Below, piece by piece: positions 1-64,000 of a DNA stretch of 64,000 nucleotides. The notes below the pieces were generated by a model. The model ran no database searches, was not told where the DNA came from, and saw nothing but the letters and a program-made list of their open reading frames with translations. The stretch spans positions 124,001-188,000 of the forward strand of contig JAAWEK010000007.1 in NCBI GenBank assembly GCA_022794265.1, given 5' to 3'. The position numbers and the translations under genes were made by a program. This DNA is from Lachnospiraceae bacterium (GTDB lineage Bacteria; Bacillota; Clostridia; Lachnospirales; Lachnospiraceae). Position 1 is the stretch's first letter. Each line of letters begins with the position of its first letter.

Positions 1-43
1 CGGAATAGTAATCATAACCTTTGACGGACATCATTCATTCATA

Positions 44-72
44 TTGCAAATAGCACATTTCAATGGTATAAT
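44..72 (+). promoter_or_regulatory. Sigma-A-type promoter of the sensory cluster
   Basis: TTGCAA at 44-49, a 17-base spacer and TATAAT at 67-72, with TG one base before the -10 (extended -10). Transcription would begin near 79. This argues for the ATG at 113, not the upstream in-frame ATG at 44, as the start of the first gene. Confidence 0.75.
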
Positions 73-112
73 GGTTGCTGAAAAAAACGGGAACATAAAG
101 GATGGAATATAT

Positions 113-1345
113 ATGAGAAAAAGAATATATGGATTGTTTTTTAGCATTTTATGTACCGTAGCACTTACGGGATGTGGTGTAGCAGAGAAAACGGATATGG
201 AGGAAACAGAACCCCAAAAAGTTGAACTGGTTGTCTGGGGAGCCGAGGAAGACACGGAACTGATGAACCGGATTATTCAGAGTTTTCAGATGAACTATCA
301 GGGACAGGCAGATTTCCATATCATATTCGAGGTACAGGGAGAATCCCAGTGTAAAGATGTATTGATTAGCGGATTGGAGGATGGTGCGGATGTATTTACC
401 TTTGCGGACGATCAGCTAAATGCTCTGGCAGCTGCCGGGGCATTGGATCCTATTGGGAATGAGGATGAAATCAGGAGTAAAAATCTTTCAAGTGCTGTGG
501 AGGCAGCCACAGTAAATAATCGGCTATATGCATATCCATTGACTGCAGATAATGGATATTTCTTATATTATAATAAGCAATATATCACAGAAGAACAGGT
601 GAAGACTCTGGATGGTATATTAGAAGCTGCCGATGCAAATGGCAGGTTATTTACCATGGACTGGTCTTCGGCATGGTATGTATATTCTTTTTTTGGAAAT
701 ACAGGGCTTAAAGTTGGACTTAATGATGACGGCATTACTAACTACTGTACATGGAATCAGACAGACGGGGATATCCGGGGGATTGATGTAGCCCAGGCAA
801 TGTTGCAGATTGCGGGAAATTCAGGTTTTGCCAGTCGTACAGATGAAGAATTTATCGAAGGAGTAAGAAACGGATCGGTAATTGCAGGAGTTAGCGGTGC
901 ATGGAATTCCGTTTCGGTAAAGGAAGCATGGGGAGAGAATGCCGGAGCTGTCAAGCTGCCAACTTATAGCTGTAACGGCCGACAGGTACAGATGGCTTCT
1001 TTTTCTGGCTGTAAACTGATTGGTGTAAATGCTTATTCCAAACATCCGGAATGGGCAGCCAGGCTTGCCGAATGGATTACTGATGAAGAGAACCAGCGGC
1101 TCCGTTTCGAAATGCGTGGTCAGGGTCCGTCAAACATTGTGGTAGCGGATTCACCAGAAATCAAGCAATCACCAGAGATTACCGCTCTCATAGAACAGTC
1201 TGAATTTTCTCAGCTTCAGCGGGTAGGCGGTAAGTTTTGGGATCCTGTTTCAAAATTTGCAGGAAGTATGGCAGCAGGAAATCCTTCCGGCCAGAACTTA
1301 CAGGAGCAGTTAGATGAGATGGCAGAAGGTGTTTCTGCCAGATAG
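113..1345 (+). CDS. Extracellular solute-binding lipoprotein (sugar ABC type)
   Basis: About 410 residues. A basic, hydrophobic N-terminus runs into a lipobox (LTGCG), so the mature protein should be a lipid-anchored binding protein on the outer face of the membrane. The body resembles family 1 extracellular solute-binding proteins of carbohydrate ABC transporters: an early strand VELVVWG, then alternating alpha/beta segments with many Trp/Tyr residues. The ATG at 113 was chosen because it follows AAAGGATGG, lies downstream of the promoter at 44-72 and directly precedes the signal peptide. A chemoreceptor gene follows after 29 bases. No permease or ATPase gene is nearby, so a sensing role with the downstream kinase or receptor is inferred. 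The ligand cannot be told. Confidence 0.85.
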   Translation: MRKRIYGLFFSILCTVALTGCGVAEKTDMEETEPQKVELVVWGAEEDTELMNRIIQSFQMNYQGQADFHIIFEVQGESQCKDVLISGLEDGADVFTFADDQLNALAAAGALDPIGNEDEIRSKNLSSAVEAATVNNRLYAYPLTADNGYFLYYNKQYITEEQVKTLDGILEAADANGRLFTMDWSSAWYVYSFFGNTGLKVGLNDDGITNYCTWNQTDGDIRGIDVAQAMLQIAGNSGFASRTDEEFIEGVRNGSVIAGVSGAWNSVSVKEAWGENAGAVKLPTYSCNGRQVQMASFSGCKLIGVNAYSKHPEWAARLAEWITDEENQRLRFEMRGQGPSNIVVADSPEIKQSPEITALIEQSEFSQLQRVGGKFWDPVSKFAGSMAAGNPSGQNLQEQLDEMAEGVSAR

Positions 1346-1374
1346 ATATATATGTCGAAAGGATTTGATAATGT

Positions 1375-2964
1375 ATGATGAAGAAAAAACTTACCATACA
1401 GCAACGTCTGATTCTTCCAATCATCCTTTTGGGAGTTGTGGCTTTGATTTCAAATGTTCTGTCAGGCTTCAGTATTAACAACGTAAATTCCAATGCATCG
1501 AAAATTGTAGATAACTATATGGTAGGATCGGAAACACTACATAACATCCGTCGCACGACGACAAATATTCATAAGATGGCTCTGTCCCATATCGTCGCAA
1601 CGGACTATAATACTATGATTACTGTGGTGGCACAGATTAAAGAAGAAGAAAAAACATTGGAATCGTATTTAAAAGAATATAAAAATTATGTCACGGAAGA
1701 TGAAGAAGTAATATATGCGCAGCTTTTGGATAACTATGATTCTTTTAAGCATGCTTTGGTCTATCTTGTATGTGCGAGTGCGGACAGCAAGACTCAGGAT
1801 GCCTATACTTATGCCAATGGTGATGTTGCACGCTTTGGCTCTGCAATAGAAAGTAATACCGATGAATTATATGCAGCAATAAGCACAAGGACAACCGGTG
1901 CAAGACAGAAGCTTTCATTTGTCTATATTATTTCGCTGATTATTGCTGTCGTATCTATTACATTATGTTTGATATTAGTACCTGCAGCCATTCGGATTAT
2001 CAAAAAATATGTGATAACACCAATCAAGGGTACAGTGGATACGCTTCAGGAGAGTTCACAAAAGCTTGATGAGGTGACAGGAGAAGTGTTGAAACGCACC
2101 CATACATCAGGAGAAAGTGCCAAAGCTCTTTCCACGCTTGCAGGTTCTCTTTCCATGACAATCCAGAAGGTGGCAAACAATGCAGCAATTATAAACAGTA
2201 GTGCGGCAGACATCAAAGATGATGTCCATGATATGGCAGAAGAATGTAGTGCTATCATGGATTATTCCTCTGCAATGAAGATACGGGCAAATGAGATGGA
2301 GGCATCGGCACAGACAAACACAGAAGTAATTCAAAAGAAGGCGGCTGATATTCTGGTTGTACTTGAGGAGGCGATTGAAAACAGTAAAAGCGTAGATCAG
2401 GTAAACAAATTGACAAAAGATATTGTAGAAATCTCATCAACCACTAATTTGATTGCCTTTAATGCTTCTATAGAAGCTATGCGTGCCGGTGAAGCTGGAA
2501 AAGGTTTTGCTGTTGTTGCATCAGAGATTAAATCTTTAGCAAATTCCTGCAGTGAAACGGCAGGGCGTATTCAGGAGGTCAATCAGATTGTAACAAATGC
2601 AGTACATAACCTGTCAAAACATTCCCAGGACATGGCAGATTATCTGAGTGAGACTATTTTGAAGGAATTCTTGGAATTCGTTGGTTCTGGAAGAAAGTAC
2701 AAAGAGGATGCCGATTATGTAAAGGAAATGATTGACGCATTTAACAGCAGGACCGACCGTCTTAGAAATTCCATGATTGAGATAGCCGATTCTATTGAAA
2801 GCATTACAAAAGCCATTGATGTTGGCGCTAACGGAATTACCGGAGTTGCAGACAGTACGAAGAGCCTGGTTGGGGATATGACAGATATTAAGGGTCGTAT
2901 GGATATCAACCGGGAGATTGTAGAAGAATTGAAAAAACAGATGGAAGTATTTGCAGAGTTTTAG
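1375..2964 (+). CDS. Methyl-accepting chemotaxis protein, two-TM type
   Basis: 529 residues. Transmembrane segment 1 lies at about 12-34, followed by an extracytoplasmic helical region of about 145 residues that looks like a four-helix-bundle ligand domain. Segment 2 is at about 180-203, with a short HAMP-like stretch (VITPIKG) after it. The conserved signalling hairpin is clear at about 350-385 ([19 protein letters not shown]), where receptors contact CheA and CheW. Met replaces the usual Ala in the IEAxRAGE motif. The start is the first of two adjacent ATGs after GAAAGGATT. The gene sits between two solute-binding lipoproteins, so a binding-protein-mediated chemoreceptor is a reasonable inference. 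Confidence 0.9.
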
Positions 2965-3030
2965 GAAGGAATAATAATTTCCAAATATGATTTTTATATA
3001 CAAACAGTACAACGAAAGGAATAATAATCT

Positions 3031-4485
3031 ATGAAAAAAAGAGGTAAAATAATTAAAAATATATGTCTGGCAGCAGCATTCTCTTTATGTCTGACAGGCT
3101 GTGGAAATAAGAGTCCGCTGGACCCTAGTAATCCGGTATCACTGACCGTTTGGCACTATTATAATGGTTCCCAGCAGGTTGCCTTTGATTCTCTGGTGGA
3201 GGAGTTTAACGATACTGTGGGTAAAAAGAAGGGAATTTATATACAGAGCTATAGTCAGGGTTCGGTTTCGGATTTGGAAATGGCAGTGAGGGATTCCATC
3301 AATGGGAAAGTAGGAGCGGATACAATGCCGGATATTTTCGCATCCTATGCGGATACGGCTTATGAGGTAGAACAGGCCGGAGCGCTGGCAAATTTGTCAG
3401 ATTATATGGATAAAGAAGAATTGGATAAGTATGTGGATTCCTATATTGAAGAAGGTCGGATTGCTGCTGATAATACACTCAGGATTTTTCCGACAGCAAA
3501 GTCAACAGAAATAATGATGCTGAATAAGACGGATTGGGAACCTTTTGCAGAGGCTGTGGGGGTTTCACTGGAAAGTTTGAAGACTATAGAAGGAGTAACA
3601 GCTGTAGCACAGAAATATTATGAGTGGACCGACAGTCTGACCCCGGATATACCAGAAGACGGAAAGGCATTTTACGGCAGGGATGCGGTTGCAAATTATT
3701 TTATTATAGGAATGCGGCAGCTTGGAACGGAGATTTTTCAGGTAGAAAATGGTGAAACGACAATAAATGTACCTAAGGAAAAACTGCACCGTCTTTGGGA
3801 GAATTATTATGTACCGATGGTAAAGGGATATTTTGGAGCCTATGGTTCGTTCCGTTCCGATGATGTGAAGACCGGAGAATTACTGGCATATACGGGTTCC
3901 ACTTCTTCAGCGATGTATTTTCCTGATCAGGTGGAACTGGACGACAACAGCTATGCCATTGATTACCTTGTGATGACTGCGCCGATGTTTGAAGGCGGAG
4001 AATCCTATGCCGTACAGCAGGGGGCGGGAATGGTAGTCACCAGGTCTGATAAAAAACATGAGTATGCCGCTGTAGAATTTTTAAAATGGTTTACGGAGGC
4101 AGACAATAATCTGCAGTTCGGCAGTATATCCGGCTATCTTCCTGTGCTGAAGGAAGCAGGCAGCATCGAAAAACTGGATCAGGTGATTGCGGAACAGGAG
4201 ATAACGGTGGCACCAAAGACATATGACTGTATGGCTGCTATTTTCAAAGAGATGGACGGAATAACACTGTATACAAATAAAAGTTTTAAAAATGGTTCCA
4301 AAGCAAGAAAAGTGCTGGAATATAACCTTTCGGATAAAGCAGCCGAAGATCGCGCAAAAGTGGTTGCAGCGCTGGAACAGGGAAAGACTTTGGAAGAAGC
4401 TTCTGCGGAATTTGTGACAGAAGAAGCTTTTGAATCATGGTATTCTTCCTTTTGTAAGGAACTGAATAATGCAGTAAACAGGTAG
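3031..4485 (+). CDS. Second extracellular solute-binding lipoprotein
   Basis: 484 residues with a lipoprotein signal peptide (LTGCG) and the family 1 solute-binding pattern ([16 protein letters not shown] near the mature N-terminus; a hydrophobic core containing [15 protein letters not shown]). It is only distantly similar to the lipoprotein at 113-1345. It is preceded by GAAAGGAA and a 66-base gap after the chemoreceptor, and its stop lies 7 bases before the hybrid kinase start, so it is very probably translated with the kinase. The absence of permease genes and tight coupling to a sensor kinase suggest it presents a ligand to the kinase ectodomain. This role is inferred. The substrate is unknown. 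Confidence 0.85.
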
Positions 4486-4492
4486 GGATAAG

Positions 4493-7400
4493 ATGAAAGT
4501 CAAAAGTAGAAAAAGAAAAAAGTCAACCATATTTAGGATATTTCTGCTTCCTTTAATTGCAATAATGCTGATACAAAGCGCTATAACTTTTGGAACATTA
4601 GTAGTCAGAAGAACCGCAGAAATGCTGGAAGAATATTCTGGCGGAATGATGAACCGTCTGGTGGAAAACAGAAAATTAATTTTGCAAAATGATATGAATC
4701 AGCGCTGGGCCTCTGTTTATGAGCGGGAAGCATCTATAAATGCCAGTTTGGAGCAATTTCTCAAAAGCAATAATATGAAATTGGAAGAAGTTCTCGGTTC
4801 AGATGAAATGAAAAATGAACTGTTGAAACTGGTTTTTCCGGAATGTCTGAATATATTGCAAAACAGTTCGACTACAGGAGTTTTTCTTATTCTGACAGGG
4901 GCTGACATACAGGCAGCCGGAGAGTTTGACGGTTTTTTTGTCAGAGATTCTGATCCAAATACAAATCCTGCAAATTATACGGATTTATTATTGGAGCGGG
5001 GAAGCAAGCATCTCTCCAGAGAGTGGAATATCCCGTTGGATACAGGCTGGACCACACGGTTTCATATGGACGGCCAGGGAAACAATACATCAGACAACTA
5101 TTTTTATGAGCCATGGAGAGCAGGAGCGGAGTACGAAGAGGCAAATACCAGCGATCTGGGCTATTGGTCTTTGCCGTTTTCTTTGGAAAAGGGTAAGGCC
5201 GACCCATATGAAATGATTACATATTCCCTGCCCCTTAGATATGAAGGCAGGGTCTATGGCGTGTTAGGAGTGGAGATTTCCAGTAAAAGTCTGAATGATT
5301 ACTTTCCGGTAGAAGAATTAAATGACTCGTTGCAGTCGGGATATATGCTGGCAGTAAAAGAAAAGGACGGCGGTTATAACGCTTTGGTGGGAAAAGGCGT
5401 ATTATATAATCAGATTTATTCCGGGGATAGTTCCTTTACCTTGCAGGAAACGGATTATGAGAATCTATTACTGGTAGAAAATGTTCAAATGAACGGTCAG
5501 AACATATATGCAGCAGTTTTTCCGTTAAAGTTGTATAGTAATAATGTGCCTTATGAGAATACAGAATGGGTGTTTCTGGGGCTGAACATGGAAAAAGATT
5601 TGTTTGGAATGAGCCGGCAGCTTTATTTCTGGATGGTGGTTGCTATTTTAATTGGCCTGGTATTCGGGGTATTTGGTATTTATTTTATGGTCAGACATCT
5701 GACCAGACCGGTTCAGCGTCTGATGAATTGTATCAGCAGAGGAAGCGTGGGTCTTCAGGAATTTAGACCCTCTAATATTTTGGAAGTGGATGCCCTTTAT
5801 GATGTGGTAAATGAACTGACAGAGAAACAGAAAGAGGCAGAAAACATTCTTTTGGAAGAAAAGGAACGCTACAGAGTGGCGTTGGAATCTTCAAAAGATA
5901 TCTTTTTTTCCTATAATCTTCAGAACCATATACTGGATATTGTAAATCATAAGACAATGAGTGGACAGTGGCAGTGTGAAGAATATGAGAGCAGTTTTAT
6001 TAATCCGGAGTATATTTATGATATGGACCGGGAAGAGACTATTAAAGCACTGCAGAGCAGAAAAGACAAGCTCTATGCGGAGTTTCGTCTGAAATGGCCG
6101 GAGGATTCCGATTATAACTGGGTAGCGCTTGCGGGGAATACGGTTTATGACACTGACGGCAGACGTTGGAAGCTGGTAGGAAGCATTCGCAACATTCAGG
6201 AGCAAAAAGAGCGGGAAGCCATGCAGCACAGGAAGAATACAACGGATGGAGTTACTGGCCTGCATGTTTTCAGCGCAGGCATGGAGCGATTGGAAAAGTA
6301 TCGGCATAACCGCCCGGACGGAGTCATGCTTAACCTGCATTTAAAACAGCTGAAGGAAACAAACGAGAAAAACGGTATTGTGTTTGGAGACATGATTCTT
6401 GAAGAAATCGGTGGTCTGATTCGCAGTAAATGCCGGGAATTTACCCAAAAGACAAAGTGCCGTACAGTGTCAATGCGTCTGAACAGGGAAGAGTTCATTA
6501 TATGGCTGGAACATCAGACCGAAAACCAGGCAGTAGAATTTACAGAAGGATTGCTGGAAACGATTTCCACAGCTATTAATGCAGAAACATTTAATGTTCA
6601 TATGTGTGCAGGTCTGGCCCGGGGGGAACAGAATCAAAATTCTGAATTATTGATACGTATGGCAAAACAGGCCTGCAGTCATGTAGTTTCCGGAAACGCT
6701 AGAAAATATATGATTTATGAGAATATACCAGAAGAAAAACGTACAGAGTTGCCGGCTTTACATGGCCGGGAGATTAACACCCTTGGATACGGCGATGATG
6801 TGAGTCTGGTATCTTTAGCTCTGAATTTGTTTGGCAAGGGAGCCGATTTTCCAGCACAAATGCAGTTGATGATTCGTAAGATTGGCAGGTTTTATCAGGC
6901 CTCCGGCGTGCTGGTATCTATATTGCGGACAGACTTTAATTCTAATTATCTGAATTATCAGTGGCATGAATGTGGGGAAATGATTACGGAATGTGTGAGA
7001 AAGTATAAAGAAGAGGAAAAAGATGTCTTTCATAACTGGCTGGGTAAAGAAGAAGTGCGGTATTTTTCGGAAGAGGACAGCCATCAGAAGGAAATCCGTT
7101 GCTTTTTAAGTATTGAACCAGGGCAGCATGGTATATTGCTTCCTATGTATGACAGCGGCAGATATATGGGCAATGTCTGTATACTTGGATTGCAGAAGCA
7201 AATGCTGGAGAATCAGGAAGAGTATCAGAATCTTGCGGAACTTGGAAGCGTGATTCAGAGTCAGTTAAACCAGCAGCAATATGATATTGCCAGCAGAGCA
7301 AAATCGGAATTCCTCTCCCGTATGAGTCACGAAATACGAACGCCAATGAACGGAATCATCGGTATGACAGCCATTGCCCTGCAGCAGGATCAAAGTCAGG

Positions 7401-8422
7401 ACAGAATTATGGACTGCCTGCAGAAAATTCAGTCATCTTCGGATTATCTGCTGGGATTGATTAATGATATTCTGGATATGTCTAAGATTGAAAGCGGTAA
7501 GATGAAGCTGGAACCTGTTAATTTTAATATGCATGAAATGCTGGATACCATCCGGGAACTGATAACACCTCAGGCTGCGGCAAAAGAAATTGATTTTGTA
7601 CATCAGGTGGAATTGGATCATGACTGGTATCTGGCCGACAGCATTAGAATCAGTCAGGTACTCATTAATCTTTTGGGAAATGCGGTGAAGTTTACCCCGG
7701 AGAAAGGAAAAGTGGTTCTGACAGTACAGGAGGTCAGAAGTTCCGATGAAGATGCGGTTGTTTATTTTACGGTGAGAGATACGGGAATTGGCATTGCCAA
7801 AGACGATCAGGAAAGGGTATTCCGCTCCTTTGAGCAGGCATCTGCAAATCCGTCCAAGCAACAGGGAACAGGTCTGGGTCTTTCCATCAGCAATCGTTTG
7901 ATTCAGATGATGGGAAGCAGCATTGAACTGGATAGCAAACAGGGAACAGGCAGCACATTCAGTTTTTCACTTACAATAGATTTGGGTGAGAATATGAAGA
8001 CCGAGGAGCAGAAAAAAGAGATTTCTTTTGATGGCTGCCGGGTACTGGTAGTAGAGGATAATGATATCAATATTGAGATTGCAAAATGTCTGCTGGAAGA
8101 CCGGAATTTTAAGGTGGACTGCGTCTTTGACGGATCCCAGGCCGTAGAGCGTATCCGCAATACGGAACCGGGAACTTATGATGTAATATTGATGGATATC
8201 ATGATGCCGGTAATGAACGGGCTGGATGCCACCCGTGCAATCCGGAGCATGGAACGGGAAGATTGTCATACAATACCAATTGTTGCCATGTCGGCCAATG
8301 CTTTTGATGACGATCTGAAGAAGTCCGTGGAATGTGGTATGAACGGACATTTATCAAAGCCTGTAGATGTAGATAAATTGTATCAGACTTTGGATGAGGT
8401 GATTCGTGAAAGCAGGAAATAA
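4493..8422 (+). CDS. Hybrid sensor histidine kinase with PAS, degenerate GGDEF, kinase and receiver domains
   Basis: 1309 residues. In order: transmembrane segment 1 (about 13-34); a large extracytoplasmic region of Cache type (about 36-370); segment 2 (about 375-398); a linker and PAS domain (about 460-580); a GGDEF-like domain (about 582-745) whose signature reads RLNREEF, so cyclase activity is unlikely; a GAF-like region (about 770-930); a HisKA domain with phospho-acceptor His946 in [11 protein letters not shown]; an HATPase domain with DTGIGI and GTGLGLSI; and a C-terminal receiver with phospho-acceptor Asp1235 in [11 protein letters not shown]. There is no DNA-binding output, so phosphate probably passes to a partner encoded elsewhere. 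The gene is tightly coupled to the upstream binding protein. Confidence 0.93.
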
Positions 8423-8430
8423 AGTATTTG

Positions 8431-9312
8431 TTATCGGATACAAAATGCAAAATATCCATTTCCTTCGGTACTGAATAAAAGACTGTAATCAGGATATGTT
8501 TTATCGAAGGTACGAAGGAACTGGTCAAAGGTCAGCAAGTCGTTTTTTTCAAGGGTATACCCGTTTTTAAGATTAAAATGGGTTCCTACCCGTTCGACAA
8601 ATTGCTGGGACAAAATTTTTATGGCATAAAGGACGGTTTTATCCGCCCTTTTTATTTGTCTGTCCAGCATTTGGCTGAGTGTATGAAGAGCCAGGCGTTC
8701 TTCGTATACCAGAAAGACTTGCAACCGTGTTTTTTCTTTTGAAAGAAAGTTTAAACGAAAGCAGATTTTATTCTCATCCGAAAAATCTTCTCCGCTGTAG
8801 TGTTCGCTGACAACCTGTGCATTTCTGCGAAACAGTTCCTGCATTCCCTGAATAATGGACTTTTCCAGAGATACCAGTTCATCTTCTGAGGGCTGGTGCA
8901 TCCATTTGTGGGAAGTTCGTCCCGTAATCGCATAATCTTCAACCATAATATGTCCATTCAGCCAGCCTACACAGATACCAAGAAAATGACGGACGGATTC
9001 CACGGAATAGTTTTGTGCCTCCAATTCATCTTCAAGTGCAGGAAGGGTTTTATCCCGCATATTTTCATGAAGGCTTTTATGTATGGTATAACCTTCGTAT
9101 TGGATGGACTGCATATATTTTTCTTCTTCTTCAAAATGTTTTATTGTATAATTTTTTAAGTATTTAATGCCTTCCCGGCAGGCATGTTGCTGTTTGGCAG
9201 TGTCTTCATTGAGAGCAATCAGTTTTCCTATGATTGAAAAAAGCCGTTGATGTGCTTTGTCAATGATATCCACACCTAAATTAAACCGGTCATTCCATTT
9301 AACTTCATTCAT
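8431..9312 (-). CDS. Bacteriohemerythrin with a C-terminal extension
   Basis: 293 residues, about twice the usual length of bacteriohemerythrin. Residues 1-135 carry all seven expected di-iron ligands: His21, His59, Glu63, His78, His82, His121 and Asp126, in the family context (IDKAHQRLF, KHFEEEE, WLNGHIMVED). This domain binds O2 at a non-heme di-iron centre and serves in oxygen sensing or delivery. The remaining 150 residues are not hemerythrin; their alpha/beta pattern faintly recalls CheX/CheC phosphatases, which I cannot confirm. It lies 37 bases downstream of a chemoreceptor on the same strand and converges on the hybrid kinase with only 8 bases between stops. Confidence 0.9.
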   Translation of the reverse strand: MNEVKWNDRFNLGVDIIDKAHQRLFSIIGKLIALNEDTAKQQHACREGIKYLKNYTIKHFEEEEKYMQSIQYEGYTIHKSLHENMRDKTLPALEDELEAQNYSVESVRHFLGICVGWLNGHIMVEDYAITGRTSHKWMHQPSEDELVSLEKSIIQGMQELFRRNAQVVSEHYSGEDFSDENKICFRLNFLSKEKTRLQVFLVYEERLALHTLSQMLDRQIKRADKTVLYAIKILSQQFVERVGTHFNLKNGYTLEKNDLLTFDQFLRTFDKTYPDYSLLFSTEGNGYFAFCIR

Positions 9313-9349
9313 TGTTCAGGTTCCTTTCACAAAATATTCTTCCTTCTTT

Positions 9350-10813
9350 TTATCGATCTACCAGTTTGATTAATTCCTCCATTTTTGAAGCAATGGTTTC
9401 CAGAATTTCCGCATTATCTTCTTCTGCAGTCATGGTTTCACTGGCATGTGCAGATACTTCTTCGGAAATGGCAGAAATGGTCTGAATGGAGTCTACAATT
9501 ACCAGATTTGCATCTTTTAATTCCGTAATACTGCTGGTAAGGGTTTCAATGCTGTCCCGGATAGAAAAAGTATTTGTCTGAATAGAATTAAAACTGTCGG
9601 CGGTATTTACAGTGGTTTGTTTTTCTTCATTGATACCGGAAATCATTTGGTAAATAACGCCCACCACTTCGCTGATGGAGGAAGAAATATTGTGAATTAA
9701 TTCTGTAATATGTAAGGTAGCTTCATCCGTCTGGGTAGCCATTTTTGAAATTTCCGTTGCAACTACAGCAAAGCCTTTGCCGCTTTCTCCGGCTCTGGCG
9801 GCTTCAATGCTTGCATTTAATGCCAGCAGACCGGTCTGGGAGGTAATGCCGCTGATTAACTCCACAATGGAATTCATTTCTTCTATATATTTATTCAACG
9901 TTTCCAGTTTTTTTGCTACATCAGCGCCGTTCTGTACAGAGACATCAACTTTCCGAACCAGCAAATCTACATCACGGCTTCCGTTTTTAAGCACGATTAA
10001 TGTTTTCTGCATATTTTCAGCAATCCGGTTTGCTGCATCATTTACCATATCAACTTTATTTTGAATGGATTCGGTCTGCAGAATCTGATTCTGGACAGCT
10101 TCGGCAGTATCCGTTGCACCAGTGGAAACTTCCTGCATGGCTTCTTTTGTGATTTTGGATGCCGAATTCAGTTTTTCCAGTTCCGAGTATAGGGCTTTGA
10201 TTTCCGTTTTCATTTTTGAAGACAGCTGGGAAATATCATTTAATACAAGTTCGGTCTTATTCTGTGCCTCTGTAACCTTTTCAACTTTATGATTCATGTT
10301 TTTGTTTAATGTTCTTGCAACGAAGAAAGAATAGAGAGTAATCAGAATCATTATTACAATCTGTATGACTGCAGAATCCCGGCCTGTATAGCCAAATTTT
10401 CCGGTGCTGGCTCCGGCAATGACGATTCCTACGCTTTCCAAAACAGTTATGGTATTAATCAGAAGAGAATATCTTACATCATTGTAGAGGGAGGCCACAA
10501 GAATCATCGGAATTACAAATACAAATATCATGTTATTGGTGGCTGTTATCAAGATAAAAAGATAAAAAATGCCAAATCCGTTTGCAGCAAGATGTTTAAT
10601 CGCAAGTGTTTCATGATTTTTTCTCCAGAAAATAAATTCCGTCGCCACCGGTAAAAATCCGAGAGCGGCAGCAATTGCTGCATACAGCCAGTCCAGTGAA
10701 CCGGAAACAGCCTGAAGAACGCACAACGTTGTTACCACGGCTACATCAATAATATGTGCAATCATTACGGTTTTGTTATTTCGTTCTAAATCGGAGATAA
10801 TTTTTTTATCCAT
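9350..10813 (-). CDS. Methyl-accepting chemotaxis protein with polytopic membrane N-terminus
   Basis: 487 residues. The first 180 residues contain five or six hydrophobic segments with almost no extracytoplasmic domain, so the signal may be sensed in or at the membrane. A coiled-coil adaptation region follows, and the signalling tip is at about 320-350 ([18 protein letters not shown]), matching the consensus closely. Start: ATG at 10813 behind AAGGAAGGA. It is the first gene of a two-gene leftward operon with the bacteriohemerythrin and has its own promoter (10858-10886). The pairing suggests oxygen or redox taxis. Confidence 0.92.
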
Positions 10814-10857
10814 ATGTTTATCCTTCCTTTCACTTTTCTTTATTGAAAATTACTTTA

Positions 10858-10886
10858 ATTTTACTATAAATACACAGTTTTTTCAA
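10858..10886 (-). promoter_or_regulatory. Promoter of the chemoreceptor-hemerythrin operon
   Basis: On the minus strand TTGAAA (10886-10881), a 17-base spacer and TAAAAT (10863-10858) form a good sigma-A promoter about 45 bases upstream of the chemoreceptor start. Confidence 0.65.
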
Positions 10887-10927
10887 GGAAAAGTATGTTG
10901 CCGGGAATAGATGTTTGCAATTATTTA

Positions 10928-10936
10928 TGATATAAT
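10928..10936 (+). promoter_or_regulatory. Extended -10 promoter for rnhA
   Basis: TGATATAAT at 10928-10936 is a perfect extended -10 element, 32 bases before the rnhA ATG. No convincing -35 box is present at the right distance, as often happens with extended -10 promoters. Confidence 0.5.
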
Positions 10937-10968
10937 CATAATAAAAATGAATCAGAGGAGTGAATGGT

Positions 10969-11580
10969 ATGGCGAAAAAATTTTATGCGGTGAAAGAGGG
11001 GAGAATTCCCGGAATATATCTGAGCTGGGAAGACTGTAAGGTTCAGGTAAACGGATATTCCGGCGCTGTTTATAAAAGTTTCAGCTCAGAAAGTGAGGCC
11101 CGGAGTTTTATGGAAAATCATGCGGATACCGCCGATATGAATACCTGTCCGGAGTCTGATCCTGGTACGGTTTTGGCCTATGTGGATGGCAGTTACGGCA
11201 GCAGCTCTGATGAGTTTTCTTATGGAATGGTAATACTGGACCATGGAAGAGAGTATAAATTTTCTGAAAAGATTGTTGATAAAGAACTGGCAGCCATGAA
11301 TAATGTGGCAGGAGAAATCAAGGGAGCGGAAGCTGCCATGAAATATGCACTGGAAAAAGGGTTTCAGAAGCTTATCATTTACCATGATTATGAAGGGATT
11401 GCCCGATGGTGTCTGGGGGAGTGGAAGACTAATCGGAAGGGTACAAGGGACTATAAGGCGTTTTATGACAGCATCAAAGACAGGCTGCAGGTTCACTTTG
11501 TAAAAGTTGCCGGTCATTCGGGGGATAAATACAACGATATGGCAGATGAACTGGCAAAACAGGCATTGGGAATTGCTTGA
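10969..11580 (+). CDS. rnhA: Ribonuclease HI with N-terminal viroplasmin-like domain
   Basis: 203 residues. The N-terminal 50 residues (KKFYAVKEGRIPGIYLSW, then the Phe/Tyr-rich KSFSSESEARSFM) form the caulimovirus viroplasmin-type hybrid-binding domain found in some bacterial and eukaryotic RNases H. The catalytic domain follows, with the DEDD set at Asp73 (YVDGSYG), Glu116 (NNVAGEIKGAE), Asp140 (YHDYEGIARW) and Asp190 (KYNDMADELA), plus His183. It degrades the RNA of RNA:DNA hybrids. The ATG at 10969 was preferred to the GTG at 10960 because GAGGAG lies at 10955-10960, the right distance from the ATG. It has its own extended -10 promoter. Confidence 0.93.
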   Translation: MAKKFYAVKEGRIPGIYLSWEDCKVQVNGYSGAVYKSFSSESEARSFMENHADTADMNTCPESDPGTVLAYVDGSYGSSSDEFSYGMVILDHGREYKFSEKIVDKELAAMNNVAGEIKGAEAAMKYALEKGFQKLIIYHDYEGIARWCLGEWKTNRKGTRDYKAFYDSIKDRLQVHFVKVAGHSGDKYNDMADELAKQALGIA

Positions 11581-11633
11581 CAGCGGTTTTTCAGTGTGTT
11601 AGACTTATCGGAGTTTCAATATAAAATTTCATA

Positions 11634-11675
11634 GGACAGTTTATTTGTACCATCCTGTCCCTAAACAAAACTAGG
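11634..11675 (+). promoter_or_regulatory. Candidate preQ1 riboswitch aptamer upstream of queD
   Basis: A stem GGACAG (11634-11639) / CTGTCC (11655-11660) encloses a loop with the TACC element and is followed by the A-rich tail CTAAACAAAACTAGG (11661-11675). The small stem plus an A-rich tail ending AACTAGG resembles class I preQ1 riboswitches. A TATAAA at 11620-11625 would start transcription at the aptamer's first base, and an intrinsic terminator lies 40 bases downstream, before the queuosine genes. The 15-base loop is longer than usual and I could not draw a clean pseudoknot, so the class assignment is tentative. Confidence 0.6.
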
Positions 11676-11713
11676 ACTGCAGTATGGAACTCAAAAGATT
11701 TTCCTATACAGAA

Positions 11714-11741
11714 AGCAGCCAGGTTTAGCGGCTGTTTTTTT
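11714..11741 (+). terminator. Intrinsic terminator in the queD leader
   Basis: Stem AGCAGCC / GGCTGTT around AGGTTTAGC, followed by a run of seven T. Its place between the candidate preQ1 aptamer and queD suggests riboswitch-controlled termination. Confidence 0.7.
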
Positions 11742-11766
11742 AATATACAGAAAGGTATGATAGCTC

Positions 11767-12189
11767 ATGTATAGTTTAACGATAGAACAGAGTTTTGATT
11801 CGGCTCATTTTCTGGCCGGATACGAAGGAAAATGCGGGAATATACACGGTCACCGGTGGAGGGTAATCGTGGAGGTAAAATCAGAGGAACTTCGGGAGGA
11901 TAAGCAGCAGAGAGGTATGTGCGTGGATTTTGCGGAGTTAAAGAAAGATTTGAAATCAGAGGTAGAACATCTGGACCATACGTTTATTATAGAACGGAAT
12001 TCACTGAAGGAACAGACGCTGGCCGCCCTGACAGACGAAGGGTTTCGAATTATACAGATGGAATTCCGGCCAACAGCTGAGAATTTTGCACGATTTTTTT
12101 ATGAACGGATGCTGGAAAAGGGGTATCAGATAGAAGCCGTGCATGTGTATGAAACGCCAAATAACTGTGCTTCTTTCCGATGTGTGTAA
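11767..12189 (+). CDS. queD: 6-carboxytetrahydropterin synthase
   Basis: 140 residues, normal for QueD. It converts dihydroneopterin triphosphate to 6-carboxy-5,6,7,8-tetrahydropterin, the second step from GTP to queuosine. Zinc-binding histidines are visible in FDSAHFL and NIHGHRWRV; the catalytic Cys lies in GKCGNIHGH. LDHTFI, PTAENFARF and the C-terminal VYETPNNCASF complete the family signature. It begins at ATG 11767 behind AAAGG and is the first gene of the queD-queE-folE-queC-queF operon, probably controlled by preQ1 through the leader at 11634-11741. Confidence 0.95.
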   Translation: MYSLTIEQSFDSAHFLAGYEGKCGNIHGHRWRVIVEVKSEELREDKQQRGMCVDFAELKKDLKSEVEHLDHTFIIERNSLKEQTLAALTDEGFRIIQMEFRPTAENFARFFYERMLEKGYQIEAVHVYETPNNCASFRCV

Positions 12190-12262
12190 ACCCCATGGTC
12201 ACAGTTGTAAAAGATGATTTCGGAATCATCCATATAGTAACAGAATAGAAAAGAGGTTGGGA

Positions 12263-12931
12263 ATGGCGGAATTTAAAGTTGCAGAAATATTCACCAGTAT
12301 AAACGGAGAGGGGATGCGCGCTGGAGAACTGGCGGTATTTATAAGGCTGCAGGGCTGTAATCTCCGGTGCGGATATTGTGATACCATGTGGGCAAATGAA
12401 GCGGGGGCGTTATGTACAAAAATGACAACAGAAGAAATCCTGCAGAGGATAAAAGCTGCAGGAGTCCGGAACATTACCCTGACCGGAGGAGAACCTCTGG
12501 ACCGGCCGGATATCGGAGAATTGATTGAAAGTATTACATCTGACCCATGGCTGCGGTTGGAAATTGAAACTAACGGAAGCATTCCTTTAAAGCCTTTTAC
12601 CGGTTATTTCAATCCGCCGGTGTTTACTATGGATTATAAACTTCCGGGCAGCGGAATGGAATCAGCCATGAATCAGGAAAATTTTAAATGGCTGAAACCG
12701 GAGGATACGGTGAAATTTGTTGTCTCAGACCGGAAGGATTTAATCCGTGCAAAGGAGATTATTGAGGGATATGCACTGGCAGAACGGTGTCATGTGATAC
12801 TCAGTCCGGTTTTTGGAAGCATTGAGCCGGAAAATATAGCAGAGTTTATGAAAGAACAGAAGCTGAATGATATAAGAATGCAGATTCAGATGCATAAAGT
12901 AATCTGGGACCCGGAACAGCGAGGGGTCTAG
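12263..12931 (+). CDS. queE: 7-carboxy-7-deazaguanine synthase (radical SAM)
   Basis: 222 residues. QueE rearranges the QueD product to 7-carboxy-7-deazaguanine using S-adenosylmethionine and a [4Fe-4S] cluster. The cluster motif CxxxCxxC is seen in [12 protein letters not shown], close to the N-terminus as expected, followed by TLTGGEPL, the glycine-rich SAM-binding strand. [17 protein letters not shown] is the usual QueE start. The ATG at 12263 follows AAGAGG at a good distance; the TTG at 12257 is less likely. It lies 73 bases after queD and 17 bases before folE. Confidence 0.95.
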
Positions 12932-12948
12932 AAAGGTATGGCTATGGT

Positions 12949-13527
12949 ATGGCAATTGATACAGAAGCAATAAAAGAACATATACGCGGAATTTTAACTG
13001 CACTGGGGGACAATCCTGACCGGGAGGGATTAAAGGATACGCCCGACCGGGTAGCAAGAATGTATGAAGAAGTGTTTGAGGGGATGAATTATACCAATCA
13101 TGAGATTGCAGAGATGTTTAATAAGACATTTTCGGACGAGCTTCAATATGAAGATGCGGGGCAAGATATGGTCATGGTAAAAGATATTGATATTTTCAGC
13201 TATTGCGAACATCATCTGGCACTGATGTACGATATGAGGGTAACAGTGGCATATATTCCTAATGGAAAAGTTATCGGTCTGAGTAAGATTGCCCGGATTG
13301 CAGATATGGTAGGTAAACGTCTGCAGTTACAGGAGCGTATCGGTTCGGATATAGCGGAAATCCTGCAGGAAATTCTGGGCAGCGAAGATGTGGCGGTTAT
13401 CATAGAAGGTACTCATAGTTGTATGAGTGCCAGAGGAATTAAGAAGTCATCGGCCACTACAAGAACCTATACATTGCGGGGGAAATTTAACGAAGACAGG
13501 CTGCTGCAGATGCGTCTGCTGCAGTAA
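12949..13527 (+). CDS. folE: GTP cyclohydrolase I
   Basis: 192 residues. FolE converts GTP to dihydroneopterin triphosphate, the shared precursor of folate and queuosine. The sequence shows [19 protein letters not shown], the zinc-binding Cys and His of [16 protein letters not shown], and the second zinc Cys in [13 protein letters not shown]. Placement inside the que operon means it supplies substrate to QueD; it may also serve folate synthesis. The 143-base gap to queC contains a repeated leader element (13552-13670). Confidence 0.96.
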
Positions 13528-13551
13528 GATGAAGGATGGAAATGAGGGAAA

Positions 13552-13670
13552 GGTTGAAAGAAATTATCAAAAGAAAGGTAAGTTGCAAAATGCCCGTGGC
13601 AGAAAGCAATTTTCTGACACACTCCAGGGCAGCATCACAGGCAGGACTGTGATATGCATAGGTATTAAAA
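13552..13670 (+). repeat. Structured leader repeat, copy A (before queC)
   Basis: One of three related copies in the window (others at 41485-41602 and 53235-53341). Order of parts: GAAAGG (13573-13578), TTGCA (13583-13587), TGCCC (13591-13595), GGGCA (13627-13631), ATCACAG (13634-13640) pairing with CTGTGAT (13647-13653), TGCA (13655-13658), then the queC ATG at 13671. Predicted fold: an outer TGCA/TGCA helix closing two hairpins. The first hairpin holds an extra CAGAAA/TTTCTG stem. A 20-codon reading frame (13590-13652) starts at good distance from GAAAGG and ends inside the second hairpin. Confidence 0.7.
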
Positions 13671-14360
13671 ATGAAAGTTTTAGTATTATTCAGCGGCGGA
13701 GTGGACAGCACCACCTGTCTGGGAATGGCAGTTGCGCAATACGGAAAGGAAAATGTAACAGCATTGTCGGTTTCCTATGGACAGAAACATACAAAGGAGA
13801 TAGAAGCTTCCCGTAAGATTGCAGAATATTATGGCATAGAACATTTGTATCTGAATCTGGCGGAAATCTTTACGTACAGCAACTGTTCCCTGCTTTCCCA
13901 TTCAGAGAGAGAGATTCCACAGGAATCCTATGCCAGACAGCTTGCAATGACTGGTGGAAAACCGGTATCCACCTATGTTCCGTTCCGAAACGGACTGTTT
14001 TTGGCATCGGCTGCCAGTATAGCAATTTCAAAAGGCTGCGAAGTTATCTATTATGGTGCCCATGCCGATGATGCGGCAGGAAATGCATATCCGGACTGTA
14101 GCGATGCGTTTAACCGGGCAATGAATGATGCCATATTTATTGGGAGCGGCCGCCAGTGTAAAGTGGAAGCACCCTTTGTAGGGCTGACAAAAGCCCAGGT
14201 AGTGAAAATCGGACTGGATTTAAAGGTACCTTATGAGCTGACCTGGAGCTGCTATGAAGGACAGGAAAATCCCTGTGGCAAATGCGGTACCTGTATTGAC
14301 CGGGCAGAAGCTTTCCGCTTAAACGGTGTAGTGGATCCCGGAACAGTAAAAGAGTTATAA
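13671..14360 (+). CDS. queC: 7-cyano-7-deazaguanine (preQ0) synthase
   Basis: 229 residues. QueC converts 7-carboxy-7-deazaguanine, ammonia and ATP to preQ0. The ATP-pyrophosphatase loop is at the N-terminus ([14 protein letters not shown]) and the C-terminal zinc site is visible as [30 protein letters not shown] is the conserved substrate region. The start lies directly after leader repeat A, with only a weak AGG near the ATG; the strong GAAAGG is 92 bases upstream on the far side of the predicted fold. One base separates its stop from the queF GTG alternative start. Confidence 0.95.
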
Positions 14361-14376
14361 GGTGAAAGGAACGGAT

Positions 14377-14868
14377 ATGAGCGAAAGAGATCAGGAAAAA
14401 TCAATATCATTACTTGGAAACCAGGGAACAAAGTATCCCACAGATTATGCTCCGGAAGTATTGGAAACTTTTATAAATAAACATCCGGACAATGACTATT
14501 TTGTAAAGTTTAATTGTCCGGAATTTACCAGCCTGTGTCCGATTACAGGACAGCCGGATTTTGCCACGATTACTATTTCTTATATTCCGGCAGAGCGGAT
14601 GGTGGAAAGCAAATCCTTAAAATTATATTTGTTCAGTTTTCGAAATCATGGGGATTTTCATGAGGATTGTGTTAATATAATCATGAAGGATCTGATTCGG
14701 CTGATGGAGCCAAAGTTTATTGAAGTATGGGGAAAATTTACACCCCGCGGCGGAATTTCCATTGATCCCTACTGTAATTATGGAAAACCGGGAACCAGGT
14801 GGGAACAAATGGCAAAAGACCGGCTGTTTCAGCACGATATGTATCCGGAGAAAGTGGACAACCGTTAG
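14377..14868 (+). CDS. queF: preQ0 reductase (NADPH-dependent)
   Basis: 163 residues, the short unimodular QueF. It reduces the nitrile of preQ0 to the aminomethyl group of preQ1. The catalytic Cys is in [11 protein letters not shown], with the nearby Asp, and the family motif [16 protein letters not shown] is complete. Ends in the typical [12 protein letters not shown] region. The ATG at 14377 follows GAAAGGA at 14364-14370; the GTG at 14362 would leave no ribosome binding site. It is the last queuosine gene of the operon, although transcription probably continues into the methyltransferase. Confidence 0.95.
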
Positions 14869-14922
14869 AGTATCTTTGAAACGGATAATATGAGGAACGA
14901 TAGCGTGAGAGATGGAGGATCT

Positions 14923-16329
14923 ATGTTACCGCAGGATTTTACGAAGAGAATAAAGTATATGCTGGGAGAGGAATATGAAGCTTTCAGGGAAAGTTACAAG
15001 TATGAAAAATATCAGGCGTTTCGGATTAACGGATTAAAGGGGAGTCCTGAACGGTTTCTGCAGCATTACGGTGATATCTTCCGGCAGGCCGGACAGGCAG
15101 AAGAGAGTTTTGTGCCAGTGCCATGGTGCAGTACCGGCTGGTATTATCCGGCAGATATACGTATGGGGAAATATCCTTACCATGAGGCCGGTGTTTATTA
15201 TATTCAGGAACCCAGTGCCATGGCGCCAGCGGAATATCTGGCGGCAAAACCCGGGGAACGGGTACTGGATCTGTGCGGAGCTCCCGGCGGGAAAAGCACA
15301 CAGATTGCGGCTTCCATGCAGGGGCAGGGAGTTCTGGTCTGTAATGAAATTCATCCTGCCCGGGCAAAGATACTATCTGAGAACATAGAAAGAATGGGAG
15401 TGCGCAATGCCATCGTGACAAATGAGTCTCCGGATGCTCTTTCCCGGATTTTTGTAAACTATTTTGATAAAATTATGGTAGATGCACCCTGTTCCGGAGA
15501 GGGGATGTTTCGAAAAAATCCGGAAGCCCGGCAGGAATGGAGTACGGAAAATGTCGGACTGTGTGCAGAGAGGCAGGCAGAGATTCTGGAGGCAGCGGCA
15601 GGAATGTTAAAACCCGGCGGTCGTATGGTTTATTCTACCTGTACGTTTTCACCGGAGGAAAATGAAGACAGTATATCCCGGTTTTTACACCGGCATGAAG
15701 AATTTTATATTGAAGAAGTACCGATGTTTGACGGAATGGTACCGGGAAATCCGGAGTGGTGTTCCAGGCCGGCAGAACATATAGAGAGAACTATACGGCT
15801 GTGGCCTCACAAGGTTCGGGGAGAAGGCCATTTTCTTGCGGTTTTGTGTAAAAGGGGAAGTGCGCCGGAGGAATCTTCTGGAAGCAGATACGGGGAGGAG
15901 AAAGGTATTTCTCTGAGAGAGTGCAGAGAATGCATGGAATTTTGCGAAACATATTTAAAAGAACTACCAGAGGGAATTCCGGTACGGTTTGGAGATAAGA
16001 TAAATCTGCTGCCAGTCGGAGCGCCTTCTCTGCATAAATTAAAGGTTCTGCGGGCGGGACTTCAGCTTGGAACCGTGATGAAAAAACGGCTGGAACCTTC
16101 CCATTCCCTGGCGCTGGCTCTGAAACCGGAAGAAGTGGTATACAGTGTGAGCCTGCCTGCAGAGGACGGGAGAATTATTGATTACATTAACGGGCAGACC
16201 TTTGAACAGCAGGGGGAAAAGGGATGGTATCTGGTGTGTGCAGATGGATATAGTCTGGGGTTTGGAAAACTGGCCGGCGGAATTATGAAGAATCACTATC
16301 CAAAGGGACTGAGAAAGATGTTGAGATAA
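14923..16329 (+). CDS. RsmF/NOL1-type rRNA cytosine-C5 methyltransferase
   Basis: 468 residues. The catalytic core has the SAM loop VLDLCGAPGGKSTQIA, motif IV DAPCSGEGMF with one conserved Cys, and motif VI VYSTCTFSPEEN with the nucleophilic Cys. This is the NOL1/NOP2/Sun family, closest in layout to RsmF/YebU, which methylates 16S rRNA C1407. A C-terminal domain of about 110 residues (GLQLGTVMKKRLEPSHSLAL) matches the PUA-like domain of the RsmF group. The ATG at 14923 follows GGAGG; an upstream ATG at 14890 has no good site. It lies 54 bases after queF, so it may be read with the que operon. Confidence 0.92.
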   Translation: MLPQDFTKRIKYMLGEEYEAFRESYKYEKYQAFRINGLKGSPERFLQHYGDIFRQAGQAEESFVPVPWCSTGWYYPADIRMGKYPYHEAGVYYIQEPSAMAPAEYLAAKPGERVLDLCGAPGGKSTQIAASMQGQGVLVCNEIHPARAKILSENIERMGVRNAIVTNESPDALSRIFVNYFDKIMVDAPCSGEGMFRKNPEARQEWSTENVGLCAERQAEILEAAAGMLKPGGRMVYSTCTFSPEENEDSISRFLHRHEEFYIEEVPMFDGMVPGNPEWCSRPAEHIERTIRLWPHKVRGEGHFLAVLCKRGSAPEESSGSRYGEEKGISLRECRECMEFCETYLKELPEGIPVRFGDKINLLPVGAPSLHKLKVLRAGLQLGTVMKKRLEPSHSLALALKPEEVVYSVSLPAEDGRIIDYINGQTFEQQGEKGWYLVCADGYSLGFGKLAGGIMKNHYPKGLRKMLR

Positions 16330-16358
16330 AGATTTTAAAAGAACAATGGAGGACAATT

Positions 16359-17723
16359 ATGGAATTACCAAAAGAGAGAAATCCACTGGGCGAAGAGCCT
16401 GTGGGAAGTCTTCTGAAACAGTTTGCTGTACCCAGTATCATTGCCATGCTGGTAAGTTCCCTGTATAATATTGTGGATCAGTTTTTTATCGGTCAGAAAT
16501 TGAAGGAGCTGGGAAATGCAGCTACCAATATTTCGTTTCCGTTATCCATATCCTGTGTGGCGATTGCACTTTTATTTGGAATCGGTGGTGCTTCTGCTTT
16601 TAATCTGGCAATGGGAAAGGGAAAAAAAGAAGAGGCCGTGTATTATCTGGGGAATGCTGCGGTATGTATGTTTAGCTGCGGATTGCTCCTGTGCCTGGTA
16701 ACGGAACTGTTTCTGGAGCCGATGTTACGGTTTTTCGGCTCTCCTGAGGATGTTCTGGGTTATGCGGTAACGTATACGAGAATTGTGGGATTTGGATTTC
16801 CGTTTCTGATTTTTGCTACTGGAGGAGGTCATCTCATCCGGGCAGATGGTGCACCGAAATTTACCATGCTTTGTAATCTGGCAGGAGCCGTGATTAATAC
16901 GGTACTGGATGCGTTGTTTATTTTCGGATTCGACTGGGGAATGGCAGGAGCGGCATGGGCTACTGTCATCGGACAGGTGGTTTCTTTTCTTATGGCGGCA
17001 TGGTATCTGTGCCATTGTCAAACTGTTACCATAGAGCGGAAGCATTTGGCAATCCGCAGGAAATACGTGGGGAAGATATCGGCGCTGGGAGCGGCGCCCT
17101 GCAGTAATCAGCTGGCTATGATGGCAGTACAGATTGTAATGAATAAATCACTGAAATACTACGGCGCCAGATCTGTTTATGGAGAAGCAGTGCCGATTGC
17201 CTGTGTGGGCATCATTACAAAAGTCAATCAGGTGTTTATGTCCTTTATGATTGGTATCTCCCAGGGATTACAGCCGATTGTGAGTTTTAATTATGGGGCC
17301 GGTAAATATGGCAGAGTAAAGGAAGCGTTTCAGAAGGCTGTTATTTCCTGCTTTGTTTTATCCATGATAGCGTTTCTGGCATTCCAGTTTCTTCCAAGAC
17401 AGATTATTTCGGTGTTTGGCGATGGTTCTGAGGAATATTACCGGTTCGCCATTAATTATTTCCGGATTTTCCTGTTATTTACATTTATAAATTTTTTGCA
17501 GCCCATTGCATCAAATTTTTTGACATCCATTGGAAAACCAAAGAGGGGAATTTTTCTGTCACTTACCAGACAGATTATCTTCCTGCTGCCGCTGCTGCTG
17601 TTGTTCCCATTGTTTACGGGAATTGATGGAATAGTTTATGCAGGTCCGGCTGCCGATTTGATGGCGGCGCTGACATCTATTGTAATGGTAACGGCAGAAT
17701 TCAGAAGGAGTGAATACAAATGA
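16359..17723 (+). CDS. MATE family multidrug/cation exporter
   Basis: 454 residues with about twelve hydrophobic segments in two related halves. The N-terminus (NPLGEEPVGSLLKQFAVPSI, then SLYNIVDQFFIG) is the standard start of MATE proteins of clostridia, and QGLQPIVSFNYGAG in the second half is another MATE signature. These proteins export drugs or metabolites in exchange for Na+ or H+. The substrate cannot be inferred. Preceded by GGAGGAC. Its last four bases overlap the start of the next gene (ATGA), so the two are translationally coupled. Confidence 0.93.
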   Translation: MELPKERNPLGEEPVGSLLKQFAVPSIIAMLVSSLYNIVDQFFIGQKLKELGNAATNISFPLSISCVAIALLFGIGGASAFNLAMGKGKKEEAVYYLGNAAVCMFSCGLLLCLVTELFLEPMLRFFGSPEDVLGYAVTYTRIVGFGFPFLIFATGGGHLIRADGAPKFTMLCNLAGAVINTVLDALFIFGFDWGMAGAAWATVIGQVVSFLMAAWYLCHCQTVTIERKHLAIRRKYVGKISALGAAPCSNQLAMMAVQIVMNKSLKYYGARSVYGEAVPIACVGIITKVNQVFMSFMIGISQGLQPIVSFNYGAGKYGRVKEAFQKAVISCFVLSMIAFLAFQFLPRQIISVFGDGSEEYYRFAINYFRIFLLFTFINFLQPIASNFLTSIGKPKRGIFLSLTRQIIFLLPLLLLFPLFTGIDGIVYAGPAADLMAALTSIVMVTAEFRRSEYK

Positions 17724-18499
17724 CTTTATTATTGAAACTTGCTTTTTTATTTTTAATCGGAAGCGTTACCGGCTGGATTTTGGAATTGTTGTACAGACGG
17801 TTTTTATCCGATACCAATCCGGAACGGAAATGGATTAATCCGGGATTTCTGGCCGGTCCGTATCTTCCTCTGTATGGATTCAGTCTGTGTGCATTATATC
17901 TGACTGCCAATATAAATGTGGATTTTATATCTAATAAAATATTGAGGCAGATTGGATTGTTTCTGATTATGGCAGCAATAGTTACATTGATTGAATATAT
18001 TGCCGGTCTGATTTTTATTAAGGGAATGAAGATTAAATTATGGGATTATACCAATGACTGGGCAAATATTCAGGGAATTATCTGTCCGAAGTATACATGT
18101 TACTGGATACTGTTAAGTGCTGTTTATTATTTTGTAATTCATCAGAGTATGCAGCTTTCCGTAAACTGGCTAACGGAACATCTGGCTTTTTCTTTTGTCA
18201 TGGGATTTTTTTATGGTGTATTTGCCATGGATTTATGTTATTCTCTGGACATTGTTTCAAAAATCCACAGGTTTGCAAAGGATAATCATATCATCATACA
18301 ATATGAAGCTTTAAAAGAGGCGATTCGTAAGAAAAACGAAGAGGCAAAAGAAGAGAGACGTTTTCTGTTTTTTATGACATCAGACAGTATTTCTTTTGCG
18401 GAACAGTTAAAAAATTATGCCATAAAAGAACAGAAGAGGTTTAAAGGAGCGGTAATGAGAAATATTCAGGAGACTGCGAAAAAATTTAGAAAAAACTAA
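17720..18499 (+). CDS. CmpB-type (putative ABC-transporter type IV) membrane protein
   Basis: 259 residues with about five or six membrane segments, then a charged C-terminal helix of about 70 residues rich in Lys/Glu. The N-terminal GSVTGWILELLYRRF and GFLAGPYLPLYG are the hallmark of the family named putative ABC-transporter type IV (CmpB-like), widespread in clostridia; its function is not established. The start overlaps the MATE stop by four bases, suggesting the two proteins are made together. Confidence 0.85.
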   Translation: MTLLLKLAFLFLIGSVTGWILELLYRRFLSDTNPERKWINPGFLAGPYLPLYGFSLCALYLTANINVDFISNKILRQIGLFLIMAAIVTLIEYIAGLIFIKGMKIKLWDYTNDWANIQGIICPKYTCYWILLSAVYYFVIHQSMQLSVNWLTEHLAFSFVMGFFYGVFAMDLCYSLDIVSKIHRFAKDNHIIIQYEALKEAIRKKNEEAKEERRFLFFMTSDSISFAEQLKNYAIKEQKRFKGAVMRNIQETAKKFRKN

Positions 18500-18616
18500 A
18501 AAGCCTGTATGAAAAATGAGTTTTTTTAACAATGCTGCATATTATATCTTATCGGAAGTATTGAAGAGTTCTGTGCTGTCCGGTAGAATGAATGTAGAGG
18601 AGATGTAGCGTAAATT

Positions 18617-19930
18617 ATGCAGAGTTTTAATCCGTTTGAGGAAAAACCGATACCTTTTGATAAAATTTATATGGATTGGAACATCATGTATCCGAAAGCA
18701 TATAACAAAAATACCACAGACCCATATACAAAGACCAGAATAGTATTAATGAATGGTACGGAATTTGAAGCCCAATGGTTTTCCAGAAATTTTTCCAGAC
18801 ATTGTCCGGATAATGATTTGAGAAGAGAACTGGCTTGTCTGAGAAGAAGCGAACAACAGCAGCAGAAACGGATTTCCTGTCTGAAACCGAAGGATGAAAC
18901 CATATTGGAGCATACCATTTCTTATGAACAGCTTGCCGTAGACCTTACAGCGGTTCTGGCGCAGAACGAGCCTGACTGCAATGTAAAGAATGCACTGGAT
19001 TTTGCCCTTCTGGAAGATTTTGACCATTTATACCGGTATTCCAATTTACTGGATTTGGAATACGGTGTGTGTCCGGAGAAACTGGTTGGAGGATATACGG
19101 AAATCATGCCGGCCAGACCGACCATATCTGAACATCGGGCTCCGGCGGACAGTATTTTTAAGTGTATCAATAATCACACGGCAGATATGCGTACAAAACT
19201 TCATGTCAATATCATAACGGCAGCAGAGCAGCAGACCATGAATTATTATATGAATGTGGCACCGTTATATTGTAAATCAGATATAGGCAGAAGATTATAT
19301 CAGGAAATCGGAATGATTGAAGAAGAGCATGTCAGCCAGTACGAAAGCCTGATAGACACCAGGGCCACATGGCTGGAGAGTCTGCTTATGCATGAGTATA
19401 CCGAATGTTATCTGTATTATTCCTGTATGTTGACAGAATGTGACAGCAGAATACGTACCATCTGGGAAGAGTGTCTGATTCAGGAGATTGCCCATCTTCA
19501 CAAGGCCAAGGAATTGCTGGAATGTTATGAGCATAAGGATTGGCAGCAGGTGATTCCATGCGGTACCTTCCCGGAGATTCTGAGACTGAAGCCAAACATT
19601 GAATATGTACGGAATATCATTAAGACCACTACCGGAAATACCCAGAAGAAGGAATGTATCGTACCGCTTCACAGCCTGCCACGGGATGATGCATTTTTCT
19701 GGTATCAGAGAGTGGTAAACCATGATGTGGAAAGTGTGGCAAGCCACAGAATTATTGAAAAATATATCCGTCATAAAGGAATGGATTACCGGTTTGAAGT
19801 GGCGCCGAATCCTTTGGAGGTTCTGCGGAACAGAAGATGTGATAATACGTCACTGGCAAGAATACCGGATGCAACTCCGGTTTCTACTACCACAGCTGGA
19901 AAAACATCTGATTGTAAATGTTCCATGTAG
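18617..19930 (+). CDS. Ferritin-like di-iron domain protein
   Basis: 437 residues, no signal peptide or membrane segment. The central half is helical and carries ligand patterns of ferritin-like di-iron proteins: Glu in LEDFDHLYRYSNLL, ExxH in MIEEEHVSQYE, Glu in LMHEYTECYLYY and ExxH in IQEIAHLHKAKEL. The first 150 residues include a Gln/Arg-rich helix (RRSEQQQQKR), and the Cys-bearing tail ends DCKCSM. Such proteins handle iron, manganese or peroxide; the reaction cannot be read from sequence. GAGGAG is present but 15 bases from the ATG, which is rather far. It appears monocistronic, with a strong hairpin after it. Confidence 0.7.
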   Translation: MQSFNPFEEKPIPFDKIYMDWNIMYPKAYNKNTTDPYTKTRIVLMNGTEFEAQWFSRNFSRHCPDNDLRRELACLRRSEQQQQKRISCLKPKDETILEHTISYEQLAVDLTAVLAQNEPDCNVKNALDFALLEDFDHLYRYSNLLDLEYGVCPEKLVGGYTEIMPARPTISEHRAPADSIFKCINNHTADMRTKLHVNIITAAEQQTMNYYMNVAPLYCKSDIGRRLYQEIGMIEEEHVSQYESLIDTRATWLESLLMHEYTECYLYYSCMLTECDSRIRTIWEECLIQEIAHLHKAKELLECYEHKDWQQVIPCGTFPEILRLKPNIEYVRNIIKTTTGNTQKKECIVPLHSLPRDDAFFWYQRVVNHDVESVASHRIIEKYIRHKGMDYRFEVAPNPLEVLRNRRCDNTSLARIPDATPVSTTTAGKTSDCKCSM

Positions 19931-19968
19931 AATTGTGAATAAATGATGAACATCGGAAAAAGTATATA

Positions 19969-20013
19969 AAATACACCCATTCGATATATAACATATATTG
20001 AATGGGTGTATTT
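19969..20013 (+). terminator. Hairpin terminator after the ferritin-like gene
   Basis: A perfect 13-base-pair stem, AATACACCCATTC (19970-19982) / GAATGGGTGTATT (20000-20012), flanked by A and T so that it can act on either strand. There is no long T run after it on the plus strand. Confidence 0.7.
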
Positions 20014-20118
20014 GAATTAAAAGTGTACTGGAAAAAAGTGCTTTTGTTAATAGTTTGTTAACAGTTTATTAAAAATACATATTAATTATATTTTTTTATA
20101 TTTTTTATGCGGAAATTA

Positions 20119-20127
20119 TGATATAAT
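20119..20127 (+). promoter_or_regulatory. Extended -10 promoter of the lectin-domain surface protein
   Basis: TGATATAAT at 20119-20127, preceded by a very A/T-rich tract (20030-20110) that could act as an UP element. It lies about 90 bases before the start codon. Confidence 0.55.
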
Positions 20128-20215
20128 CTACTACATTAATTGAAATGAAAAAATTTAATGGAGTATTTTAAAATTCATTTCAATAAGAAATACAAAAATG
20201 GAAAGGATGAAAGCA

Positions 20216-22972
20216 ATGTTTAAAGGAAAAAGCAAACAAAGCGGAAAGAAAAAAATTGCATTTCTGTTATCTGCCACAACATTGTTATCAACTGTCTTTG
20301 TCGGATGGCAGAGATTTGATAATCCTAATGTTTATGCAGGTCCGGCAGATGAAGAAAAGACCTATTATTTTGCTGAAGGTTTTGGAACAGGAGTTGATTT
20401 TTCAGAAGATAACTGGAAGATTAATACAGCCTTCCGAAGCGGCACACCGGATTCTATTTTAAATAATCCAGTGAAATATGCAGCAATTGTTGAAAACGAA
20501 CATTCAGGAGACAACGAAAAAATCATAAGACTGATTAATGGTGTCCGTGGAGCGGATTTAAACAGAACAGATACCGATTACCGTGTGGGTACGGCCCTTG
20601 TGAAAGACAGGGTATCTTTGAAAGACAGCAGTGAATTTTCTGCGAAATTTACCATATCCATGCCGGATGCATGTGTAAATATGGCACAGACAGGCGGCAC
20701 ACAGTTTGCAAGAGAAGTGGGAGGCGACGGAATAGCGTTTATTATTACACCTACTGAAACGATTAATGGACAGGCCGGTGCCGGTATGGGCTATTATGGA
20801 GTAAAAGACAGTCTGGTTATAGAAATGGATTCTTATTTTAACGGTGCTTACTGTACCTTTGAGTCATCAGGTACCGCATATGTTAACTGGGCATATGATA
20901 ATCAGATTTTTGCAAATCGAAGTCTTGGCTATTTACAGGCTTTGGCTGACGATACAAGAAATAAAGGTCTTGATTATGACTGGGCCGACGGAAGTTATTG
21001 GACATATTTAAATAATCAGGGATATGAACAGCTTCCTGCCAGTCAGACCAGGAGATTTGATCATGTGGGGGTTATGCTGGACGGCGTAACCAGAAATCAT
21101 ATCGGAATTTCTTATTTGAACGGAGTGCAGCCGGATGTGGTGGTAAACGGAAGATATGAAAATATCAATAATCCGTCAGCAAGTACTCCAAGCAGTTCCA
21201 AGGATTGTGCCACACGTTTTGCCGATGCAGGTGACATAAATGTGACAGGCGAAGAAGTGGACAACAGACTGTTTACATTCTGGATTGAATATGATGGAGA
21301 AAACCTGTATGTCAGATATGCAAACGGAAACTTTACTGAAGCAGTAAGACCGGCAGATCCTCAGATTGAACTGGAAGGTATGTTCCAGCTTGCCCATAAA
21401 TTTGCAAATGATGATGTTCAGATTGGGTTTACATCATCCATCGGTTCATCAAAAGCAAACCATACGGTACATAGCGTAGCATTTGCCAATAAATATTTTG
21501 AAAACGGAATCCAGACAGAATATACAGAAAAGTATTATGTTGAGAATCCGGATGCCACAGCAGATTTTATTACTGTAAATTCAAAGAAATATGTTCTGAC
21601 AGACAGTGCGGTTGTGGAAAATGTCGATATAGGTTCTGAGGCTGAAATCAGGGATAAATCTAATGAAGCAAAGTATCAGCCGTATATTAAAAAAGATTAT
21701 TCCGCCAATCCGTTATATCCAGATTCCACAACAGCCGTGAAAGGCGACGGTACCACGGTTTTGTATCAGTTCTATGACTTACCATCCTATAAGGTTGAAT
21801 ATTATCTGGAAAAAGAAGCTGGTACAGCAGGAGCCGTACAGGTAGGCGATAAATATTATGTAAAAGAAGAAGCGCTTATAAAAACTGCTACAGGCGGAAG
21901 CAGTGTTGTCAGCAATCAGAATACCGACAAAAAAGCCGGTGTAACGGTTAATGGTACGGCAGCAGCAGATACTTATAAGAGTTATACGGATTATGAATTT
22001 AATCCTGGAGCAACCCGGACAGCAGGACACGCCGAAGGTACGGTAGCAAAAGATAATTCTCTGGTAATACAGTTATACTATGACAAGAAGACAGAACAGA
22101 GAACAGAATATAAAGAACAGTACTGGGTGGAAGATCCTGAAGCAGACCGTGATTTTGTTGAAATAGAAGTAAATGGGGAAGTTAAGAAGTTTGTTTTGAA
22201 AGAAACAAATGATGTTACGGATGTAAATATCGGTATCGGTGCAACCGTTACGGATAAGTCAGAAAACTATGAAAATTATGATTTGGTGGAAGTTGAGATA
22301 CCGGGTTATCCGTCTTCTGTGGGCCAGATAAATCCGGATGGAACTACTATTGTACATCAGATTTATGTATTGAAGCCGACTTATCAGATTGAATACTGGC
22401 TGGAAGTTCCGGAAGCAACAGAGGATGCGATTGAAGTAGACGGAAAGTATTATGTGATTAAGTCTGAAGAGACAATGAATAAATATGCTTCAGCCGGAAC
22501 CGGAATTATCTCATCTGAAAATGCAAACGGTGCCGGTGTAAAAGCGAATGATACGGATGTGGAAGATACCTTTAAGCAGTTTACCGGATATGTATATAAC
22601 CAGACGGCAACTGACGCTCATGGAAAGAATATCGGTGATGTTACTCCGGACAACAGCCTTGTAATCAGACTGTTATATGATTTGGAAGAGGAACCGGAAG
22701 AGCCGACCACACCAGAGGAAACAACCACACCGGAGGAAACAACTACACCAGAAGAAATAACTACAACGGAGGAGCCGACTACACCAGAAGAAATAACCAC
22801 AACAGAAGAACCTGCAACTCCGGAAGTTACCACACCAGAACCAACTACAAAGAAAGAGCCGGAACCAACAAAGACCGGAGACAGTATGAATATGACATTT
22901 GTTATGCTTCTGCTGCTTTCAGGCTGTACGGTATTTGTAGTAATCATAAGTAAAAGAAAACATAATGATTAA
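20216..22972 (+). CDS. Cell-surface protein with L-type lectin domain and tandem repeats
   Basis: 918 residues. A signal peptide (KKKIAFLLSATTLLST) leads into a bacterial L-type lectin-like domain (about 35-430) with GDGIAFIITP, DSLVIEMDSYFNG and HVGVMLDG, the usual sugar- and calcium-binding strands. Two tandem units of about 195 residues follow (about 435-625 and 630-825); each starts with TEYxExYxVExP and ends DNSLVIxLxYD. A Thr/Glu/Pro-rich stalk (about 830-880) comes next, then PTKTGD, a hydrophobic helix and a basic tail. The tail resembles a sortase signal but lacks a perfect LPxTG. The ATG at 20216 was chosen because GAAAGG lies 9 bases before it. Probably a glycan-binding adhesin. 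Confidence 0.85.
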   Translation: MFKGKSKQSGKKKIAFLLSATTLLSTVFVGWQRFDNPNVYAGPADEEKTYYFAEGFGTGVDFSEDNWKINTAFRSGTPDSILNNPVKYAAIVENEHSGDNEKIIRLINGVRGADLNRTDTDYRVGTALVKDRVSLKDSSEFSAKFTISMPDACVNMAQTGGTQFAREVGGDGIAFIITPTETINGQAGAGMGYYGVKDSLVIEMDSYFNGAYCTFESSGTAYVNWAYDNQIFANRSLGYLQALADDTRNKGLDYDWADGSYWTYLNNQGYEQLPASQTRRFDHVGVMLDGVTRNHIGISYLNGVQPDVVVNGRYENINNPSASTPSSSKDCATRFADAGDINVTGEEVDNRLFTFWIEYDGENLYVRYANGNFTEAVRPADPQIELEGMFQLAHKFANDDVQIGFTSSIGSSKANHTVHSVAFANKYFENGIQTEYTEKYYVENPDATADFITVNSKKYVLTDSAVVENVDIGSEAEIRDKSNEAKYQPYIKKDYSANPLYPDSTTAVKGDGTTVLYQFYDLPSYKVEYYLEKEAGTAGAVQVGDKYYVKEEALIKTATGGSSVVSNQNTDKKAGVTVNGTAAADTYKSYTDYEFNPGATRTAGHAEGTVAKDNSLVIQLYYDKKTEQRTEYKEQYWVEDPEADRDFVEIEVNGEVKKFVLKETNDVTDVNIGIGATVTDKSENYENYDLVEVEIPGYPSSVGQINPDGTTIVHQIYVLKPTYQIEYWLEVPEATEDAIEVDGKYYVIKSEETMNKYASAGTGIISSENANGAGVKANDTDVEDTFKQFTGYVYNQTATDAHGKNIGDVTPDNSLVIRLLYDLEEEPEEPTTPEETTTPEETTTPEEITTTEEPTTPEEITTTEEPATPEVTTPEPTTKKEPEPTKTGDSMNMTFVMLLLLSGCTVFVVIISKRKHND

Positions 22973-22994
22973 TGATTTATAAGTTTTAGGTTTT

Positions 22995-23044
22995 GGACAC
23001 TGCATTTGTGAAATTTGTCACAGATATGCAGTGTCCGTTTTTTA
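22995..23044 (+). terminator. Rho-independent terminator after the lectin gene
   Basis: Long stem GGACACTGCAT / ATGCAGTGTCC with an inner TGTGA/TCACA pairing, followed by GTTTTTTATTT. Confidence 0.9.
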
Positions 23045-23133
23045 TTTATGTATATTTTTGCTACAGAGGGTGGAAGGAGGAGAATAAAGTATTTGTTTGC
23101 ATAATTGGTGGGATAACGTGAATATATATAGAA

Positions 23134-23238
23134 GCGGGAGGGTTGCTGTTTTGGGGCTTGTACCCGAAGGTTTCCTCATTTGCTGCTCTTAGTCAGTTTC
23201 GCAGAATCAGCAAGTTAGAAAATTTACAATCCACCCGC
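23134..23238. other. Unexplained structured intergenic element upstream of nifJ
   Basis: The 400-base gap between the lectin gene and nifJ contains no reading frame I believe. After the terminator it holds an element closed by GCGGGAGGGTTG (23134-23145) and CAATCCACCCGC (23227-23238), 10 or 11 of 12 pairs with a G-T. Inside are GGG/CCC and TTGCTG (23180-23185) / CAGCAA (23208-23213) stems. It is richer in G+C than its surroundings. It may be a small RNA, a leader or a palindromic repeat; no known family is recognised. Confidence 0.45.
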
Positions 23239-23290
23239 AACAATTCTTCCTGAATATCAACATTGTATTCGGATAAATGCAGTCTCAAAG

Positions 23291-23319
23291 TTTACAACCC
23301 CGGAAAAATATGATAAAAT
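23291..23319 (+). promoter_or_regulatory. Promoter of nifJ
   Basis: TTTACA (23291-23296), 17-base spacer, TAAAAT (23314-23319), about 58 bases before the nifJ start. AAGGAGG then lies 8 bases before the ATG. Confidence 0.7.
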
Positions 23320-23377
23320 ATTTCATTAGTAGGGTCAATATGACTTTTTTAAACAAAATTCTAAGGAGGATATATTA

Positions 23378-26300
23378 ATGTCTAGAGCAAAACAGTCAAT
23401 GGACGGTAACACAGCAGCCGCACACGTAGCGTATGCCTTTACAGATGTTGCCGCTATTTATCCAATCACACCATCCAGTCCGATGGCGGATTTTGTTGAC
23501 CAGTGGTCGGCAGCAGGTCAGGAAAACATTTTTGGTAATCAGGTAAAAGTAGTAGAAATGCAGTCAGAAGCAGGTGCTGCGGGAACGGTTCACGGTTCTC
23601 TTGCAACAGGTGCTATCACCACTACGTTTACGGCTTCCCAGGGTCTTTTACTTATGATTCCGAATATGTACAAGATTGCAGGTGAGCAGCTTCCATGTGT
23701 ATTCCATGTATCTGCCCGTACCGTTGCTACACAGTCTTTGAATATCTTTGGTGATCATAGCGATGTTTATGCCTGCAGACAGACCGGTTTCGCAATGCTG
23801 GCAGAGACAAACCCACAGGAAGTTATGGACTTAAGTCCGGTTGCTCATTTGGCAGCCATTGAAGGAAAAGTTCCGTTTATCAATTTCTTTGACGGTTTCC
23901 GTACTTCTCATGAGATTCAGAAGATTGAAAAATGGGATTATGCAGATTTAAAAGAAATGTGCAATATGGATTCCGTAAAAGAGTTCCGTGCACATGCTTT
24001 AAATCCGGAACATCCGGCAATGCGTGGTTCTCACGAAAACGGAGATGTATTCTTCCAGCATAGAGAAGCTTGTAATGAAACATATGATGCATTACCAGCT
24101 GTTGTTAAGAAATACATGGGCAAGATTAATGAAAAGCTTGGCACAAATTATGATTTATTCAATTACTATGGAGCACCGGATGCTGACCGTGTGATTATTG
24201 CTATGGGCTCTATCTGTGACGTTGCAGAAGAAGTAATTGATTATTTAACTGCAGCCGGAGAAAAAGTCGGTCTTGTAAAAGTTCGTCTCTACCGTCCATG
24301 GGTATCTCAGGCACTTGTAGATGTAATTCCTAAGACTGCCAGAAAAATAGCTGTTCTTGACCGTACAAAAGAACCGGGTTCTCTTGGCGAGCCGCTTTAT
24401 CTGGATGTTATTACAACACTCCATGAAGCAGGAATGAATGATATCGTTGTAACCGGAGGACGTTATGGTCTTGGTTCCAAGGATACACCACCTTCTTCCG
24501 TATTTGCTGTATACAAGGAATTGGAAAAGGATGCTCCAAAGGCACGTTTCACAATCGGTATTGTGGATGATGTTACTAACTTAAGTTTACCGGAAGTGAA
24601 ACCGGCTCCGATTACATCTGCAAAGGGTACAGTAGAATGTAAGTTCTGGGGACTTGGCGGCGATGGTACTGTTGGTGCAAACAAGAACTCCACAAAGATT
24701 ATCGGTGACCATACGGATAAGTATATCCAGGCATATTTCCAGTATGATTCAAAGAAGACAGGCGGTATCACAATTTCTCACTTAAGATTTGGTGATAACC
24801 CAATTAAGAGTCCTTATTATATCAATCAGGCAGATTTTGTGGCATGTCATAATCCGTCCTATGTTACAAACGGTTACAAGATGGTTCAGGATGTAAAACC
24901 GGGCGGTGTATTTATGATTAACTGCCAGTGGTCAGATGAAGAATTAGATAAGCATATGCCTGCAGCATCTAAGAAATATATTGCAGATAACAATATTCAG
25001 TTATATACCATCAATGCCATTGATAAGGCCATTGAAATCGGTATGGGCAAGCGTACCAATACCATTCTTCAGTCTGCATTCTTTAAATTAGCCAATGTAA
25101 TGCCTATCGAAGAGGCAGTGGAATACATGAAGGCAGCAGCTAAGAAGTCCTACAGCAAAAAAGGTGACGCAGTTGTTGAAATGAACTATAAGGCAATTGA
25201 TGCAGGTCTTGATGCGGTACATAAAGTAGAAGTTCCGGCTTCCTGGGCTAATCCGGAAGCAGATGCACCGGCAAAAGAACTTTCCGGTCGTGCAGCTACC
25301 GTTAAGATGGTAAAAGAACTTCTTCAGCCGATTTCATTAATGGATGGTGACAGTCTTCCGGTATCTGCATTCAAGGATATTGCAGACGGTCAGTTTGAGA
25401 CTGGTGCTTCCGCATATGAGAAACGTGGTACAGCAGTTATGGTTCCTGAATGGGATCCGGAACTCTGTAAACAGTGTAATCAGTGTGCGTTTGTATGTTC
25501 TCATGCAACTATCCGTCCGTTTATGCTGGATGAGGATGAGATAAAGGCAGCACCTTCCAATATTAAGCTGGCTGACAGTAAGCTGGCAGGCGGAAAGTAC
25601 AAGTTTACAATGAGCGTATCTCCGTTAGACTGTATGGGATGTGGCGAATGTATCACGGTATGTCCTGCAGAGGGTGCGATTAAGATGGTTCCTCAGGATA
25701 CACAGGCAGATGAGCAGCCGGTATTTGACTATTTAGTTGCCAGTGTAGGCAAGAAACCTGGTATGCCAGCAGATAATACTCCGCTTGGTTCCCAGTTTAA
25801 CCAGCCGTTGCTTGAGTTCTCCGGAAGTTGTGCAGGCTGTGCGGAAACGTCATATGCTAGATTGGTTACACAGTTATTTGGTGAGCAGATGTATATTTCT
25901 AATGCAACCGGTTGTTCTTCTATCTGGGGCGGCCCTGCAGCAACATCACCATATACGGTAAATAAAGATTCCTTAAAGGGACCGGCTTGGTCAAATTCAT
26001 TATTTGAGGATAATGCAGAACATGGATTTGGTATGTTCATCGGACAGAAGACACTTCGTGAGCAGGCAATTGCTTCCATTCAGGAAATGGTTGCTTCTGA
26101 CAAGGCTCCTGCTGAATTAAAAGCTGCATTTGACACCTTTATGGAAACCAAAGAAGATACAAAGGCAAATACACCTGCAACAGAGGCATTGGTAGCTGAG
26201 TTAGAGAAGGCTGCTGCAGCAGGTTGTGAGAAATCGAAAGAAGTTCTGGAGAAGAAGCAGTATCTTGCCAAGAAGTCTATCTGGATCTTCGGTGGAGACG

Positions 26301-26929
26301 GCTGGGCTTATGACATTGGATTTGGCGGTCTTGACCATGTACTTGCTTCCGGTGAGAATGTAAACGTTATGGTATTCGATACCGAGATGTACTCTAATAC
26401 AGGCGGTCAGGCTTCTAAGGCTTCCAATATCGGTGAGGTTTGTCAGTTTGCTGCTGCCGGTAAGGAAATCGGTAAGAAGAGCCTTGCTGAAATTGCTATG
26501 AGCTATGGTTATGTTTATGTGGCACAGATAGCCCTTGGTGCAAATCCTGCTCAGGCAGTTAAGGCTATTACAGAAGCTGAAAAATACAATGGACCTTCCC
26601 TGATTATTGGTTATGCGCCATGTGAACTTCATGGTATTGCCAAGGGTGGTATGAACCACTGCCAGGATGAAATGAAGAAGGCAGTTAAGGCCGGATACTG
26701 GAATCTGTTCTCATTCAACCCACAGTTGAAGGCAGAAGGAAAGAATCCGTTTACACTGACTTCTAAAGAAGGCGATGGAAGCTATCAGGAATTCCTGAAC
26801 AATGAGGCTCGTTATACACGTCTGATTAAGCCGTTCCCTGAAAGAGCAGAAAGACTCTTCAGCGAATCAGAGAAGGCTGCAAAAGAGCGTTATGAGCATT
26901 TGATGAGACTGGTTGAGCTTTATAAATAA
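23378..26929 (+). CDS. nifJ: Pyruvate:ferredoxin (flavodoxin) oxidoreductase
   Basis: 1183 residues, the full length of the single-chain enzyme. It decarboxylates pyruvate to acetyl-CoA and CO2 and reduces ferredoxin, the main route of pyruvate use in fermenting anaerobes. Visible in order: domain I with YPITPSSPMAD; the gamma domain; two [4Fe-4S] motifs in the ferredoxin domain (CKQCNQCAFVC and CMGCGECITVC); the proximal-cluster Cys of GSCAGCAETSY and NATGCSS; and the thiamine diphosphate site GGDGWAYDIGFGGLDH ... NTGGQASK. It is monocistronic, with its own promoter and a strong terminator. Its even, optimal-looking codon use agrees with high expression. Confidence 0.97.
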   Translation: MSRAKQSMDGNTAAAHVAYAFTDVAAIYPITPSSPMADFVDQWSAAGQENIFGNQVKVVEMQSEAGAAGTVHGSLATGAITTTFTASQGLLLMIPNMYKIAGEQLPCVFHVSARTVATQSLNIFGDHSDVYACRQTGFAMLAETNPQEVMDLSPVAHLAAIEGKVPFINFFDGFRTSHEIQKIEKWDYADLKEMCNMDSVKEFRAHALNPEHPAMRGSHENGDVFFQHREACNETYDALPAVVKKYMGKINEKLGTNYDLFNYYGAPDADRVIIAMGSICDVAEEVIDYLTAAGEKVGLVKVRLYRPWVSQALVDVIPKTARKIAVLDRTKEPGSLGEPLYLDVITTLHEAGMNDIVVTGGRYGLGSKDTPPSSVFAVYKELEKDAPKARFTIGIVDDVTNLSLPEVKPAPITSAKGTVECKFWGLGGDGTVGANKNSTKIIGDHTDKYIQAYFQYDSKKTGGITISHLRFGDNPIKSPYYINQADFVACHNPSYVTNGYKMVQDVKPGGVFMINCQWSDEELDKHMPAASKKYIADNNIQLYTINAIDKAIEIGMGKRTNTILQSAFFKLANVMPIEEAVEYMKAAAKKSYSKKGDAVVEMNYKAIDAGLDAVHKVEVPASWANPEADAPAKELSGRAATVKMVKELLQPISLMDGDSLPVSAFKDIADGQFETGASAYEKRGTAVMVPEWDPELCKQCNQCAFVCSHATIRPFMLDEDEIKAAPSNIKLADSKLAGGKYKFTMSVSPLDCMGCGECITVCPAEGAIKMVPQDTQADEQPVFDYLVASVGKKPGMPADNTPLGSQFNQPLLEFSGSCAGCAETSYARLVTQLFGEQMYISNATGCSSIWGGPAATSPYTVNKDSLKGPAWSNSLFEDNAEHGFGMFIGQKTLREQAIASIQEMVASDKAPAELKAAFDTFMETKEDTKANTPATEALVAELEKAAAAGCEKSKEVLEKKQYLAKKSIWIFGGDGWAYDIGFGGLDHVLASGENVNVMVFDTEMYSNTGGQASKASNIGEVCQFAAAGKEIGKKSLAEIAMSYGYVYVAQIALGANPAQAVKAITEAEKYNGPSLIIGYAPCELHGIAKGGMNHCQDEMKKAVKAGYWNLFSFNPQLKAEGKNPFTLTSKEGDGSYQEFLNNEARYTRLIKPFPERAERLFSESEKAAKERYEHLMRLVELYK

Positions 26930-26976
26930 TAGTGGTTTTATTCTTCCAGCTATAATTAAATAAAGTATGTCAGAAA

Positions 26977-27008
26977 AACCTTGGAAATTTTTATTTCCAA
27001 GGTTTTTT
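26977..27008 (+). terminator. Terminator after nifJ
   Basis: AACCTTGGAAAT / ATTTCCAAGGTT stem with a short T-rich loop and a T run. Confidence 0.9.
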
Positions 27009-27040
27009 GACGATAAAATTGTGATTTTTTTTCAAAAAAA

Positions 27041-27069
27041 TTGACATAGTAATTAAAAATGGGTATCTT
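27041..27069 (+). promoter_or_regulatory. Promoter of the AAA ATPase gene
   Basis: TTGACA (27041-27046), 17-base spacer, TATCTT (27064-27069). Confidence 0.6.
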
Positions 27070-27092
27070 ATATAGAAAGGAGGTGCTTGGTA

Positions 27093-28286
27093 ATGTTAGT
27101 ACAGTTTATGTTGAAAAATGTTTTATCTTTTAAAGAAGAAACAATATTAGATTTGACAGCAATTAATGCATATAAAGAACATCAGTGTAATTTAATAGAT
27201 ATTGGAACAAAAGAAAAGTTTTTAAGGGTTGCGGCAATCTATGGAGCGAATGCAAGTGGTAAATCAAATTTAAATATCGCAATGCAGTTGTTTCAGTTAA
27301 TTATTAAGGAATCGTTTAATAATGCAGATAAAGATGGCAGGGTTGCAATTGAAAAATATTATCATCCGTTCCGGTTTGATAATAATGACGAAAATTCGGA
27401 ATTTCAGATTGTAGAAATTATAGGAGAATATGAATATAAATATGGATTTGAGTACAATTCGGAAAGTATTGTTAGTGAATGGATGTATCGTAAAAATATA
27501 AATACAAAAAGAAATACTGTAATTTTAGAAAGGATGGGTAACGCGATTCAGTTGGGTGCGTCTGTTCGAAAAGAATGTGAAGTGTATCAGGAGCAAATTC
27601 CTACGGAAACACTGGCTTTATCTTTTTTTAATAAATTAAATTTAAAAACAGACATTTTTAATGTAATGTATAATGGGATAATGGATACACTCGTGGCAGA
27701 TGCGGATTTTTATGAGGATTCAAAAATAATTGATACTTTTCTACCGGAAGTTATTAATGAAGAAAAAGAAAAATTACTTAATTTTTTGGAAGCAATTGAT
27801 ACAGGAATTAAGGATATTCAGTACATGAAAGATGGAGATGAATTTAAGTTTCTGACTACTCATTTAGGAAAAGATGAAAAGAGATATAATATTAATTTAT
27901 ATGATGAGTCAGCAGGGACAGTGAAAAGTATCATTATATATATGTATGCAAGAGTGGCTATTGTGATGAATGCATCAATGTTTATTGATGAATTGAATGT
28001 AAAATTACATCCGTTGTTACTAAAGTTTATTGTTGATTTATTTTATGAAAATAATACCACTGCACAATTGATTTATACTACACATGATACAACATTGATG
28101 GATAAAAAGTTTTTTAGAAGAGATCAAATCTGGTTTGTTCAGAAAGATGAATATGGATATTCAGAATTGTCAGCATTGTCGGATTTTAAAGTCAGATCAG
28201 ATGCTTCCTTTGAAAAGGATTATCTGGCCGGTGTATATGGAGGAATACCATTTCTTAAGGAGTTTGATATGAAAGAAGGTGAATAG
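27093..28286 (+). CDS. AbiLi/RloA-like AAA-type ATPase
   Basis: 397 residues. The N-terminus MLVQFMLKNVLSFKEE is typical of overcoming-lysogenization/RloA-type ATPases (COG1106, AAA_15/AAA_21). Walker A is YGANASGKSNL, Walker B MFIDELNVKLHP and the His switch TTHDTTLMD, giving an ABC-like SMC-style ATPase. In AbiL of lactococci and Rlo loci elsewhere this ATPase is paired with a RloB nuclease-like protein, and a broken RloB gene follows here immediately. ATG 27093 lies behind AAAGGAGGTG. Many ATA and AGA codons and low G+C compared with nifJ suggest acquisition by transfer. The reading frame itself is intact. Confidence 0.85.
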   Translation: MLVQFMLKNVLSFKEETILDLTAINAYKEHQCNLIDIGTKEKFLRVAAIYGANASGKSNLNIAMQLFQLIIKESFNNADKDGRVAIEKYYHPFRFDNNDENSEFQIVEIIGEYEYKYGFEYNSESIVSEWMYRKNINTKRNTVILERMGNAIQLGASVRKECEVYQEQIPTETLALSFFNKLNLKTDIFNVMYNGIMDTLVADADFYEDSKIIDTFLPEVINEEKEKLLNFLEAIDTGIKDIQYMKDGDEFKFLTTHLGKDEKRYNINLYDESAGTVKSIIIYMYARVAIVMNASMFIDELNVKLHPLLLKFIVDLFYENNTTAQLIYTTHDTTLMDKKFFRRDQIWFVQKDEYGYSELSALSDFKVRSDASFEKDYLAGVYGGIPFLKEFDMKEGE

Positions 28287-28734
28287 ATGGGGTCAGATGA
28301 TTTATTTAAAAAACGAAGAAAAGCGAGAAAGCAAAGGTAGCACGAATACAAAATTCCGAAAGCAAATTCATTTTTAATAGTAACGGAAGGTAAATGTACG
28401 GAACCTTTATACTTTAAAGGACTCCAAAAACTGATTAAAACAAAAAATTGCCTGGAGTAATCAGTCTTTTGAATATTGGTTATATTTACACTTTTATTAT
28501 AGTGATTCTGCGCTTCATAGGGAGGAATGGAGCGTAAAGTTAGATGAAATTTTTAAAGAATATAATTTAGGAGACGGTACTTATCAAAAGAATTATAAAG
28601 ATATTTACAATATGGTAAATAGTTATAATGGGGTTAATATTGCGATAAAAAATGCAAAACGAAGAATGGCGGATTTTGAAAAGAGGGAGGGAAACCATCC
28701 GAATATAATCCAGGTACAACAGTGTATAAATTAG
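28287..28734 (+). pseudogene. Decayed RloB/AbiLii-like gene
   Basis: Starting at the ATG 28287, right after the ATPase stop, the frame reads MGSDDLFKKRRKARKQR, hits TAG, then continues in the same frame as EYKIPKANSFLIVTEGKCTE and PLYFKGLQKLIK, the RloB N-terminal signature, before another stop. After this the C-terminal RloB part is recognisable (NQSFEYWLYLHFYYSD, then about 80 residues to TAG at 28734). The central part that should hold the TOPRIM-like acidic motif is missing. An in-frame nonsense codon plus an internal deletion make this a pseudogene. Confidence 0.75.
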
Positions 28735-28782
28735 TGGAAAAATTAAAAAATTATTTAAATGAATAAATATATAATATAAAAA

Positions 28783-28827
28783 AATATCGCATAAGCGACA
28801 ACTCTCGCTTATGCGGTATTTTTTTAT
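28783..28827. terminator. Bidirectional terminator between RloB remnant and XRE gene
   Basis: Stem ATATCGCATAAGCGA / TCGCTTATGCGGTAT, A-rich on the left and T-rich on the right, so it can serve both converging units. Confidence 0.85.
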
Positions 28828-29180
28828 TATCTTTTTTTGGCGTCTGTTAATTGGTCCAATTCTCTTAATATTCTGTGTATATGATGTAGCTGTTCGGGAG
28901 TAAAAGTTTCCAGCAGCATAATAATATCTGTTACTTCTGAAATACATTCAATGGACGGATAGACGGTATGGTCAAATTCATTAAAAAGTTCAGAAAATGT
29001 AATGCCCAGTGCAGAGGCAATGTTTTCTAAAATAGAGAGGGTAGGATTTCTCTGACCGCGTTCAATCTGTCCAATATAGTTAGTGGTAATGTCGGCGGCC
29101 TCGGCCAGTTCTTCCTGACTGATGCCTTTTTCGGTCCGGATGTATTTAATCCGTTTTCCGATGATTTCGTTTAATTTCAT
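28827..29180 (-). CDS. XRE family transcriptional regulator
   Basis: 117 residues. A lambda-repressor-like helix-turn-helix occupies about 6-60 (GKRIKYIRTEKGISQEEL, then TNYIGQIERGQRNPTL), followed by a short helical C-terminus, which may be a dimerisation part. The ATG at 29180 follows AGGTGAAC; an upstream in-frame ATG at 29231 would lie inside the first operator-like repeat. It is divergent from the surface-protein cluster, and three near-identical 15-base repeats lie in the shared intergenic region, so it most likely represses that cluster and itself. This is inferred from position. Confidence 0.88.
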   Translation of the reverse strand: MKLNEIIGKRIKYIRTEKGISQEELAEAADITTNYIGQIERGQRNPTLSILENIASALGITFSELFNEFDHTVYPSIECISEVTDIIMLLETFTPEQLHHIHRILRELDQLTDAKKR

Positions 29181-29231
29181 TTGTAAGTTCACCTCTGATA
29201 AAATTGTATGATAGGGTGGAAAAACAAACAA

Positions 29232-29306
29232 GATAACTATAATATGTTAAAAGACAAATATGATAACTATAGTATTGACATTTTGTAAAAAAATAACTAT
29301 AATAGT
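29232..29306. promoter_or_regulatory. Three operator-like repeats at 30-base spacing
   Basis: Repeats at 29232-29246, 29262-29276 and 29292-29306, each containing ATAACTATA(A/G)TA. The period is exactly 30 bases, close to three helical turns. The second contains the perfect palindrome ACTATAGT and the third ACTAT-A-ATAGT. The second touches the -35 box and the third covers the -10 box of the rightward promoter. Confidence 0.8.
29275..29303 (+). promoter_or_regulatory. Consensus promoter of the surface-protein cluster
   Basis: TTGACA (29275-29280), 17-base spacer and TATAAT (29298-29303): a perfect sigma-A consensus, overlapped by two of the three operator-like repeats. Confidence 0.85.
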
Positions 29307-29335
29307 AAAAAATTATAAGAAAATGGAGGAAGGAT

Positions 29336-30835
29336 ATGGGAAAAGTGGTGTTAAAAAAGATATTGGGCAAAAAATGGGAAATGTATAGGATAATGAAAAA
29401 GGCAGTGGCATTATTAATATCCGTAGTTATGATAATAGTGAATATTAATAATGAAATGATTATGGGCTTTGCGGAGGATTCTGCAGAAGCAGTTGTGAAT
29501 ATTGGGGATAGGTTTACTGTTGAAGGATTGGAATATGAAGTTATTGGAGATGAGGAAGTAGCAGTAATCAGGTTAGAGGATCAGAATATAACGGATTTAG
29601 TTATTCCGGAAAAAGTTGCTTATGATGAAAGGAAATTTGGAGTGACGGATATAAAGATTTATGCATTTGACAATTGTAGTAGTTTAACAAGTATAATGAT
29701 ACCAGACAGTATAATAAATGTAGATGGTTATGATGTATTTTGTCGAGGGTGTAGTAATTTACAAGAAATAAATGTGTCAAAAAATAATCTTCAATATACA
29801 TCAGAAAATGGGGTGTTATTTGATAAAAATAAATCAAAGTTAATTCGTTATCCAGAAGGAAAAAAAGGAGAATATGAGATTCCAGAAGGAGTGACAACTA
29901 TAAGATATGCTTTCAATAATTGTGATAGTTTAACAAGTATAGTGATACCTGGTAGTATGATAGATATGGAAAATTATCCATTTAGCGGTTGTAGTAATTT
30001 AAATGAAATAAAGGTATCAGATGAAAATGAAGAATATACGTCAGAAAAGGGAGTTTTGTTTAATAAAGATAAAACTATATTAATTAAATTTCCAGCGAAA
30101 AAAAAAGGAGAATATAAAATACCAAAAGGAGTGACATTCATAGGGCATATAGCATTTGAAGATTGTAGCAATTTAACAGATGTAGTAGTACCAGATAGTG
30201 TGATGACCATAGGGGATATGGCATTTTGTAACTGTATTAATTTAACAAGTATAATAATACCAGATAGTGTGACAACTATATCAATGTATATTGAACCTTA
30301 TCTAATATTTCATGGTTGTAATAATTTAACTATCTACAGCACCGAAAATTCTTATGCCCATTCTTTTGCATTAGAATATGAAATACCATGGGCGCCATTA
30401 ACAGCTATTATACCTGTGACCATCAAAATATTAGAAGGTAAAGATATGCAATACAGTGGCTCTGGGGATTACATTCTTCGTTTAGATAAAGAATCGGACA
30501 AGTTTATTGATGTATTAATGGATGGTATACCTGTTGACCCAGCAAATTATACAGTTACAGAAGGTTTAACCATTATTGCATTTTTTGAGAATTATTTAAG
30601 AACACTTCAAGAAGGTGAACATATAATCAAAGTGAATTTTAATAACGGTTATGCAGATACTACGTTGACAATTTTATCATCAGAGTTGCAATCAAATAAG
30701 GAGTTAGCAATTTCTGAAAATAATAAGGTAGCAGCAAAAACTGGTGATGGTATTCCTCACATTCTATTGGGAGTCTTGTTTGCAAGTGCAGCAACAGTCG
30801 GAATTGTATATGCAAAGAAAAGAATATCAAATTAA
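29336..30835 (+). CDS. BspA-type leucine-rich-repeat surface protein with sortase-like tail
   Basis: 499 residues. A hydrophobic signal segment (KKAVALLISVVMIIVNI) starts about 20 residues in. A small domain (RFTVEGLEYEVIGDEEVAVI) leads into BspA-like LRR_5 repeats (about 85-350) with the pattern CSSLTSIMIPDSI. An Ig-like region follows (about 360-450), then KTGD, a hydrophobic helix and a Lys/Arg tail, consistent with sortase anchoring although there is no full LPxTG. The start at 29336 is favoured by GGAGGAAGG; the ATG at 29393 nearer the signal peptide lacks a good site. This is the first gene under the XRE-linked promoter. A role in host or microbe binding is inferred from the family. Confidence 0.85.
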   Translation: MGKVVLKKILGKKWEMYRIMKKAVALLISVVMIIVNINNEMIMGFAEDSAEAVVNIGDRFTVEGLEYEVIGDEEVAVIRLEDQNITDLVIPEKVAYDERKFGVTDIKIYAFDNCSSLTSIMIPDSIINVDGYDVFCRGCSNLQEINVSKNNLQYTSENGVLFDKNKSKLIRYPEGKKGEYEIPEGVTTIRYAFNNCDSLTSIVIPGSMIDMENYPFSGCSNLNEIKVSDENEEYTSEKGVLFNKDKTILIKFPAKKKGEYKIPKGVTFIGHIAFEDCSNLTDVVVPDSVMTIGDMAFCNCINLTSIIIPDSVTTISMYIEPYLIFHGCNNLTIYSTENSYAHSFALEYEIPWAPLTAIIPVTIKILEGKDMQYSGSGDYILRLDKESDKFIDVLMDGIPVDPANYTVTEGLTIIAFFENYLRTLQEGEHIIKVNFNNGYADTTLTILSSELQSNKELAISENNKVAAKTGDGIPHILLGVLFASAATVGIVYAKKRISN

Positions 30836-30917
30836 ACATCTTGTGGCTCAAACAGATAAGGTAAAGACGCAGTTCTTTCAATTTTTATAACTACAGAACG
30901 TTGACACAGTATGGTGT

Positions 30918-30941
30918 AATTATGTCTGTTAAAACATAATT
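30918..30941. promoter_or_regulatory. Dyad upstream of the second LRR gene
   Basis: AATTATGT (30918-30925) and ACATAATT (30934-30941) are exact inverted repeats 8 bases apart, with a TTGACA at 30901-30906 just upstream. This may be an operator or weak hairpin; no -10 at the ideal distance was found. Confidence 0.35.
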
Positions 30942-30995
30942 CCATCATATTGCTGTTTATATAAAGAATTAATATGGAAAACGGAGGAGAATTGT

Positions 30996-32843
30996 GTGAA
31001 AGAACGTCGGTTAAAAAAGAAAAACAAATTTTTATTATCACTGATAACAATAGAATTTCTTTTTATTCTGATAGTAGAATTATATGGAATAGTAAAGGCT
31101 TCTGATAAAATTGAATTAAAGATTGGGGATACGATATCAGTTGACGGATTAAACTATAAGATTACACAAAATGGGGAAGTAGAAGTTTCAGGTGTAACAA
31201 ATTCAGACATAACAGTAGTGAATATTCCTGATGTCTTTACATATAGGGGAAACAATTTAAGAGTAAAAAGTATTGGGAAAGGAGCATTTGGCGACTGCAG
31301 TGATTTGAAAAGTGTAGTCTTGCCAAATGGTCTGACAAGCATTGACGGCTATGCATTTTATAAATGCAGCAGTCTGCCCAATATTACAATACCCGAGAGC
31401 GTAACAAATATAGAATGGACAGCGTTTTATGGATGTAATGGTCTGGTAGAAATAAAAGTATCTGATAATAATCCGAATTATGTATCAGATAGTGGTGCTG
31501 TTTTTGATAAAAGGAAATTAAATTTACTTTATTTTTCAAAAGGAAGAAGCGGAGAATATGAAGTTCCCTTTGGTGTCAGGAGTATAAAAGCTTATGCTTT
31601 TTATGGATGTAAAAATTTAACCAGTATAAAAATACCGGAAAGTGTAGTTCTGATAGGGGAGCAGGCATTTTCCTGCTGTGGCAGTCTAAGTAGTATACTG
31701 ATACCAGAAAGCGTGACACGTATTGGAAGGTTAGCATTTAATGAATGTAATAATCTGGTTATTTATAGTACGGATAAAGCTTATGCTCATGCATGTGCAA
31801 CAAAAAATAAGATAAAATGGAGTCCTTCTGTTGAGTTGTCTGAAACTGGTATTTTCTTGGAATATCATAATTGTATTTATGATGGTACATATAAAACACC
31901 TTCCATAACTGTGAAAGACGGAAATAAAAATCTGATATTAGATACAGATTATACAGTGTCTTATGAAAATAATATCAGTGCCGGAACAGCTTTAATTACT
32001 GTTACAGGAAAAAGGATTTTAGGAACTGTTACAAAAGAATTTGTTATAGAGGCGAAATCTTTCAGTGATGTTAAGGCAGAGCTGGCAGCCAGATATTATT
32101 CTTATAACGGGAAACCCATAACACCGGAAATTACTGTAAATGATAATGGAAAATTATTGGTTAAGGATGTAGATTATACACTTTTGTATGAAAATAATAA
32201 ATCAATTGGAACAGCCACGGTTACCATTACAGGGAAAGGAAATTATAAGGGAAGTAAAAAATTAACATTTACAATTAGTCTGCCGAAAATTGAATCTTTT
32301 CGGCAGTCAACCGTATATTCTTCAACAAGCATTAAGATGACATGGCAAAGCATTCCCGATATAGAGGGATATGCAGTATATCGTGGAACCAGTCAGAATG
32401 GAGATTATTGGCTGTTAAAAACAGTCACTGCAAATTTCTATACCGATTTAGGGTTGGAAGCAGGAAAGGAATATTATTATAAAGTGCGGGCTTACAAAAC
32501 CGTAAATGGGAAGAAAGTCTATGGAGCGTACACTGATAGTTTGTGTATGGTTACCAAACCTAAGAGTCCGGCCGGAGTAATTCTAAAGGCCGGAAATCAA
32601 AAGGCAAGGGTAGTTTGGGAAAAGTCTGCAGGAGCAGACGGATATGAAGTACATATGTCACATTTTGAGTATGGAATTTACATGAATATGAAAAACCGGA
32701 ATGCTGATACATTATCTTATACACAGGAAAATCTTATAACAGGGAGGACATATTATTTTAAGATAAAGGCATATAAACTGAACGGAAACGGTGAGAAGGT
32801 GTATTCAGATTGGAGCAGTATAGAATTGGTTACAGTGAAATAG
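30996..32843 (+). CDS. Exported BspA-type LRR protein with Ig-like and Fn3 domains
   Basis: 615 residues from a GTG start 7 bases after GGAGGA. Signal peptide at about 9-35. BspA-like LRRs (about 80-270) are followed by two MBG/YDG-type Ig-like domains (DTDYTVSYENNISAGTALIT; DVDYTLLYENNKSIGTATVT) and two fibronectin type III-like domains, the first ending KAYKTVNGKKVYGAY. There is no sortase signal or other anchor at the C-terminus, so retention would need another mechanism. Together with the next two genes (gaps of 23 and 20 bases) it forms a compact operon. The C-terminal block is closely related to those of the proteins at 32867, 34837 and 41603. Confidence 0.87.
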   Translation: MKERRLKKKNKFLLSLITIEFLFILIVELYGIVKASDKIELKIGDTISVDGLNYKITQNGEVEVSGVTNSDITVVNIPDVFTYRGNNLRVKSIGKGAFGDCSDLKSVVLPNGLTSIDGYAFYKCSSLPNITIPESVTNIEWTAFYGCNGLVEIKVSDNNPNYVSDSGAVFDKRKLNLLYFSKGRSGEYEVPFGVRSIKAYAFYGCKNLTSIKIPESVVLIGEQAFSCCGSLSSILIPESVTRIGRLAFNECNNLVIYSTDKAYAHACATKNKIKWSPSVELSETGIFLEYHNCIYDGTYKTPSITVKDGNKNLILDTDYTVSYENNISAGTALITVTGKRILGTVTKEFVIEAKSFSDVKAELAARYYSYNGKPITPEITVNDNGKLLVKDVDYTLLYENNKSIGTATVTITGKGNYKGSKKLTFTISLPKIESFRQSTVYSSTSIKMTWQSIPDIEGYAVYRGTSQNGDYWLLKTVTANFYTDLGLEAGKEYYYKVRAYKTVNGKKVYGAYTDSLCMVTKPKSPAGVILKAGNQKARVVWEKSAGADGYEVHMSHFEYGIYMNMKNRNADTLSYTQENLITGRTYYFKIKAYKLNGNGEKVYSDWSSIELVTVK

Positions 32844-32866
32844 AAAAATTGGAGGAGCATAGTTGT

Positions 32867-34816
32867 ATGAATATAATAAAAAAAGTAGTTACAGTATTTT
32901 TGTTTGTAATTATGATGATGACAATGTCTGTTATGGTTTTTGCAGATACGGAGGTTACATTTCATTTTTATAATGCAAGAAACTGGGAAAATGTTGGTGG
33001 TTGGATTTATGAAGGAACCTCTTTTAATAAGAATGTTTCACCAACGGATCAGTCAGTGCTTAATGCTTCCGGAGGGGTATTATGGCCGGGGGCAAAGTGT
33101 GAAGATGAGGGAAACGGATGGTTTAAAGTTACGGCTAAGTTTACATCTAAGGAATCCGGTGCAGTGCTTATTTTTAATAACTGGACTGCAGGTAGTGAAA
33201 TTAATGATACTGCTACACAGGAAGATTTAAATCAGTTAGCAGAGGCAGGCGTACGCTTAGAGTCAGAGGCGATAGAACAGTCACCGAATATTTATATTGG
33301 TAGATATGTTGCATTTAATGCTGCTGAGTACTGGATTTCGTGGGATGGTATGTCAACAACGTTGATTGCAGAAGAGGGAAACGGTTTGGCAAAGACAGCT
33401 CCGCTTGTTTATAGTGAGAAATGGAAATGCTTTTCAGTTGAAAAACTGATATATAGAGTTATTGGAGATGGAGAAGTAGAAGTAGAGGACACTGTTGGAA
33501 CAGAGTTAAAAGAAATTAATATTCCAGAGAGTATTTCGTATGTGGGAAAAAAATGGAAGGTGACAGGTATAGGGAGTGGTGCCTTTAGGAACTGTAATAG
33601 TTTAAAGAGTATAAAGATACCGGATACTGTAACAAGTATAGGCCATTGTGCATTTCAGGAGTGCAGAAACCTGACAGGATTAACAATACCGGAAAAAGTA
33701 ATAAAGATAGGTTGTAAGGCATTTGATAGTTGTAGCAGTTTAAAGAGTATAAAGATACCAAAAGGTGTGGTTTGTGTAGAGCGTGAAGTATTTAATGGGT
33801 GTAATAGTTTAAGCAATGTAACAATAGCAGAAAATGTGACAAAAATATCGGAGTATGCCTTTAATAAATGTAGTAATTTGAGGAGTATAACTATACCGGA
33901 AAGCGTAATAAAAATATCGTGGAATACGTTTAATAAATGTAGCAATTTGGTAATATGTAGTACAGATAGAGCATATGCTCATACATATGCGATAGAAAAT
34001 AATATAAAGTGGAGTATAAAACCTAAGGCAATCAGCAGCACAAAAGGAAAATTATCCGCAACCGCCTATACCTATAACGGAACAGCCAAAACTCCGTCCG
34101 TGACCATAACCGATAATGGTAAAACTTTGAAAAAGAATACAGATTACACTGTATCTTATATAAATAATAATTCCATCGGCACAGCCTCAGTTACTGTAAC
34201 AGGAAAAGGAAATTATACAGGAATAAAAACATTAACCTTTAAAATCAATCCGGCAAAGACTACATCTTTGAAGCAGTCAGCAACCTATACATCTGCAAGC
34301 ATAAAGATGTCCTGGGCAAAAGTAGCAGGGGCAGCCGGATACGAAGTATACCGATCAGATTCTAAAAACGGAACCTATAAACTGTTAAAAACCGTAACTA
34401 CAAATTCCTGGACCAATTCCGGCTTAAAAGCAGGAAGTAAATATTACTATAAAGTACGGGCTTACAAAACTGTCAATGGCAAAAAGGTTTATGGAGCATA
34501 TTCTGATGTCAAAAGCATGATTACCAAGCCGTCCGCTCCACCAAAGGTCTCTGCAATTGCAGGTAGTCAGCAGGCAAAGATAACTTGGGGAAAATCATCG
34601 GGAGCCAATGGATATGAAGTGTATATGTCAACTTCTAAAAAAGGAACCTATCAGAAGATAAAAACTGTAAATTTATCAACCGTGAGTTATACAAAGACCG
34701 GATTAAAAAAGGGTCAGAAGTATTATTTTAAGGTAAGAGCATATAAAACAACCGGAACAGGAAGCAAGGTATACTCTGGGTGGAGCAGTATAAAATCAAT
34801 TGTATTAAATAAATAA
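32867..34816 (+). CDS. Exported LRR protein with N-terminal starch-binding-like module
   Basis: 649 residues. Signal peptide at 1-26. Residues 28-175 look like a family 26 carbohydrate-binding (starch-binding) module: VTFHFYNARNWENVGGWIYE, WPGAKCEDEGNGWFKVTAKF, and a repeat-like GRYVAFNAAEYWISWDG. BspA-type LRRs follow (about 215-390), then one MBG-like Ig domain and two Fn3-like domains (to 649). No membrane anchor is visible. ATG 32867 sits 9 bases after GGAGGAG. The combination suggests a secreted or wall-associated protein that binds alpha-glucan or another polysaccharide. Confidence 0.85.
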   Translation: MNIIKKVVTVFLFVIMMMTMSVMVFADTEVTFHFYNARNWENVGGWIYEGTSFNKNVSPTDQSVLNASGGVLWPGAKCEDEGNGWFKVTAKFTSKESGAVLIFNNWTAGSEINDTATQEDLNQLAEAGVRLESEAIEQSPNIYIGRYVAFNAAEYWISWDGMSTTLIAEEGNGLAKTAPLVYSEKWKCFSVEKLIYRVIGDGEVEVEDTVGTELKEINIPESISYVGKKWKVTGIGSGAFRNCNSLKSIKIPDTVTSIGHCAFQECRNLTGLTIPEKVIKIGCKAFDSCSSLKSIKIPKGVVCVEREVFNGCNSLSNVTIAENVTKISEYAFNKCSNLRSITIPESVIKISWNTFNKCSNLVICSTDRAYAHTYAIENNIKWSIKPKAISSTKGKLSATAYTYNGTAKTPSVTITDNGKTLKKNTDYTVSYINNNSIGTASVTVTGKGNYTGIKTLTFKINPAKTTSLKQSATYTSASIKMSWAKVAGAAGYEVYRSDSKNGTYKLLKTVTTNSWTNSGLKAGSKYYYKVRAYKTVNGKKVYGAYSDVKSMITKPSAPPKVSAIAGSQQAKITWGKSSGANGYEVYMSTSKKGTYQKIKTVNLSTVSYTKTGLKKGQKYYFKVRAYKTTGTGSKVYSGWSSIKSIVLNK

Positions 34817-34836
34817 AAACAAAGGAAAGGATTAAT

Positions 34837-37065
34837 ATGAAACAACAGTTATCAAAAAAAGAACATTTTATTTTATTGATACAAAAGATAACAATTTTTT
34901 TACTTTTGATGATAATAACCGAAATATTATTTCAAAGTATAGCAGAAGCAGCAGAGAAATCAAAGCCAAAGGAAGGAGAAAAATTTACAGTTGTAGAAAC
35001 AGAATATTATGGCAAAGACAATGCTGGTAATTCTGTACATGCAACAGGAAATCCGTCCTCATCCAGTCAAAAAAACAAAGCAATCAACAGTATAAAAGCC
35101 AGACTGGCAGCCACAGTCTATTCCTATAACGGAGTTCCCAGAACTCCGGCAGTAATTATAACTGATAATGGGAAAACATTAAAAAAGGGTACTGATTATA
35201 CTGTATCCTATAAAGATAATATAAATGCGGGGACGGCTAAAGTAATCATAAAAGGTAAAGGAATCTACACAGGAACGGTTACCAGAACATTTACCATAAA
35301 GCCAAAGGCCGTCAGCGGTATAAAAATCAGATTGGCCGCCACTACATATTCCTATAATGGAACTTCCAAAACGCCTGCCGTCAAAATAACACATAATAAA
35401 AATACACTAAAAAAGGATACCGATTATACGATATCTTATAAAAATAACAAAGAAATTGGAACCGCTACAGTTACAATTACCGGAAAAGGAAATTACACTG
35501 GAATGAGAACTTTAACCTTTAAAATTAATCCGGCAAGAGTAACATCTTTTAAGCAGTCAGCAGTATATTCTACTTCAACAATAAAAATGTCCTGGAAAAA
35601 GGTATCAGGAGCCGCCGGGTATGTAGTATACCGGGGAACGTCAAAAGGAGGAACCTACAAGCTGTTAAAGACAGTTACCACAAATTCTTGCAGCAATGCC
35701 GGTTTAAAAGCAGGAAGTAAATATTATTACAAGGTTCGTGCGTATAAAACAGTAAACGGTAAGAAAGTATATGGTGATTATTCGGAAAGTATAGGTATGA
35801 GTACTAAACCGGCAGCGCCTGCAAATCTATCTTTGGCTGCAGAAGGGACGAAGGTAAAGATAAGCTGGACGAGAGCTCAGGGACCAGCCGGATATGAAGT
35901 GTATATGTCTGCCAGCAGGGATACGGGATATAAAACCATTCAGACAGTAAACCCATCGGTTAATGGTATTGTTAAGAATGGGTTTGAAAAAGGGAAGAAG
36001 TATTATTTTAAGATTCGTGCATATGCAACATTAGCAGATGGAACAAAGATATATTCCGGATACAGTAGTGTAAAATCCATTACAATAGAAAAACCAATAG
36101 AAATAGAATGGGAAACGGAAGAGGAAGAAGAGGAGGGATTAACTGCAAAAGGATTATTAAATTACTGTAAAAATGCGGTAAAGAATAATGTACAGTATGT
36201 TTATGGCTGCAAAATGGAAATTTTAACTGCAAGTAAATATCAAATGCTGAGAAATATGTATGGTCCCAGTATGGTAATGAATATGGATAAAGCAAAAATC
36301 GGTAAAATGTGCTGCGACTGTTCCGGTTTAATCAGTAGCTATACTGGTATTCTTCGAAATTCTGCCCATTACTATGATCTGGCAACAGAACGGGCCACTA
36401 TCAGTCAGTTAAAAGCAAACTGGCAGAAATATGTGGGCTGGGCAATCTGGATGAGGGGACATATTGGTATTGTGTCTGATACAGAAGGCTATTATTATGC
36501 CATGGATGGAAGCGCCAGAAATGCAGCTCATCTGCCGATTGAAATGTGGGACTGGAAGTGTGTGATAAAGCTCAGTGATATAAAATATGGTTCCGGGGAA
36601 TTCACAGTAAAACAAAATCCAACTGTTAATCCTGTAAAATCGGATATAAACGTATATTATCAGGTATATGCGAATTCAAAATGGTATGGAGAGGTAAAGA
36701 ATTACAGTAATACTGTCTCTTCCGGCGGATTTGCCGGAGTGGAGGGAAAACCGGTGCATTGTATTATGGCAAGACTGAGCCGGGGGAAAATAAAGAGCCG
36801 GGTACATATAACAGGCGGTGACTGGTCGGACTGGGTGGATGGTTATGATTCCTCTGACCCCTACAACGGATATGCAGGGAAGGGAAATAAAGAAATAGAC
36901 GGTGTACAGTTCTGTTTAGAGGGATTGGAGGATTATGATGTATATTACAGGGTATCTACAACAGCCTCTACGGATTATCTTCCCTGGGTGAGAAATGCGG
37001 AGGATTATGCGGGGGTATATGGAAGACAGATTGATAAGGTGCAGATATGTATCAGCAAAAAGTAA
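34837..37065 (+). CDS. Exported NlpC/P60-like hydrolase with Ig, Fn3 and ChW-like domains
   Basis: 742 residues. Signal peptide at about 10-38. Two MBG-like Ig domains (about 85-245) and two Fn3-like domains (about 250-430) are followed by an acidic linker (EEEEEE-rich) and a papain-like amidase domain (about 440-590). The catalytic Cys is probably in CCDCSGLISSYTG and the His in MRGHIGIVSDTEG. The last 140 residues (VYYQVYANSKWYGEVKN, WSDWVDGYDSSDPYNGYAG, IDGVQFCLEGL) match clostridial hydrophobic-Trp (ChW)-type repeats, which may attach it to the cell wall. It may cleave peptidoglycan peptides. Neither function nor anchoring is proven. Confidence 0.82.
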   Translation: MKQQLSKKEHFILLIQKITIFLLLMIITEILFQSIAEAAEKSKPKEGEKFTVVETEYYGKDNAGNSVHATGNPSSSSQKNKAINSIKARLAATVYSYNGVPRTPAVIITDNGKTLKKGTDYTVSYKDNINAGTAKVIIKGKGIYTGTVTRTFTIKPKAVSGIKIRLAATTYSYNGTSKTPAVKITHNKNTLKKDTDYTISYKNNKEIGTATVTITGKGNYTGMRTLTFKINPARVTSFKQSAVYSTSTIKMSWKKVSGAAGYVVYRGTSKGGTYKLLKTVTTNSCSNAGLKAGSKYYYKVRAYKTVNGKKVYGDYSESIGMSTKPAAPANLSLAAEGTKVKISWTRAQGPAGYEVYMSASRDTGYKTIQTVNPSVNGIVKNGFEKGKKYYFKIRAYATLADGTKIYSGYSSVKSITIEKPIEIEWETEEEEEEGLTAKGLLNYCKNAVKNNVQYVYGCKMEILTASKYQMLRNMYGPSMVMNMDKAKIGKMCCDCSGLISSYTGILRNSAHYYDLATERATISQLKANWQKYVGWAIWMRGHIGIVSDTEGYYYAMDGSARNAAHLPIEMWDWKCVIKLSDIKYGSGEFTVKQNPTVNPVKSDINVYYQVYANSKWYGEVKNYSNTVSSGGFAGVEGKPVHCIMARLSRGKIKSRVHITGGDWSDWVDGYDSSDPYNGYAGKGNKEIDGVQFCLEGLEDYDVYYRVSTTASTDYLPWVRNAEDYAGVYGRQIDKVQICISKK

Positions 37066-37160
37066 TAAAAGCTATTATTTAAATGATAGCGTAATATGAA
37101 TTTTGTCTCTGGAGAGGGGCAATAAAAAATACTACGATTGAATAAAGAGAGGTTAGATTT

Positions 37161-39938
37161 ATGAAGAAAATTCTGGCAGTGATGATGGCGGCGGTTCTGG
37201 CTGTGGTGGGAACGGTACCTGCCATGACTGCACGGGCAGGGGATTCAGATGAGAATTATGATGTTACGAAACCGGTGATTAATTCCATTGAAATTGATAA
37301 GCAAGGGGAAACACTGACTGTAGGGGATACGGTAACAATTTATGTTGATGCTTATGATGTGGGGGTTGGAATTGATTATGTAGAAATAATGTTGTGGTGG
37401 GAAAATAAATCTGGTGGTAGTGAAAGATTATATTGGAATGAAAATGTAATGAAATATGAGAGAGTTATCGACATAGATTCTAATTCTTCAGCAGGAAAAT
37501 ATTATATAACCGGTGTTTTGGCAAAAGATATTAATGGCAATTATATGGAAAAAGATGTATTTTATTGGTACAATGTTGAAAGAGACGATATAAAAGATAA
37601 AGAAGCACCTGTGGTGGAATCGATTCATCTGACAAAAAATGGAATTGATATAAGTCCAGGTGATGTATTTTCTAAGGGAGATATAATACATATATCAATA
37701 AAAGCAATAGATAATGTGGAATTAGCTAATACTGCTGAAATAAACTTTAGACTGATTGATAAGTTGGAAGGTTATTATTCTCAATATGATTATAAATATA
37801 TACGTTTACCCTATTTAGAAGATACTCAATGCTATGAAGGGAGTTTTGAAATTAATGACTGGCTCTATCCTGGAACATGGAAATTGTCAGATGTTGATGT
37901 CGAGGATACTTCTAAAAATAGAACATGCTTAGCAAATTCAAAAGATAAAATAATGGATATAGAGTTTAAAATACAGAATGATGACTTTGATACAGAACCG
38001 CCAATACTTCACTCTTTTTCTATAGATAGGGCAGGAGAGTTTGTACGTTCCGGAGATTGTGTAAAAATAACAGCAGAAATAACAGATAACAGAGGAATAA
38101 ATTATGCAAGAGCCAATTTATGTAAATTAATAGGAATTGATGAATTTGAGGGTGTAATTTATTTAGAACAAATTGGTGATACGAATATCTATGAAGGAAT
38201 TTTTGAGATTAAGGATAATACAGATCCTTGTGAATGGTATTTACACAGTATAGAGATAGATGATAGCAGTCGTAATTGCAGAGATTATTTCAATTCTGAT
38301 ATGAATCAATGTGTATATGTAGTTCAGGGAAAAGATACATTTGTAAATCCAACTTATAAAGTTGATTTAAGATATGAAGAAAACGGTCAATCGCATACAA
38401 AAAAGCTTGAAGTTCCGCGCAGAACCACAGCAAAAGAACTGGCTCAATACTTTACACCACAAAATTCAAAATTTATAGGCTGGGATGTACCTGGTTATGG
38501 TGTGTTGGACAATGGATCAATTTACGCCCTGTATGACGAAACTCTGGAAGACCCCTCCAATTGCGATGAAACAGAATCTACAGAAGAAACCACATCAGAA
38601 AAAACCACGTTAGAGGAAGCTGCGTCAGAAGAAACAACTTTAGAGGAAACAACATCAAACGAAGCCGACAATACAGAGGAAATAATTAATAAGGGTGATA
38701 TATTTACAATCGGAGAATTACAATACAGGGTTATAGAAAACGGAGAAGTGAGTGTCTATAGTACGCTGAATAAAATGATAATAGATATAAACATTCCCAA
38801 AATGGTTATTTATGGTGGAAAAGAGTGGAAGGTAATCAATATAGGAAGTTCTGCATTGAAAAATTGTAATAATCTGATTCGTATCACGATACCGGAAGGC
38901 ATAACCAGTATTGAAGATTCTGCCTTTAAGAATTGTAAAAGTCTGACAGATATAAAGATACCGGAAGGAGTAACCAGTATAGGTAATTCTGCCTTTAAAA
39001 ATTGTAAAAACCTGGCTGGTGTAACAATACCGGAAAGTGTTATAAGTATTGCAGATGATGCATTTACTAATACAGCGGCAGTCATCTATAGCACGGATAA
39101 TGCATATGCCCGTACATATGCGAAAGAACATAAACTGGAATGGAAGTCTTTAAAAACTGAAGAACCAACCAATACAGAAGATATCCCATCGGACGAATCT
39201 GGCAGTATGGAAGAAACCGCTCCAATGGAATCAGACGATGCTGAAGAAGAAACAACAATGGAAATACCAACAGCCTCTGCTGTTTTATCAGAGCAGCAGA
39301 TTGTAGAAGCCGTTTCAAAAGTAACAGCAACAGAAGCCGGTTCCACCATTAAAATCTCCATGGGCAGGGCGACCGTAGTGCCAAAGGATATTTTAGAAGC
39401 AGCAAGAGGAAAAGATGTGAATATTGTTCTTGAAATGGAGGGTTATACCTGGACAATCAACGGAACCACCGTTTTAAGCAAAAATCTGGAGGATATCAAT
39501 CTGGAAGTAACCAGGCATACCAATTATATTCCAAACAGAATCGTATCTGCTTTAGCGGGCAGTAATCCGGTAGAACAGATTTCACTTACTCATAACGGTC
39601 ATTTTGGTTTTACAGCGAATCTGACCCTGAATGTTGGTAATCAGTATGCCGGACAGGATGGGAATCTTTATTACTATGACAGCGACGGAAAAATGGTATT
39701 TATAAACGCAGGCACCATAGACAACAACGGAAATGTTTCATTAGCCTTCAGTCATGCTTCTGATTATGCGATTGTAATTACCAAAAAACAAGTATCGGTT
39801 ATGGATGGAACAGATACAGCGACATTACCTGAAACAGGTGATACAGTTCCAATGAAATTGTTCGCTCTGCTGGTAGTTTCTGTTGGAACAATCGTCTTCG
39901 TTAACATCATGGGAAAGAAGAATAAAATTAAACAATAA
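37161..39938 (+). CDS. LPETG-anchored surface protein with Ig-like repeats and LRRs
   Basis: 925 residues. Signal peptide at 1-26. Three Ig-like repeats of about 110 residues (starting PVINSIEIDKQGE, PVVESIHLTKNGI and PILHSFSIDRAGE) are followed by a small domain ending in YALYDE, a Thr/Glu-rich spacer, four BspA-type LRRs (about 560-660), a second Glu-rich spacer and a beta-rich domain (about 710-885). The tail is LPETGD, a hydrophobic helix and a basic end, a canonical sortase signal. It is the only protein in the cluster with a perfect LPxTG. It follows the amidase-like gene after 95 bases behind AGAGAGG. Confidence 0.88.
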   Translation: MKKILAVMMAAVLAVVGTVPAMTARAGDSDENYDVTKPVINSIEIDKQGETLTVGDTVTIYVDAYDVGVGIDYVEIMLWWENKSGGSERLYWNENVMKYERVIDIDSNSSAGKYYITGVLAKDINGNYMEKDVFYWYNVERDDIKDKEAPVVESIHLTKNGIDISPGDVFSKGDIIHISIKAIDNVELANTAEINFRLIDKLEGYYSQYDYKYIRLPYLEDTQCYEGSFEINDWLYPGTWKLSDVDVEDTSKNRTCLANSKDKIMDIEFKIQNDDFDTEPPILHSFSIDRAGEFVRSGDCVKITAEITDNRGINYARANLCKLIGIDEFEGVIYLEQIGDTNIYEGIFEIKDNTDPCEWYLHSIEIDDSSRNCRDYFNSDMNQCVYVVQGKDTFVNPTYKVDLRYEENGQSHTKKLEVPRRTTAKELAQYFTPQNSKFIGWDVPGYGVLDNGSIYALYDETLEDPSNCDETESTEETTSEKTTLEEAASEETTLEETTSNEADNTEEIINKGDIFTIGELQYRVIENGEVSVYSTLNKMIIDINIPKMVIYGGKEWKVINIGSSALKNCNNLIRITIPEGITSIEDSAFKNCKSLTDIKIPEGVTSIGNSAFKNCKNLAGVTIPESVISIADDAFTNTAAVIYSTDNAYARTYAKEHKLEWKSLKTEEPTNTEDIPSDESGSMEETAPMESDDAEEETTMEIPTASAVLSEQQIVEAVSKVTATEAGSTIKISMGRATVVPKDILEAARGKDVNIVLEMEGYTWTINGTTVLSKNLEDINLEVTRHTNYIPNRIVSALAGSNPVEQISLTHNGHFGFTANLTLNVGNQYAGQDGNLYYYDSDGKMVFINAGTIDNNGNVSLAFSHASDYAIVITKKQVSVMDGTDTATLPETGDTVPMKLFALLVVSVGTIVFVNIMGKKNKIKQ

Positions 39939-39997
39939 TACATTTATGATTATACAGGAAATAAAGAAAATGTTATAGACATATCAAAATCTTGAAC

Positions 39998-40043
39998 AAG
40001 ATGTGGCTGCTGCACGAATGAAACCGTGCAGCAGCCATATCTT
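39998..40043. terminator. Strong hairpin between surface gene and Rpn remnant
   Basis: TGGCTGCTGCACG / CGTGCAGCAGCCA, extended by AAGAT/ATCTT, with an 8-base loop. No long T tract on either side, but its position between convergent units fits a terminator. Confidence 0.65.
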
Positions 40044-40045
40044 AT

Positions 40046-40427
40046 TTAAGACAAAATATCTGTGTCCTTTAAATATTTTTTTGCTTCCTTTTCCGTCAAA
40101 TGGAATTTATCCTGTATCTTTTTTAAATCACGTCTTCCGGTAAATCTAAATCCCGGTACATAGAAATTGCGCAATATATTTTTCCTTTTTGTAGACCCTT
40201 CTTCATACCTTTTTCCACATTTTCCTGATCACGCATTAACAGTGTCATATATTCATGTCTCTATTCTCTATTTTGCTTTGCCTCCTTTACCGCATCATCT
40301 AATTTTTTATAAAAGAATCCTCAGGTTTTTTGTCTGCTACATAGTCAAGAAATGCTTTTAATTCCTTACTGATATCATTCAGCCATCCATTTGTATTCAA
40401 AAATATCTTTGTTATACCATCACCCAT
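40046..40427 (-). pseudogene. Remnant of an Rpn/PD-(D/E)XK transposase-like nuclease
   Basis: The gap between the LPETG gene and the next gene contains a degraded leftward gene. Reading from 40427: MGDGITKIFLNTNGWLND and ISKELKAFLDYVADKKPEDS, a frameshift, LDDAVKEAKQNRE, a stop, RHEYMTLLMRDQENVEKGMK, another frameshift and FHLTEKEAKKYLKDTDIL. This is the C-terminal half of Rpn family (PDDEXK_2) proteins, recombination-promoting nucleases common in gut Firmicutes. At least two frameshifts and one stop, with no N-terminal catalytic half. Confidence 0.75.
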
Positions 40428-40581
40428 ATAAAGAGAATTGTCTTATTTTATTTTGTATTATATTCCCCATTTTCCTCTTGTATTGTTTAAAAGCCATATT
40501 TATCCTGTTGGGGATTTCTTTACTATTATTCAACGAAAAACCAGTAATATTTCAATCAAATGTATACATTTTGTAAACGCA

Positions 40582-40610
40582 TTGTGATAGAAATATTAAT
40601 GTGATATAAT
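40582..40610 (+). promoter_or_regulatory. Promoter of the 251-residue unknown gene
   Basis: TTGTGA (40582-40587), 17-base spacer, TATAAT (40605-40610) with an extended TG. Confidence 0.75.
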
Positions 40611-40719
40611 AAAAGAAGCAAATAAATCAGATGACCTCGCATTGATATCAGCAGAAAAATGGACGGCTGAAAACCATATTATAAGAAAAGTATGTGATAC
40701 AAAAAAGGAGGCTGTGGCA

Positions 40720-41475
40720 ATGAATATAGCATATACAGAACAATACAAATCCGTGCGGAAAAAATATGATAATATTTTCAGACCGGAACATCGAAGCACA
40801 TATCAATCAGAGGAATATATTTATCCGTTGAGCGAAGAATTTTTGATTCGTACCTGTTACTATGAGGAAGAAACGGATGGATTTCATATCCATGCAAGTG
40901 AAAACATTTTGCAGAATCATTTGGGACAAACACTTTATACATGGAGAAATTTAAATGATGATGGGGAGTTTTCTGAGCTGATTTGCCATTCCAATGGCAG
41001 GCACTATCTGGTTTTTCGTCGGGATTTGTATGGCTATAGTGTTTTGGAGATAGAAACACTGCAGGAATTTCACTATATACCTCATCAGGCCTATCCGGCG
41101 GAGGATGAGACGTTTAGTGAAACATTTATCTGGACAGGGGTGAAATATGATGCCTGCACAAATCTGCTGGCAGTTGAGGGGTGTTACTGGGCATGTCCGT
41201 CTTCTGTTGTTCTTTTAGATTTTACCAATCCGTTGGGAGAACATGGCTGTGAAGAATGGATAGACCTTCAGGAGTTAATAGATGCAGACTATACCACTTA
41301 TGAAGAACTTGCAGTTTCCAAATGGGATGGAGTGCAGGGAAGACTGCATATTACGGCATACAACAGCATAACGGATACAAAAGACAGCCTGCTTTTAAAC
41401 ATTTCGAAACAGACGCAGGATATGGAACACATTATCACGATTGGCGAGTGGAACATAGAAAAGGCAGAATCATAA
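40720..41475 (+). CDS. Conserved-looking protein of unknown function
   Basis: 251 residues with no signal peptide or membrane segment. The ATG at 40720 follows AAGGAGG by 8 bases. The sequence is rich in aromatic and acidic residues and short beta-strand-like stretches (HYLVFRRDLYGYSVLEIE, LLAVEGCYWACPSSVVLLDF), suggesting a cytoplasmic beta-propeller or beta-sandwich fold. I do not recognise a family. It has its own promoter, lies just beyond an Rpn remnant and precedes leader repeat B and a large exported protein, so it sits in an accessory region. Confidence 0.75.
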   Translation: MNIAYTEQYKSVRKKYDNIFRPEHRSTYQSEEYIYPLSEEFLIRTCYYEEETDGFHIHASENILQNHLGQTLYTWRNLNDDGEFSELICHSNGRHYLVFRRDLYGYSVLEIETLQEFHYIPHQAYPAEDETFSETFIWTGVKYDACTNLLAVEGCYWACPSSVVLLDFTNPLGEHGCEEWIDLQELIDADYTTYEELAVSKWDGVQGRLHITAYNSITDTKDSLLLNISKQTQDMEHIITIGEWNIEKAES

Positions 41476-41484
41476 AAAGAAATC

Positions 41485-41602
41485 ATGAAGAAATTATCAA
41501 AAGAAAGGAAAAATTGCAGAATGCCCTTTTTCAGACAGCAGAATATTTGCGTTTGATGGGGCAGTATCACAAAAATGTTTGCGATATGCAGGGTGTAATA
41601 TT
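41485..41602 (+). repeat. Structured leader repeat, copy B (before a surface protein)
   Basis: GAAAGG (41503-41508), TTGCA (41514-41518), TGCCC (41522-41526), GGGCA (41559-41563), ATCACAAA (41566-41573) pairing with TTTGCGAT (41578-41585, one mismatch), TGCA (41587-41590), then the start codon at 41603. An 11-codon frame starting ATGCCC (41521-41556) follows GAAAGG at a plausible distance. The second stem differs in sequence from copies A and C but still pairs. Confidence 0.7.
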
Positions 41603-44600
41603 ATGAAGAAAAAAATTTTAAGTACCATATTGGCAATTCTTTTGATTTTTGGCGCAGGCATTTTGCCGGATACTTTATTTGAGTCTTTACCAGTGTCTTT
41701 GGAGGTTTCGGCAGCGAATATTAATCAAACCCAAAGTGCCGTTAAACTCAGCACCGATACAATCAGTTATTCAAGTTTAAGCAATGCCCCGAAAATAATA
41801 CCCTGTGAAGCGCTGGGCGGCATATATTTTCTAAACGGTGGGAAACTTGTGTTTTATAATACGGGTACCGGAAGTTCAGCTATTGTCAGCGAATTTAAAA
41901 ACAGTGGATACACATTATCGGACGCATATGCTTCCGGCGGTTTGCTATACATACTAGAATACAGTAATAACAGCACAAACAAAGGGAGCATTATAACGGT
42001 TTACAATCTGATTTCCCAAAAGACGGAACAAACCATAAATTTTGATAAAACTGCAAAGGTGATTGGCGTAGATGCAACTGGAAGGATATATTTATCCGGT
42101 TATGAAAATGACAGTTATTCCATCTATCTGCTGTCAAAGTCCGGAACAATGTTATCAACAGTAAAATCAGAACAGATAATCTATGATTTTGCCGGATTTG
42201 ACAGTACAAACGGAAATTTTTATGTTGTGGGATATATGAACTGGGTATACTGGGGATATGACCACGATATGCATGTTCTTCGGGCAGGTAATGTCAAAGA
42301 TAATAAAATTACATTTAATGAGACCTATATTAAAATGATATGCCAGAGCTATTGGTACGAGCGTGCGGAGCAGGCAGATGTGCTTGAAAACAAATATATA
42401 TGCATTGATAATACATACCAATCCCAACTCCAGATATTAGATTCCAATACTTGTTCCATTAGTAATTCAACAATTAATTCGGTTTTTAGTCTTGACAGAG
42501 ATAATACTGCAGATGGAAATTTTGATATTTACGCAAGTGCAGGGGTACGTACCGTATACCACAGCAACAGTAATTCCATTATTACTTTTAAAGATAATTC
42601 AGCAATTGCAGAATATGATTTATCTACAGGGAGTGAAAATGCCTCAGCCATTACCGCTTATCCGGTATTTGCACTGATGGAGTACAAAGGCGGTATTGCG
42701 GCCATTGAAAAAAACGGAGATGACTTTTATTATGAATACTTTCCGTGGACCGATGCGACTTATGTAAAAATCAATGGGAATGCAGTAAATATGCAGGTTG
42801 GCAGTACCACAGTGCTTACAGCAGAAACCAATGGAACACTCAGCCAGAATTTTACATGGGAGAGCAGCAATCCCAAAATAGCAAGTGTAAATTCCTCCGG
42901 TGAAGTCTATGCATGGAAAAAAGGTAGTGCAGTGATAACGGCTACAACACAAAAAGGATTGAAAGGTACTTATACGGTTAAGGTAACCGGAGATTTTTCT
43001 GTGAAAAATCCTGCGGAAAATTCGGTTTCCATGAAAGGACAATCAGTTTCCAACGCTTCTGCAAATAATTATAGTACCTATGGGAAGGTTATTCGTTCCT
43101 ATCTTGTAGAAAATTCAGACGGAACACTTTCCAGAGTTGAATCTGGTGGCAGCAATGTTATTGTTGAAACATATTCTTCGGACGGCAGAACTCTGAAAAA
43201 CAGTAAAAAACTCAATGCAGAGCTGGAACTTTTTGGAGGTTTTTACAGCGGAGAAGATTATAATTATCTGGTATTCGGTCAATCCAATGATTCGGAAAGT
43301 GATAACAGGGAAGTTATTCGGGTTGTAAAATATTCCAAAAACTGGAGCAGGGTTGCAGCCGCTTCCATCAAGGGAATAAATACATATATGCCATTTGATG
43401 CCGGTTCCTTACGAATGACGGAAACAGATGGAAAATTATATATTTATACCTGTCATGAAATGTATACCAGTCAGGACGGTTATCATCATCAGGCAAACAT
43501 GACATTTGTAATAAATGAAGAAGATTTGGCAATATTGCAATCCTATTGTGATGTTATGAATATTGCCCAGGCAGGATATGTAAGCCATTCATTTAATCAG
43601 TTTATACAGACAGACGGAAAACATATATACAGAGTGGATCATGGCGATGCCAATCCACGGGCGGTATCCATAACCAAATGCGATGTAAACGGCCGGATTA
43701 CAGATGTATCCTATACACTTCCGGTTTCATTATCAAACGTAACAGGATATAATGCAACAGGTGCGTCCATAGGCGGATTTGAGCTTTCTTCCAATGACTG
43801 TCTGATTGCCGGAAATGCTGTGGATTATACCAAATCAAATGTAGAATATAGTGAAAAACGAAATATTTTTGTAAGCATTACAAGAAAAGATTTAAAAAAG
43901 AATAATGTGGTATGGCTTACAAAGTATACTAACAGCAGCAATGTTACGGTTTATACGCCTCAGCTTGTCAAACGGAACCAAGACCAGTTTATGGTGATGT
44001 GGGAGGAATATAATAAAAGTACCAACCGGCTGTTTACAAAAATAGTCACAATTGATAGCAGCGGAAATTTGACCTCGAATATAATTAAAAGTGAAATGCG
44101 TCTTTCTGACTGTGAGCCGGTGCTATGTAAAGACGGTTTGATAAGATGGTATGCGGGCTCCGGAAGCGCACCTGTAATGTATGCAGTTCATCCGTTTCAT
44201 CTGGAAGCGGCAGCTTTTCAACCAAAATCAATCAGTGGTACAAAGGCAAAACTGGCATCCACCGCTTATTCCTATAACGGGACGGCTAAGACACCGTCAG
44301 TAACAGTGACAGATAACGGAATAACACTGAAAAAGAATACGGATTACACGGTATCCTATAAAAACAATAATGCAATCGGAACCGCTACGGTAACCATTAC
44401 GGGCAAAGGGAATTATACAGGAGTCAAAACGCTGACTTTTAAAATCAATCCGGCGAAAGTGACATCTTTGAAACAGTCAACCTCATATTCAACTGCAAAT
44501 ATAAAAATGTCCTGGACAAAGGTAGCGGGTGCAGCTGGATATGAAGTATACCGGGGAGATAGCAAGAATGGAAGCTATAAGCTGCTAAAGACCGTTACCA

Positions 44601-45013
44601 CAAATTCATGTACGAATTCCGGTTTAAAAGCCGGAAGTAAATATTACTATAAGGTGCGGGCATATAAAACAGTAAATGGGAAAAAGGTTTACGGCGCATA
44701 TTCGGATGCCAAAAGTATGCTTACCAAGCCGGCATCTCCGTCAAAAATATCCTTATCTGCAGGAAGCCGGCAGGTAAAGATAAGCTGGGAAAAATCTGGG
44801 GGAGCCAATGGTTATGAAGTTTATATGTCGACTGCTAAAGACGGAACCTATACAAAGATTAAAACCGCAAACTCATCAACCGTTAGTTATACAAAGACAG
44901 GGCTTGTAAAGGGACAGAAGTTTTACTTTAAGGTAAAAGCATATAAAACCACCGGAACAAATGAAAAGGTTTATTCCGGCTGGAGTACTGTGAAAACGGT
45001 AACAGTAAAATAG
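41603..45013 (+). CDS. Large exported protein with Big2, Ig-like and Fn3 domains
   Basis: 1136 residues. Signal peptide at about 1-40. The N-terminal 370 residues contain repeated short strands with Gly/Asp turns (ISFxxNGG, DATGRIYLSGY) and look like a beta-propeller. A Big2 domain lies at about 395-465 (LTAETNGTLSQNFTWESSNP, SSGEVYAWKKGSAVITAT). A second propeller-like region extends to about 870. One MBG-like Ig domain and two Fn3-like domains form the C-terminus and match the block in the proteins at 30996-37065 very closely. No anchor is visible. The ATG at 41603 directly follows leader repeat B; only GGGTG is close to it. Confidence 0.85.
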   Translation: MKKKILSTILAILLIFGAGILPDTLFESLPVSLEVSAANINQTQSAVKLSTDTISYSSLSNAPKIIPCEALGGIYFLNGGKLVFYNTGTGSSAIVSEFKNSGYTLSDAYASGGLLYILEYSNNSTNKGSIITVYNLISQKTEQTINFDKTAKVIGVDATGRIYLSGYENDSYSIYLLSKSGTMLSTVKSEQIIYDFAGFDSTNGNFYVVGYMNWVYWGYDHDMHVLRAGNVKDNKITFNETYIKMICQSYWYERAEQADVLENKYICIDNTYQSQLQILDSNTCSISNSTINSVFSLDRDNTADGNFDIYASAGVRTVYHSNSNSIITFKDNSAIAEYDLSTGSENASAITAYPVFALMEYKGGIAAIEKNGDDFYYEYFPWTDATYVKINGNAVNMQVGSTTVLTAETNGTLSQNFTWESSNPKIASVNSSGEVYAWKKGSAVITATTQKGLKGTYTVKVTGDFSVKNPAENSVSMKGQSVSNASANNYSTYGKVIRSYLVENSDGTLSRVESGGSNVIVETYSSDGRTLKNSKKLNAELELFGGFYSGEDYNYLVFGQSNDSESDNREVIRVVKYSKNWSRVAAASIKGINTYMPFDAGSLRMTETDGKLYIYTCHEMYTSQDGYHHQANMTFVINEEDLAILQSYCDVMNIAQAGYVSHSFNQFIQTDGKHIYRVDHGDANPRAVSITKCDVNGRITDVSYTLPVSLSNVTGYNATGASIGGFELSSNDCLIAGNAVDYTKSNVEYSEKRNIFVSITRKDLKKNNVVWLTKYTNSSNVTVYTPQLVKRNQDQFMVMWEEYNKSTNRLFTKIVTIDSSGNLTSNIIKSEMRLSDCEPVLCKDGLIRWYAGSGSAPVMYAVHPFHLEAAAFQPKSISGTKAKLASTAYSYNGTAKTPSVTVTDNGITLKKNTDYTVSYKNNNAIGTATVTITGKGNYTGVKTLTFKINPAKVTSLKQSTSYSTANIKMSWTKVAGAAGYEVYRGDSKNGSYKLLKTVTTNSCTNSGLKAGSKYYYKVRAYKTVNGKKVYGAYSDAKSMLTKPASPSKISLSAGSRQVKISWEKSGGANGYEVYMSTAKDGTYTKIKTANSSTVSYTKTGLVKGQKFYFKVKAYKTTGTNEKVYSGWSTVKTVTVK

Positions 45014-45046
45014 ATAATTATAAAAACTTTAATTCTTCAAAATACA

Positions 45047-45077
45047 TTACATGCTATTTTTCTGATATGTATATAAT
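45047..45077 (+). promoter_or_regulatory. Likely promoter of the bile salt hydrolase gene
   Basis: TTACAT (45047-45052), then TATATA (45070-45075, 17-base spacer) or TATAAT (45072-45077, 19-base spacer). Confidence 0.5.
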
Positions 45078-45115
45078 AAAAGAAAGAGTAGTATACAGAA
45101 AAGGGAGGATTAAAT

Positions 45116-46090
45116 ATGTGCACAGCACTGACGTATAAAACCCGGAATCATTATTTTGGCCGGAATCTTGATATTGAAAGCTGTAATAATGAAAAAGTGA
45201 TCATTGTTCCCCGGAATTTCAGACTGAGCTTTCGGCAGGAGAAAGATTTATACAACCATTATGCCATGATTGGAATCGGTATCATCCGGGACGGATATCC
45301 GCTTTATTATGATGGTACCAATGAAAAAGGACTGAGCATGGCGGGGCTGAATTTTCCGGATAATGCAGAGTATAAGCCCATAGAAGAAGGAAGAAGCAAT
45401 ATAACGCCTTATGAATTCATACCGTGGATTCTGGGACAATGTGCCACGATTTCAGAAGTAAGGGAAAAACTGAAACATATGAATCTGGTAAATATCAATT
45501 TTAGTGAGGAACTTTTATTATCGCCGCTGCACTGGATGATTTCCGACCGGGAAGAATCTATTACGGTGGAGGTGGTTAAAAACGGATTACATGTTTATGA
45601 TAACCCAGTGGGAATACTTACCAATAATCCTGTCTTTGATGTTCAGATGTTTAATCTGAATAATTATATGCATATAACAACTTCGGCTCCGGAAAACTCT
45701 TTTTCAGATATGCTGAATTTAAAACCCTATAGCTGCGGAATGGGAGCATTGGGGCTTCCAGGAGATTATTCCTCGGCGTCCCGTTTTGTAAAAGCCTCAT
45801 TTATAAAAATGAATTCCGTTTCCGGAGATTCGGAGTCAGAAAGTATCAGCCAGTTTTTCCACATTCTTGGGGCGGTGGCTTTTCCGAAAGGCTGCGTATG
45901 CCTGGGAGAAGGAAAGTATGAGATGACGGTTTACAGCTCCTGCTGTAACGTTGATAAGGGTATTTATTATTATGTAACATATGAAAACAGCCGGATAACC
46001 GGAGTGGATATGTATAAGGAAGACTTATCGGGAAACCAGTTGGTCATTTATCCGATGTTAACGGAACAGCAGGTTTGGATGCAAAATTAA
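45116..46090 (+). CDS. bsh: Choloylglycine (bile salt) hydrolase family protein
   Basis: 324 residues, the normal length. It is an Ntn hydrolase with the nucleophile Cys2 exposed after Met removal (MCTALTY). Other expected active-site residues are Arg16 and Asp19 (FGRNLD), Asn79 (SMAGLNF), Asn171 (GILTNNPVFD) and Arg223 (GDYSSASRF). These positions agree better with bile salt hydrolases than with penicillin V acylases. It removes glycine or taurine from conjugated bile salts. There is no signal peptide, so it is cytoplasmic. Good GGGAGG site. It appears monocistronic. The specificity call needs an assay. Confidence 0.88.
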   Translation: MCTALTYKTRNHYFGRNLDIESCNNEKVIIVPRNFRLSFRQEKDLYNHYAMIGIGIIRDGYPLYYDGTNEKGLSMAGLNFPDNAEYKPIEEGRSNITPYEFIPWILGQCATISEVREKLKHMNLVNINFSEELLLSPLHWMISDREESITVEVVKNGLHVYDNPVGILTNNPVFDVQMFNLNNYMHITTSAPENSFSDMLNLKPYSCGMGALGLPGDYSSASRFVKASFIKMNSVSGDSESESISQFFHILGAVAFPKGCVCLGEGKYEMTVYSSCCNVDKGIYYYVTYENSRITGVDMYKEDLSGNQLVIYPMLTEQQVWMQN

Positions 46091-46192
46091 AATTCCTGTA
46101 TAATAAAATAAATTAAATGAAATTAATGGAATATATCACCAGAATATGTTACAATGGATAAACATTAAAACTATAGAAAGCGACAGAATGGC

Positions 46193-47335
46193 ATGAGTAA
46201 ACATTACAGATTAATAAATAAAGACGGACATGCAAAACGTGGTGAATTTACGACCGTACATGGTGTGATTCAGACCCCGGTATTTATGAATGTGGGAACT
46301 GCGGCTGCCATAAAAGGGGCGGTGTCTACCATGGATCTGCAGCAGATAAAGACTCAGGTGGAATTGTCCAATACGTATCATCTTCATGTGAGACCGGGAG
46401 ATGAAGTGGTAAAGAAAATGGGAGGGCTTCACCGGTTTATGGTCTGGGATAAGCCGATTCTTACGGATTCCGGCGGATTTCAGGTATTTTCCCTGGCAGG
46501 GCTTCGAAAGATTAAAGAAGAGGGAGTATATTTTAATTCTCATGTAGACGGCAGAAAGATATTTATGGGGCCGGAGCAGAGTATGCAGATACAGTCCAAT
46601 CTCGGGTCTACCATCGCCATGGCGTTTGATGAATGTATACCCAATCCTTCCACCAGGGAATACGTCAGAAATTCCGTAGAGAGGACTACAAGATGGCTGG
46701 CAAGATGTAAGGCAGAACTGGCAAGGCTTAACAGTCTGGAGGACACCATCAATAAACAACAGATGCTGTTTGGAATTAATCAGGGGGGGACCTATGATGA
46801 CATCCGGGCAGAACATGCGGAAATCATTTCGGAATTTGATTTGGACGGTTATGCTATCGGGGGTCTTGCAGTGGGAGAGTCCCATGAGGAAATGTACCGG
46901 ATTATTGAGGCGGTAGTACCTCACCTGCCGGAGGATAAGCCAACTTATCTGATGGGAGTGGGAACGCCGGCCAATATTTTAGAGGCAGTGGACAGAGGTG
47001 TGGACTTCTTTGACTGTGTATATCCTACCAGAAACGGCCGGCACGGTCATTTATATACCAATCGCGGAAAGATTAATTTATTTAATGCAAAATATGAAAC
47101 CGATGCCCGTCCCATTGAAGAGGGATGCGGCTGTCCGGTATGCAGGACTTACAGCCGGGCTTATATCAGACATCTGTTAAAAGCAAAAGAAATGCTGGGC
47201 ATGCGTCTATGCGTACTTCACAATCTTTATTTTTATAATACCATGATGGAGGAGATTCGGGAAGCCATTGAAGAAAACCGCTATCAGGAATATAAAAAGA
47301 ATAAACTGGCAGGTTTGCAGTGCGGGCAGGACTAG
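46193..47335 (+). CDS. tgt: tRNA-guanine transglycosylase
   Basis: 380 residues, full length. It exchanges guanine at position 34 of GUN-anticodon tRNAs for preQ1, the product of the queDECF operon in this window. Asp92 (TDSGGFQVFS) and the nucleophile Asp in FFDCVYPTRNGRHG are present, as is the zinc site CGCPVCRTYSRAYIRHL plus LHNLYFY. The tgt-yajC order is common in bacteria; here a palindromic repeat of about 170 bases lies between them. Only a moderate AGAAAG site precedes the start. Confidence 0.96.
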   Translation: MSKHYRLINKDGHAKRGEFTTVHGVIQTPVFMNVGTAAAIKGAVSTMDLQQIKTQVELSNTYHLHVRPGDEVVKKMGGLHRFMVWDKPILTDSGGFQVFSLAGLRKIKEEGVYFNSHVDGRKIFMGPEQSMQIQSNLGSTIAMAFDECIPNPSTREYVRNSVERTTRWLARCKAELARLNSLEDTINKQQMLFGINQGGTYDDIRAEHAEIISEFDLDGYAIGGLAVGESHEEMYRIIEAVVPHLPEDKPTYLMGVGTPANILEAVDRGVDFFDCVYPTRNGRHGHLYTNRGKINLFNAKYETDARPIEEGCGCPVCRTYSRAYIRHLLKAKEMLGMRLCVLHNLYFYNTMMEEIREAIEENRYQEYKKNKLAGLQCGQD

Positions 47336-47503
47336 AGCGTGCTTGAAAAATCATTCCTGCCATCTGCACGCTCCACTTTGCGCGAAATTCGCGTCAAATT
47401 CAGTCAACGTAGCCCGCTACGCCTCCTTTATTTGGCACAAATCTCTCACAAATTGTAACGCACATCTGGCAGAAAGCATTTTTCAACCACACTCTGGAGC
47501 GTG
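47335..47503. repeat. MITE-like palindromic intergenic repeat
   Basis: Terminal inverted repeats of about 33 bases: 47335-47368 (GAGCGTGCTTGAAAAATC... TGCCATCTGC) and 47461-47494 (ACATCTGGCAGAAAGCATTT...CACTC), roughly 75-80 percent complementary by eye. A second GGAGCGTG lies at 47496-47503. Inner smaller dyads include CGCGAAATTCGCG and GTAGCCCGCTAC. The element has no reading frame of note. It starts on the last base of the tgt stop codon. I recall similar sequences as dispersed repeats in Lachnospiraceae; that is memory, not a search. Confidence 0.7.
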
Positions 47504-47527
47504 TTTGAAAAGTTTAGAGAATTTTTA

Positions 47528-47556
47528 TTGAAATATTTTCCGTTTTATACTACAAT
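47528..47556 (+). promoter_or_regulatory. Promoter of yajC
   Basis: TTGAAA (47528-47533), 17-base spacer, TACAAT (47551-47556), just past the palindromic repeat. Confidence 0.65.
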
Positions 47557-47588
47557 AACCAAGGAAAAATATTTAGGAGGCACTGTGA

Positions 47589-47939
47589 ATGAATGAATTT
47601 ATATCATTTTTAGCGGAAGAGACCACAGCCGCATCCGGCAAATCAAGTCCAATGTCGGGAATTGCAATGATTTTAGTGTATGTTGTTATATTTGGCGGGT
47701 TTATTTACTTTTTTATGATTCGTCCGCAGAAAAAGCAGCAGAATCAGATTAATACCCTGTTATCGTCATTGGAGACCGGAGACAGCATTCTGACCACAAG
47801 CGGATTTTATGGTGTTGTTATAGACATTAATGATGATGTTGTTATCGTAGAGTTTGGAAATAATAAGAACTGCAGAATACCAATGCAGAAATCAGCCATT
47901 GTGGATGTTGAGAAAGCTGCAGACGGATTTGAAAAATAA
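47589..47939 (+). CDS. yajC: Preprotein translocase subunit YajC
   Basis: 116 residues. A single N-terminal membrane helix (about 22-44, IAMILVYVVIFGGFIYFFMI) is followed by the family motif RPQKKQQNQI and a soluble domain with LETGDSILTTSGFYGVV. YajC associates with SecDF and the Sec translocon. Good AGGAGGC site. Stands alone between tgt and the riboflavin operon. Confidence 0.95.
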   Translation: MNEFISFLAEETTAASGKSSPMSGIAMILVYVVIFGGFIYFFMIRPQKKQQNQINTLLSSLETGDSILTTSGFYGVVIDINDDVVIVEFGNNKNCRIPMQKSAIVDVEKAADGFEK

Positions 47940-47980
47940 GGATTCCGTAAATCAAAGGTTTTTTGTAAAATTGAATAAAG

Positions 47981-48152
47981 TCTTCAGGGCATGGTGGAAT
48001 TCCATACCGGCGGTAAAGCCCGCGAGCTGTTCCGGATTTCGTATCCGGCAGCGGCTGATTCGGTGAGATACAGATTCAATTCCGAAGCCGACAGTTACAT
48101 ACCGGAACAGATAAACGACAGCTTCCGGTAATTACAGTCTGGATGAAAGAAG
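47981..48152 (+). promoter_or_regulatory. FMN riboswitch (RFN element)
   Basis: The conserved blocks of the FMN aptamer are all present: GGGCATGGTGGAATTCC, ACCGGCGGTAAAGCCCGCGA, GCGGCTGATTCGGTGAGA, CAATTCCGAAGCCGACAGT and AGTCTGGATGAAAGAAG. It precedes ribD and is followed by a terminator at 48194-48217, so FMN binding should stop transcription of the ribD-ribE-ribBA-ribH operon. Confidence 0.95.
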
Positions 48153-48193
48153 CAGAGAATATATGACAGAAATAGTCCGGGACAGGCAGACCC

Positions 48194-48217
48194 GTTTTGT
48201 GATACAAAACTTTTTTT
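48194..48217 (+). terminator. Riboswitch-controlled terminator upstream of ribD
   Basis: GTTTTGT (48194-48200), loop GAT, ACAAAAC (48204-48210), seven T (48211-48217). Confidence 0.85.
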
Positions 48218-48323
48218 GCAATTCCGGATTACTGTTTCATATTGTAATGAAATCCTGGCGGCTTTTACGTTGGGATTTTTTGTTTATCCTGTATTTATAC
48301 CAAAAGGGAATAAGGAGGCTGAA

Positions 48324-49484
48324 ATGAGAACGGAAAGAAATGATGATATGGAAGAATCAAAAATCAGATATATGAAACGGGCCATAGAGCTGGCGCTTTC
48401 CGCCAAAGGCCATACCTCTCCCAATCCGATGGTGGGTTGTGTGGTGGTAAAACAGGGAAGAATTATCAGTGAAGCTTGTCATGAAAAATATGGAGAATAT
48501 CATGCCGAACGAAACGCATTGCTGCGCTGTAAAGAGGATACCAAAGGCGCAGACCTTTATGTGACTCTGGAGCCTTGCTGCCACTATGGAAAAACACCCC
48601 CCTGTACCGGGATTATTATTGAGAAGGGCATCCGCAGGGTATATGTGGGCAGTCTGGACAGTAATCCGCTGGTGGCAGGAAAAGGGGTTGAAATACTGCA
48701 GCAGGCAGGCATTCAGGTAGAATATGGAATTTTAGAAGAAGAATGCCGGAAAATGAATGAGATTTTTTATCATTATATTTCCCGGAATACACCGTTTACT
48801 GCTTTAAAATATGCCATGACACTGGATGGAAAGATATCCTCATACACCGGTGATTCCAAATGGGTTACGTCGGAGGAAGCCAGAAATCATGTGCAGCAGC
48901 TTCGTAAAGAATATTCCGGTATAATGGTGGGAATCGGGACGGTGCTGGCAGACAATCCCATGTTAAACTGCAGGATAGAAGAAGGAGTTGACCCGGTCCG
49001 GATTATCTGTGATTCCAATTTGCGGATTTCCATGGATTCCAATATTGTAAAAACCGCTAAAGATATTAAAACCATAGTGGCATATTCCGAGGCAGGTATT
49101 CTGGCAGCAGAGGATTGTGCCGGAACTATACGGGAGAAGCAAAAACGGCTGCAGGAATGCGGGATCACGCTTATCGGTACCGGCAGGGAACCGCAGGTCA
49201 ATCTGAAGGTTTTAATACAGAAACTTGGAGAAATGAAAATTGACAGTGTGCTCATTGAAGGCGGAGGAGTGGTCAATGCCTCTGCATTGCGGGCCGGAAT
49301 CGTAAATAAGGTTTATGCATACATTGCTCCCAAATTTATTATGGGGGAAAATGCCAGGTCCCCGGTGGAGGGGAGTGGCATTGAATTAATGAAAGATGCC
49401 CTTTGCTTAAAACGTATGCAGTCGGAATGGATTGGTCCGGATTTGCTGGTAACCGGATATATAGATGAAAAGCCTATGGAATGA
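48324..49484 (+). CDS. ribD: Bifunctional riboflavin deaminase/reductase
   Basis: 386 residues. The N-terminal deaminase domain has the zinc motif YHAERNALLRC ... EPCCHYGKTPPC; the C-terminal NADPH-dependent reductase has FTALKYAMTLDGKI and LIEGGGVVNASAL. RibD carries out the second and third steps from the GTP-derived pyrimidine. The ATG at 48324 lies 5 bases after AAGGAGG; longer upstream frames would overlap the riboswitch terminator. First gene of the rib operon. Confidence 0.96.
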   Translation: MRTERNDDMEESKIRYMKRAIELALSAKGHTSPNPMVGCVVVKQGRIISEACHEKYGEYHAERNALLRCKEDTKGADLYVTLEPCCHYGKTPPCTGIIIEKGIRRVYVGSLDSNPLVAGKGVEILQQAGIQVEYGILEEECRKMNEIFYHYISRNTPFTALKYAMTLDGKISSYTGDSKWVTSEEARNHVQQLRKEYSGIMVGIGTVLADNPMLNCRIEEGVDPVRIICDSNLRISMDSNIVKTAKDIKTIVAYSEAGILAAEDCAGTIREKQKRLQECGITLIGTGREPQVNLKVLIQKLGEMKIDSVLIEGGGVVNASALRAGIVNKVYAYIAPKFIMGENARSPVEGSGIELMKDALCLKRMQSEWIGPDLLVTGYIDEKPME

Positions 49485-49529
49485 GAAAAGTTGAGATAAA
49501 AGAAAAAGACGGAGAAAGGGGATAGATAT

Positions 49530-50186
49530 ATGTTTACCGGACTAATAGAAGAAATCGGAACCGTAAATTCTGTTCAGATGGGAAATGTATCCGGATGTAT
49601 TTCCATAAATTCATCGGTGGTCATTAGCGGGACGAAAATCGGCGACAGTATTGCAGTGAATGGAGTGTGTCTGACAGTGACAGGAATCAGGGGAAATGTG
49701 TTTGAAGCGGATGTTATGGCGGAAACCTTCCGGCGCAGTTCTCTCGGAAGTTTGAAAAGCAGGTCCCATGTAAATCTGGAGCGGGCCATGTCGGCGGCCG
49801 GCAGGTTCGGTGGACATATCGTTTCCGGCCATATAGACGGAACCGGAAGGATAACGGAAATTCGTACCGAGGAAAATGCCGTCTGGTATACCATACGGGC
49901 AGAAAAAGATATATTACGGTATATCGTGGAAAAGGGTTCCGTTGCCGTCGACGGCATCAGCCTGACGGTGGCTTATGTGGATGATATCTGTTTTCGGGTT
50001 TCCATAATCCCGCATACTGGACAGGAAACTATTTTACAGTATAAGAACTTGGGAGACCAGGTTAATCTGGAGTGTGATGTGATAGGAAAATATGTAGAAA
50101 AACTTTTGAGAACAGAGCAGACGCAGGCGGGTTCCGGTTCTGGCGGAAGGATTACTCCGGAATTTTTAAGGGAACATGGATTTTAA
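49530..50186 (+). CDS. ribE: Riboflavin synthase, alpha subunit
   Basis: 218 residues made of two similar lumazine-binding domains ([12 protein letters not shown] at the start; [13 protein letters not shown] opening the second). It converts two molecules of 6,7-dimethyl-8-ribityllumazine to riboflavin and the pyrimidine. Preceded by GAAAGGGG. Lies 45 bases after ribD and 35 bases before ribBA. Confidence 0.96.
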
Positions 50187-50221
50187 GAAAATACAATAAA
50201 TATTGGAGGTGTATTTTTATT

Positions 50222-51421
50222 ATGAAAGAAATCGGAACGATTGAACAGGCATTGGAAGATTTAAAAGCCGGTAAGGTGATTCTGGTAATTGATGATCCGG
50301 ACCGGGAGAATGAAGGCGATTTAATCTGTGCGGCTGAATTTGCCACCACAGAAAATGTAAATCTGATGGCAAGCCAGGCAAAAGGATTAATTTGTATGCC
50401 CATGAGTAAAGAGTGGTGTGCGAAGCTGGGACTGGAACAGATGGTAACTGTCAATACGGATAATCATGCCACTGCGTTTACCGTATCCATTGACCATGTG
50501 GATACCACAACAGGAATATCCGCAGTGGAGCGGTCCCTGACGGCAATGAAGACTGTAGAAGAGGGGGCGGGGCCGGAGGATTTTCGCAGGCCGGGTCATA
50601 TGTTTCCTTTGGAAGCCAGAGAGGGCGGCGTGTTAAAACGTACCGGTCATACAGAGGCTACTGTAGATTTGGTAATGCTGGCCGGATTAAAGCCAGTGGG
50701 ATTGTGTTGTGAGATTATGAGGGAAGACGGAACCATGATGCGTACCACGGAACTGTTGCAGTTTGCGGAACGACTGGGTATTACGGTCATTACTATTGCC
50801 GACCTGGTAAAGTACAGACTGGAACGGGAGAGTCTGATAGAAAAGGAGGCGTTGGCAAAACTGCCGACAAAATACGGAGAATTTCAGATTCATGGTTATG
50901 TTAATAAATTAAACGGTGAGCATCATGTGGCTTTAACCATGGGTGATGTGGCAGACGGTGCGCCGGTATTGTGCCGGGTACATTCGGAATGTCTGACCGG
51001 AGACGTGTTTGGATCTGCCAGATGTGATTGCGGAGAGCAGCTGGAGGAGGCGATGAAAATGATTGCTTCGGAAGGCAGGGGGATTTTGCTTTATATGCGT
51101 CAGGAAGGCAGGGGAATTGGTCTGATCAACAAGCTGAAGGCATATGAATTACAAGAGCAGGGATATGATACGGTAGAGGCAAATGTGAAACTGGGATTTG
51201 CACCGGATTTGCGCGATTACGGCATCGGGGCGCAGATATTGTATGATTTAGGAGCCAGAAAACTGAGGCTGCTGACCAATAATCCGCAGAAGATTTCGGG
51301 CCTTTCCGGTTATGGTATTACCATTGAAGAGCGGATACCGATTCAAATTAAAGCGCAGAAATATGATTTGTTTTATCTGAAGACAAAACAGGAAAAAATG
51401 GATCATATGACAGATTATTAA
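50222..51421 (+). CDS. ribBA: 3,4-dihydroxybutanone-4-phosphate synthase / GTP cyclohydrolase II
   Basis: 399 residues. The N-terminal RibB half has [17 protein letters not shown] and GHTEATVDL; the C-terminal RibA half has the zinc Cys triad of [18 protein letters not shown] and the RQEGRGIGL loop. The protein thus provides both substrates for lumazine synthesis, from ribulose 5-phosphate and from GTP. TTGGAGGTG lies ahead of the start. Confidence 0.97.
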
Positions 51422-51476
51422 TCTGGTATTCTATATAAACATATCATCAAACCAATAAAAAACAAAATTAACAGGT

Positions 51477-51503
51477 GATTGTGAGACTATGAGTTTCACA
51501 ATC
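51477..51503 (+). repeat. GAAACT/AGTTTC hairpin, copy before ribH
   Basis: GATTGTGAGACT (51477-51488), loop ATG, AGTTTCACAATC (51492-51503): 11 pairs plus one G-T. It lies between ribBA and ribH, 40 bases before the ribH start, followed by AGAAAGGAAA. Closely related hairpins lie at 53197-53219 and 62565-62605. Confidence 0.75.
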
Positions 51504-51542
51504 GTCTAAAACAAGATTAAAGAAGAAAGGAAATGTGGACAT

Positions 51543-52007
51543 ATGAAAGTTTTAGAAGGAAATGTAGTTGGAACAGGAGCAAGAGTGGGTATCGTAGCAG
51601 CAAGATTTAATGAGTTTATCGTATCAAAACTGGTAAGCGGAGCAGAGGATGCCCTGGTTCGTCATGGCGTGGAGGAGGATTGTATTACTCTGGCATGGGT
51701 ACCGGGCGCATTTGAAATACCAATGATTGCAAAGAAAATGGCCAAAAGCGGACGTTATGATGCGGTCATCTGTCTGGGAGCGGTTATCAGAGGCGCCACC
51801 AGCCATTATGATTACGTATGTGCGGAAGTAAGCAAGGGGATTGCTGCTGTCGGACTTGAGACAGGGGTTCCGACAATCTTCGGTGTAGTAACCACGGATA
51901 ATATCGAGCAGGCCATCGAACGGGCTGGCACGAAAGCAGGAAATAAAGGATATGATGCGGCATGTACGGCAATTGAAATGATAAACCTTGGAAAGAAGAT
52001 TATGTAA
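51543..52007 (+). CDS. ribH: 6,7-dimethyl-8-ribityllumazine synthase
   Basis: 154 residues, full length. It condenses the ribityl pyrimidine with dihydroxybutanone phosphate. Features: [44 protein letters not shown] with the catalytic His, and [16 protein letters not shown]. The start follows GAAAGG. Last gene of the rib operon, with a terminator behind it. Confidence 0.97.
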
Positions 52008-52032
52008 GGAATACTTAGGATTCGGAGACAGA

Positions 52033-52075
52033 AAAGCGGAACCGTTCAGGAAAATATAATGGTTCCGCCTTTTTC
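52033..52075 (+). terminator. Terminator of the riboflavin operon
   Basis: GCGGAACC / GGTTCCGC stem with a T-rich tail (CCTTTTTCT). Confidence 0.85.
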
Positions 52076-52186
52076 TGTATCTGTGAATTTCTATGCAGAG
52101 ATAAGTGACAGTATATTCTCGGCTTTCTCAATGCTTATATTTGGAAAAGTTGATATTGTATTGATACATAAGAAAGGAAAACAGAA

Positions 52187-53155
52187 ATGAAATCGCAACA
52201 TAATAAAAATCAAAAGAATCTGTTGTTTATCAGTATTTTCACCAGCATAATACTACTTGGCAGTATTGCCGGAATATATATGTGGAACTGGAATTCATCC
52301 GATACAGATACCAATAAAAAAGATATACAGTTTCAAACCGAAGAATCTTCCACAAGTGAAAGTGGTACAGAGACACTGATACAGACGGTTCCGGTTACAG
52401 AACCGGAGCCGGTAACAGAAACACCGGAACTGGTAACAGAAACACCGGAGCCGGCAACAGAAACACCAGAGCCGGCAACAGAAACATCGGAGCTGGTCAC
52501 ATCAGTTTATACCGGTGACGGTAGCCATGAAGGGAAGTTAATTGCAATCGATGCAGGGCATCAGCAGCATGGAAATTCAGAAAAGGAGCCGGTGGGACCG
52601 GGAGCTTCCGAGTGGAAAGCTAAAGTAGCTTCCGGTACGGCAGGGGTTAGTTCCGGCCTTGCGGAATATGAACTGAATCTTTTGGTGGCATTAAAATTAA
52701 AGGCGGAACTGGAGAGAAGAAATTACAGGGTATTGATGATACGGGAGACACATGACGTCAATATCAGCAATGCAGAACGGGCGGAGATTGCCAACCAGGC
52801 CAATGCAGATGCGTTCATACGAATACATGCGGACGGCTCAGAAAATCCATCGGCAGAGGGAATGATGACGATTTGTCCGACGTCGGGAAATCCCTATTGC
52901 AGTGAAATTTATGGGGCAAGCAGACAGCTGTCCGAATCAGTTCTGAACGGAATGGTGAATATTACCGGGGCAAAAAGCAGAGGCGTATGGGAGACTGATA
53001 CAATGAGCGGAATTAACTGGTGCCGGGTGCCGGTGACGATTGTTGAAATGGGGTTTATGTCAAATCCTGAAGAGGATAGAAAGCTGGCTTCGGAAGATTA
53101 TCAGAACCGGATTGTACAGGGAATTGCCAACGGCCTGGACGTCTGGTTTAATTAA
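52187..53155 (+). CDS. Membrane-anchored N-acetylmuramoyl-L-alanine amidase
   Basis: 322 residues. An N-terminal membrane segment (about 12-31) has no clear cleavage site, so it probably serves as an anchor. A spacer of PEPATET-type repeats (about 60-105) is followed by an Amidase_3 domain (about 115-322). Zinc and catalytic residues: His in AIDAGHQQH, Glu in AEYELNLL, His in FIRIHADGS and Glu in IVEMGFMSN. It cleaves the bond between muramic acid and the stem peptide in peptidoglycan. The repeat spacer probably spans part of the wall. Monocistronic, behind GAAAGGAAA. Confidence 0.93.
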
Positions 53156-53158
53156 TGG

Positions 53159-53187
53159 TTGACAAAATATTTACCGGGGTATATGAT
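53159..53187 (+). promoter_or_regulatory. Promoter of the metal transporter operon
   Basis: TTGACA (53159-53164), 17-base spacer, TATGAT (53182-53187). The transcript would start a few bases before the palindrome at 53197-53219. Confidence 0.8.
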
Positions 53188-53196
53188 AGGTAGGGC

Positions 53197-53219
53197 AATT
53201 TGAAACTGAGTTTCAAATT
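53197..53219 (+). repeat. GAAACT/AGTTTC palindrome in the znuA leader
   Basis: AATTTGAAACT, central G, AGTTTCAAATT: a perfect 11-base inverted repeat placed directly after the expected transcription start. It may be a regulator binding site or an RNA hairpin; it belongs to the same family as 51477-51503 and 62565-62605. Confidence 0.7.
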
Positions 53220-53234
53220 CGGACTGGAAATAAA

Positions 53235-53341
53235 GGTTGAAAGAAATAATGACGGAAAGGAATATTTGCAGACTGCCCTACTTACAGCCTGCTGATTCGG
53301 GCAGTATCACAGACAGGTCTGTGATATGCATGGGTATAAAA
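53235..53341 (+). repeat. Structured leader repeat, copy C (before znuA)
   Basis: GAAAGG (53255-53260), TTGCA (53266-53270), ACTGCCC (53272-53278) pairing with GGGCAGT (53299-53305), ATCACAGA (53306-53313) pairing with TCTGTGAT (53318-53325), TGCA (53327-53330), then ATG at 53342. Alignment with copy A extends over the whole element, including GGTTGAAAGAAAT upstream. Unlike A and B, the frame after GAAAGG starts with CTG and remains open into znuA. Confidence 0.7.
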
Positions 53342-54376
53342 ATGTATAAAAAAAAGAATCGACTGGAAACAGTGGGAATTCGTAGATTAACAGCAATTTT
53401 TTTAGTAATTGGCATAATGATATCTGTTTCAGGCATCTTGACCGGATGCGGAACGGTGAAACAAGAAGACGGAAAGATAACGGTGGTTACCACTTTATTT
53501 CCGCAGTATGATTTTGTCAGGCAGATTGCGGGAGATAAAGTGAATGTTAAACTGTTGCTGCAGCCGGGGATAGAAGCCCATAGCTATGATCCGTCTCCCT
53601 CTGATTTGGTTGCCATAAATGAAAGCGACCTGTTTATCTATACCGGAAAATATATGGAGACATGGGCGGCGGATATGATTTCATCGCTGGAGCGGGATGT
53701 AACGGTTCTGGATTTATCAAAAGATATAAAATTGGTGGAAGAAGAACACGGAATGGAAGAAGAGGCAGACAATTCTTCCGGAGAATCCGGAGGACATGAG
53801 CATATCTATGATCCGCATATCTGGACAAGTCTGGAGAACGCCTGTATCATGGTATCCAATATAGCCGAAACTTTGTCGGAACTGGATCCGGAAAATAAAA
53901 AATATTATCTGGAAAACAGTGACAAATATATCGGTGAATTGCGTTTGCTGGAATCACAGTTTCAAGAGATTGTGGAAAATGCAGATTATAAGACCATTTA
54001 TTTTGGCGGGAAATTTGCCATGTATTATTTTACTGAAGAATTGGGACTGGATTATATCTCAGCGTTTGATTCCTGTACGTCAGAAACGGAGCCAAGCGCC
54101 AGGCTGGTGGCAAAAATCGTAGATGCGGTAAAGGAGAACCGGGCGCCTGTGGTATACTATGAAGAATTATCCAATCATAAGGCGGCAGATGCCATATGCT
54201 CGGAAACAGGGGCAGAAGCATTGCTTTTACATTCCTGCCACAACATCTCGAAGGCGGAATATCAGGCCGGCGTTACTTATCTGAGTCTTATGAAACAGAA
54301 TCGTGATAACCTGATGGAAGGATTATTTTCGGAAGAAAAACAGGAGTATTGGAGAAAATTATATCATGATAAATGA
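53342..54376 (+). CDS. znuA: Metal ABC transporter substrate-binding lipoprotein, ZnuA-like
   Basis: 344 residues from ATG 53342. Lipobox ILTGCG. Cluster A-I features: VVTTLFPQYDFVRQIAG, a metal His in GIEAHSYDPSPSDL, a short acidic/His loop (GGHEH) and a second metal His in DPHIWTS. The third ligand usually seen as His before (A/G)xxYF is absent here (FGGKFAMYYFTEELG), so metal choice is uncertain between zinc, manganese and others. In-frame ATGs at 53237, 53249 and 53330 lie within the leader repeat and were rejected because the signal peptide starts at MYKKKNRLE. Overlaps znuC by 11 bases. Confidence 0.85.
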   Translation: MYKKKNRLETVGIRRLTAIFLVIGIMISVSGILTGCGTVKQEDGKITVVTTLFPQYDFVRQIAGDKVNVKLLLQPGIEAHSYDPSPSDLVAINESDLFIYTGKYMETWAADMISSLERDVTVLDLSKDIKLVEEEHGMEEEADNSSGESGGHEHIYDPHIWTSLENACIMVSNIAETLSELDPENKKYYLENSDKYIGELRLLESQFQEIVENADYKTIYFGGKFAMYYFTEELGLDYISAFDSCTSETEPSARLVAKIVDAVKENRAPVVYYEELSNHKAADAICSETGAEALLLHSCHNISKAEYQAGVTYLSLMKQNRDNLMEGLFSEEKQEYWRKLYHDK

Positions 54377-55085
54377 AACTAGTCTTCAGCTGGAAGCGGA
54401 ACATATTACAATTGCATATGAGAAAATGACGGTAGTGGAAAATGTGAGTATATCCATAGAAGCCGGGGATTATGTCAGTATTGTGGGTGAAAACGGTTCG
54501 GGAAAAAGTTCACTGCTGAAAGGGATTCTGGGACTGGTTCCGCTGAAATCGGGAACAGTTCGTTTTTTAAACGGAATTTCCAAAAAAAATATCGGATATC
54601 TTCCCCAGCAGACACTGGCACAAAAGGAATTTCCGGCTTCCGTCCGTGAAGTAGTGTTGTCCGGCTGTCTGACACGGAGAGAGTTTCATCCGTTTTATAG
54701 TCCGGCGGAAAAGCGCATGGCAAAACATAATATGGAAAAACTGGGAATTATGGATTTACAGAAAAAGACATTCGGAAATCTGTCCGGCGGACAGAAACAG
54801 AGAGTGTTGTTAGCCAGGGCCCTGTGCGCCACAGATAAAATATTATTTCTGGATGAGCCTATTGCGGGACTTGACCCTATTGTAACCAATGAATTTTATG
54901 AAATCATTGAGGGACTGAACAAAGATGACCATCTGACTATCGTCATGGTATCCCATGATATAGAAAATGCACTGAAATATTCCAATAAAATACTGCATAT
55001 GAAGGATTTCGAATATTTTTACGGCAGCAGGGAGGATTATGTGCAGAGTGAAATGGGAAAGGCTTTTTTGAAAGAGAGTGAATAG
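54366..55085 (+). CDS. znuC: Metal ABC transporter ATP-binding protein, ZnuC-like
   Basis: 239 residues. Walker A GENGSGKSSLL, signature LSGGQKQRVLLARAL, Walker B KILFLDEPIAGLDP, His loop MVSHDIENAL. It energises uptake with the adjacent lipoprotein and permease. The start overlaps the end of znuA, so translation is coupled. Confidence 0.93.
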   Translation: MINETSLQLEAEHITIAYEKMTVVENVSISIEAGDYVSIVGENGSGKSSLLKGILGLVPLKSGTVRFLNGISKKNIGYLPQQTLAQKEFPASVREVVLSGCLTRREFHPFYSPAEKRMAKHNMEKLGIMDLQKKTFGNLSGGQKQRVLLARALCATDKILFLDEPIAGLDPIVTNEFYEIIEGLNKDDHLTIVMVSHDIENALKYSNKILHMKDFEYFYGSREDYVQSEMGKAFLKESE

Positions 55086-55134
55086 TGTAAAAAATGGTTT
55101 CTCAAACATTAACGTTTTCGGAATGGAGATTAAG

Positions 55135-55959
55135 ATGAACGGACTGGCAGACGAAATTATAACAATGTTTCAATATGAATTTATGCAGAAGGCAATACTG
55201 GTAGGCGGTATCGTAGCATTGTGCGCTTCCCTGCTGGGGGTAATCCTTGTATTAAAACGCTATTCCATGATTGGCGACGGATTATCCCATGTGGGATTTG
55301 GCGCATTGTCTCTGGCCGTTGCCCTGAATGCGGCGCCCATGTCAGTGGCTATGCCTGTTGTGGTTATAGCGGCGTTTTTTTTGTTAAGACTTAGTGAAAA
55401 TGGAAAACTGAAAGGAGATTCGGCAATCGCACTGATATCCAGCAGTTCCATTGCCCTGGGGGTGATTATTAATGCCGCATCTGGCGGTACCAATATGGAT
55501 TTAAACAGTTATATGTTTGGAAGCGTACTGTCTATGACCGACAGTGATGTATATCTGAGTCTTGTACTTTCGGTTGTGGTTTTAGGTTTATTTGTTATTT
55601 TTTATAACAGAATTTTTGCCATTACCTTTGATGAAAGTTTTGCAAAGGCCACCGGAATACATACGGGATTTTACAATACCCTGCTGGCAGTTCTGACAGC
55701 GGTAACCATTGTGGTAGGAATGCGCATCATGGGTACCATGCTGATTTCCAGTCTGATTATTTTTCCGGCGCTGTCTTCCATGCGGATTTTTAAAAATTTT
55801 AAAACAGTAATCATCAGTTCGGCAGTTGTATCGGTGATTTGCTTTGTTGCCGGCCTCATTGCTTCTTATTTATATTCCATGCCTACCGGGGCCTGTATTG
55901 TAGTTACCAATCTGATGGTTTTCATTTTGTTTGCCATTATGGGAAAAGTGGTTGAATAG
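55135..55959 (+). CDS. znuB: Metal ABC transporter permease, ZnuB-like
   Basis: 274 residues with about eight hydrophobic segments. Family ABC-3 signatures: GDGLSHVGFGALSLAVA and GMRIMGTMLISSLIIFPALS. The ATG at 55135 follows TGGAGAT; the GTG at 55078 overlapping znuC is possible but would add 19 residues with no family match. Last gene of the transporter operon. Confidence 0.92.
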   Translation: MNGLADEIITMFQYEFMQKAILVGGIVALCASLLGVILVLKRYSMIGDGLSHVGFGALSLAVALNAAPMSVAMPVVVIAAFFLLRLSENGKLKGDSAIALISSSSIALGVIINAASGGTNMDLNSYMFGSVLSMTDSDVYLSLVLSVVVLGLFVIFYNRIFAITFDESFAKATGIHTGFYNTLLAVLTAVTIVVGMRIMGTMLISSLIIFPALSSMRIFKNFKTVIISSAVVSVICFVAGLIASYLYSMPTGACIVVTNLMVFILFAIMGKVVE

Positions 55960-56164
55960 TACATGAAGATGTTATAAAATAAAGATTGTTTGTAATTGTG
56001 TGACTATACATTTTTTGGGAAAGCATCGAAAATAAGAATAGTAATTTGCATGGACCAGGAATAAGAATGAATAGGAATGACGAGACAGAAGAAAATATAA
56101 CAGAGCGGACCCACATGGTTGAAGAGGAACAGATTTAAGAGACAGGATAGGAGATGATAATAAT

Positions 56165-57721
56165 ATGTTATCCGGAAATGATACGAATAACAGAGAGCGT
56201 CTGATAAACCGCATTATGGCAGGCGGCGGTATTTTAATCGCAGGATTTACGATTTTTTATGCTATTACTTTTTATGGGCTGTTTTCTGGCGGTAAGGAGG
56301 CAAATGCTTCTGAGACCACAGAAGTAATGGAAACCCAGCCGGAGACCACCACGGAAGATGATACAAATTATACTTTGTTTGAGTCTCCGTATTCGGATGA
56401 ACAGATACCAGAGGCTGTGAAAACACTGCTGAATCAGGCGGTTCTGGGGGAATCTGTGGTTACCGGAATCATGCCTGTGGATAATAAAATTTCATCCGTT
56501 TTCCGTTCCACAATGGGAAAAAATATGACACAGTATGAGAAGGTAAGAAATGCATATGATTATATGTTGTATAATTTTCGTCTGAATGATGATTCGGGCA
56601 GTCCGGACGAAGAGGAAATAAATGCTTTATGTGAAGGGATTTCTTTTAAATCCAGATTTGATATGCAGACGGCATACCGGACCCAACGGCTTTTACAGAA
56701 TTTTTCAGGACCTTCCGGTGACTATGGGGCTGCATTTGCCCTGCTTCTTCGGAAAATGGGATTGGAAGCCTATTATATAGATGACGTAACAGAAATTTCC
56801 GATGGGTCCCGGGAGCATGGATATACTGCGGTTCTGATTGATGGGGAATATTATATCTTTGACGTGTATGCGGAGAAAAAACAAATGGAAAATAGTACAG
56901 GGGGAGAGAAGGAAAATCCGGATTACACATATTTTTGTGCCGGAGTAAGGACTTTGGGAAATGGGTATGTTCTTGCAGATGTTAAGGCGGCTGTAGCGAA
57001 ATTCGAAAGCTTTGCCACCCTGCCACTCATGAACTTTGAGGCAATGATATCCAATAAATCCCATTCGGTTTACGGCAGTGTGGAACATCATTCTTCTTCT
57101 TATTCGGATGGAAATTCGGATATGGCGGAAGGGGAACTTTATGTATCGTCAGGAGATACCGTTAATCTGGCAGGAACTGTCAGTTCTACCGGCGCAGAGA
57201 ATGTCTGGAAGCTGACGGCTAAAATCTTTGACAGCAATATGAATTATCTGGATGAGAAGGAAATCTACAATCAGACCACTTCCTCAGCTTATAACGAGGT
57301 ATCCTATACGGCATCGGAGGGAAGGTATGTACAACTGTATTACTCCGTAACAGATATCTATGGAAGAACCTGTGTGATTACACATATATTTAAAATTTGG
57401 ACGGCAGATGATTATACCACGAGACCGGAGACGGAACCTGCTACTGATGAGCCGGCAACGGAACCGCAGACAGAACCATTTTCCGGGGATGTAACGGAAC
57501 CGACGGTCCGGCCAGAACCAGAACAGACAACAGAACCAGAAACAGAGAAGCAGACAACAACCAAAGAACCGGAACCGGAAACTTCTTCCAGTGAGGAAGA
57601 AACCACGGAAGAACAAACAGAATCCATAACAGATGAGACAGTGGATGGGGAAGAAACCGAGACGACTTCCCAGGATGGTTCGGAGCCTGGGGAAGAAAGG
57701 TCAACGGAGTCAGAAGAGTAG
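56165..57721 (+). CDS. Membrane-anchored transglutaminase-like protein, Cys apparently lost
   Basis: 518 residues. An N-terminal membrane segment (about 18-42) is followed by a short Thr/Glu spacer and a transglutaminase-like domain (about 110-260). The usual His and Asp are visible (EHGYTAVLIDGEYYIFDVY), but the position of the nucleophilic Cys reads SGDYGAAFALLLRKMG, so the domain may be non-catalytic. A beta-rich domain follows (about 310-415), then a long Glu/Thr/Pro-rich C-terminal tail (about 420-518). No sorting signal. It may span the wall and bind peptides or polymers. It lies just before an ABC-F gene with an 18-base gap. Confidence 0.75.
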   Translation: MLSGNDTNNRERLINRIMAGGGILIAGFTIFYAITFYGLFSGGKEANASETTEVMETQPETTTEDDTNYTLFESPYSDEQIPEAVKTLLNQAVLGESVVTGIMPVDNKISSVFRSTMGKNMTQYEKVRNAYDYMLYNFRLNDDSGSPDEEEINALCEGISFKSRFDMQTAYRTQRLLQNFSGPSGDYGAAFALLLRKMGLEAYYIDDVTEISDGSREHGYTAVLIDGEYYIFDVYAEKKQMENSTGGEKENPDYTYFCAGVRTLGNGYVLADVKAAVAKFESFATLPLMNFEAMISNKSHSVYGSVEHHSSSYSDGNSDMAEGELYVSSGDTVNLAGTVSSTGAENVWKLTAKIFDSNMNYLDEKEIYNQTTSSAYNEVSYTASEGRYVQLYYSVTDIYGRTCVITHIFKIWTADDYTTRPETEPATDEPATEPQTEPFSGDVTEPTVRPEPEQTTEPETEKQTTTKEPEPETSSSEEETTEEQTESITDETVDGEETETTSQDGSEPGEERSTESEE

Positions 57722-57739
57722 AAAGGATAAAATACGGAG

Positions 57740-59296
57740 ATGATATTAAATGTAACAAATCTGAGTCATGGGTTTGGTGACAGAGCTATATTTAATCATG
57801 TATCCTTCCGGCTGTTAAAAGGAGAGCATATCGGTTTAGTCGGAGCAAACGGAGAAGGAAAATCCACGTTTATGAATATCGTGACTGGAAATTTAATGCC
57901 AGACGAAGGAACCGTGGAGTGGAATAAAAATGTAAGAGTCGGCTATCTGGACCAGCATGCAGTGCTGGAACAGGGAATGACCATCGGCAGTGTGCTGAAA
58001 TCGGCATTTGCCAGTCTGTTTGATATGGAACAGCGTATGAATGAAATCTGTGATAAGCTGGGTGAGGCCGGAGAATCGGAAATGACAGAAATGATGGAGG
58101 AACTTGGAACTATTCAGGATATTCTGACCAACCATGATTTTTACATTATCGATGCAAAAGTGGAAGAAGTGGCGAGAGCGCTGGGACTGCTGGAACTATC
58201 GTTAGACCATGATGTCATGGATTTAAGCGGTGGACAGAGAACCAAGGTACTGCTTGGAAAACTTCTGCTGGAAAAACCGGATATCCTGTTACTGGACGAG
58301 CCTACCAACTATCTGGATGCCAGTCATATTGAATGGCTGAAACGTTATCTGCAGGAATACGAAAATGCATTTATTTTGATTTCCCATGATATTCCGTTTT
58401 TAAATAGTGTAGTCAACATTATTTATCATATGGATAATCAGGAATTGAACCGTTATGTGGGAGATTACGATAAGTTTCTGGAAGTATATGAAATGAAAAA
58501 AGCCCAGCTGGAGGCGGCATATAAGCGGCAGCAGCAGGAAATAGATGACTTGAAAGACTTTGTGGCAAGGAATAAGGCAAGGGTATCTACCAGAAACATG
58601 GCGATGTCCAGACAAAAGAAACTGGATAAAATGGATGTCATTGAACTGAAACGGGAGAAGCCGAAGCCGGAATTTCATTTTATTAACGCCAGAGCCGCCG
58701 GAAAGGTTTTATTTGAAACAACAGATCTGGTAATCGGTTATGACCGGAATGTCCCATTGTCCAAACCTATTAATCTTCGCATGGAGCGGGGAGAAAAGAT
58801 TGCTCTGGTGGGGACAAACGGAATTGGAAAAACCACATTTTTAAAGAGTGTTCTGGGGCTGATTCCTGCTCTGGAGGGAAAAGTGAATCTGGGGGATTAC
58901 TTAAGCATTGGGTATTTTGAACAGGAAATACAGCCGGGAAACAATACCTGTATTGAGGAAATCTGGGAGGAGTTTCCTTCCATGTCCCAGTATGAAGTGC
59001 GTTCTGCACTGGCGAAATGCGGACTTACCACCAAACATATCGAGAGTATGGTTCGGGTATTAAGCGGCGGAGAACAGGCGAAGGTGCGGTTGTGTAAACT
59101 TTTAAACCGGGAAACCAATATTCTGCTGTTAGACGAACCTACCAATCATTTGGATGTGGATGCCAAGGAAGAATTAAAACGGGCATTGCAGGAATATAAG
59201 GGAGCTGTGCTTTTAGTCTGTCATGAGCCTGAGTTCTATGAAGGTCTGGCAGATAAGGTTTGGAATCTGGAGGAATTTTCAAGGCTGACGTTATAA
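57740..59296 (+). CDS. ABC-F family ATPase
   Basis: 518 residues with two ATPase domains and no membrane part. Domain 1: Walker A GANGEGKSTF, signature LSGGQRTKVLL, Walker B ILLLDEPTNYLD. Domain 2: GTNGIGKTTFL, LSGGEQAKVRL, ILLLDEPTNHLD. The linker is rich in Lys/Arg/Gln (QLEAAYKRQQQEIDDLKDF). ABC-F proteins act on the ribosome E site in translation control or drug resistance; the housekeeping YkpA/YbiT-like type is more likely. The subclass cannot be fixed by eye. Confidence 0.93.
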   Translation: MILNVTNLSHGFGDRAIFNHVSFRLLKGEHIGLVGANGEGKSTFMNIVTGNLMPDEGTVEWNKNVRVGYLDQHAVLEQGMTIGSVLKSAFASLFDMEQRMNEICDKLGEAGESEMTEMMEELGTIQDILTNHDFYIIDAKVEEVARALGLLELSLDHDVMDLSGGQRTKVLLGKLLLEKPDILLLDEPTNYLDASHIEWLKRYLQEYENAFILISHDIPFLNSVVNIIYHMDNQELNRYVGDYDKFLEVYEMKKAQLEAAYKRQQQEIDDLKDFVARNKARVSTRNMAMSRQKKLDKMDVIELKREKPKPEFHFINARAAGKVLFETTDLVIGYDRNVPLSKPINLRMERGEKIALVGTNGIGKTTFLKSVLGLIPALEGKVNLGDYLSIGYFEQEIQPGNNTCIEEIWEEFPSMSQYEVRSALAKCGLTTKHIESMVRVLSGGEQAKVRLCKLLNRETNILLLDEPTNHLDVDAKEELKRALQEYKGAVLLVCHEPEFYEGLADKVWNLEEFSRLTL

Positions 59297-59314
59297 AAGG
59301 AATGAAACAGTGTT

Positions 59315-60223
59315 ATGATGGAACGATGCAATCTCTGTCCCAGAAACTGTAATGCGGACAGAACGAGTACAACCGGATACTGCAAGGCCGGTACCGGAAT
59401 CAGGGTGGCGAGAGCCGCCCTTCATTTTATGGAAGAACCCTGTATCAGCGGTAAGACAGGCAGCGGAACGGTGTTTTTCAGCGGCTGTAATCTGAGATGC
59501 GTGTATTGTCAGAATTATACCATATCCCACGAAAATTTTGGAAAAGAGATATCTGTGGAAAGACTGGCAGAGATTTTTCTGGAACTACAGGAACAGGGGG
59601 CTGTGAATATAAATCTGGTGACGGGAGTTATGTATGTGCCCTGGATTCTTCGGGCTCTTGACAGGGTAAAGGGGCAGCTTCGGATACCTGTGGTCTACAA
59701 CAGCGGCGGCTATGAGTCAACGGAAACCCTGCGTATGCTGGAAGGATATGTGGACATCTATCTTACGGATATAAAATATTATCAGGAGGATTTGGCAATC
59801 CGGTATTCGGCAGCACCTGGATATTTTTTCCATGGGTTTGCGGCGGCAGAGGAAATGATACGGCAGAGGGGAAAACCAGAGTTTTATGATAATGCTTCTT
59901 TTGATGATGAAACGGCAGTATTAAAATCGGGAGTTATTATCAGACATTTGGTGCTTCCGGGAATGAGACAGGATTCCATTGCATTGTTGCAGCATCTGTC
60001 AAGGAATTTAAACCGGGAGGATTATATCCTGAGTCTGATGAGCCAGTTTACACCCTGTTACAGATGTACGGAATATAAAGAAATTAACCGGAGGGTGACC
60101 AGTTTTGAATATGATTCGGTAATAAACAAGGCATTAGAGCTGGGACTTGACAGGACCTATATTCAGGATAGAAACAGCGCAGGAGAGGAATATACGCCGT
60201 CTTTTTGCCTGGAGGGCTGTTAA
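59315..60223 (+). CDS. Radical SAM protein, PflX-like (COG1313)
   Basis: 302 residues. N-terminal Cys motif CNLCPRNC, then TGYCKAG, then the radical SAM cluster motif CxxxCxxC in SGCNLRCVYCQNY. The pattern matches the uncharacterised PflX/AmmeMemoRadiSam-related family, which resembles glycyl-radical-enzyme activases. No glycyl radical enzyme is adjacent, so the target is unknown. The tail is Cys-containing (LEGC). It starts 18 bases after the ABC-F stop and probably shares its transcript. Confidence 0.88.
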   Translation: MMERCNLCPRNCNADRTSTTGYCKAGTGIRVARAALHFMEEPCISGKTGSGTVFFSGCNLRCVYCQNYTISHENFGKEISVERLAEIFLELQEQGAVNINLVTGVMYVPWILRALDRVKGQLRIPVVYNSGGYESTETLRMLEGYVDIYLTDIKYYQEDLAIRYSAAPGYFFHGFAAAEEMIRQRGKPEFYDNASFDDETAVLKSGVIIRHLVLPGMRQDSIALLQHLSRNLNREDYILSLMSQFTPCYRCTEYKEINRRVTSFEYDSVINKALELGLDRTYIQDRNSAGEEYTPSFCLEGC

Positions 60224-60407
60224 ATACTTGACAAATTGGATATAATATATTAGAACTGCATTATACGGAATTTAGATATGGAAATTTTGTATGACCCTAC
60301 TGGTGAAAAGTATTACTACATAAAATCGGGGTATCTGTGGAAAAGTGTTTTTGATTGCAGCAGGAGATTAAGCGATAAGAAATGAAATAAGAAAGGTGGT
60401 TACGTCT

Positions 60408-61781
60408 ATGGAACGAAAAAACGTTTGGACATCATATTCGGAGAAAGAGCTGGAGGAACTGGAGCAGTTAAATTCTGAGTATAAGGAATTTCTGAACAGA
60501 GGTAAAACAGAGCGGGAATGTGCGGCTGTCACCATTGAGATGGCAAAGGCAGCAGGATATAAGGATTTAGCGGATATTATTCAGAAAGATAAAAAATTAA
60601 AAGCAGGCGATAAAGTGTATGCGGTTTGCATGAATAAAACCCTTGCTTTATTTATAATCGGAAAAAAGAAAATTGAAAACGGAATGAATATTTTAGGTGC
60701 CCATATCGATTCCCCGCGTCTGGATATTAAACAGAATCCTTTGTTTGAAGACAGTGAGCTTGCATATCTGGATACTCATTATTACGGCGGAATCAAGAAA
60801 TACCAGTGGGTAACCATTCCGCTTGCTATTCATGGTGTGGTGGCGAAGAAAAACGGAGAGATTGTGGAAGTTGTAATTGGAGAAGATGAGAAGGATCCTG
60901 TGGTATTTATTTCCGACCTGCTGATACATCTGGCGGGAGGGCAGCTTGAAAAAAAAGGCGCAAAACTTATCGAAGGTGAGGATTTAAATATTATCGTTGG
61001 AAACCGTCCGTTGGAAGGCGAAGAAAAGAATGCGGTCACAGCCAATATTTTAAAGCTTCTGAAAGCAAAATATGATATAGAGGAAGAAGATTTTATATCG
61101 GCAGAATTGGAGGTGGTACCGGCTGGGAAAGCCAGGGATGCCGGACTGGATTCCAGTATGGTGCTGTCTTACGGTCACGATGACCGGGTGTGTGCATTTA
61201 CTTCCCTGGCAGCATTTTTAAGTTTAAAAAAGGCGGATACCACGGCATGTCTGCTTCTGGTGGATAAAGAGGAAATCGGCAGTGTGGGTGCAACGGGTAT
61301 GCAGTCTAAGTTTTTTGAAAACACTGTGGCGGAAGTGCTGGACCGGATGGGCGTCTATTCCGAACTGACGCTGAGAAGAACTCTGGCAAATTCCAGAATG
61401 TTATCTTCAGATGTAAGTGCCGCTTTTGACCCAACCTTTGCCGCTTCTTTTGAGAAGAAAAACGCCGCTTATTTTTCCAAAGGAATTGTGCTGAACAAGT
61501 TTACCGGCAGCCGGGGAAAATCCGGATCCAATGATGCCAATGCGGAATACATTGCGGAACTGAGAAAGATTTTTGATGAGCATAAAGTGAATTATCAGAC
61601 CGCCGAGCTGGGCAAAGTGGATGAAGGCGGTGGCGGTACCATTGCTTATATTCTTGCATTGTATGGAATGAATGTGATAGATAGCGGCGTAGCGGTGCTG
61701 AATATGCATGCGCCGTACGAAGTGGTAAGCAAAGCAGATGTGTATGAGGCATTAAAAGGGTATCGGGCATTTTTGAAATAA
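60408..61781 (+). CDS. M18 family aminopeptidase
   Basis: 457 residues. Two-metal aminopeptidase of the aspartyl/general aminopeptidase I family. Metal and catalytic residues appear in LGAHIDSPRLD, GHDDRVCAF, DKEEIGSVGATG and NMHAPYEVVS. Cytoplasmic; removes N-terminal residues from peptides. ATG 60408 lies 9 bases after GAAAGGTGG; the GTG at 60396 overlaps that site and is rejected. Confidence 0.94.
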   Translation: MERKNVWTSYSEKELEELEQLNSEYKEFLNRGKTERECAAVTIEMAKAAGYKDLADIIQKDKKLKAGDKVYAVCMNKTLALFIIGKKKIENGMNILGAHIDSPRLDIKQNPLFEDSELAYLDTHYYGGIKKYQWVTIPLAIHGVVAKKNGEIVEVVIGEDEKDPVVFISDLLIHLAGGQLEKKGAKLIEGEDLNIIVGNRPLEGEEKNAVTANILKLLKAKYDIEEEDFISAELEVVPAGKARDAGLDSSMVLSYGHDDRVCAFTSLAAFLSLKKADTTACLLLVDKEEIGSVGATGMQSKFFENTVAEVLDRMGVYSELTLRRTLANSRMLSSDVSAAFDPTFAASFEKKNAAYFSKGIVLNKFTGSRGKSGSNDANAEYIAELRKIFDEHKVNYQTAELGKVDEGGGGTIAYILALYGMNVIDSGVAVLNMHAPYEVVSKADVYEALKGYRAFLK

Positions 61782-61805
61782 GGAATCATAATACTATATC
61801 AGGAT

Positions 61806-61845
61806 AAAAAAGAGATTGCTGCAGTTTTGTGGCAGCTCTTTTTTT
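61806..61845 (+). terminator. Terminator after the aminopeptidase
   Basis: AAAAAGAG...GCTGC / GCAGCTCTTTTTTT stem with a small bulge and T run. Confidence 0.8.
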
Positions 61846-61976
61846 GATATCAATTATGTTCTATAGTGCAAGGAAATGAAGTGAAAATCGTACTAATTAT
61901 ATGAAACCGGTTAAGAGTTATTTTAAAGATTGATTGTATGATACACGGACTGTCTGTGTGATTTGGAGGTGTATAA

Positions 61977-62540
61977 ATGGAAGACAGCAATATTATTGCA
62001 TTATTTTTTGAACGTTCGGAACATGCAATAAAAGAAACAGAAATCAAGTATGGAAAACTGATTCGGAGCATAGCCTTTCGAATTTTAAAACATCCGGCGG
62101 ATACGGAAGAATGTGAAAATGACACTTATATGGGAATGTGGACTTCCATTCCTCCTGTCTGTCCCGGAAATCTGAAAGCTTATGCCGCAAAGACCGCACG
62201 GAATCAGGCGTTAAAGAAATACAGGTTCCAGCATGCAGAGAAAAGGAATCCGGAGGTAACAGTATCTCTCAGTGAACTGGAGGAACAGCTGTCAGATGGA
62301 ATGAACAGCCTGGAAAAATCTTTGTTTGAAGACAGGGAACTTGCCGATATCATTAATTCCTTTCTGGCAGATTTAAAACCGGGAACAAGACAGGTATTTA
62401 TGTTACGGTACTGGTACTTCTTATCCATAAAGGAAATTATGTCTGAGTGTGGTATGAGTAAAAGCAAAGTGGAATCCATATTATTTCGGACCAGATGCAG
62501 ATTAAAAGAGTATCTGGAGAGGGTATGGAGAGTAAAATAA
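61977..62540 (+). CDS. ECF-type RNA polymerase sigma factor
   Basis: 187 residues. Region 2 at about 15-80 (KLIRSIAFRILKHPADTEEC, NDTYMGMWTSIPP) and region 4 at about 120-180 (GTRQVFMLRYWYFLSIKEIM, SKSKVESILFRTRCRLKEYL). No extra C-terminal domain. The 138-base space to the next gene holds a hairpin and a short reading frame. The downstream membrane protein is its likely anti-sigma factor. Confidence 0.93.
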   Translation: MEDSNIIALFFERSEHAIKETEIKYGKLIRSIAFRILKHPADTEECENDTYMGMWTSIPPVCPGNLKAYAAKTARNQALKKYRFQHAEKRNPEVTVSLSELEEQLSDGMNSLEKSLFEDRELADIINSFLADLKPGTRQVFMLRYWYFLSIKEIMSECGMSKSKVESILFRTRCRLKEYLERVWRVK

Positions 62541-62564
62541 GGAATCAGCAATTAATTTTTAAAA

Positions 62565-62605
62565 GATTGCGAAACTTCTGACCTGTAACCATAAGTTTCG
62601 CAATT
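62565..62605 (+). repeat. GAAACT/AGTTTC hairpin between sigma and anti-sigma genes
   Basis: ATTGCGAAACTT (62566-62577) pairs perfectly with AAGTTTCGCAAT (62593-62604) around a 15-base loop; G62565 and T62605 can add a G-T. Followed, as at ribH, by a purine-rich stretch and GAAAGGAAA. It could attenuate transcription or alter translation of the anti-sigma gene. Confidence 0.75.
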
Positions 62606-62635
62606 GCCTACGATTATTTTAAAAAGAAAGGAAAA

Positions 62636-62686
62636 ATGCGGCACACCGGTAGGAATGGTGCAGGCATGGGAAAAGATTATGAATAA
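62636..62686 (+). CDS. Possible 16-residue leader peptide of the anti-sigma gene
   Basis: ATG at 62636 stands 4 bases after GAAAGG (62626-62631), and the 16 codons end at TAA 62684-62686, overlapping the anti-sigma ATG (62679) by 8 bases in another frame. This layout is typical of translational coupling. It could equally be chance, with GAAAGG serving the ATG at 62679 across the small GCAC/GTGC hairpin. Confidence 0.3.
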   Translation: MRHTGRNGAGMGKDYE

Positions 62687-63905
62687 AAATGATATTAACC
62701 GTATGCTGGAGTTGATAGATGAAAAATATATAATTGAAACAGAGCCGGGAAAAAAACATATGAAAACAGGATGGACAGGAGGCATGAAAAGTGTTTTGGC
62801 GGCTGCCCTTCTGTTTCTGGTATTTGGAGCGACCTGTCTGGCAGCAGACCGTTTGTTTCTGACTCAGAAGGAGGAGAAAGAACCGGGAAGTGATTTGGAA
62901 CAGATTGTAAAAGAGGAAAGGGAGACAACGGAAGAATCTGACCAAAAGGAAACGGAACATCAGGATATGAACCAGAAGTATGCATCTATTTTTAAAACGG
63001 CAGAAAAAAAGGAAACCCTCAGTCAGGATATTACACTGCAGGCCGGCGGTGTGGAATACCGGTTTGATACAATTAAAGATTTAACGGAACTGCCCTTTGA
63101 AAGCTGGGGGTTTCAGGAGGGAAGAGCATGTGTATATTGTAACGAAACAGGAACACCGGAAAATATGTTTTTTTGTCTGAATGATAATGAAAAGTATAAA
63201 AGTATATTGATTACTGTATTCGGAAGCGGTAATTTTTATTCCTGTTATAAAATAGATGAGGGTGATTCGGTTGACTGGAACGGAATTCAGGTGTTTGGAT
63301 ATGAATCTGCTGTGGAGACAGATAATGGAACATTACCAGAGCTATCCCTGTATTTCAGGGTAAACGGAACCGGATACAGTATAGAATGTTCAGGTATGGA
63401 TTACGGGGAAGCAGGCAGAATCCTGGATGAAATTATAGGAGGTGCACTGTCACCGGATGGCTTTGATATTTCCAAAGGAATAAAGGTTAAAAAGGAGTAT
63501 AAAGATATTTCCCTTGCAGAGGCAGGAAAACTGCCGGCTTTTCAGGATTTCATGACAGACTTAACCAAAATAAACGATATGGCGCTGAGGGACTATCAAT
63601 GTAACTATTCAATAGGATATGAAAATGATATGGCTGTATGGGAAAATCTGTGGATGGAATACTGGAACGGTGCATATGACTATATTGACATAACATATGG
63701 GACAGTTGATTTCGTTGGCAAAACGAATACAGTAAGAGTGTCGGAACTGACACCGGAGTGTGTGGGGAAATATAAATATCCGTCGGATGTAGAGGGAAAT
63801 CACTGGTATTCGTTTACAGTGGATTTAGGAAACGGATATATCAGTATTTCGGCTAACTGCAGGGAAGAGGAGCTGTGGGAGTTTCTTGAGAGTATAAAGA
63901 GATAA
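62679..63905 (+). CDS. Probable membrane anti-sigma factor
   Basis: 408 residues. A short cytoplasmic N-terminus (MNKNDINRMLELIDEKYI) precedes one membrane helix (about 37-58), followed by an acidic linker (EERETTEESDQKETEHQD) and an external domain of about 300 residues in two beta-rich halves that I do not recognise. Position directly after an ECF sigma gene and this topology are those of anti-sigma regulators that hold the sigma factor at the membrane, but no ZAS (HxxxCxxC) motif is present. Start 62679 was chosen over the TTG 62604 and ATG 62655, which lie within the hairpin-bearing leader. Confidence 0.7.
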   Translation: MNKNDINRMLELIDEKYIIETEPGKKHMKTGWTGGMKSVLAAALLFLVFGATCLAADRLFLTQKEEKEPGSDLEQIVKEERETTEESDQKETEHQDMNQKYASIFKTAEKKETLSQDITLQAGGVEYRFDTIKDLTELPFESWGFQEGRACVYCNETGTPENMFFCLNDNEKYKSILITVFGSGNFYSCYKIDEGDSVDWNGIQVFGYESAVETDNGTLPELSLYFRVNGTGYSIECSGMDYGEAGRILDEIIGGALSPDGFDISKGIKVKKEYKDISLAEAGKLPAFQDFMTDLTKINDMALRDYQCNYSIGYENDMAVWENLWMEYWNGAYDYIDITYGTVDFVGKTNTVRVSELTPECVGKYKYPSDVEGNHWYSFTVDLGNGYISISANCREEELWEFLESIKR

Positions 63906-64000
63906 GGTGAAATCTGGAGGAATGGTTACAATAGAACAAGTAATATATGTGCTGGAATGAAAAGTTTACTGAGAATAATCTGGAACATTATGTGGATATG

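Follow-up and report, generated by a model that had tools for sequence, protein, structure and literature searches.

SinR/SlrR of Bacillus is an HTH_3 repressor of surface and matrix genes, and other small helix-turn-helix proteins related in fold have been described with well-defined operators. C.Csp231I is described as binding as two HTH dimers to sites separated by an 18-bp spacer, the length of which matters (PMC4321490). In Treponema denticola, TrtA (TDE_0127) is reported as a 104-residue XRE regulator of broad action, the loss of which lowers the expression of 153 genes and raises that of 38, and which is required, directly or not, for the expression of a BspA-type LRR protein (PMC12724145). 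A literature search, largely outside subscription journals, identified TrtA/BspA as the nearest described system and did not return a description of the regulator clade or of the operator discussed below; searches for the words ACTATAGT and AACTATAGTT yielded, among the matches listed, only unrelated ones.

Here we describe a locus within a 64-kb stretch of DNA (hereafter, the window), in which the gene for a small XRE/HTH_3 protein faces a cluster of genes for LRR/Fn3 surface proteins across a short intergenic gap with three regularly spaced repeats. Very likely, this is a dedicated XRE repressor-operator module, and we assign a probability of roughly three in four (0.76) to the reading, predicted from the sequence, that the XRE protein acts at three operators to repress the surface-protein operon.

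The three-site array and the genes on its two sides

The gap of 155 bp between the start of the regulator gene (29180, minus strand) and that of the first LRR gene (29336) contains, on the plus strand, three copies of a 12-base core of the form ATAACTATA(A/G)TA, with a pitch of exactly 30 bp (Table 1). The preliminary description had placed three 15-base repeats at 29232, 29262 and 29292, with a 30-bp period, the second abutting TTGACA and the third covering TATAAT of a consensus promoter (29275-29303); all of this was borne out, the 12-base cores beginning one base later. The TTGACA hexamer (29275-29280) directly follows the last base of core 2 and is separated by 17 bp from TATAAT (29298-29303), which lies within core 3; this promoter is the sole exact match to TTGACA-16/18-TATAAT in the 64 kb. 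In pairwise comparison, the cores are identical at 11, 11 and 12 of the 12 positions, and the 18-base spacers compared at 5 to 12 of 18. Site 2, ATAACTATAGTA, includes the palindrome ACTATAGT, and the possible promoter of the regulator gene (29289-29260) overlaps both this site and the plus-strand -35 element.

Table 1. Features of the regulator, the array and the surface-protein cluster (window coordinates)
Feature	Position	Strand	Basis
Terminator-like hairpin, calls on both strands	28778..28825	.	between regulator end and upstream genes
XRE/HTH_3 regulator gene, 117 aa	28827..29180	-	ORF from ATG 29180; Pfam HTH_3, 66.9 bits
Candidate operator site 1, ATAACTATAATA	29233..29244	+	motif match
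Possible regulator promoter, TTTACA-18-TATCAT (low confidence)	29260..29289	-	consensus scan alone, 10/12
Candidate operator site 2, ATAACTATAGTA, abutting -35	29263..29274	+	motif match
Consensus promoter, TTGACA-17-TATAAT, toward LRR gene	29275..29303	+	consensus scan, 12/12
Candidate operator site 3, ATAACTATAATA, -10 inside	29293..29304	+	motif match
BspA-type LRR protein, 499 aa, first target (predicted)	29336..30835	+	ORF, Pfam
Four more LRR and/or Fn3 ORFs (starts 30996, 32810, 34837, 37161)	30996..39938	+	ORFs, Pfam

An arrangement of this kind is rarely obtained by chance: when the 155-bp gap was shuffled 20,000 times with dinucleotides preserved, a single shuffle gave a triple of even spacing in which 11 or more of the 12 bases matched, and none of 60 shuffles of the whole window gave a triple of array quality. 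Such triples occur at two further places of the window, 22709 and 52409, both of them within ORFs; they are in-frame short tandem repeats of 18 and 21 bp which, by eye, encode Thr/Glu/Pro-rich linkers of a surface protein and an amidase-like protein, respectively. Single sites with up to two mismatches number 27 in the window versus 18.5 expected, a count reached by 5 of 100 shuffles. The exact 12-mer occurs five times in the 2.88-Mb genome, with three of the copies in the array, and a reversed control pattern nine times, so it is the array that is unusual and not the single site. A genome-wide regulon was rejected given that 103 places match with at most one mismatch versus 256 for the reversed control; with no surplus of sites elsewhere in the genome, the regulator looks dedicated and local. 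A second XRE gene with a similar site (L335) was also discarded, that site falling inside a membrane-protein ORF.

The regulator is read here from ATG 29180; the longest ORF, of 134 aa, starts at TTG 29231, and the closest relative begins at the place matching ATG 29180 (MNLNELIG). Its Pfam HTH_3 score far exceeds the gathering cut-off of 23 (E 1.6e-18), which places the protein in the XRE/HTH_3 group, and Pfam detected no peptidase domain in it. The best PDB sequence matches are C.BclI (E 7.8e-12) and then SinR (E 5.1e-10). The score with the NCBIfam SlrR equivalog, 41.9 bits, is below the cut-off of 250; no curated NCBIfam cut-off was reached by the regulator or by the five relatives scanned, and PADLOC and PHROGs returned general HTH matches alone. 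Close relatives of the protein are rare: with the genome of origin included, matches at E 1e-13 are found in two of the nine genomes of the genus and matches at E 1e-16 in three of the 397 sampled genomes of the family. XRE matches from phage and plasmid collections are all less than 60% identical to it (the highest among those listed, 51.5% over 66 residues), and exact ATAACTATARTA was not found at six such loci (L053-L058). Near the regulators of two remoter family members (L040 and L041), AACTATARTA was not detected at one mismatch. Beyond the 3' end of the regulator gene, the segment 27087-28734 encodes an AAA_21 ATPase (Pfam) followed by pieces that by eye resemble an RloB-type protein; these pieces (28273-28734) lie in different frames, and this second gene seems broken.

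On the opposite side of the array, Pfam LRR_5 and/or fn3 domains were identified in all five ORFs between 29336 and 39938. By eye, the 499-aa protein has a signal-like N-terminus and a C-terminus consisting of KTGD, a hydrophobic stretch and basic residues, and the four downstream ORFs likewise start with signal-like sequences. The products of 20198-22972, 29336-30835 and 37161-39938 all have KTGD or LPETGD near the end, and then a hydrophobic segment and a basic tail; these C-termini resemble, by eye, cell-wall sorting signals. The region 30700-41700 contains no terminator-like site on the plus strand; the five that were found are all on the minus strand, with 5.9 expected by chance, and the plus-strand sites called within 28700-31100 lie upstream, at 28778-28825. 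A promoter-like site with 10 of 12 matches is present inside a gene at 33386. Given this distribution of terminator-like sites, a single transcript is plausible, and the cluster 29336-39938 may plausibly be co-transcribed from the LRR promoter, in line with the read-through to several genes that had been proposed earlier.

Sites of the same type beside homologues of the regulator

The closest relative of the regulator, with 49% identity over 115 residues, is encoded in another genome of the same genus (G007; locus L007). About 100 bp upstream of its gene there is one exact ATAACTATAATA, in the same orientation as in the window, which covers the -10 element of TTGATT-16-TATAAT, a promoter directed away from the regulator; the exact 12-mer appeared in 28 of 20,000 shuffles of the 445-bp gap. 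Conservation of the array next to related regulators, the check put forward in the preliminary description, is partial here: the exact 12-mer stands beside the nearest relative, but it is a single site and neither the triple nor an LRR gene is present, the divergent ORF 445 bp off being SPFH-like by eye. Downstream of the site-bearing promoter, the stretch 1950-2180 of this locus contains no ORF longer than 33 aa on that strand and ends with a hairpin and a run of T; perhaps it is a small RNA.

For a broader survey, we used a five-sequence model (A3) that gave 78 matches in 71 of the 397 family genomes. After one match with four stops (G248:C42) was left out, the remaining 77 together with L007 and L059 made up a first sample of 79 loci, in which 250 bp upstream were scanned; L078-L080 and L081-L093 are duplicates of other loci. 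Among the loci scoring above 100, ACTATA is present in 11 of 11 (3.1 in shuffles), or 10 of 10 when the window is excluded (2.8 in shuffles). The respective numbers are 8 of 13 (3.0) for scores of 80-100, 8 of 31 (6.6) for 70-80 and 8 of 24 (5.1) below 70. When sites are counted instead of loci, this most distant group has 14 versus 6.0, above every one of 200 shuffles (maximum 13), so the fall-off with distance is not clean.

An unguided ranking of 8-mers in the 80-100 group put ACTATAGT on top (6 of 13 loci, 0.09 expected), followed by AACTATAG, TAACTATA and ATAACTAT. The same ranking for scores above 100, without the window, was headed by ATATACTA (9 of 10 loci, 0.36 expected), which indicates that the closest group carries mostly TACTATA-type sites; the 6- and 7-mer rankings of the group above 100 start with GGAGGA, a ribosome-binding word, and ACAGAC(T). 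The word TAACTATA of the window shows no enrichment in the remaining ten loci of the closest group (one site, 0.4 in shuffles).

The second sample, obtained with a wider model (A4) from 315 genomes of the order, consists of 21 further loci, including L308 that was retained despite having only 72 bp upstream; L288 and L079 duplicate L059 and the window. The evidence for ACTATA in this sample is mixed. By loci it is weak (9 of 21 versus 5.2 in shuffles, maximum 10), and by sites there are 18 versus 6.2, with a maximum of 13 in 200 shuffles; for scores above 100, ACTATA is found in 5 of 6 loci (1.7 in shuffles, maximum 5) and at 12 sites versus 1.9 (maximum 6). The 12 loci that lack ACTATA include L301, which has a recognition helix of the window's type. 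Two near-copies, L290 and L292, have three sites with the last one located 1-2 bases before TTGACA, much as in the window, and the ORF opposite L290 has, by eye, a signal peptide. Collectively, the enrichment of ACTATA near close homologues and the 12-mer of the nearest relative support the earlier suggestion that the repeats are operator-like elements for the adjacent regulator.

Several other candidates were discarded. The 30-bp pair of cores occurs in five stretches of viral contigs, all of them tandem or simple repeats by eye, and CTATTGAYW-N17-TATACTATRA matched at least 120 times in the viral scan. The best match to the five-sequence model among 80 stretches (L168-L247) scored 51.5 bits; the CTATTGAYW pattern is thus too promoter-like to serve as a diagnostic. 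The other family genome with the spaced pair, G100, carries a 15-bp repeat.

Recognition helix, flanking base and neighbouring genes

According to how the recognition helix starts, 26 loci were divided, under a rule drawn up after inspection of the data, into an HxTY class (11 loci) and a [T/S/A][T/P]xY class (15 loci), to which the window belongs. ACTATA is preceded by T at 12 of the 18 HxTY sites and by A at 28 of the 38 sites of the other class, with the window included and palindromes scored on both strands (T versus any other base, Fisher p 0.002 by sites); with the majority base per locus and the window left out, T versus A gives p 0.0075. Broader classes were derived from the 88 of 100 loci with a helix readable by the rule, the window again excluded: with 18 and 56 loci, p is 0.05 by sites and 0.04 by loci, and when Tyr-x-Gly is required (12 and 37 loci), 0.02 and 0.04, respectively. 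Contrary to the rule, T precedes ACTATA at L103-L106, whose four regulators are nearly alike and have a TTNY helix. L159 is HxTY by eye, has no ACTATA and falls outside the class rule; its inclusion alters no p value. In the tree, the narrow classes lie on opposite sides of one branch (support 38/36), so shared descent may also explain the association. The link between helix and base, as suggested by these sequences, is a lead, and a weak one under the broader classes.

A promoter with at least 10 of 12 matches directed away from the regulator is present in 20 of the 26 classed loci, and in 18 of the 26, a count that had no shuffle control, there is a site that overlaps the -35 or the -10 element or is no more than a few bases away from it. 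The window, L095, L163 and L167 each have a 12/12 promoter with ACTATAAT over the -10; ACTATAAT contains TATAAT, so the overlap of site and -10 is partly built in. As target we took the closest divergent ORF that lies no more than 700 bp away and has 70 aa or more, and called it envelope-like if it had a hydrophobic N-terminal segment, a rule that misses L160 and L290, both clear by eye, and admits short hydrophobic ORFs. Envelope-like neighbours by this rule number 6 for the 11 HxTY loci, 6 for the 15 loci with the window's type of helix and 15 for the 74 remaining XRE loci (Fisher p 0.019); without the window, the numbers are 11 of 25 versus 15 of 74 (p 0.034).

Two sets of loci show recurrent layouts. 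Five HxTY loci (L059, L155, L158, L161 and L289, the last one from the second sample and repeating the layout of the class) share the upstream pattern CTATTGAYW-N17-TATACTAT, that is, a promoter with site-like words at -35 and over -10; the gene opposite codes for a CHAP protein at L059, for a secreted protein (by eye) at L155 and L158, and for a small membrane protein at L161. L163, L165, L166, L167 and L095, with helices of the TxxY[L/Y]G[Q/L] type, have pairs of ACTATA-type sites 23 to 25 bp apart, close to the regulator's own start codon and with the promoter directed away; the neighbour genes vary.

These data would also fit an undescribed clade of short XRE repressors spread across the order as plug-in local switches, each with its own operator array. 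Targets in such a clade would often be secreted or envelope proteins, the arrays would sit on strong divergent promoters, and a code would tie the base next to ACTATA to the first helix residues (His or Thr/Ser). As the helix-base link weakens under the broader classes, we lowered our estimate and regard this combined proposal as doubtful. If the code holds, sites would be predictable from the protein sequence alone.

Mode of action and comparison with known systems

Under the reading that we favour, repression of the surface-protein operon, the 117-residue protein would bind the three ATAACTATARTA operators, probably with one dimer per site. Because sites 2 and 3 are located at the -35 and over the -10, protein bound there would block RNA polymerase and turn the LRR/Fn3 operon off; sites 1 and 2 are in the stretch from which transcription of the regulator gene must start, and through them the protein would probably restrain its own synthesis. 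It is the position of the sites that points to repression and not activation.

The pitch of the array had been taken to keep all three sites on one face of the helix, favouring cooperative binding and an on/off switch. Apart from the window itself, the 30-bp pitch does recur, being the commonest distance in the 11 HxTY loci, which do not include the window (seven pairs in six loci, shuffle mean 0.04), and C.Csp231I, which has two 15-bp sites 18 bp apart, is described as needing that spacer length (PMC4321490). However, 30 bp corresponds to 2.86 turns at 10.5 bp per turn, leaving successive sites ~51 degrees and the outer ones ~103 degrees out of register, so a shared face can only be approximate. 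Furthermore, in four of the seven HxTY pairs one site is at the -35 and the other at the -10 region of a promoter with a 17-bp spacer, so that promoter geometry accounts for those four but not for the other three; in the window's own helix class, without the window, the commonest distance is 25 bp (four pairs), followed by 23 (three) and 26 (two). Hence strict phasing is not supported, the distances in the window's own class being mostly 23-26 bp. A phasing function of the 30-bp spacing appears unlikely.

The 12/12 promoter should need no activator, and its -10 is covered by a site, where bound protein would block polymerase. Both observations speak against the possibility that the same sites are bound with the effect of activating the promoter, or of both activating and repressing it depending on dose, as in C proteins; we consider this somewhat more improbable still. 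Site 2 does abut TTGACA, as activation would allow, and C proteins, which share the HTH_3 fold and include the best PDB match, are described as both activating and repressing (PMC3115060, PMC4041747). In addition, deletion of trtA in T. denticola is reported to lower BspA expression (PMC12724145), and because TrtA is needed there, we reduced the probability of repression to the value given above and raised that of activation.

That the sites serve a different DNA-binding protein encoded in this genome is very unlikely: the genome encodes five matches to the regulator at E <= 0.001 and ACTATA-type motifs are short, but the motif is enriched beside close homologues in other genera, and the array holds three of the five exact genomic copies. 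Least probable of all is that the repeats are promoter-like AT-rich elements or remnants of a 30-bp tandem duplication that involve no regulator, because, although every copy holds a -10-like hexamer (TATAAT or TATAGT) and the stretches preceding copies 1 and 2 are partly alike (12/18), the promoter scan gave no plus-strand hit at copies 1 and 2, the bases 5' of the hexamer (ATAAC) are conserved as well whereas the compared spacers are for the most part different, and an exact 12-mer also accompanies the closest relative.

If repression by the XRE protein is indeed how this locus works, a cluster of adhesin-like surface proteins would be under the control of a single small repressor that is encoded next to it and has a readable operator, the similar sites near homologues in several genera would allow prediction of locally switched genes, and the locus would offer a simple system to test the choice of DNA by the recognition helix.

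Among the known systems, SinR resembles the regulator as its second PDB match, and the SinR operator probably differs from the window sites. By description, C.Csp231I and C.EcoO109I resemble the regulator in being small HTH proteins that carry a C-terminal extension and in having palindromic operators with a long spacer (PMC4321490, PMC3115060), which in C.Csp231I is 18 bp between 15-bp sites and here 18 bp between 12-bp cores. These proteins are described with CTAAG-N5-CTTAG, two operators and restriction genes, in contrast to the ACTATA-type sites, three operators and surface-protein operon of the window. C.AhdI, C.Esp1396I and C.BclI share ACT...AGT half-sites, present in GACTtatAGTC (PMC3115060) as well as in ACTATAGT, but differ in the distance between half-sites and in having operators almost side by side. 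The window sites, ATAACTATARTA, match neither of the C-protein operators as given in these sources, GACTtatAGTC (PMC3115060) or CTAAG-N5-CTTAG (PMC4321490), and Pfam identified no restriction-modification gene among the six neighbouring ORFs, which encode one AAA_21 ATPase and five LRR/Fn3 proteins. TrtA is similar, by description, in being a short XRE regulator that affects a BspA-type LRR surface protein, and dissimilar in its broad action, in that no operator was found for it and in that its loss is reported to lower expression, the opposite of the repression proposed here. Finally, the lambda-type OR region and that of S. aureus phage phi11 (PMC3991615) are described with three operators placed between the gene of a repressor and one that diverges from it. 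The window shows this layout as well, with the sites recognized by sequence only; the divergent gene here codes for a BspA-type LRR protein and not for a second repressor (Cro). Systems in which several operators serve one XRE regulator are well known.
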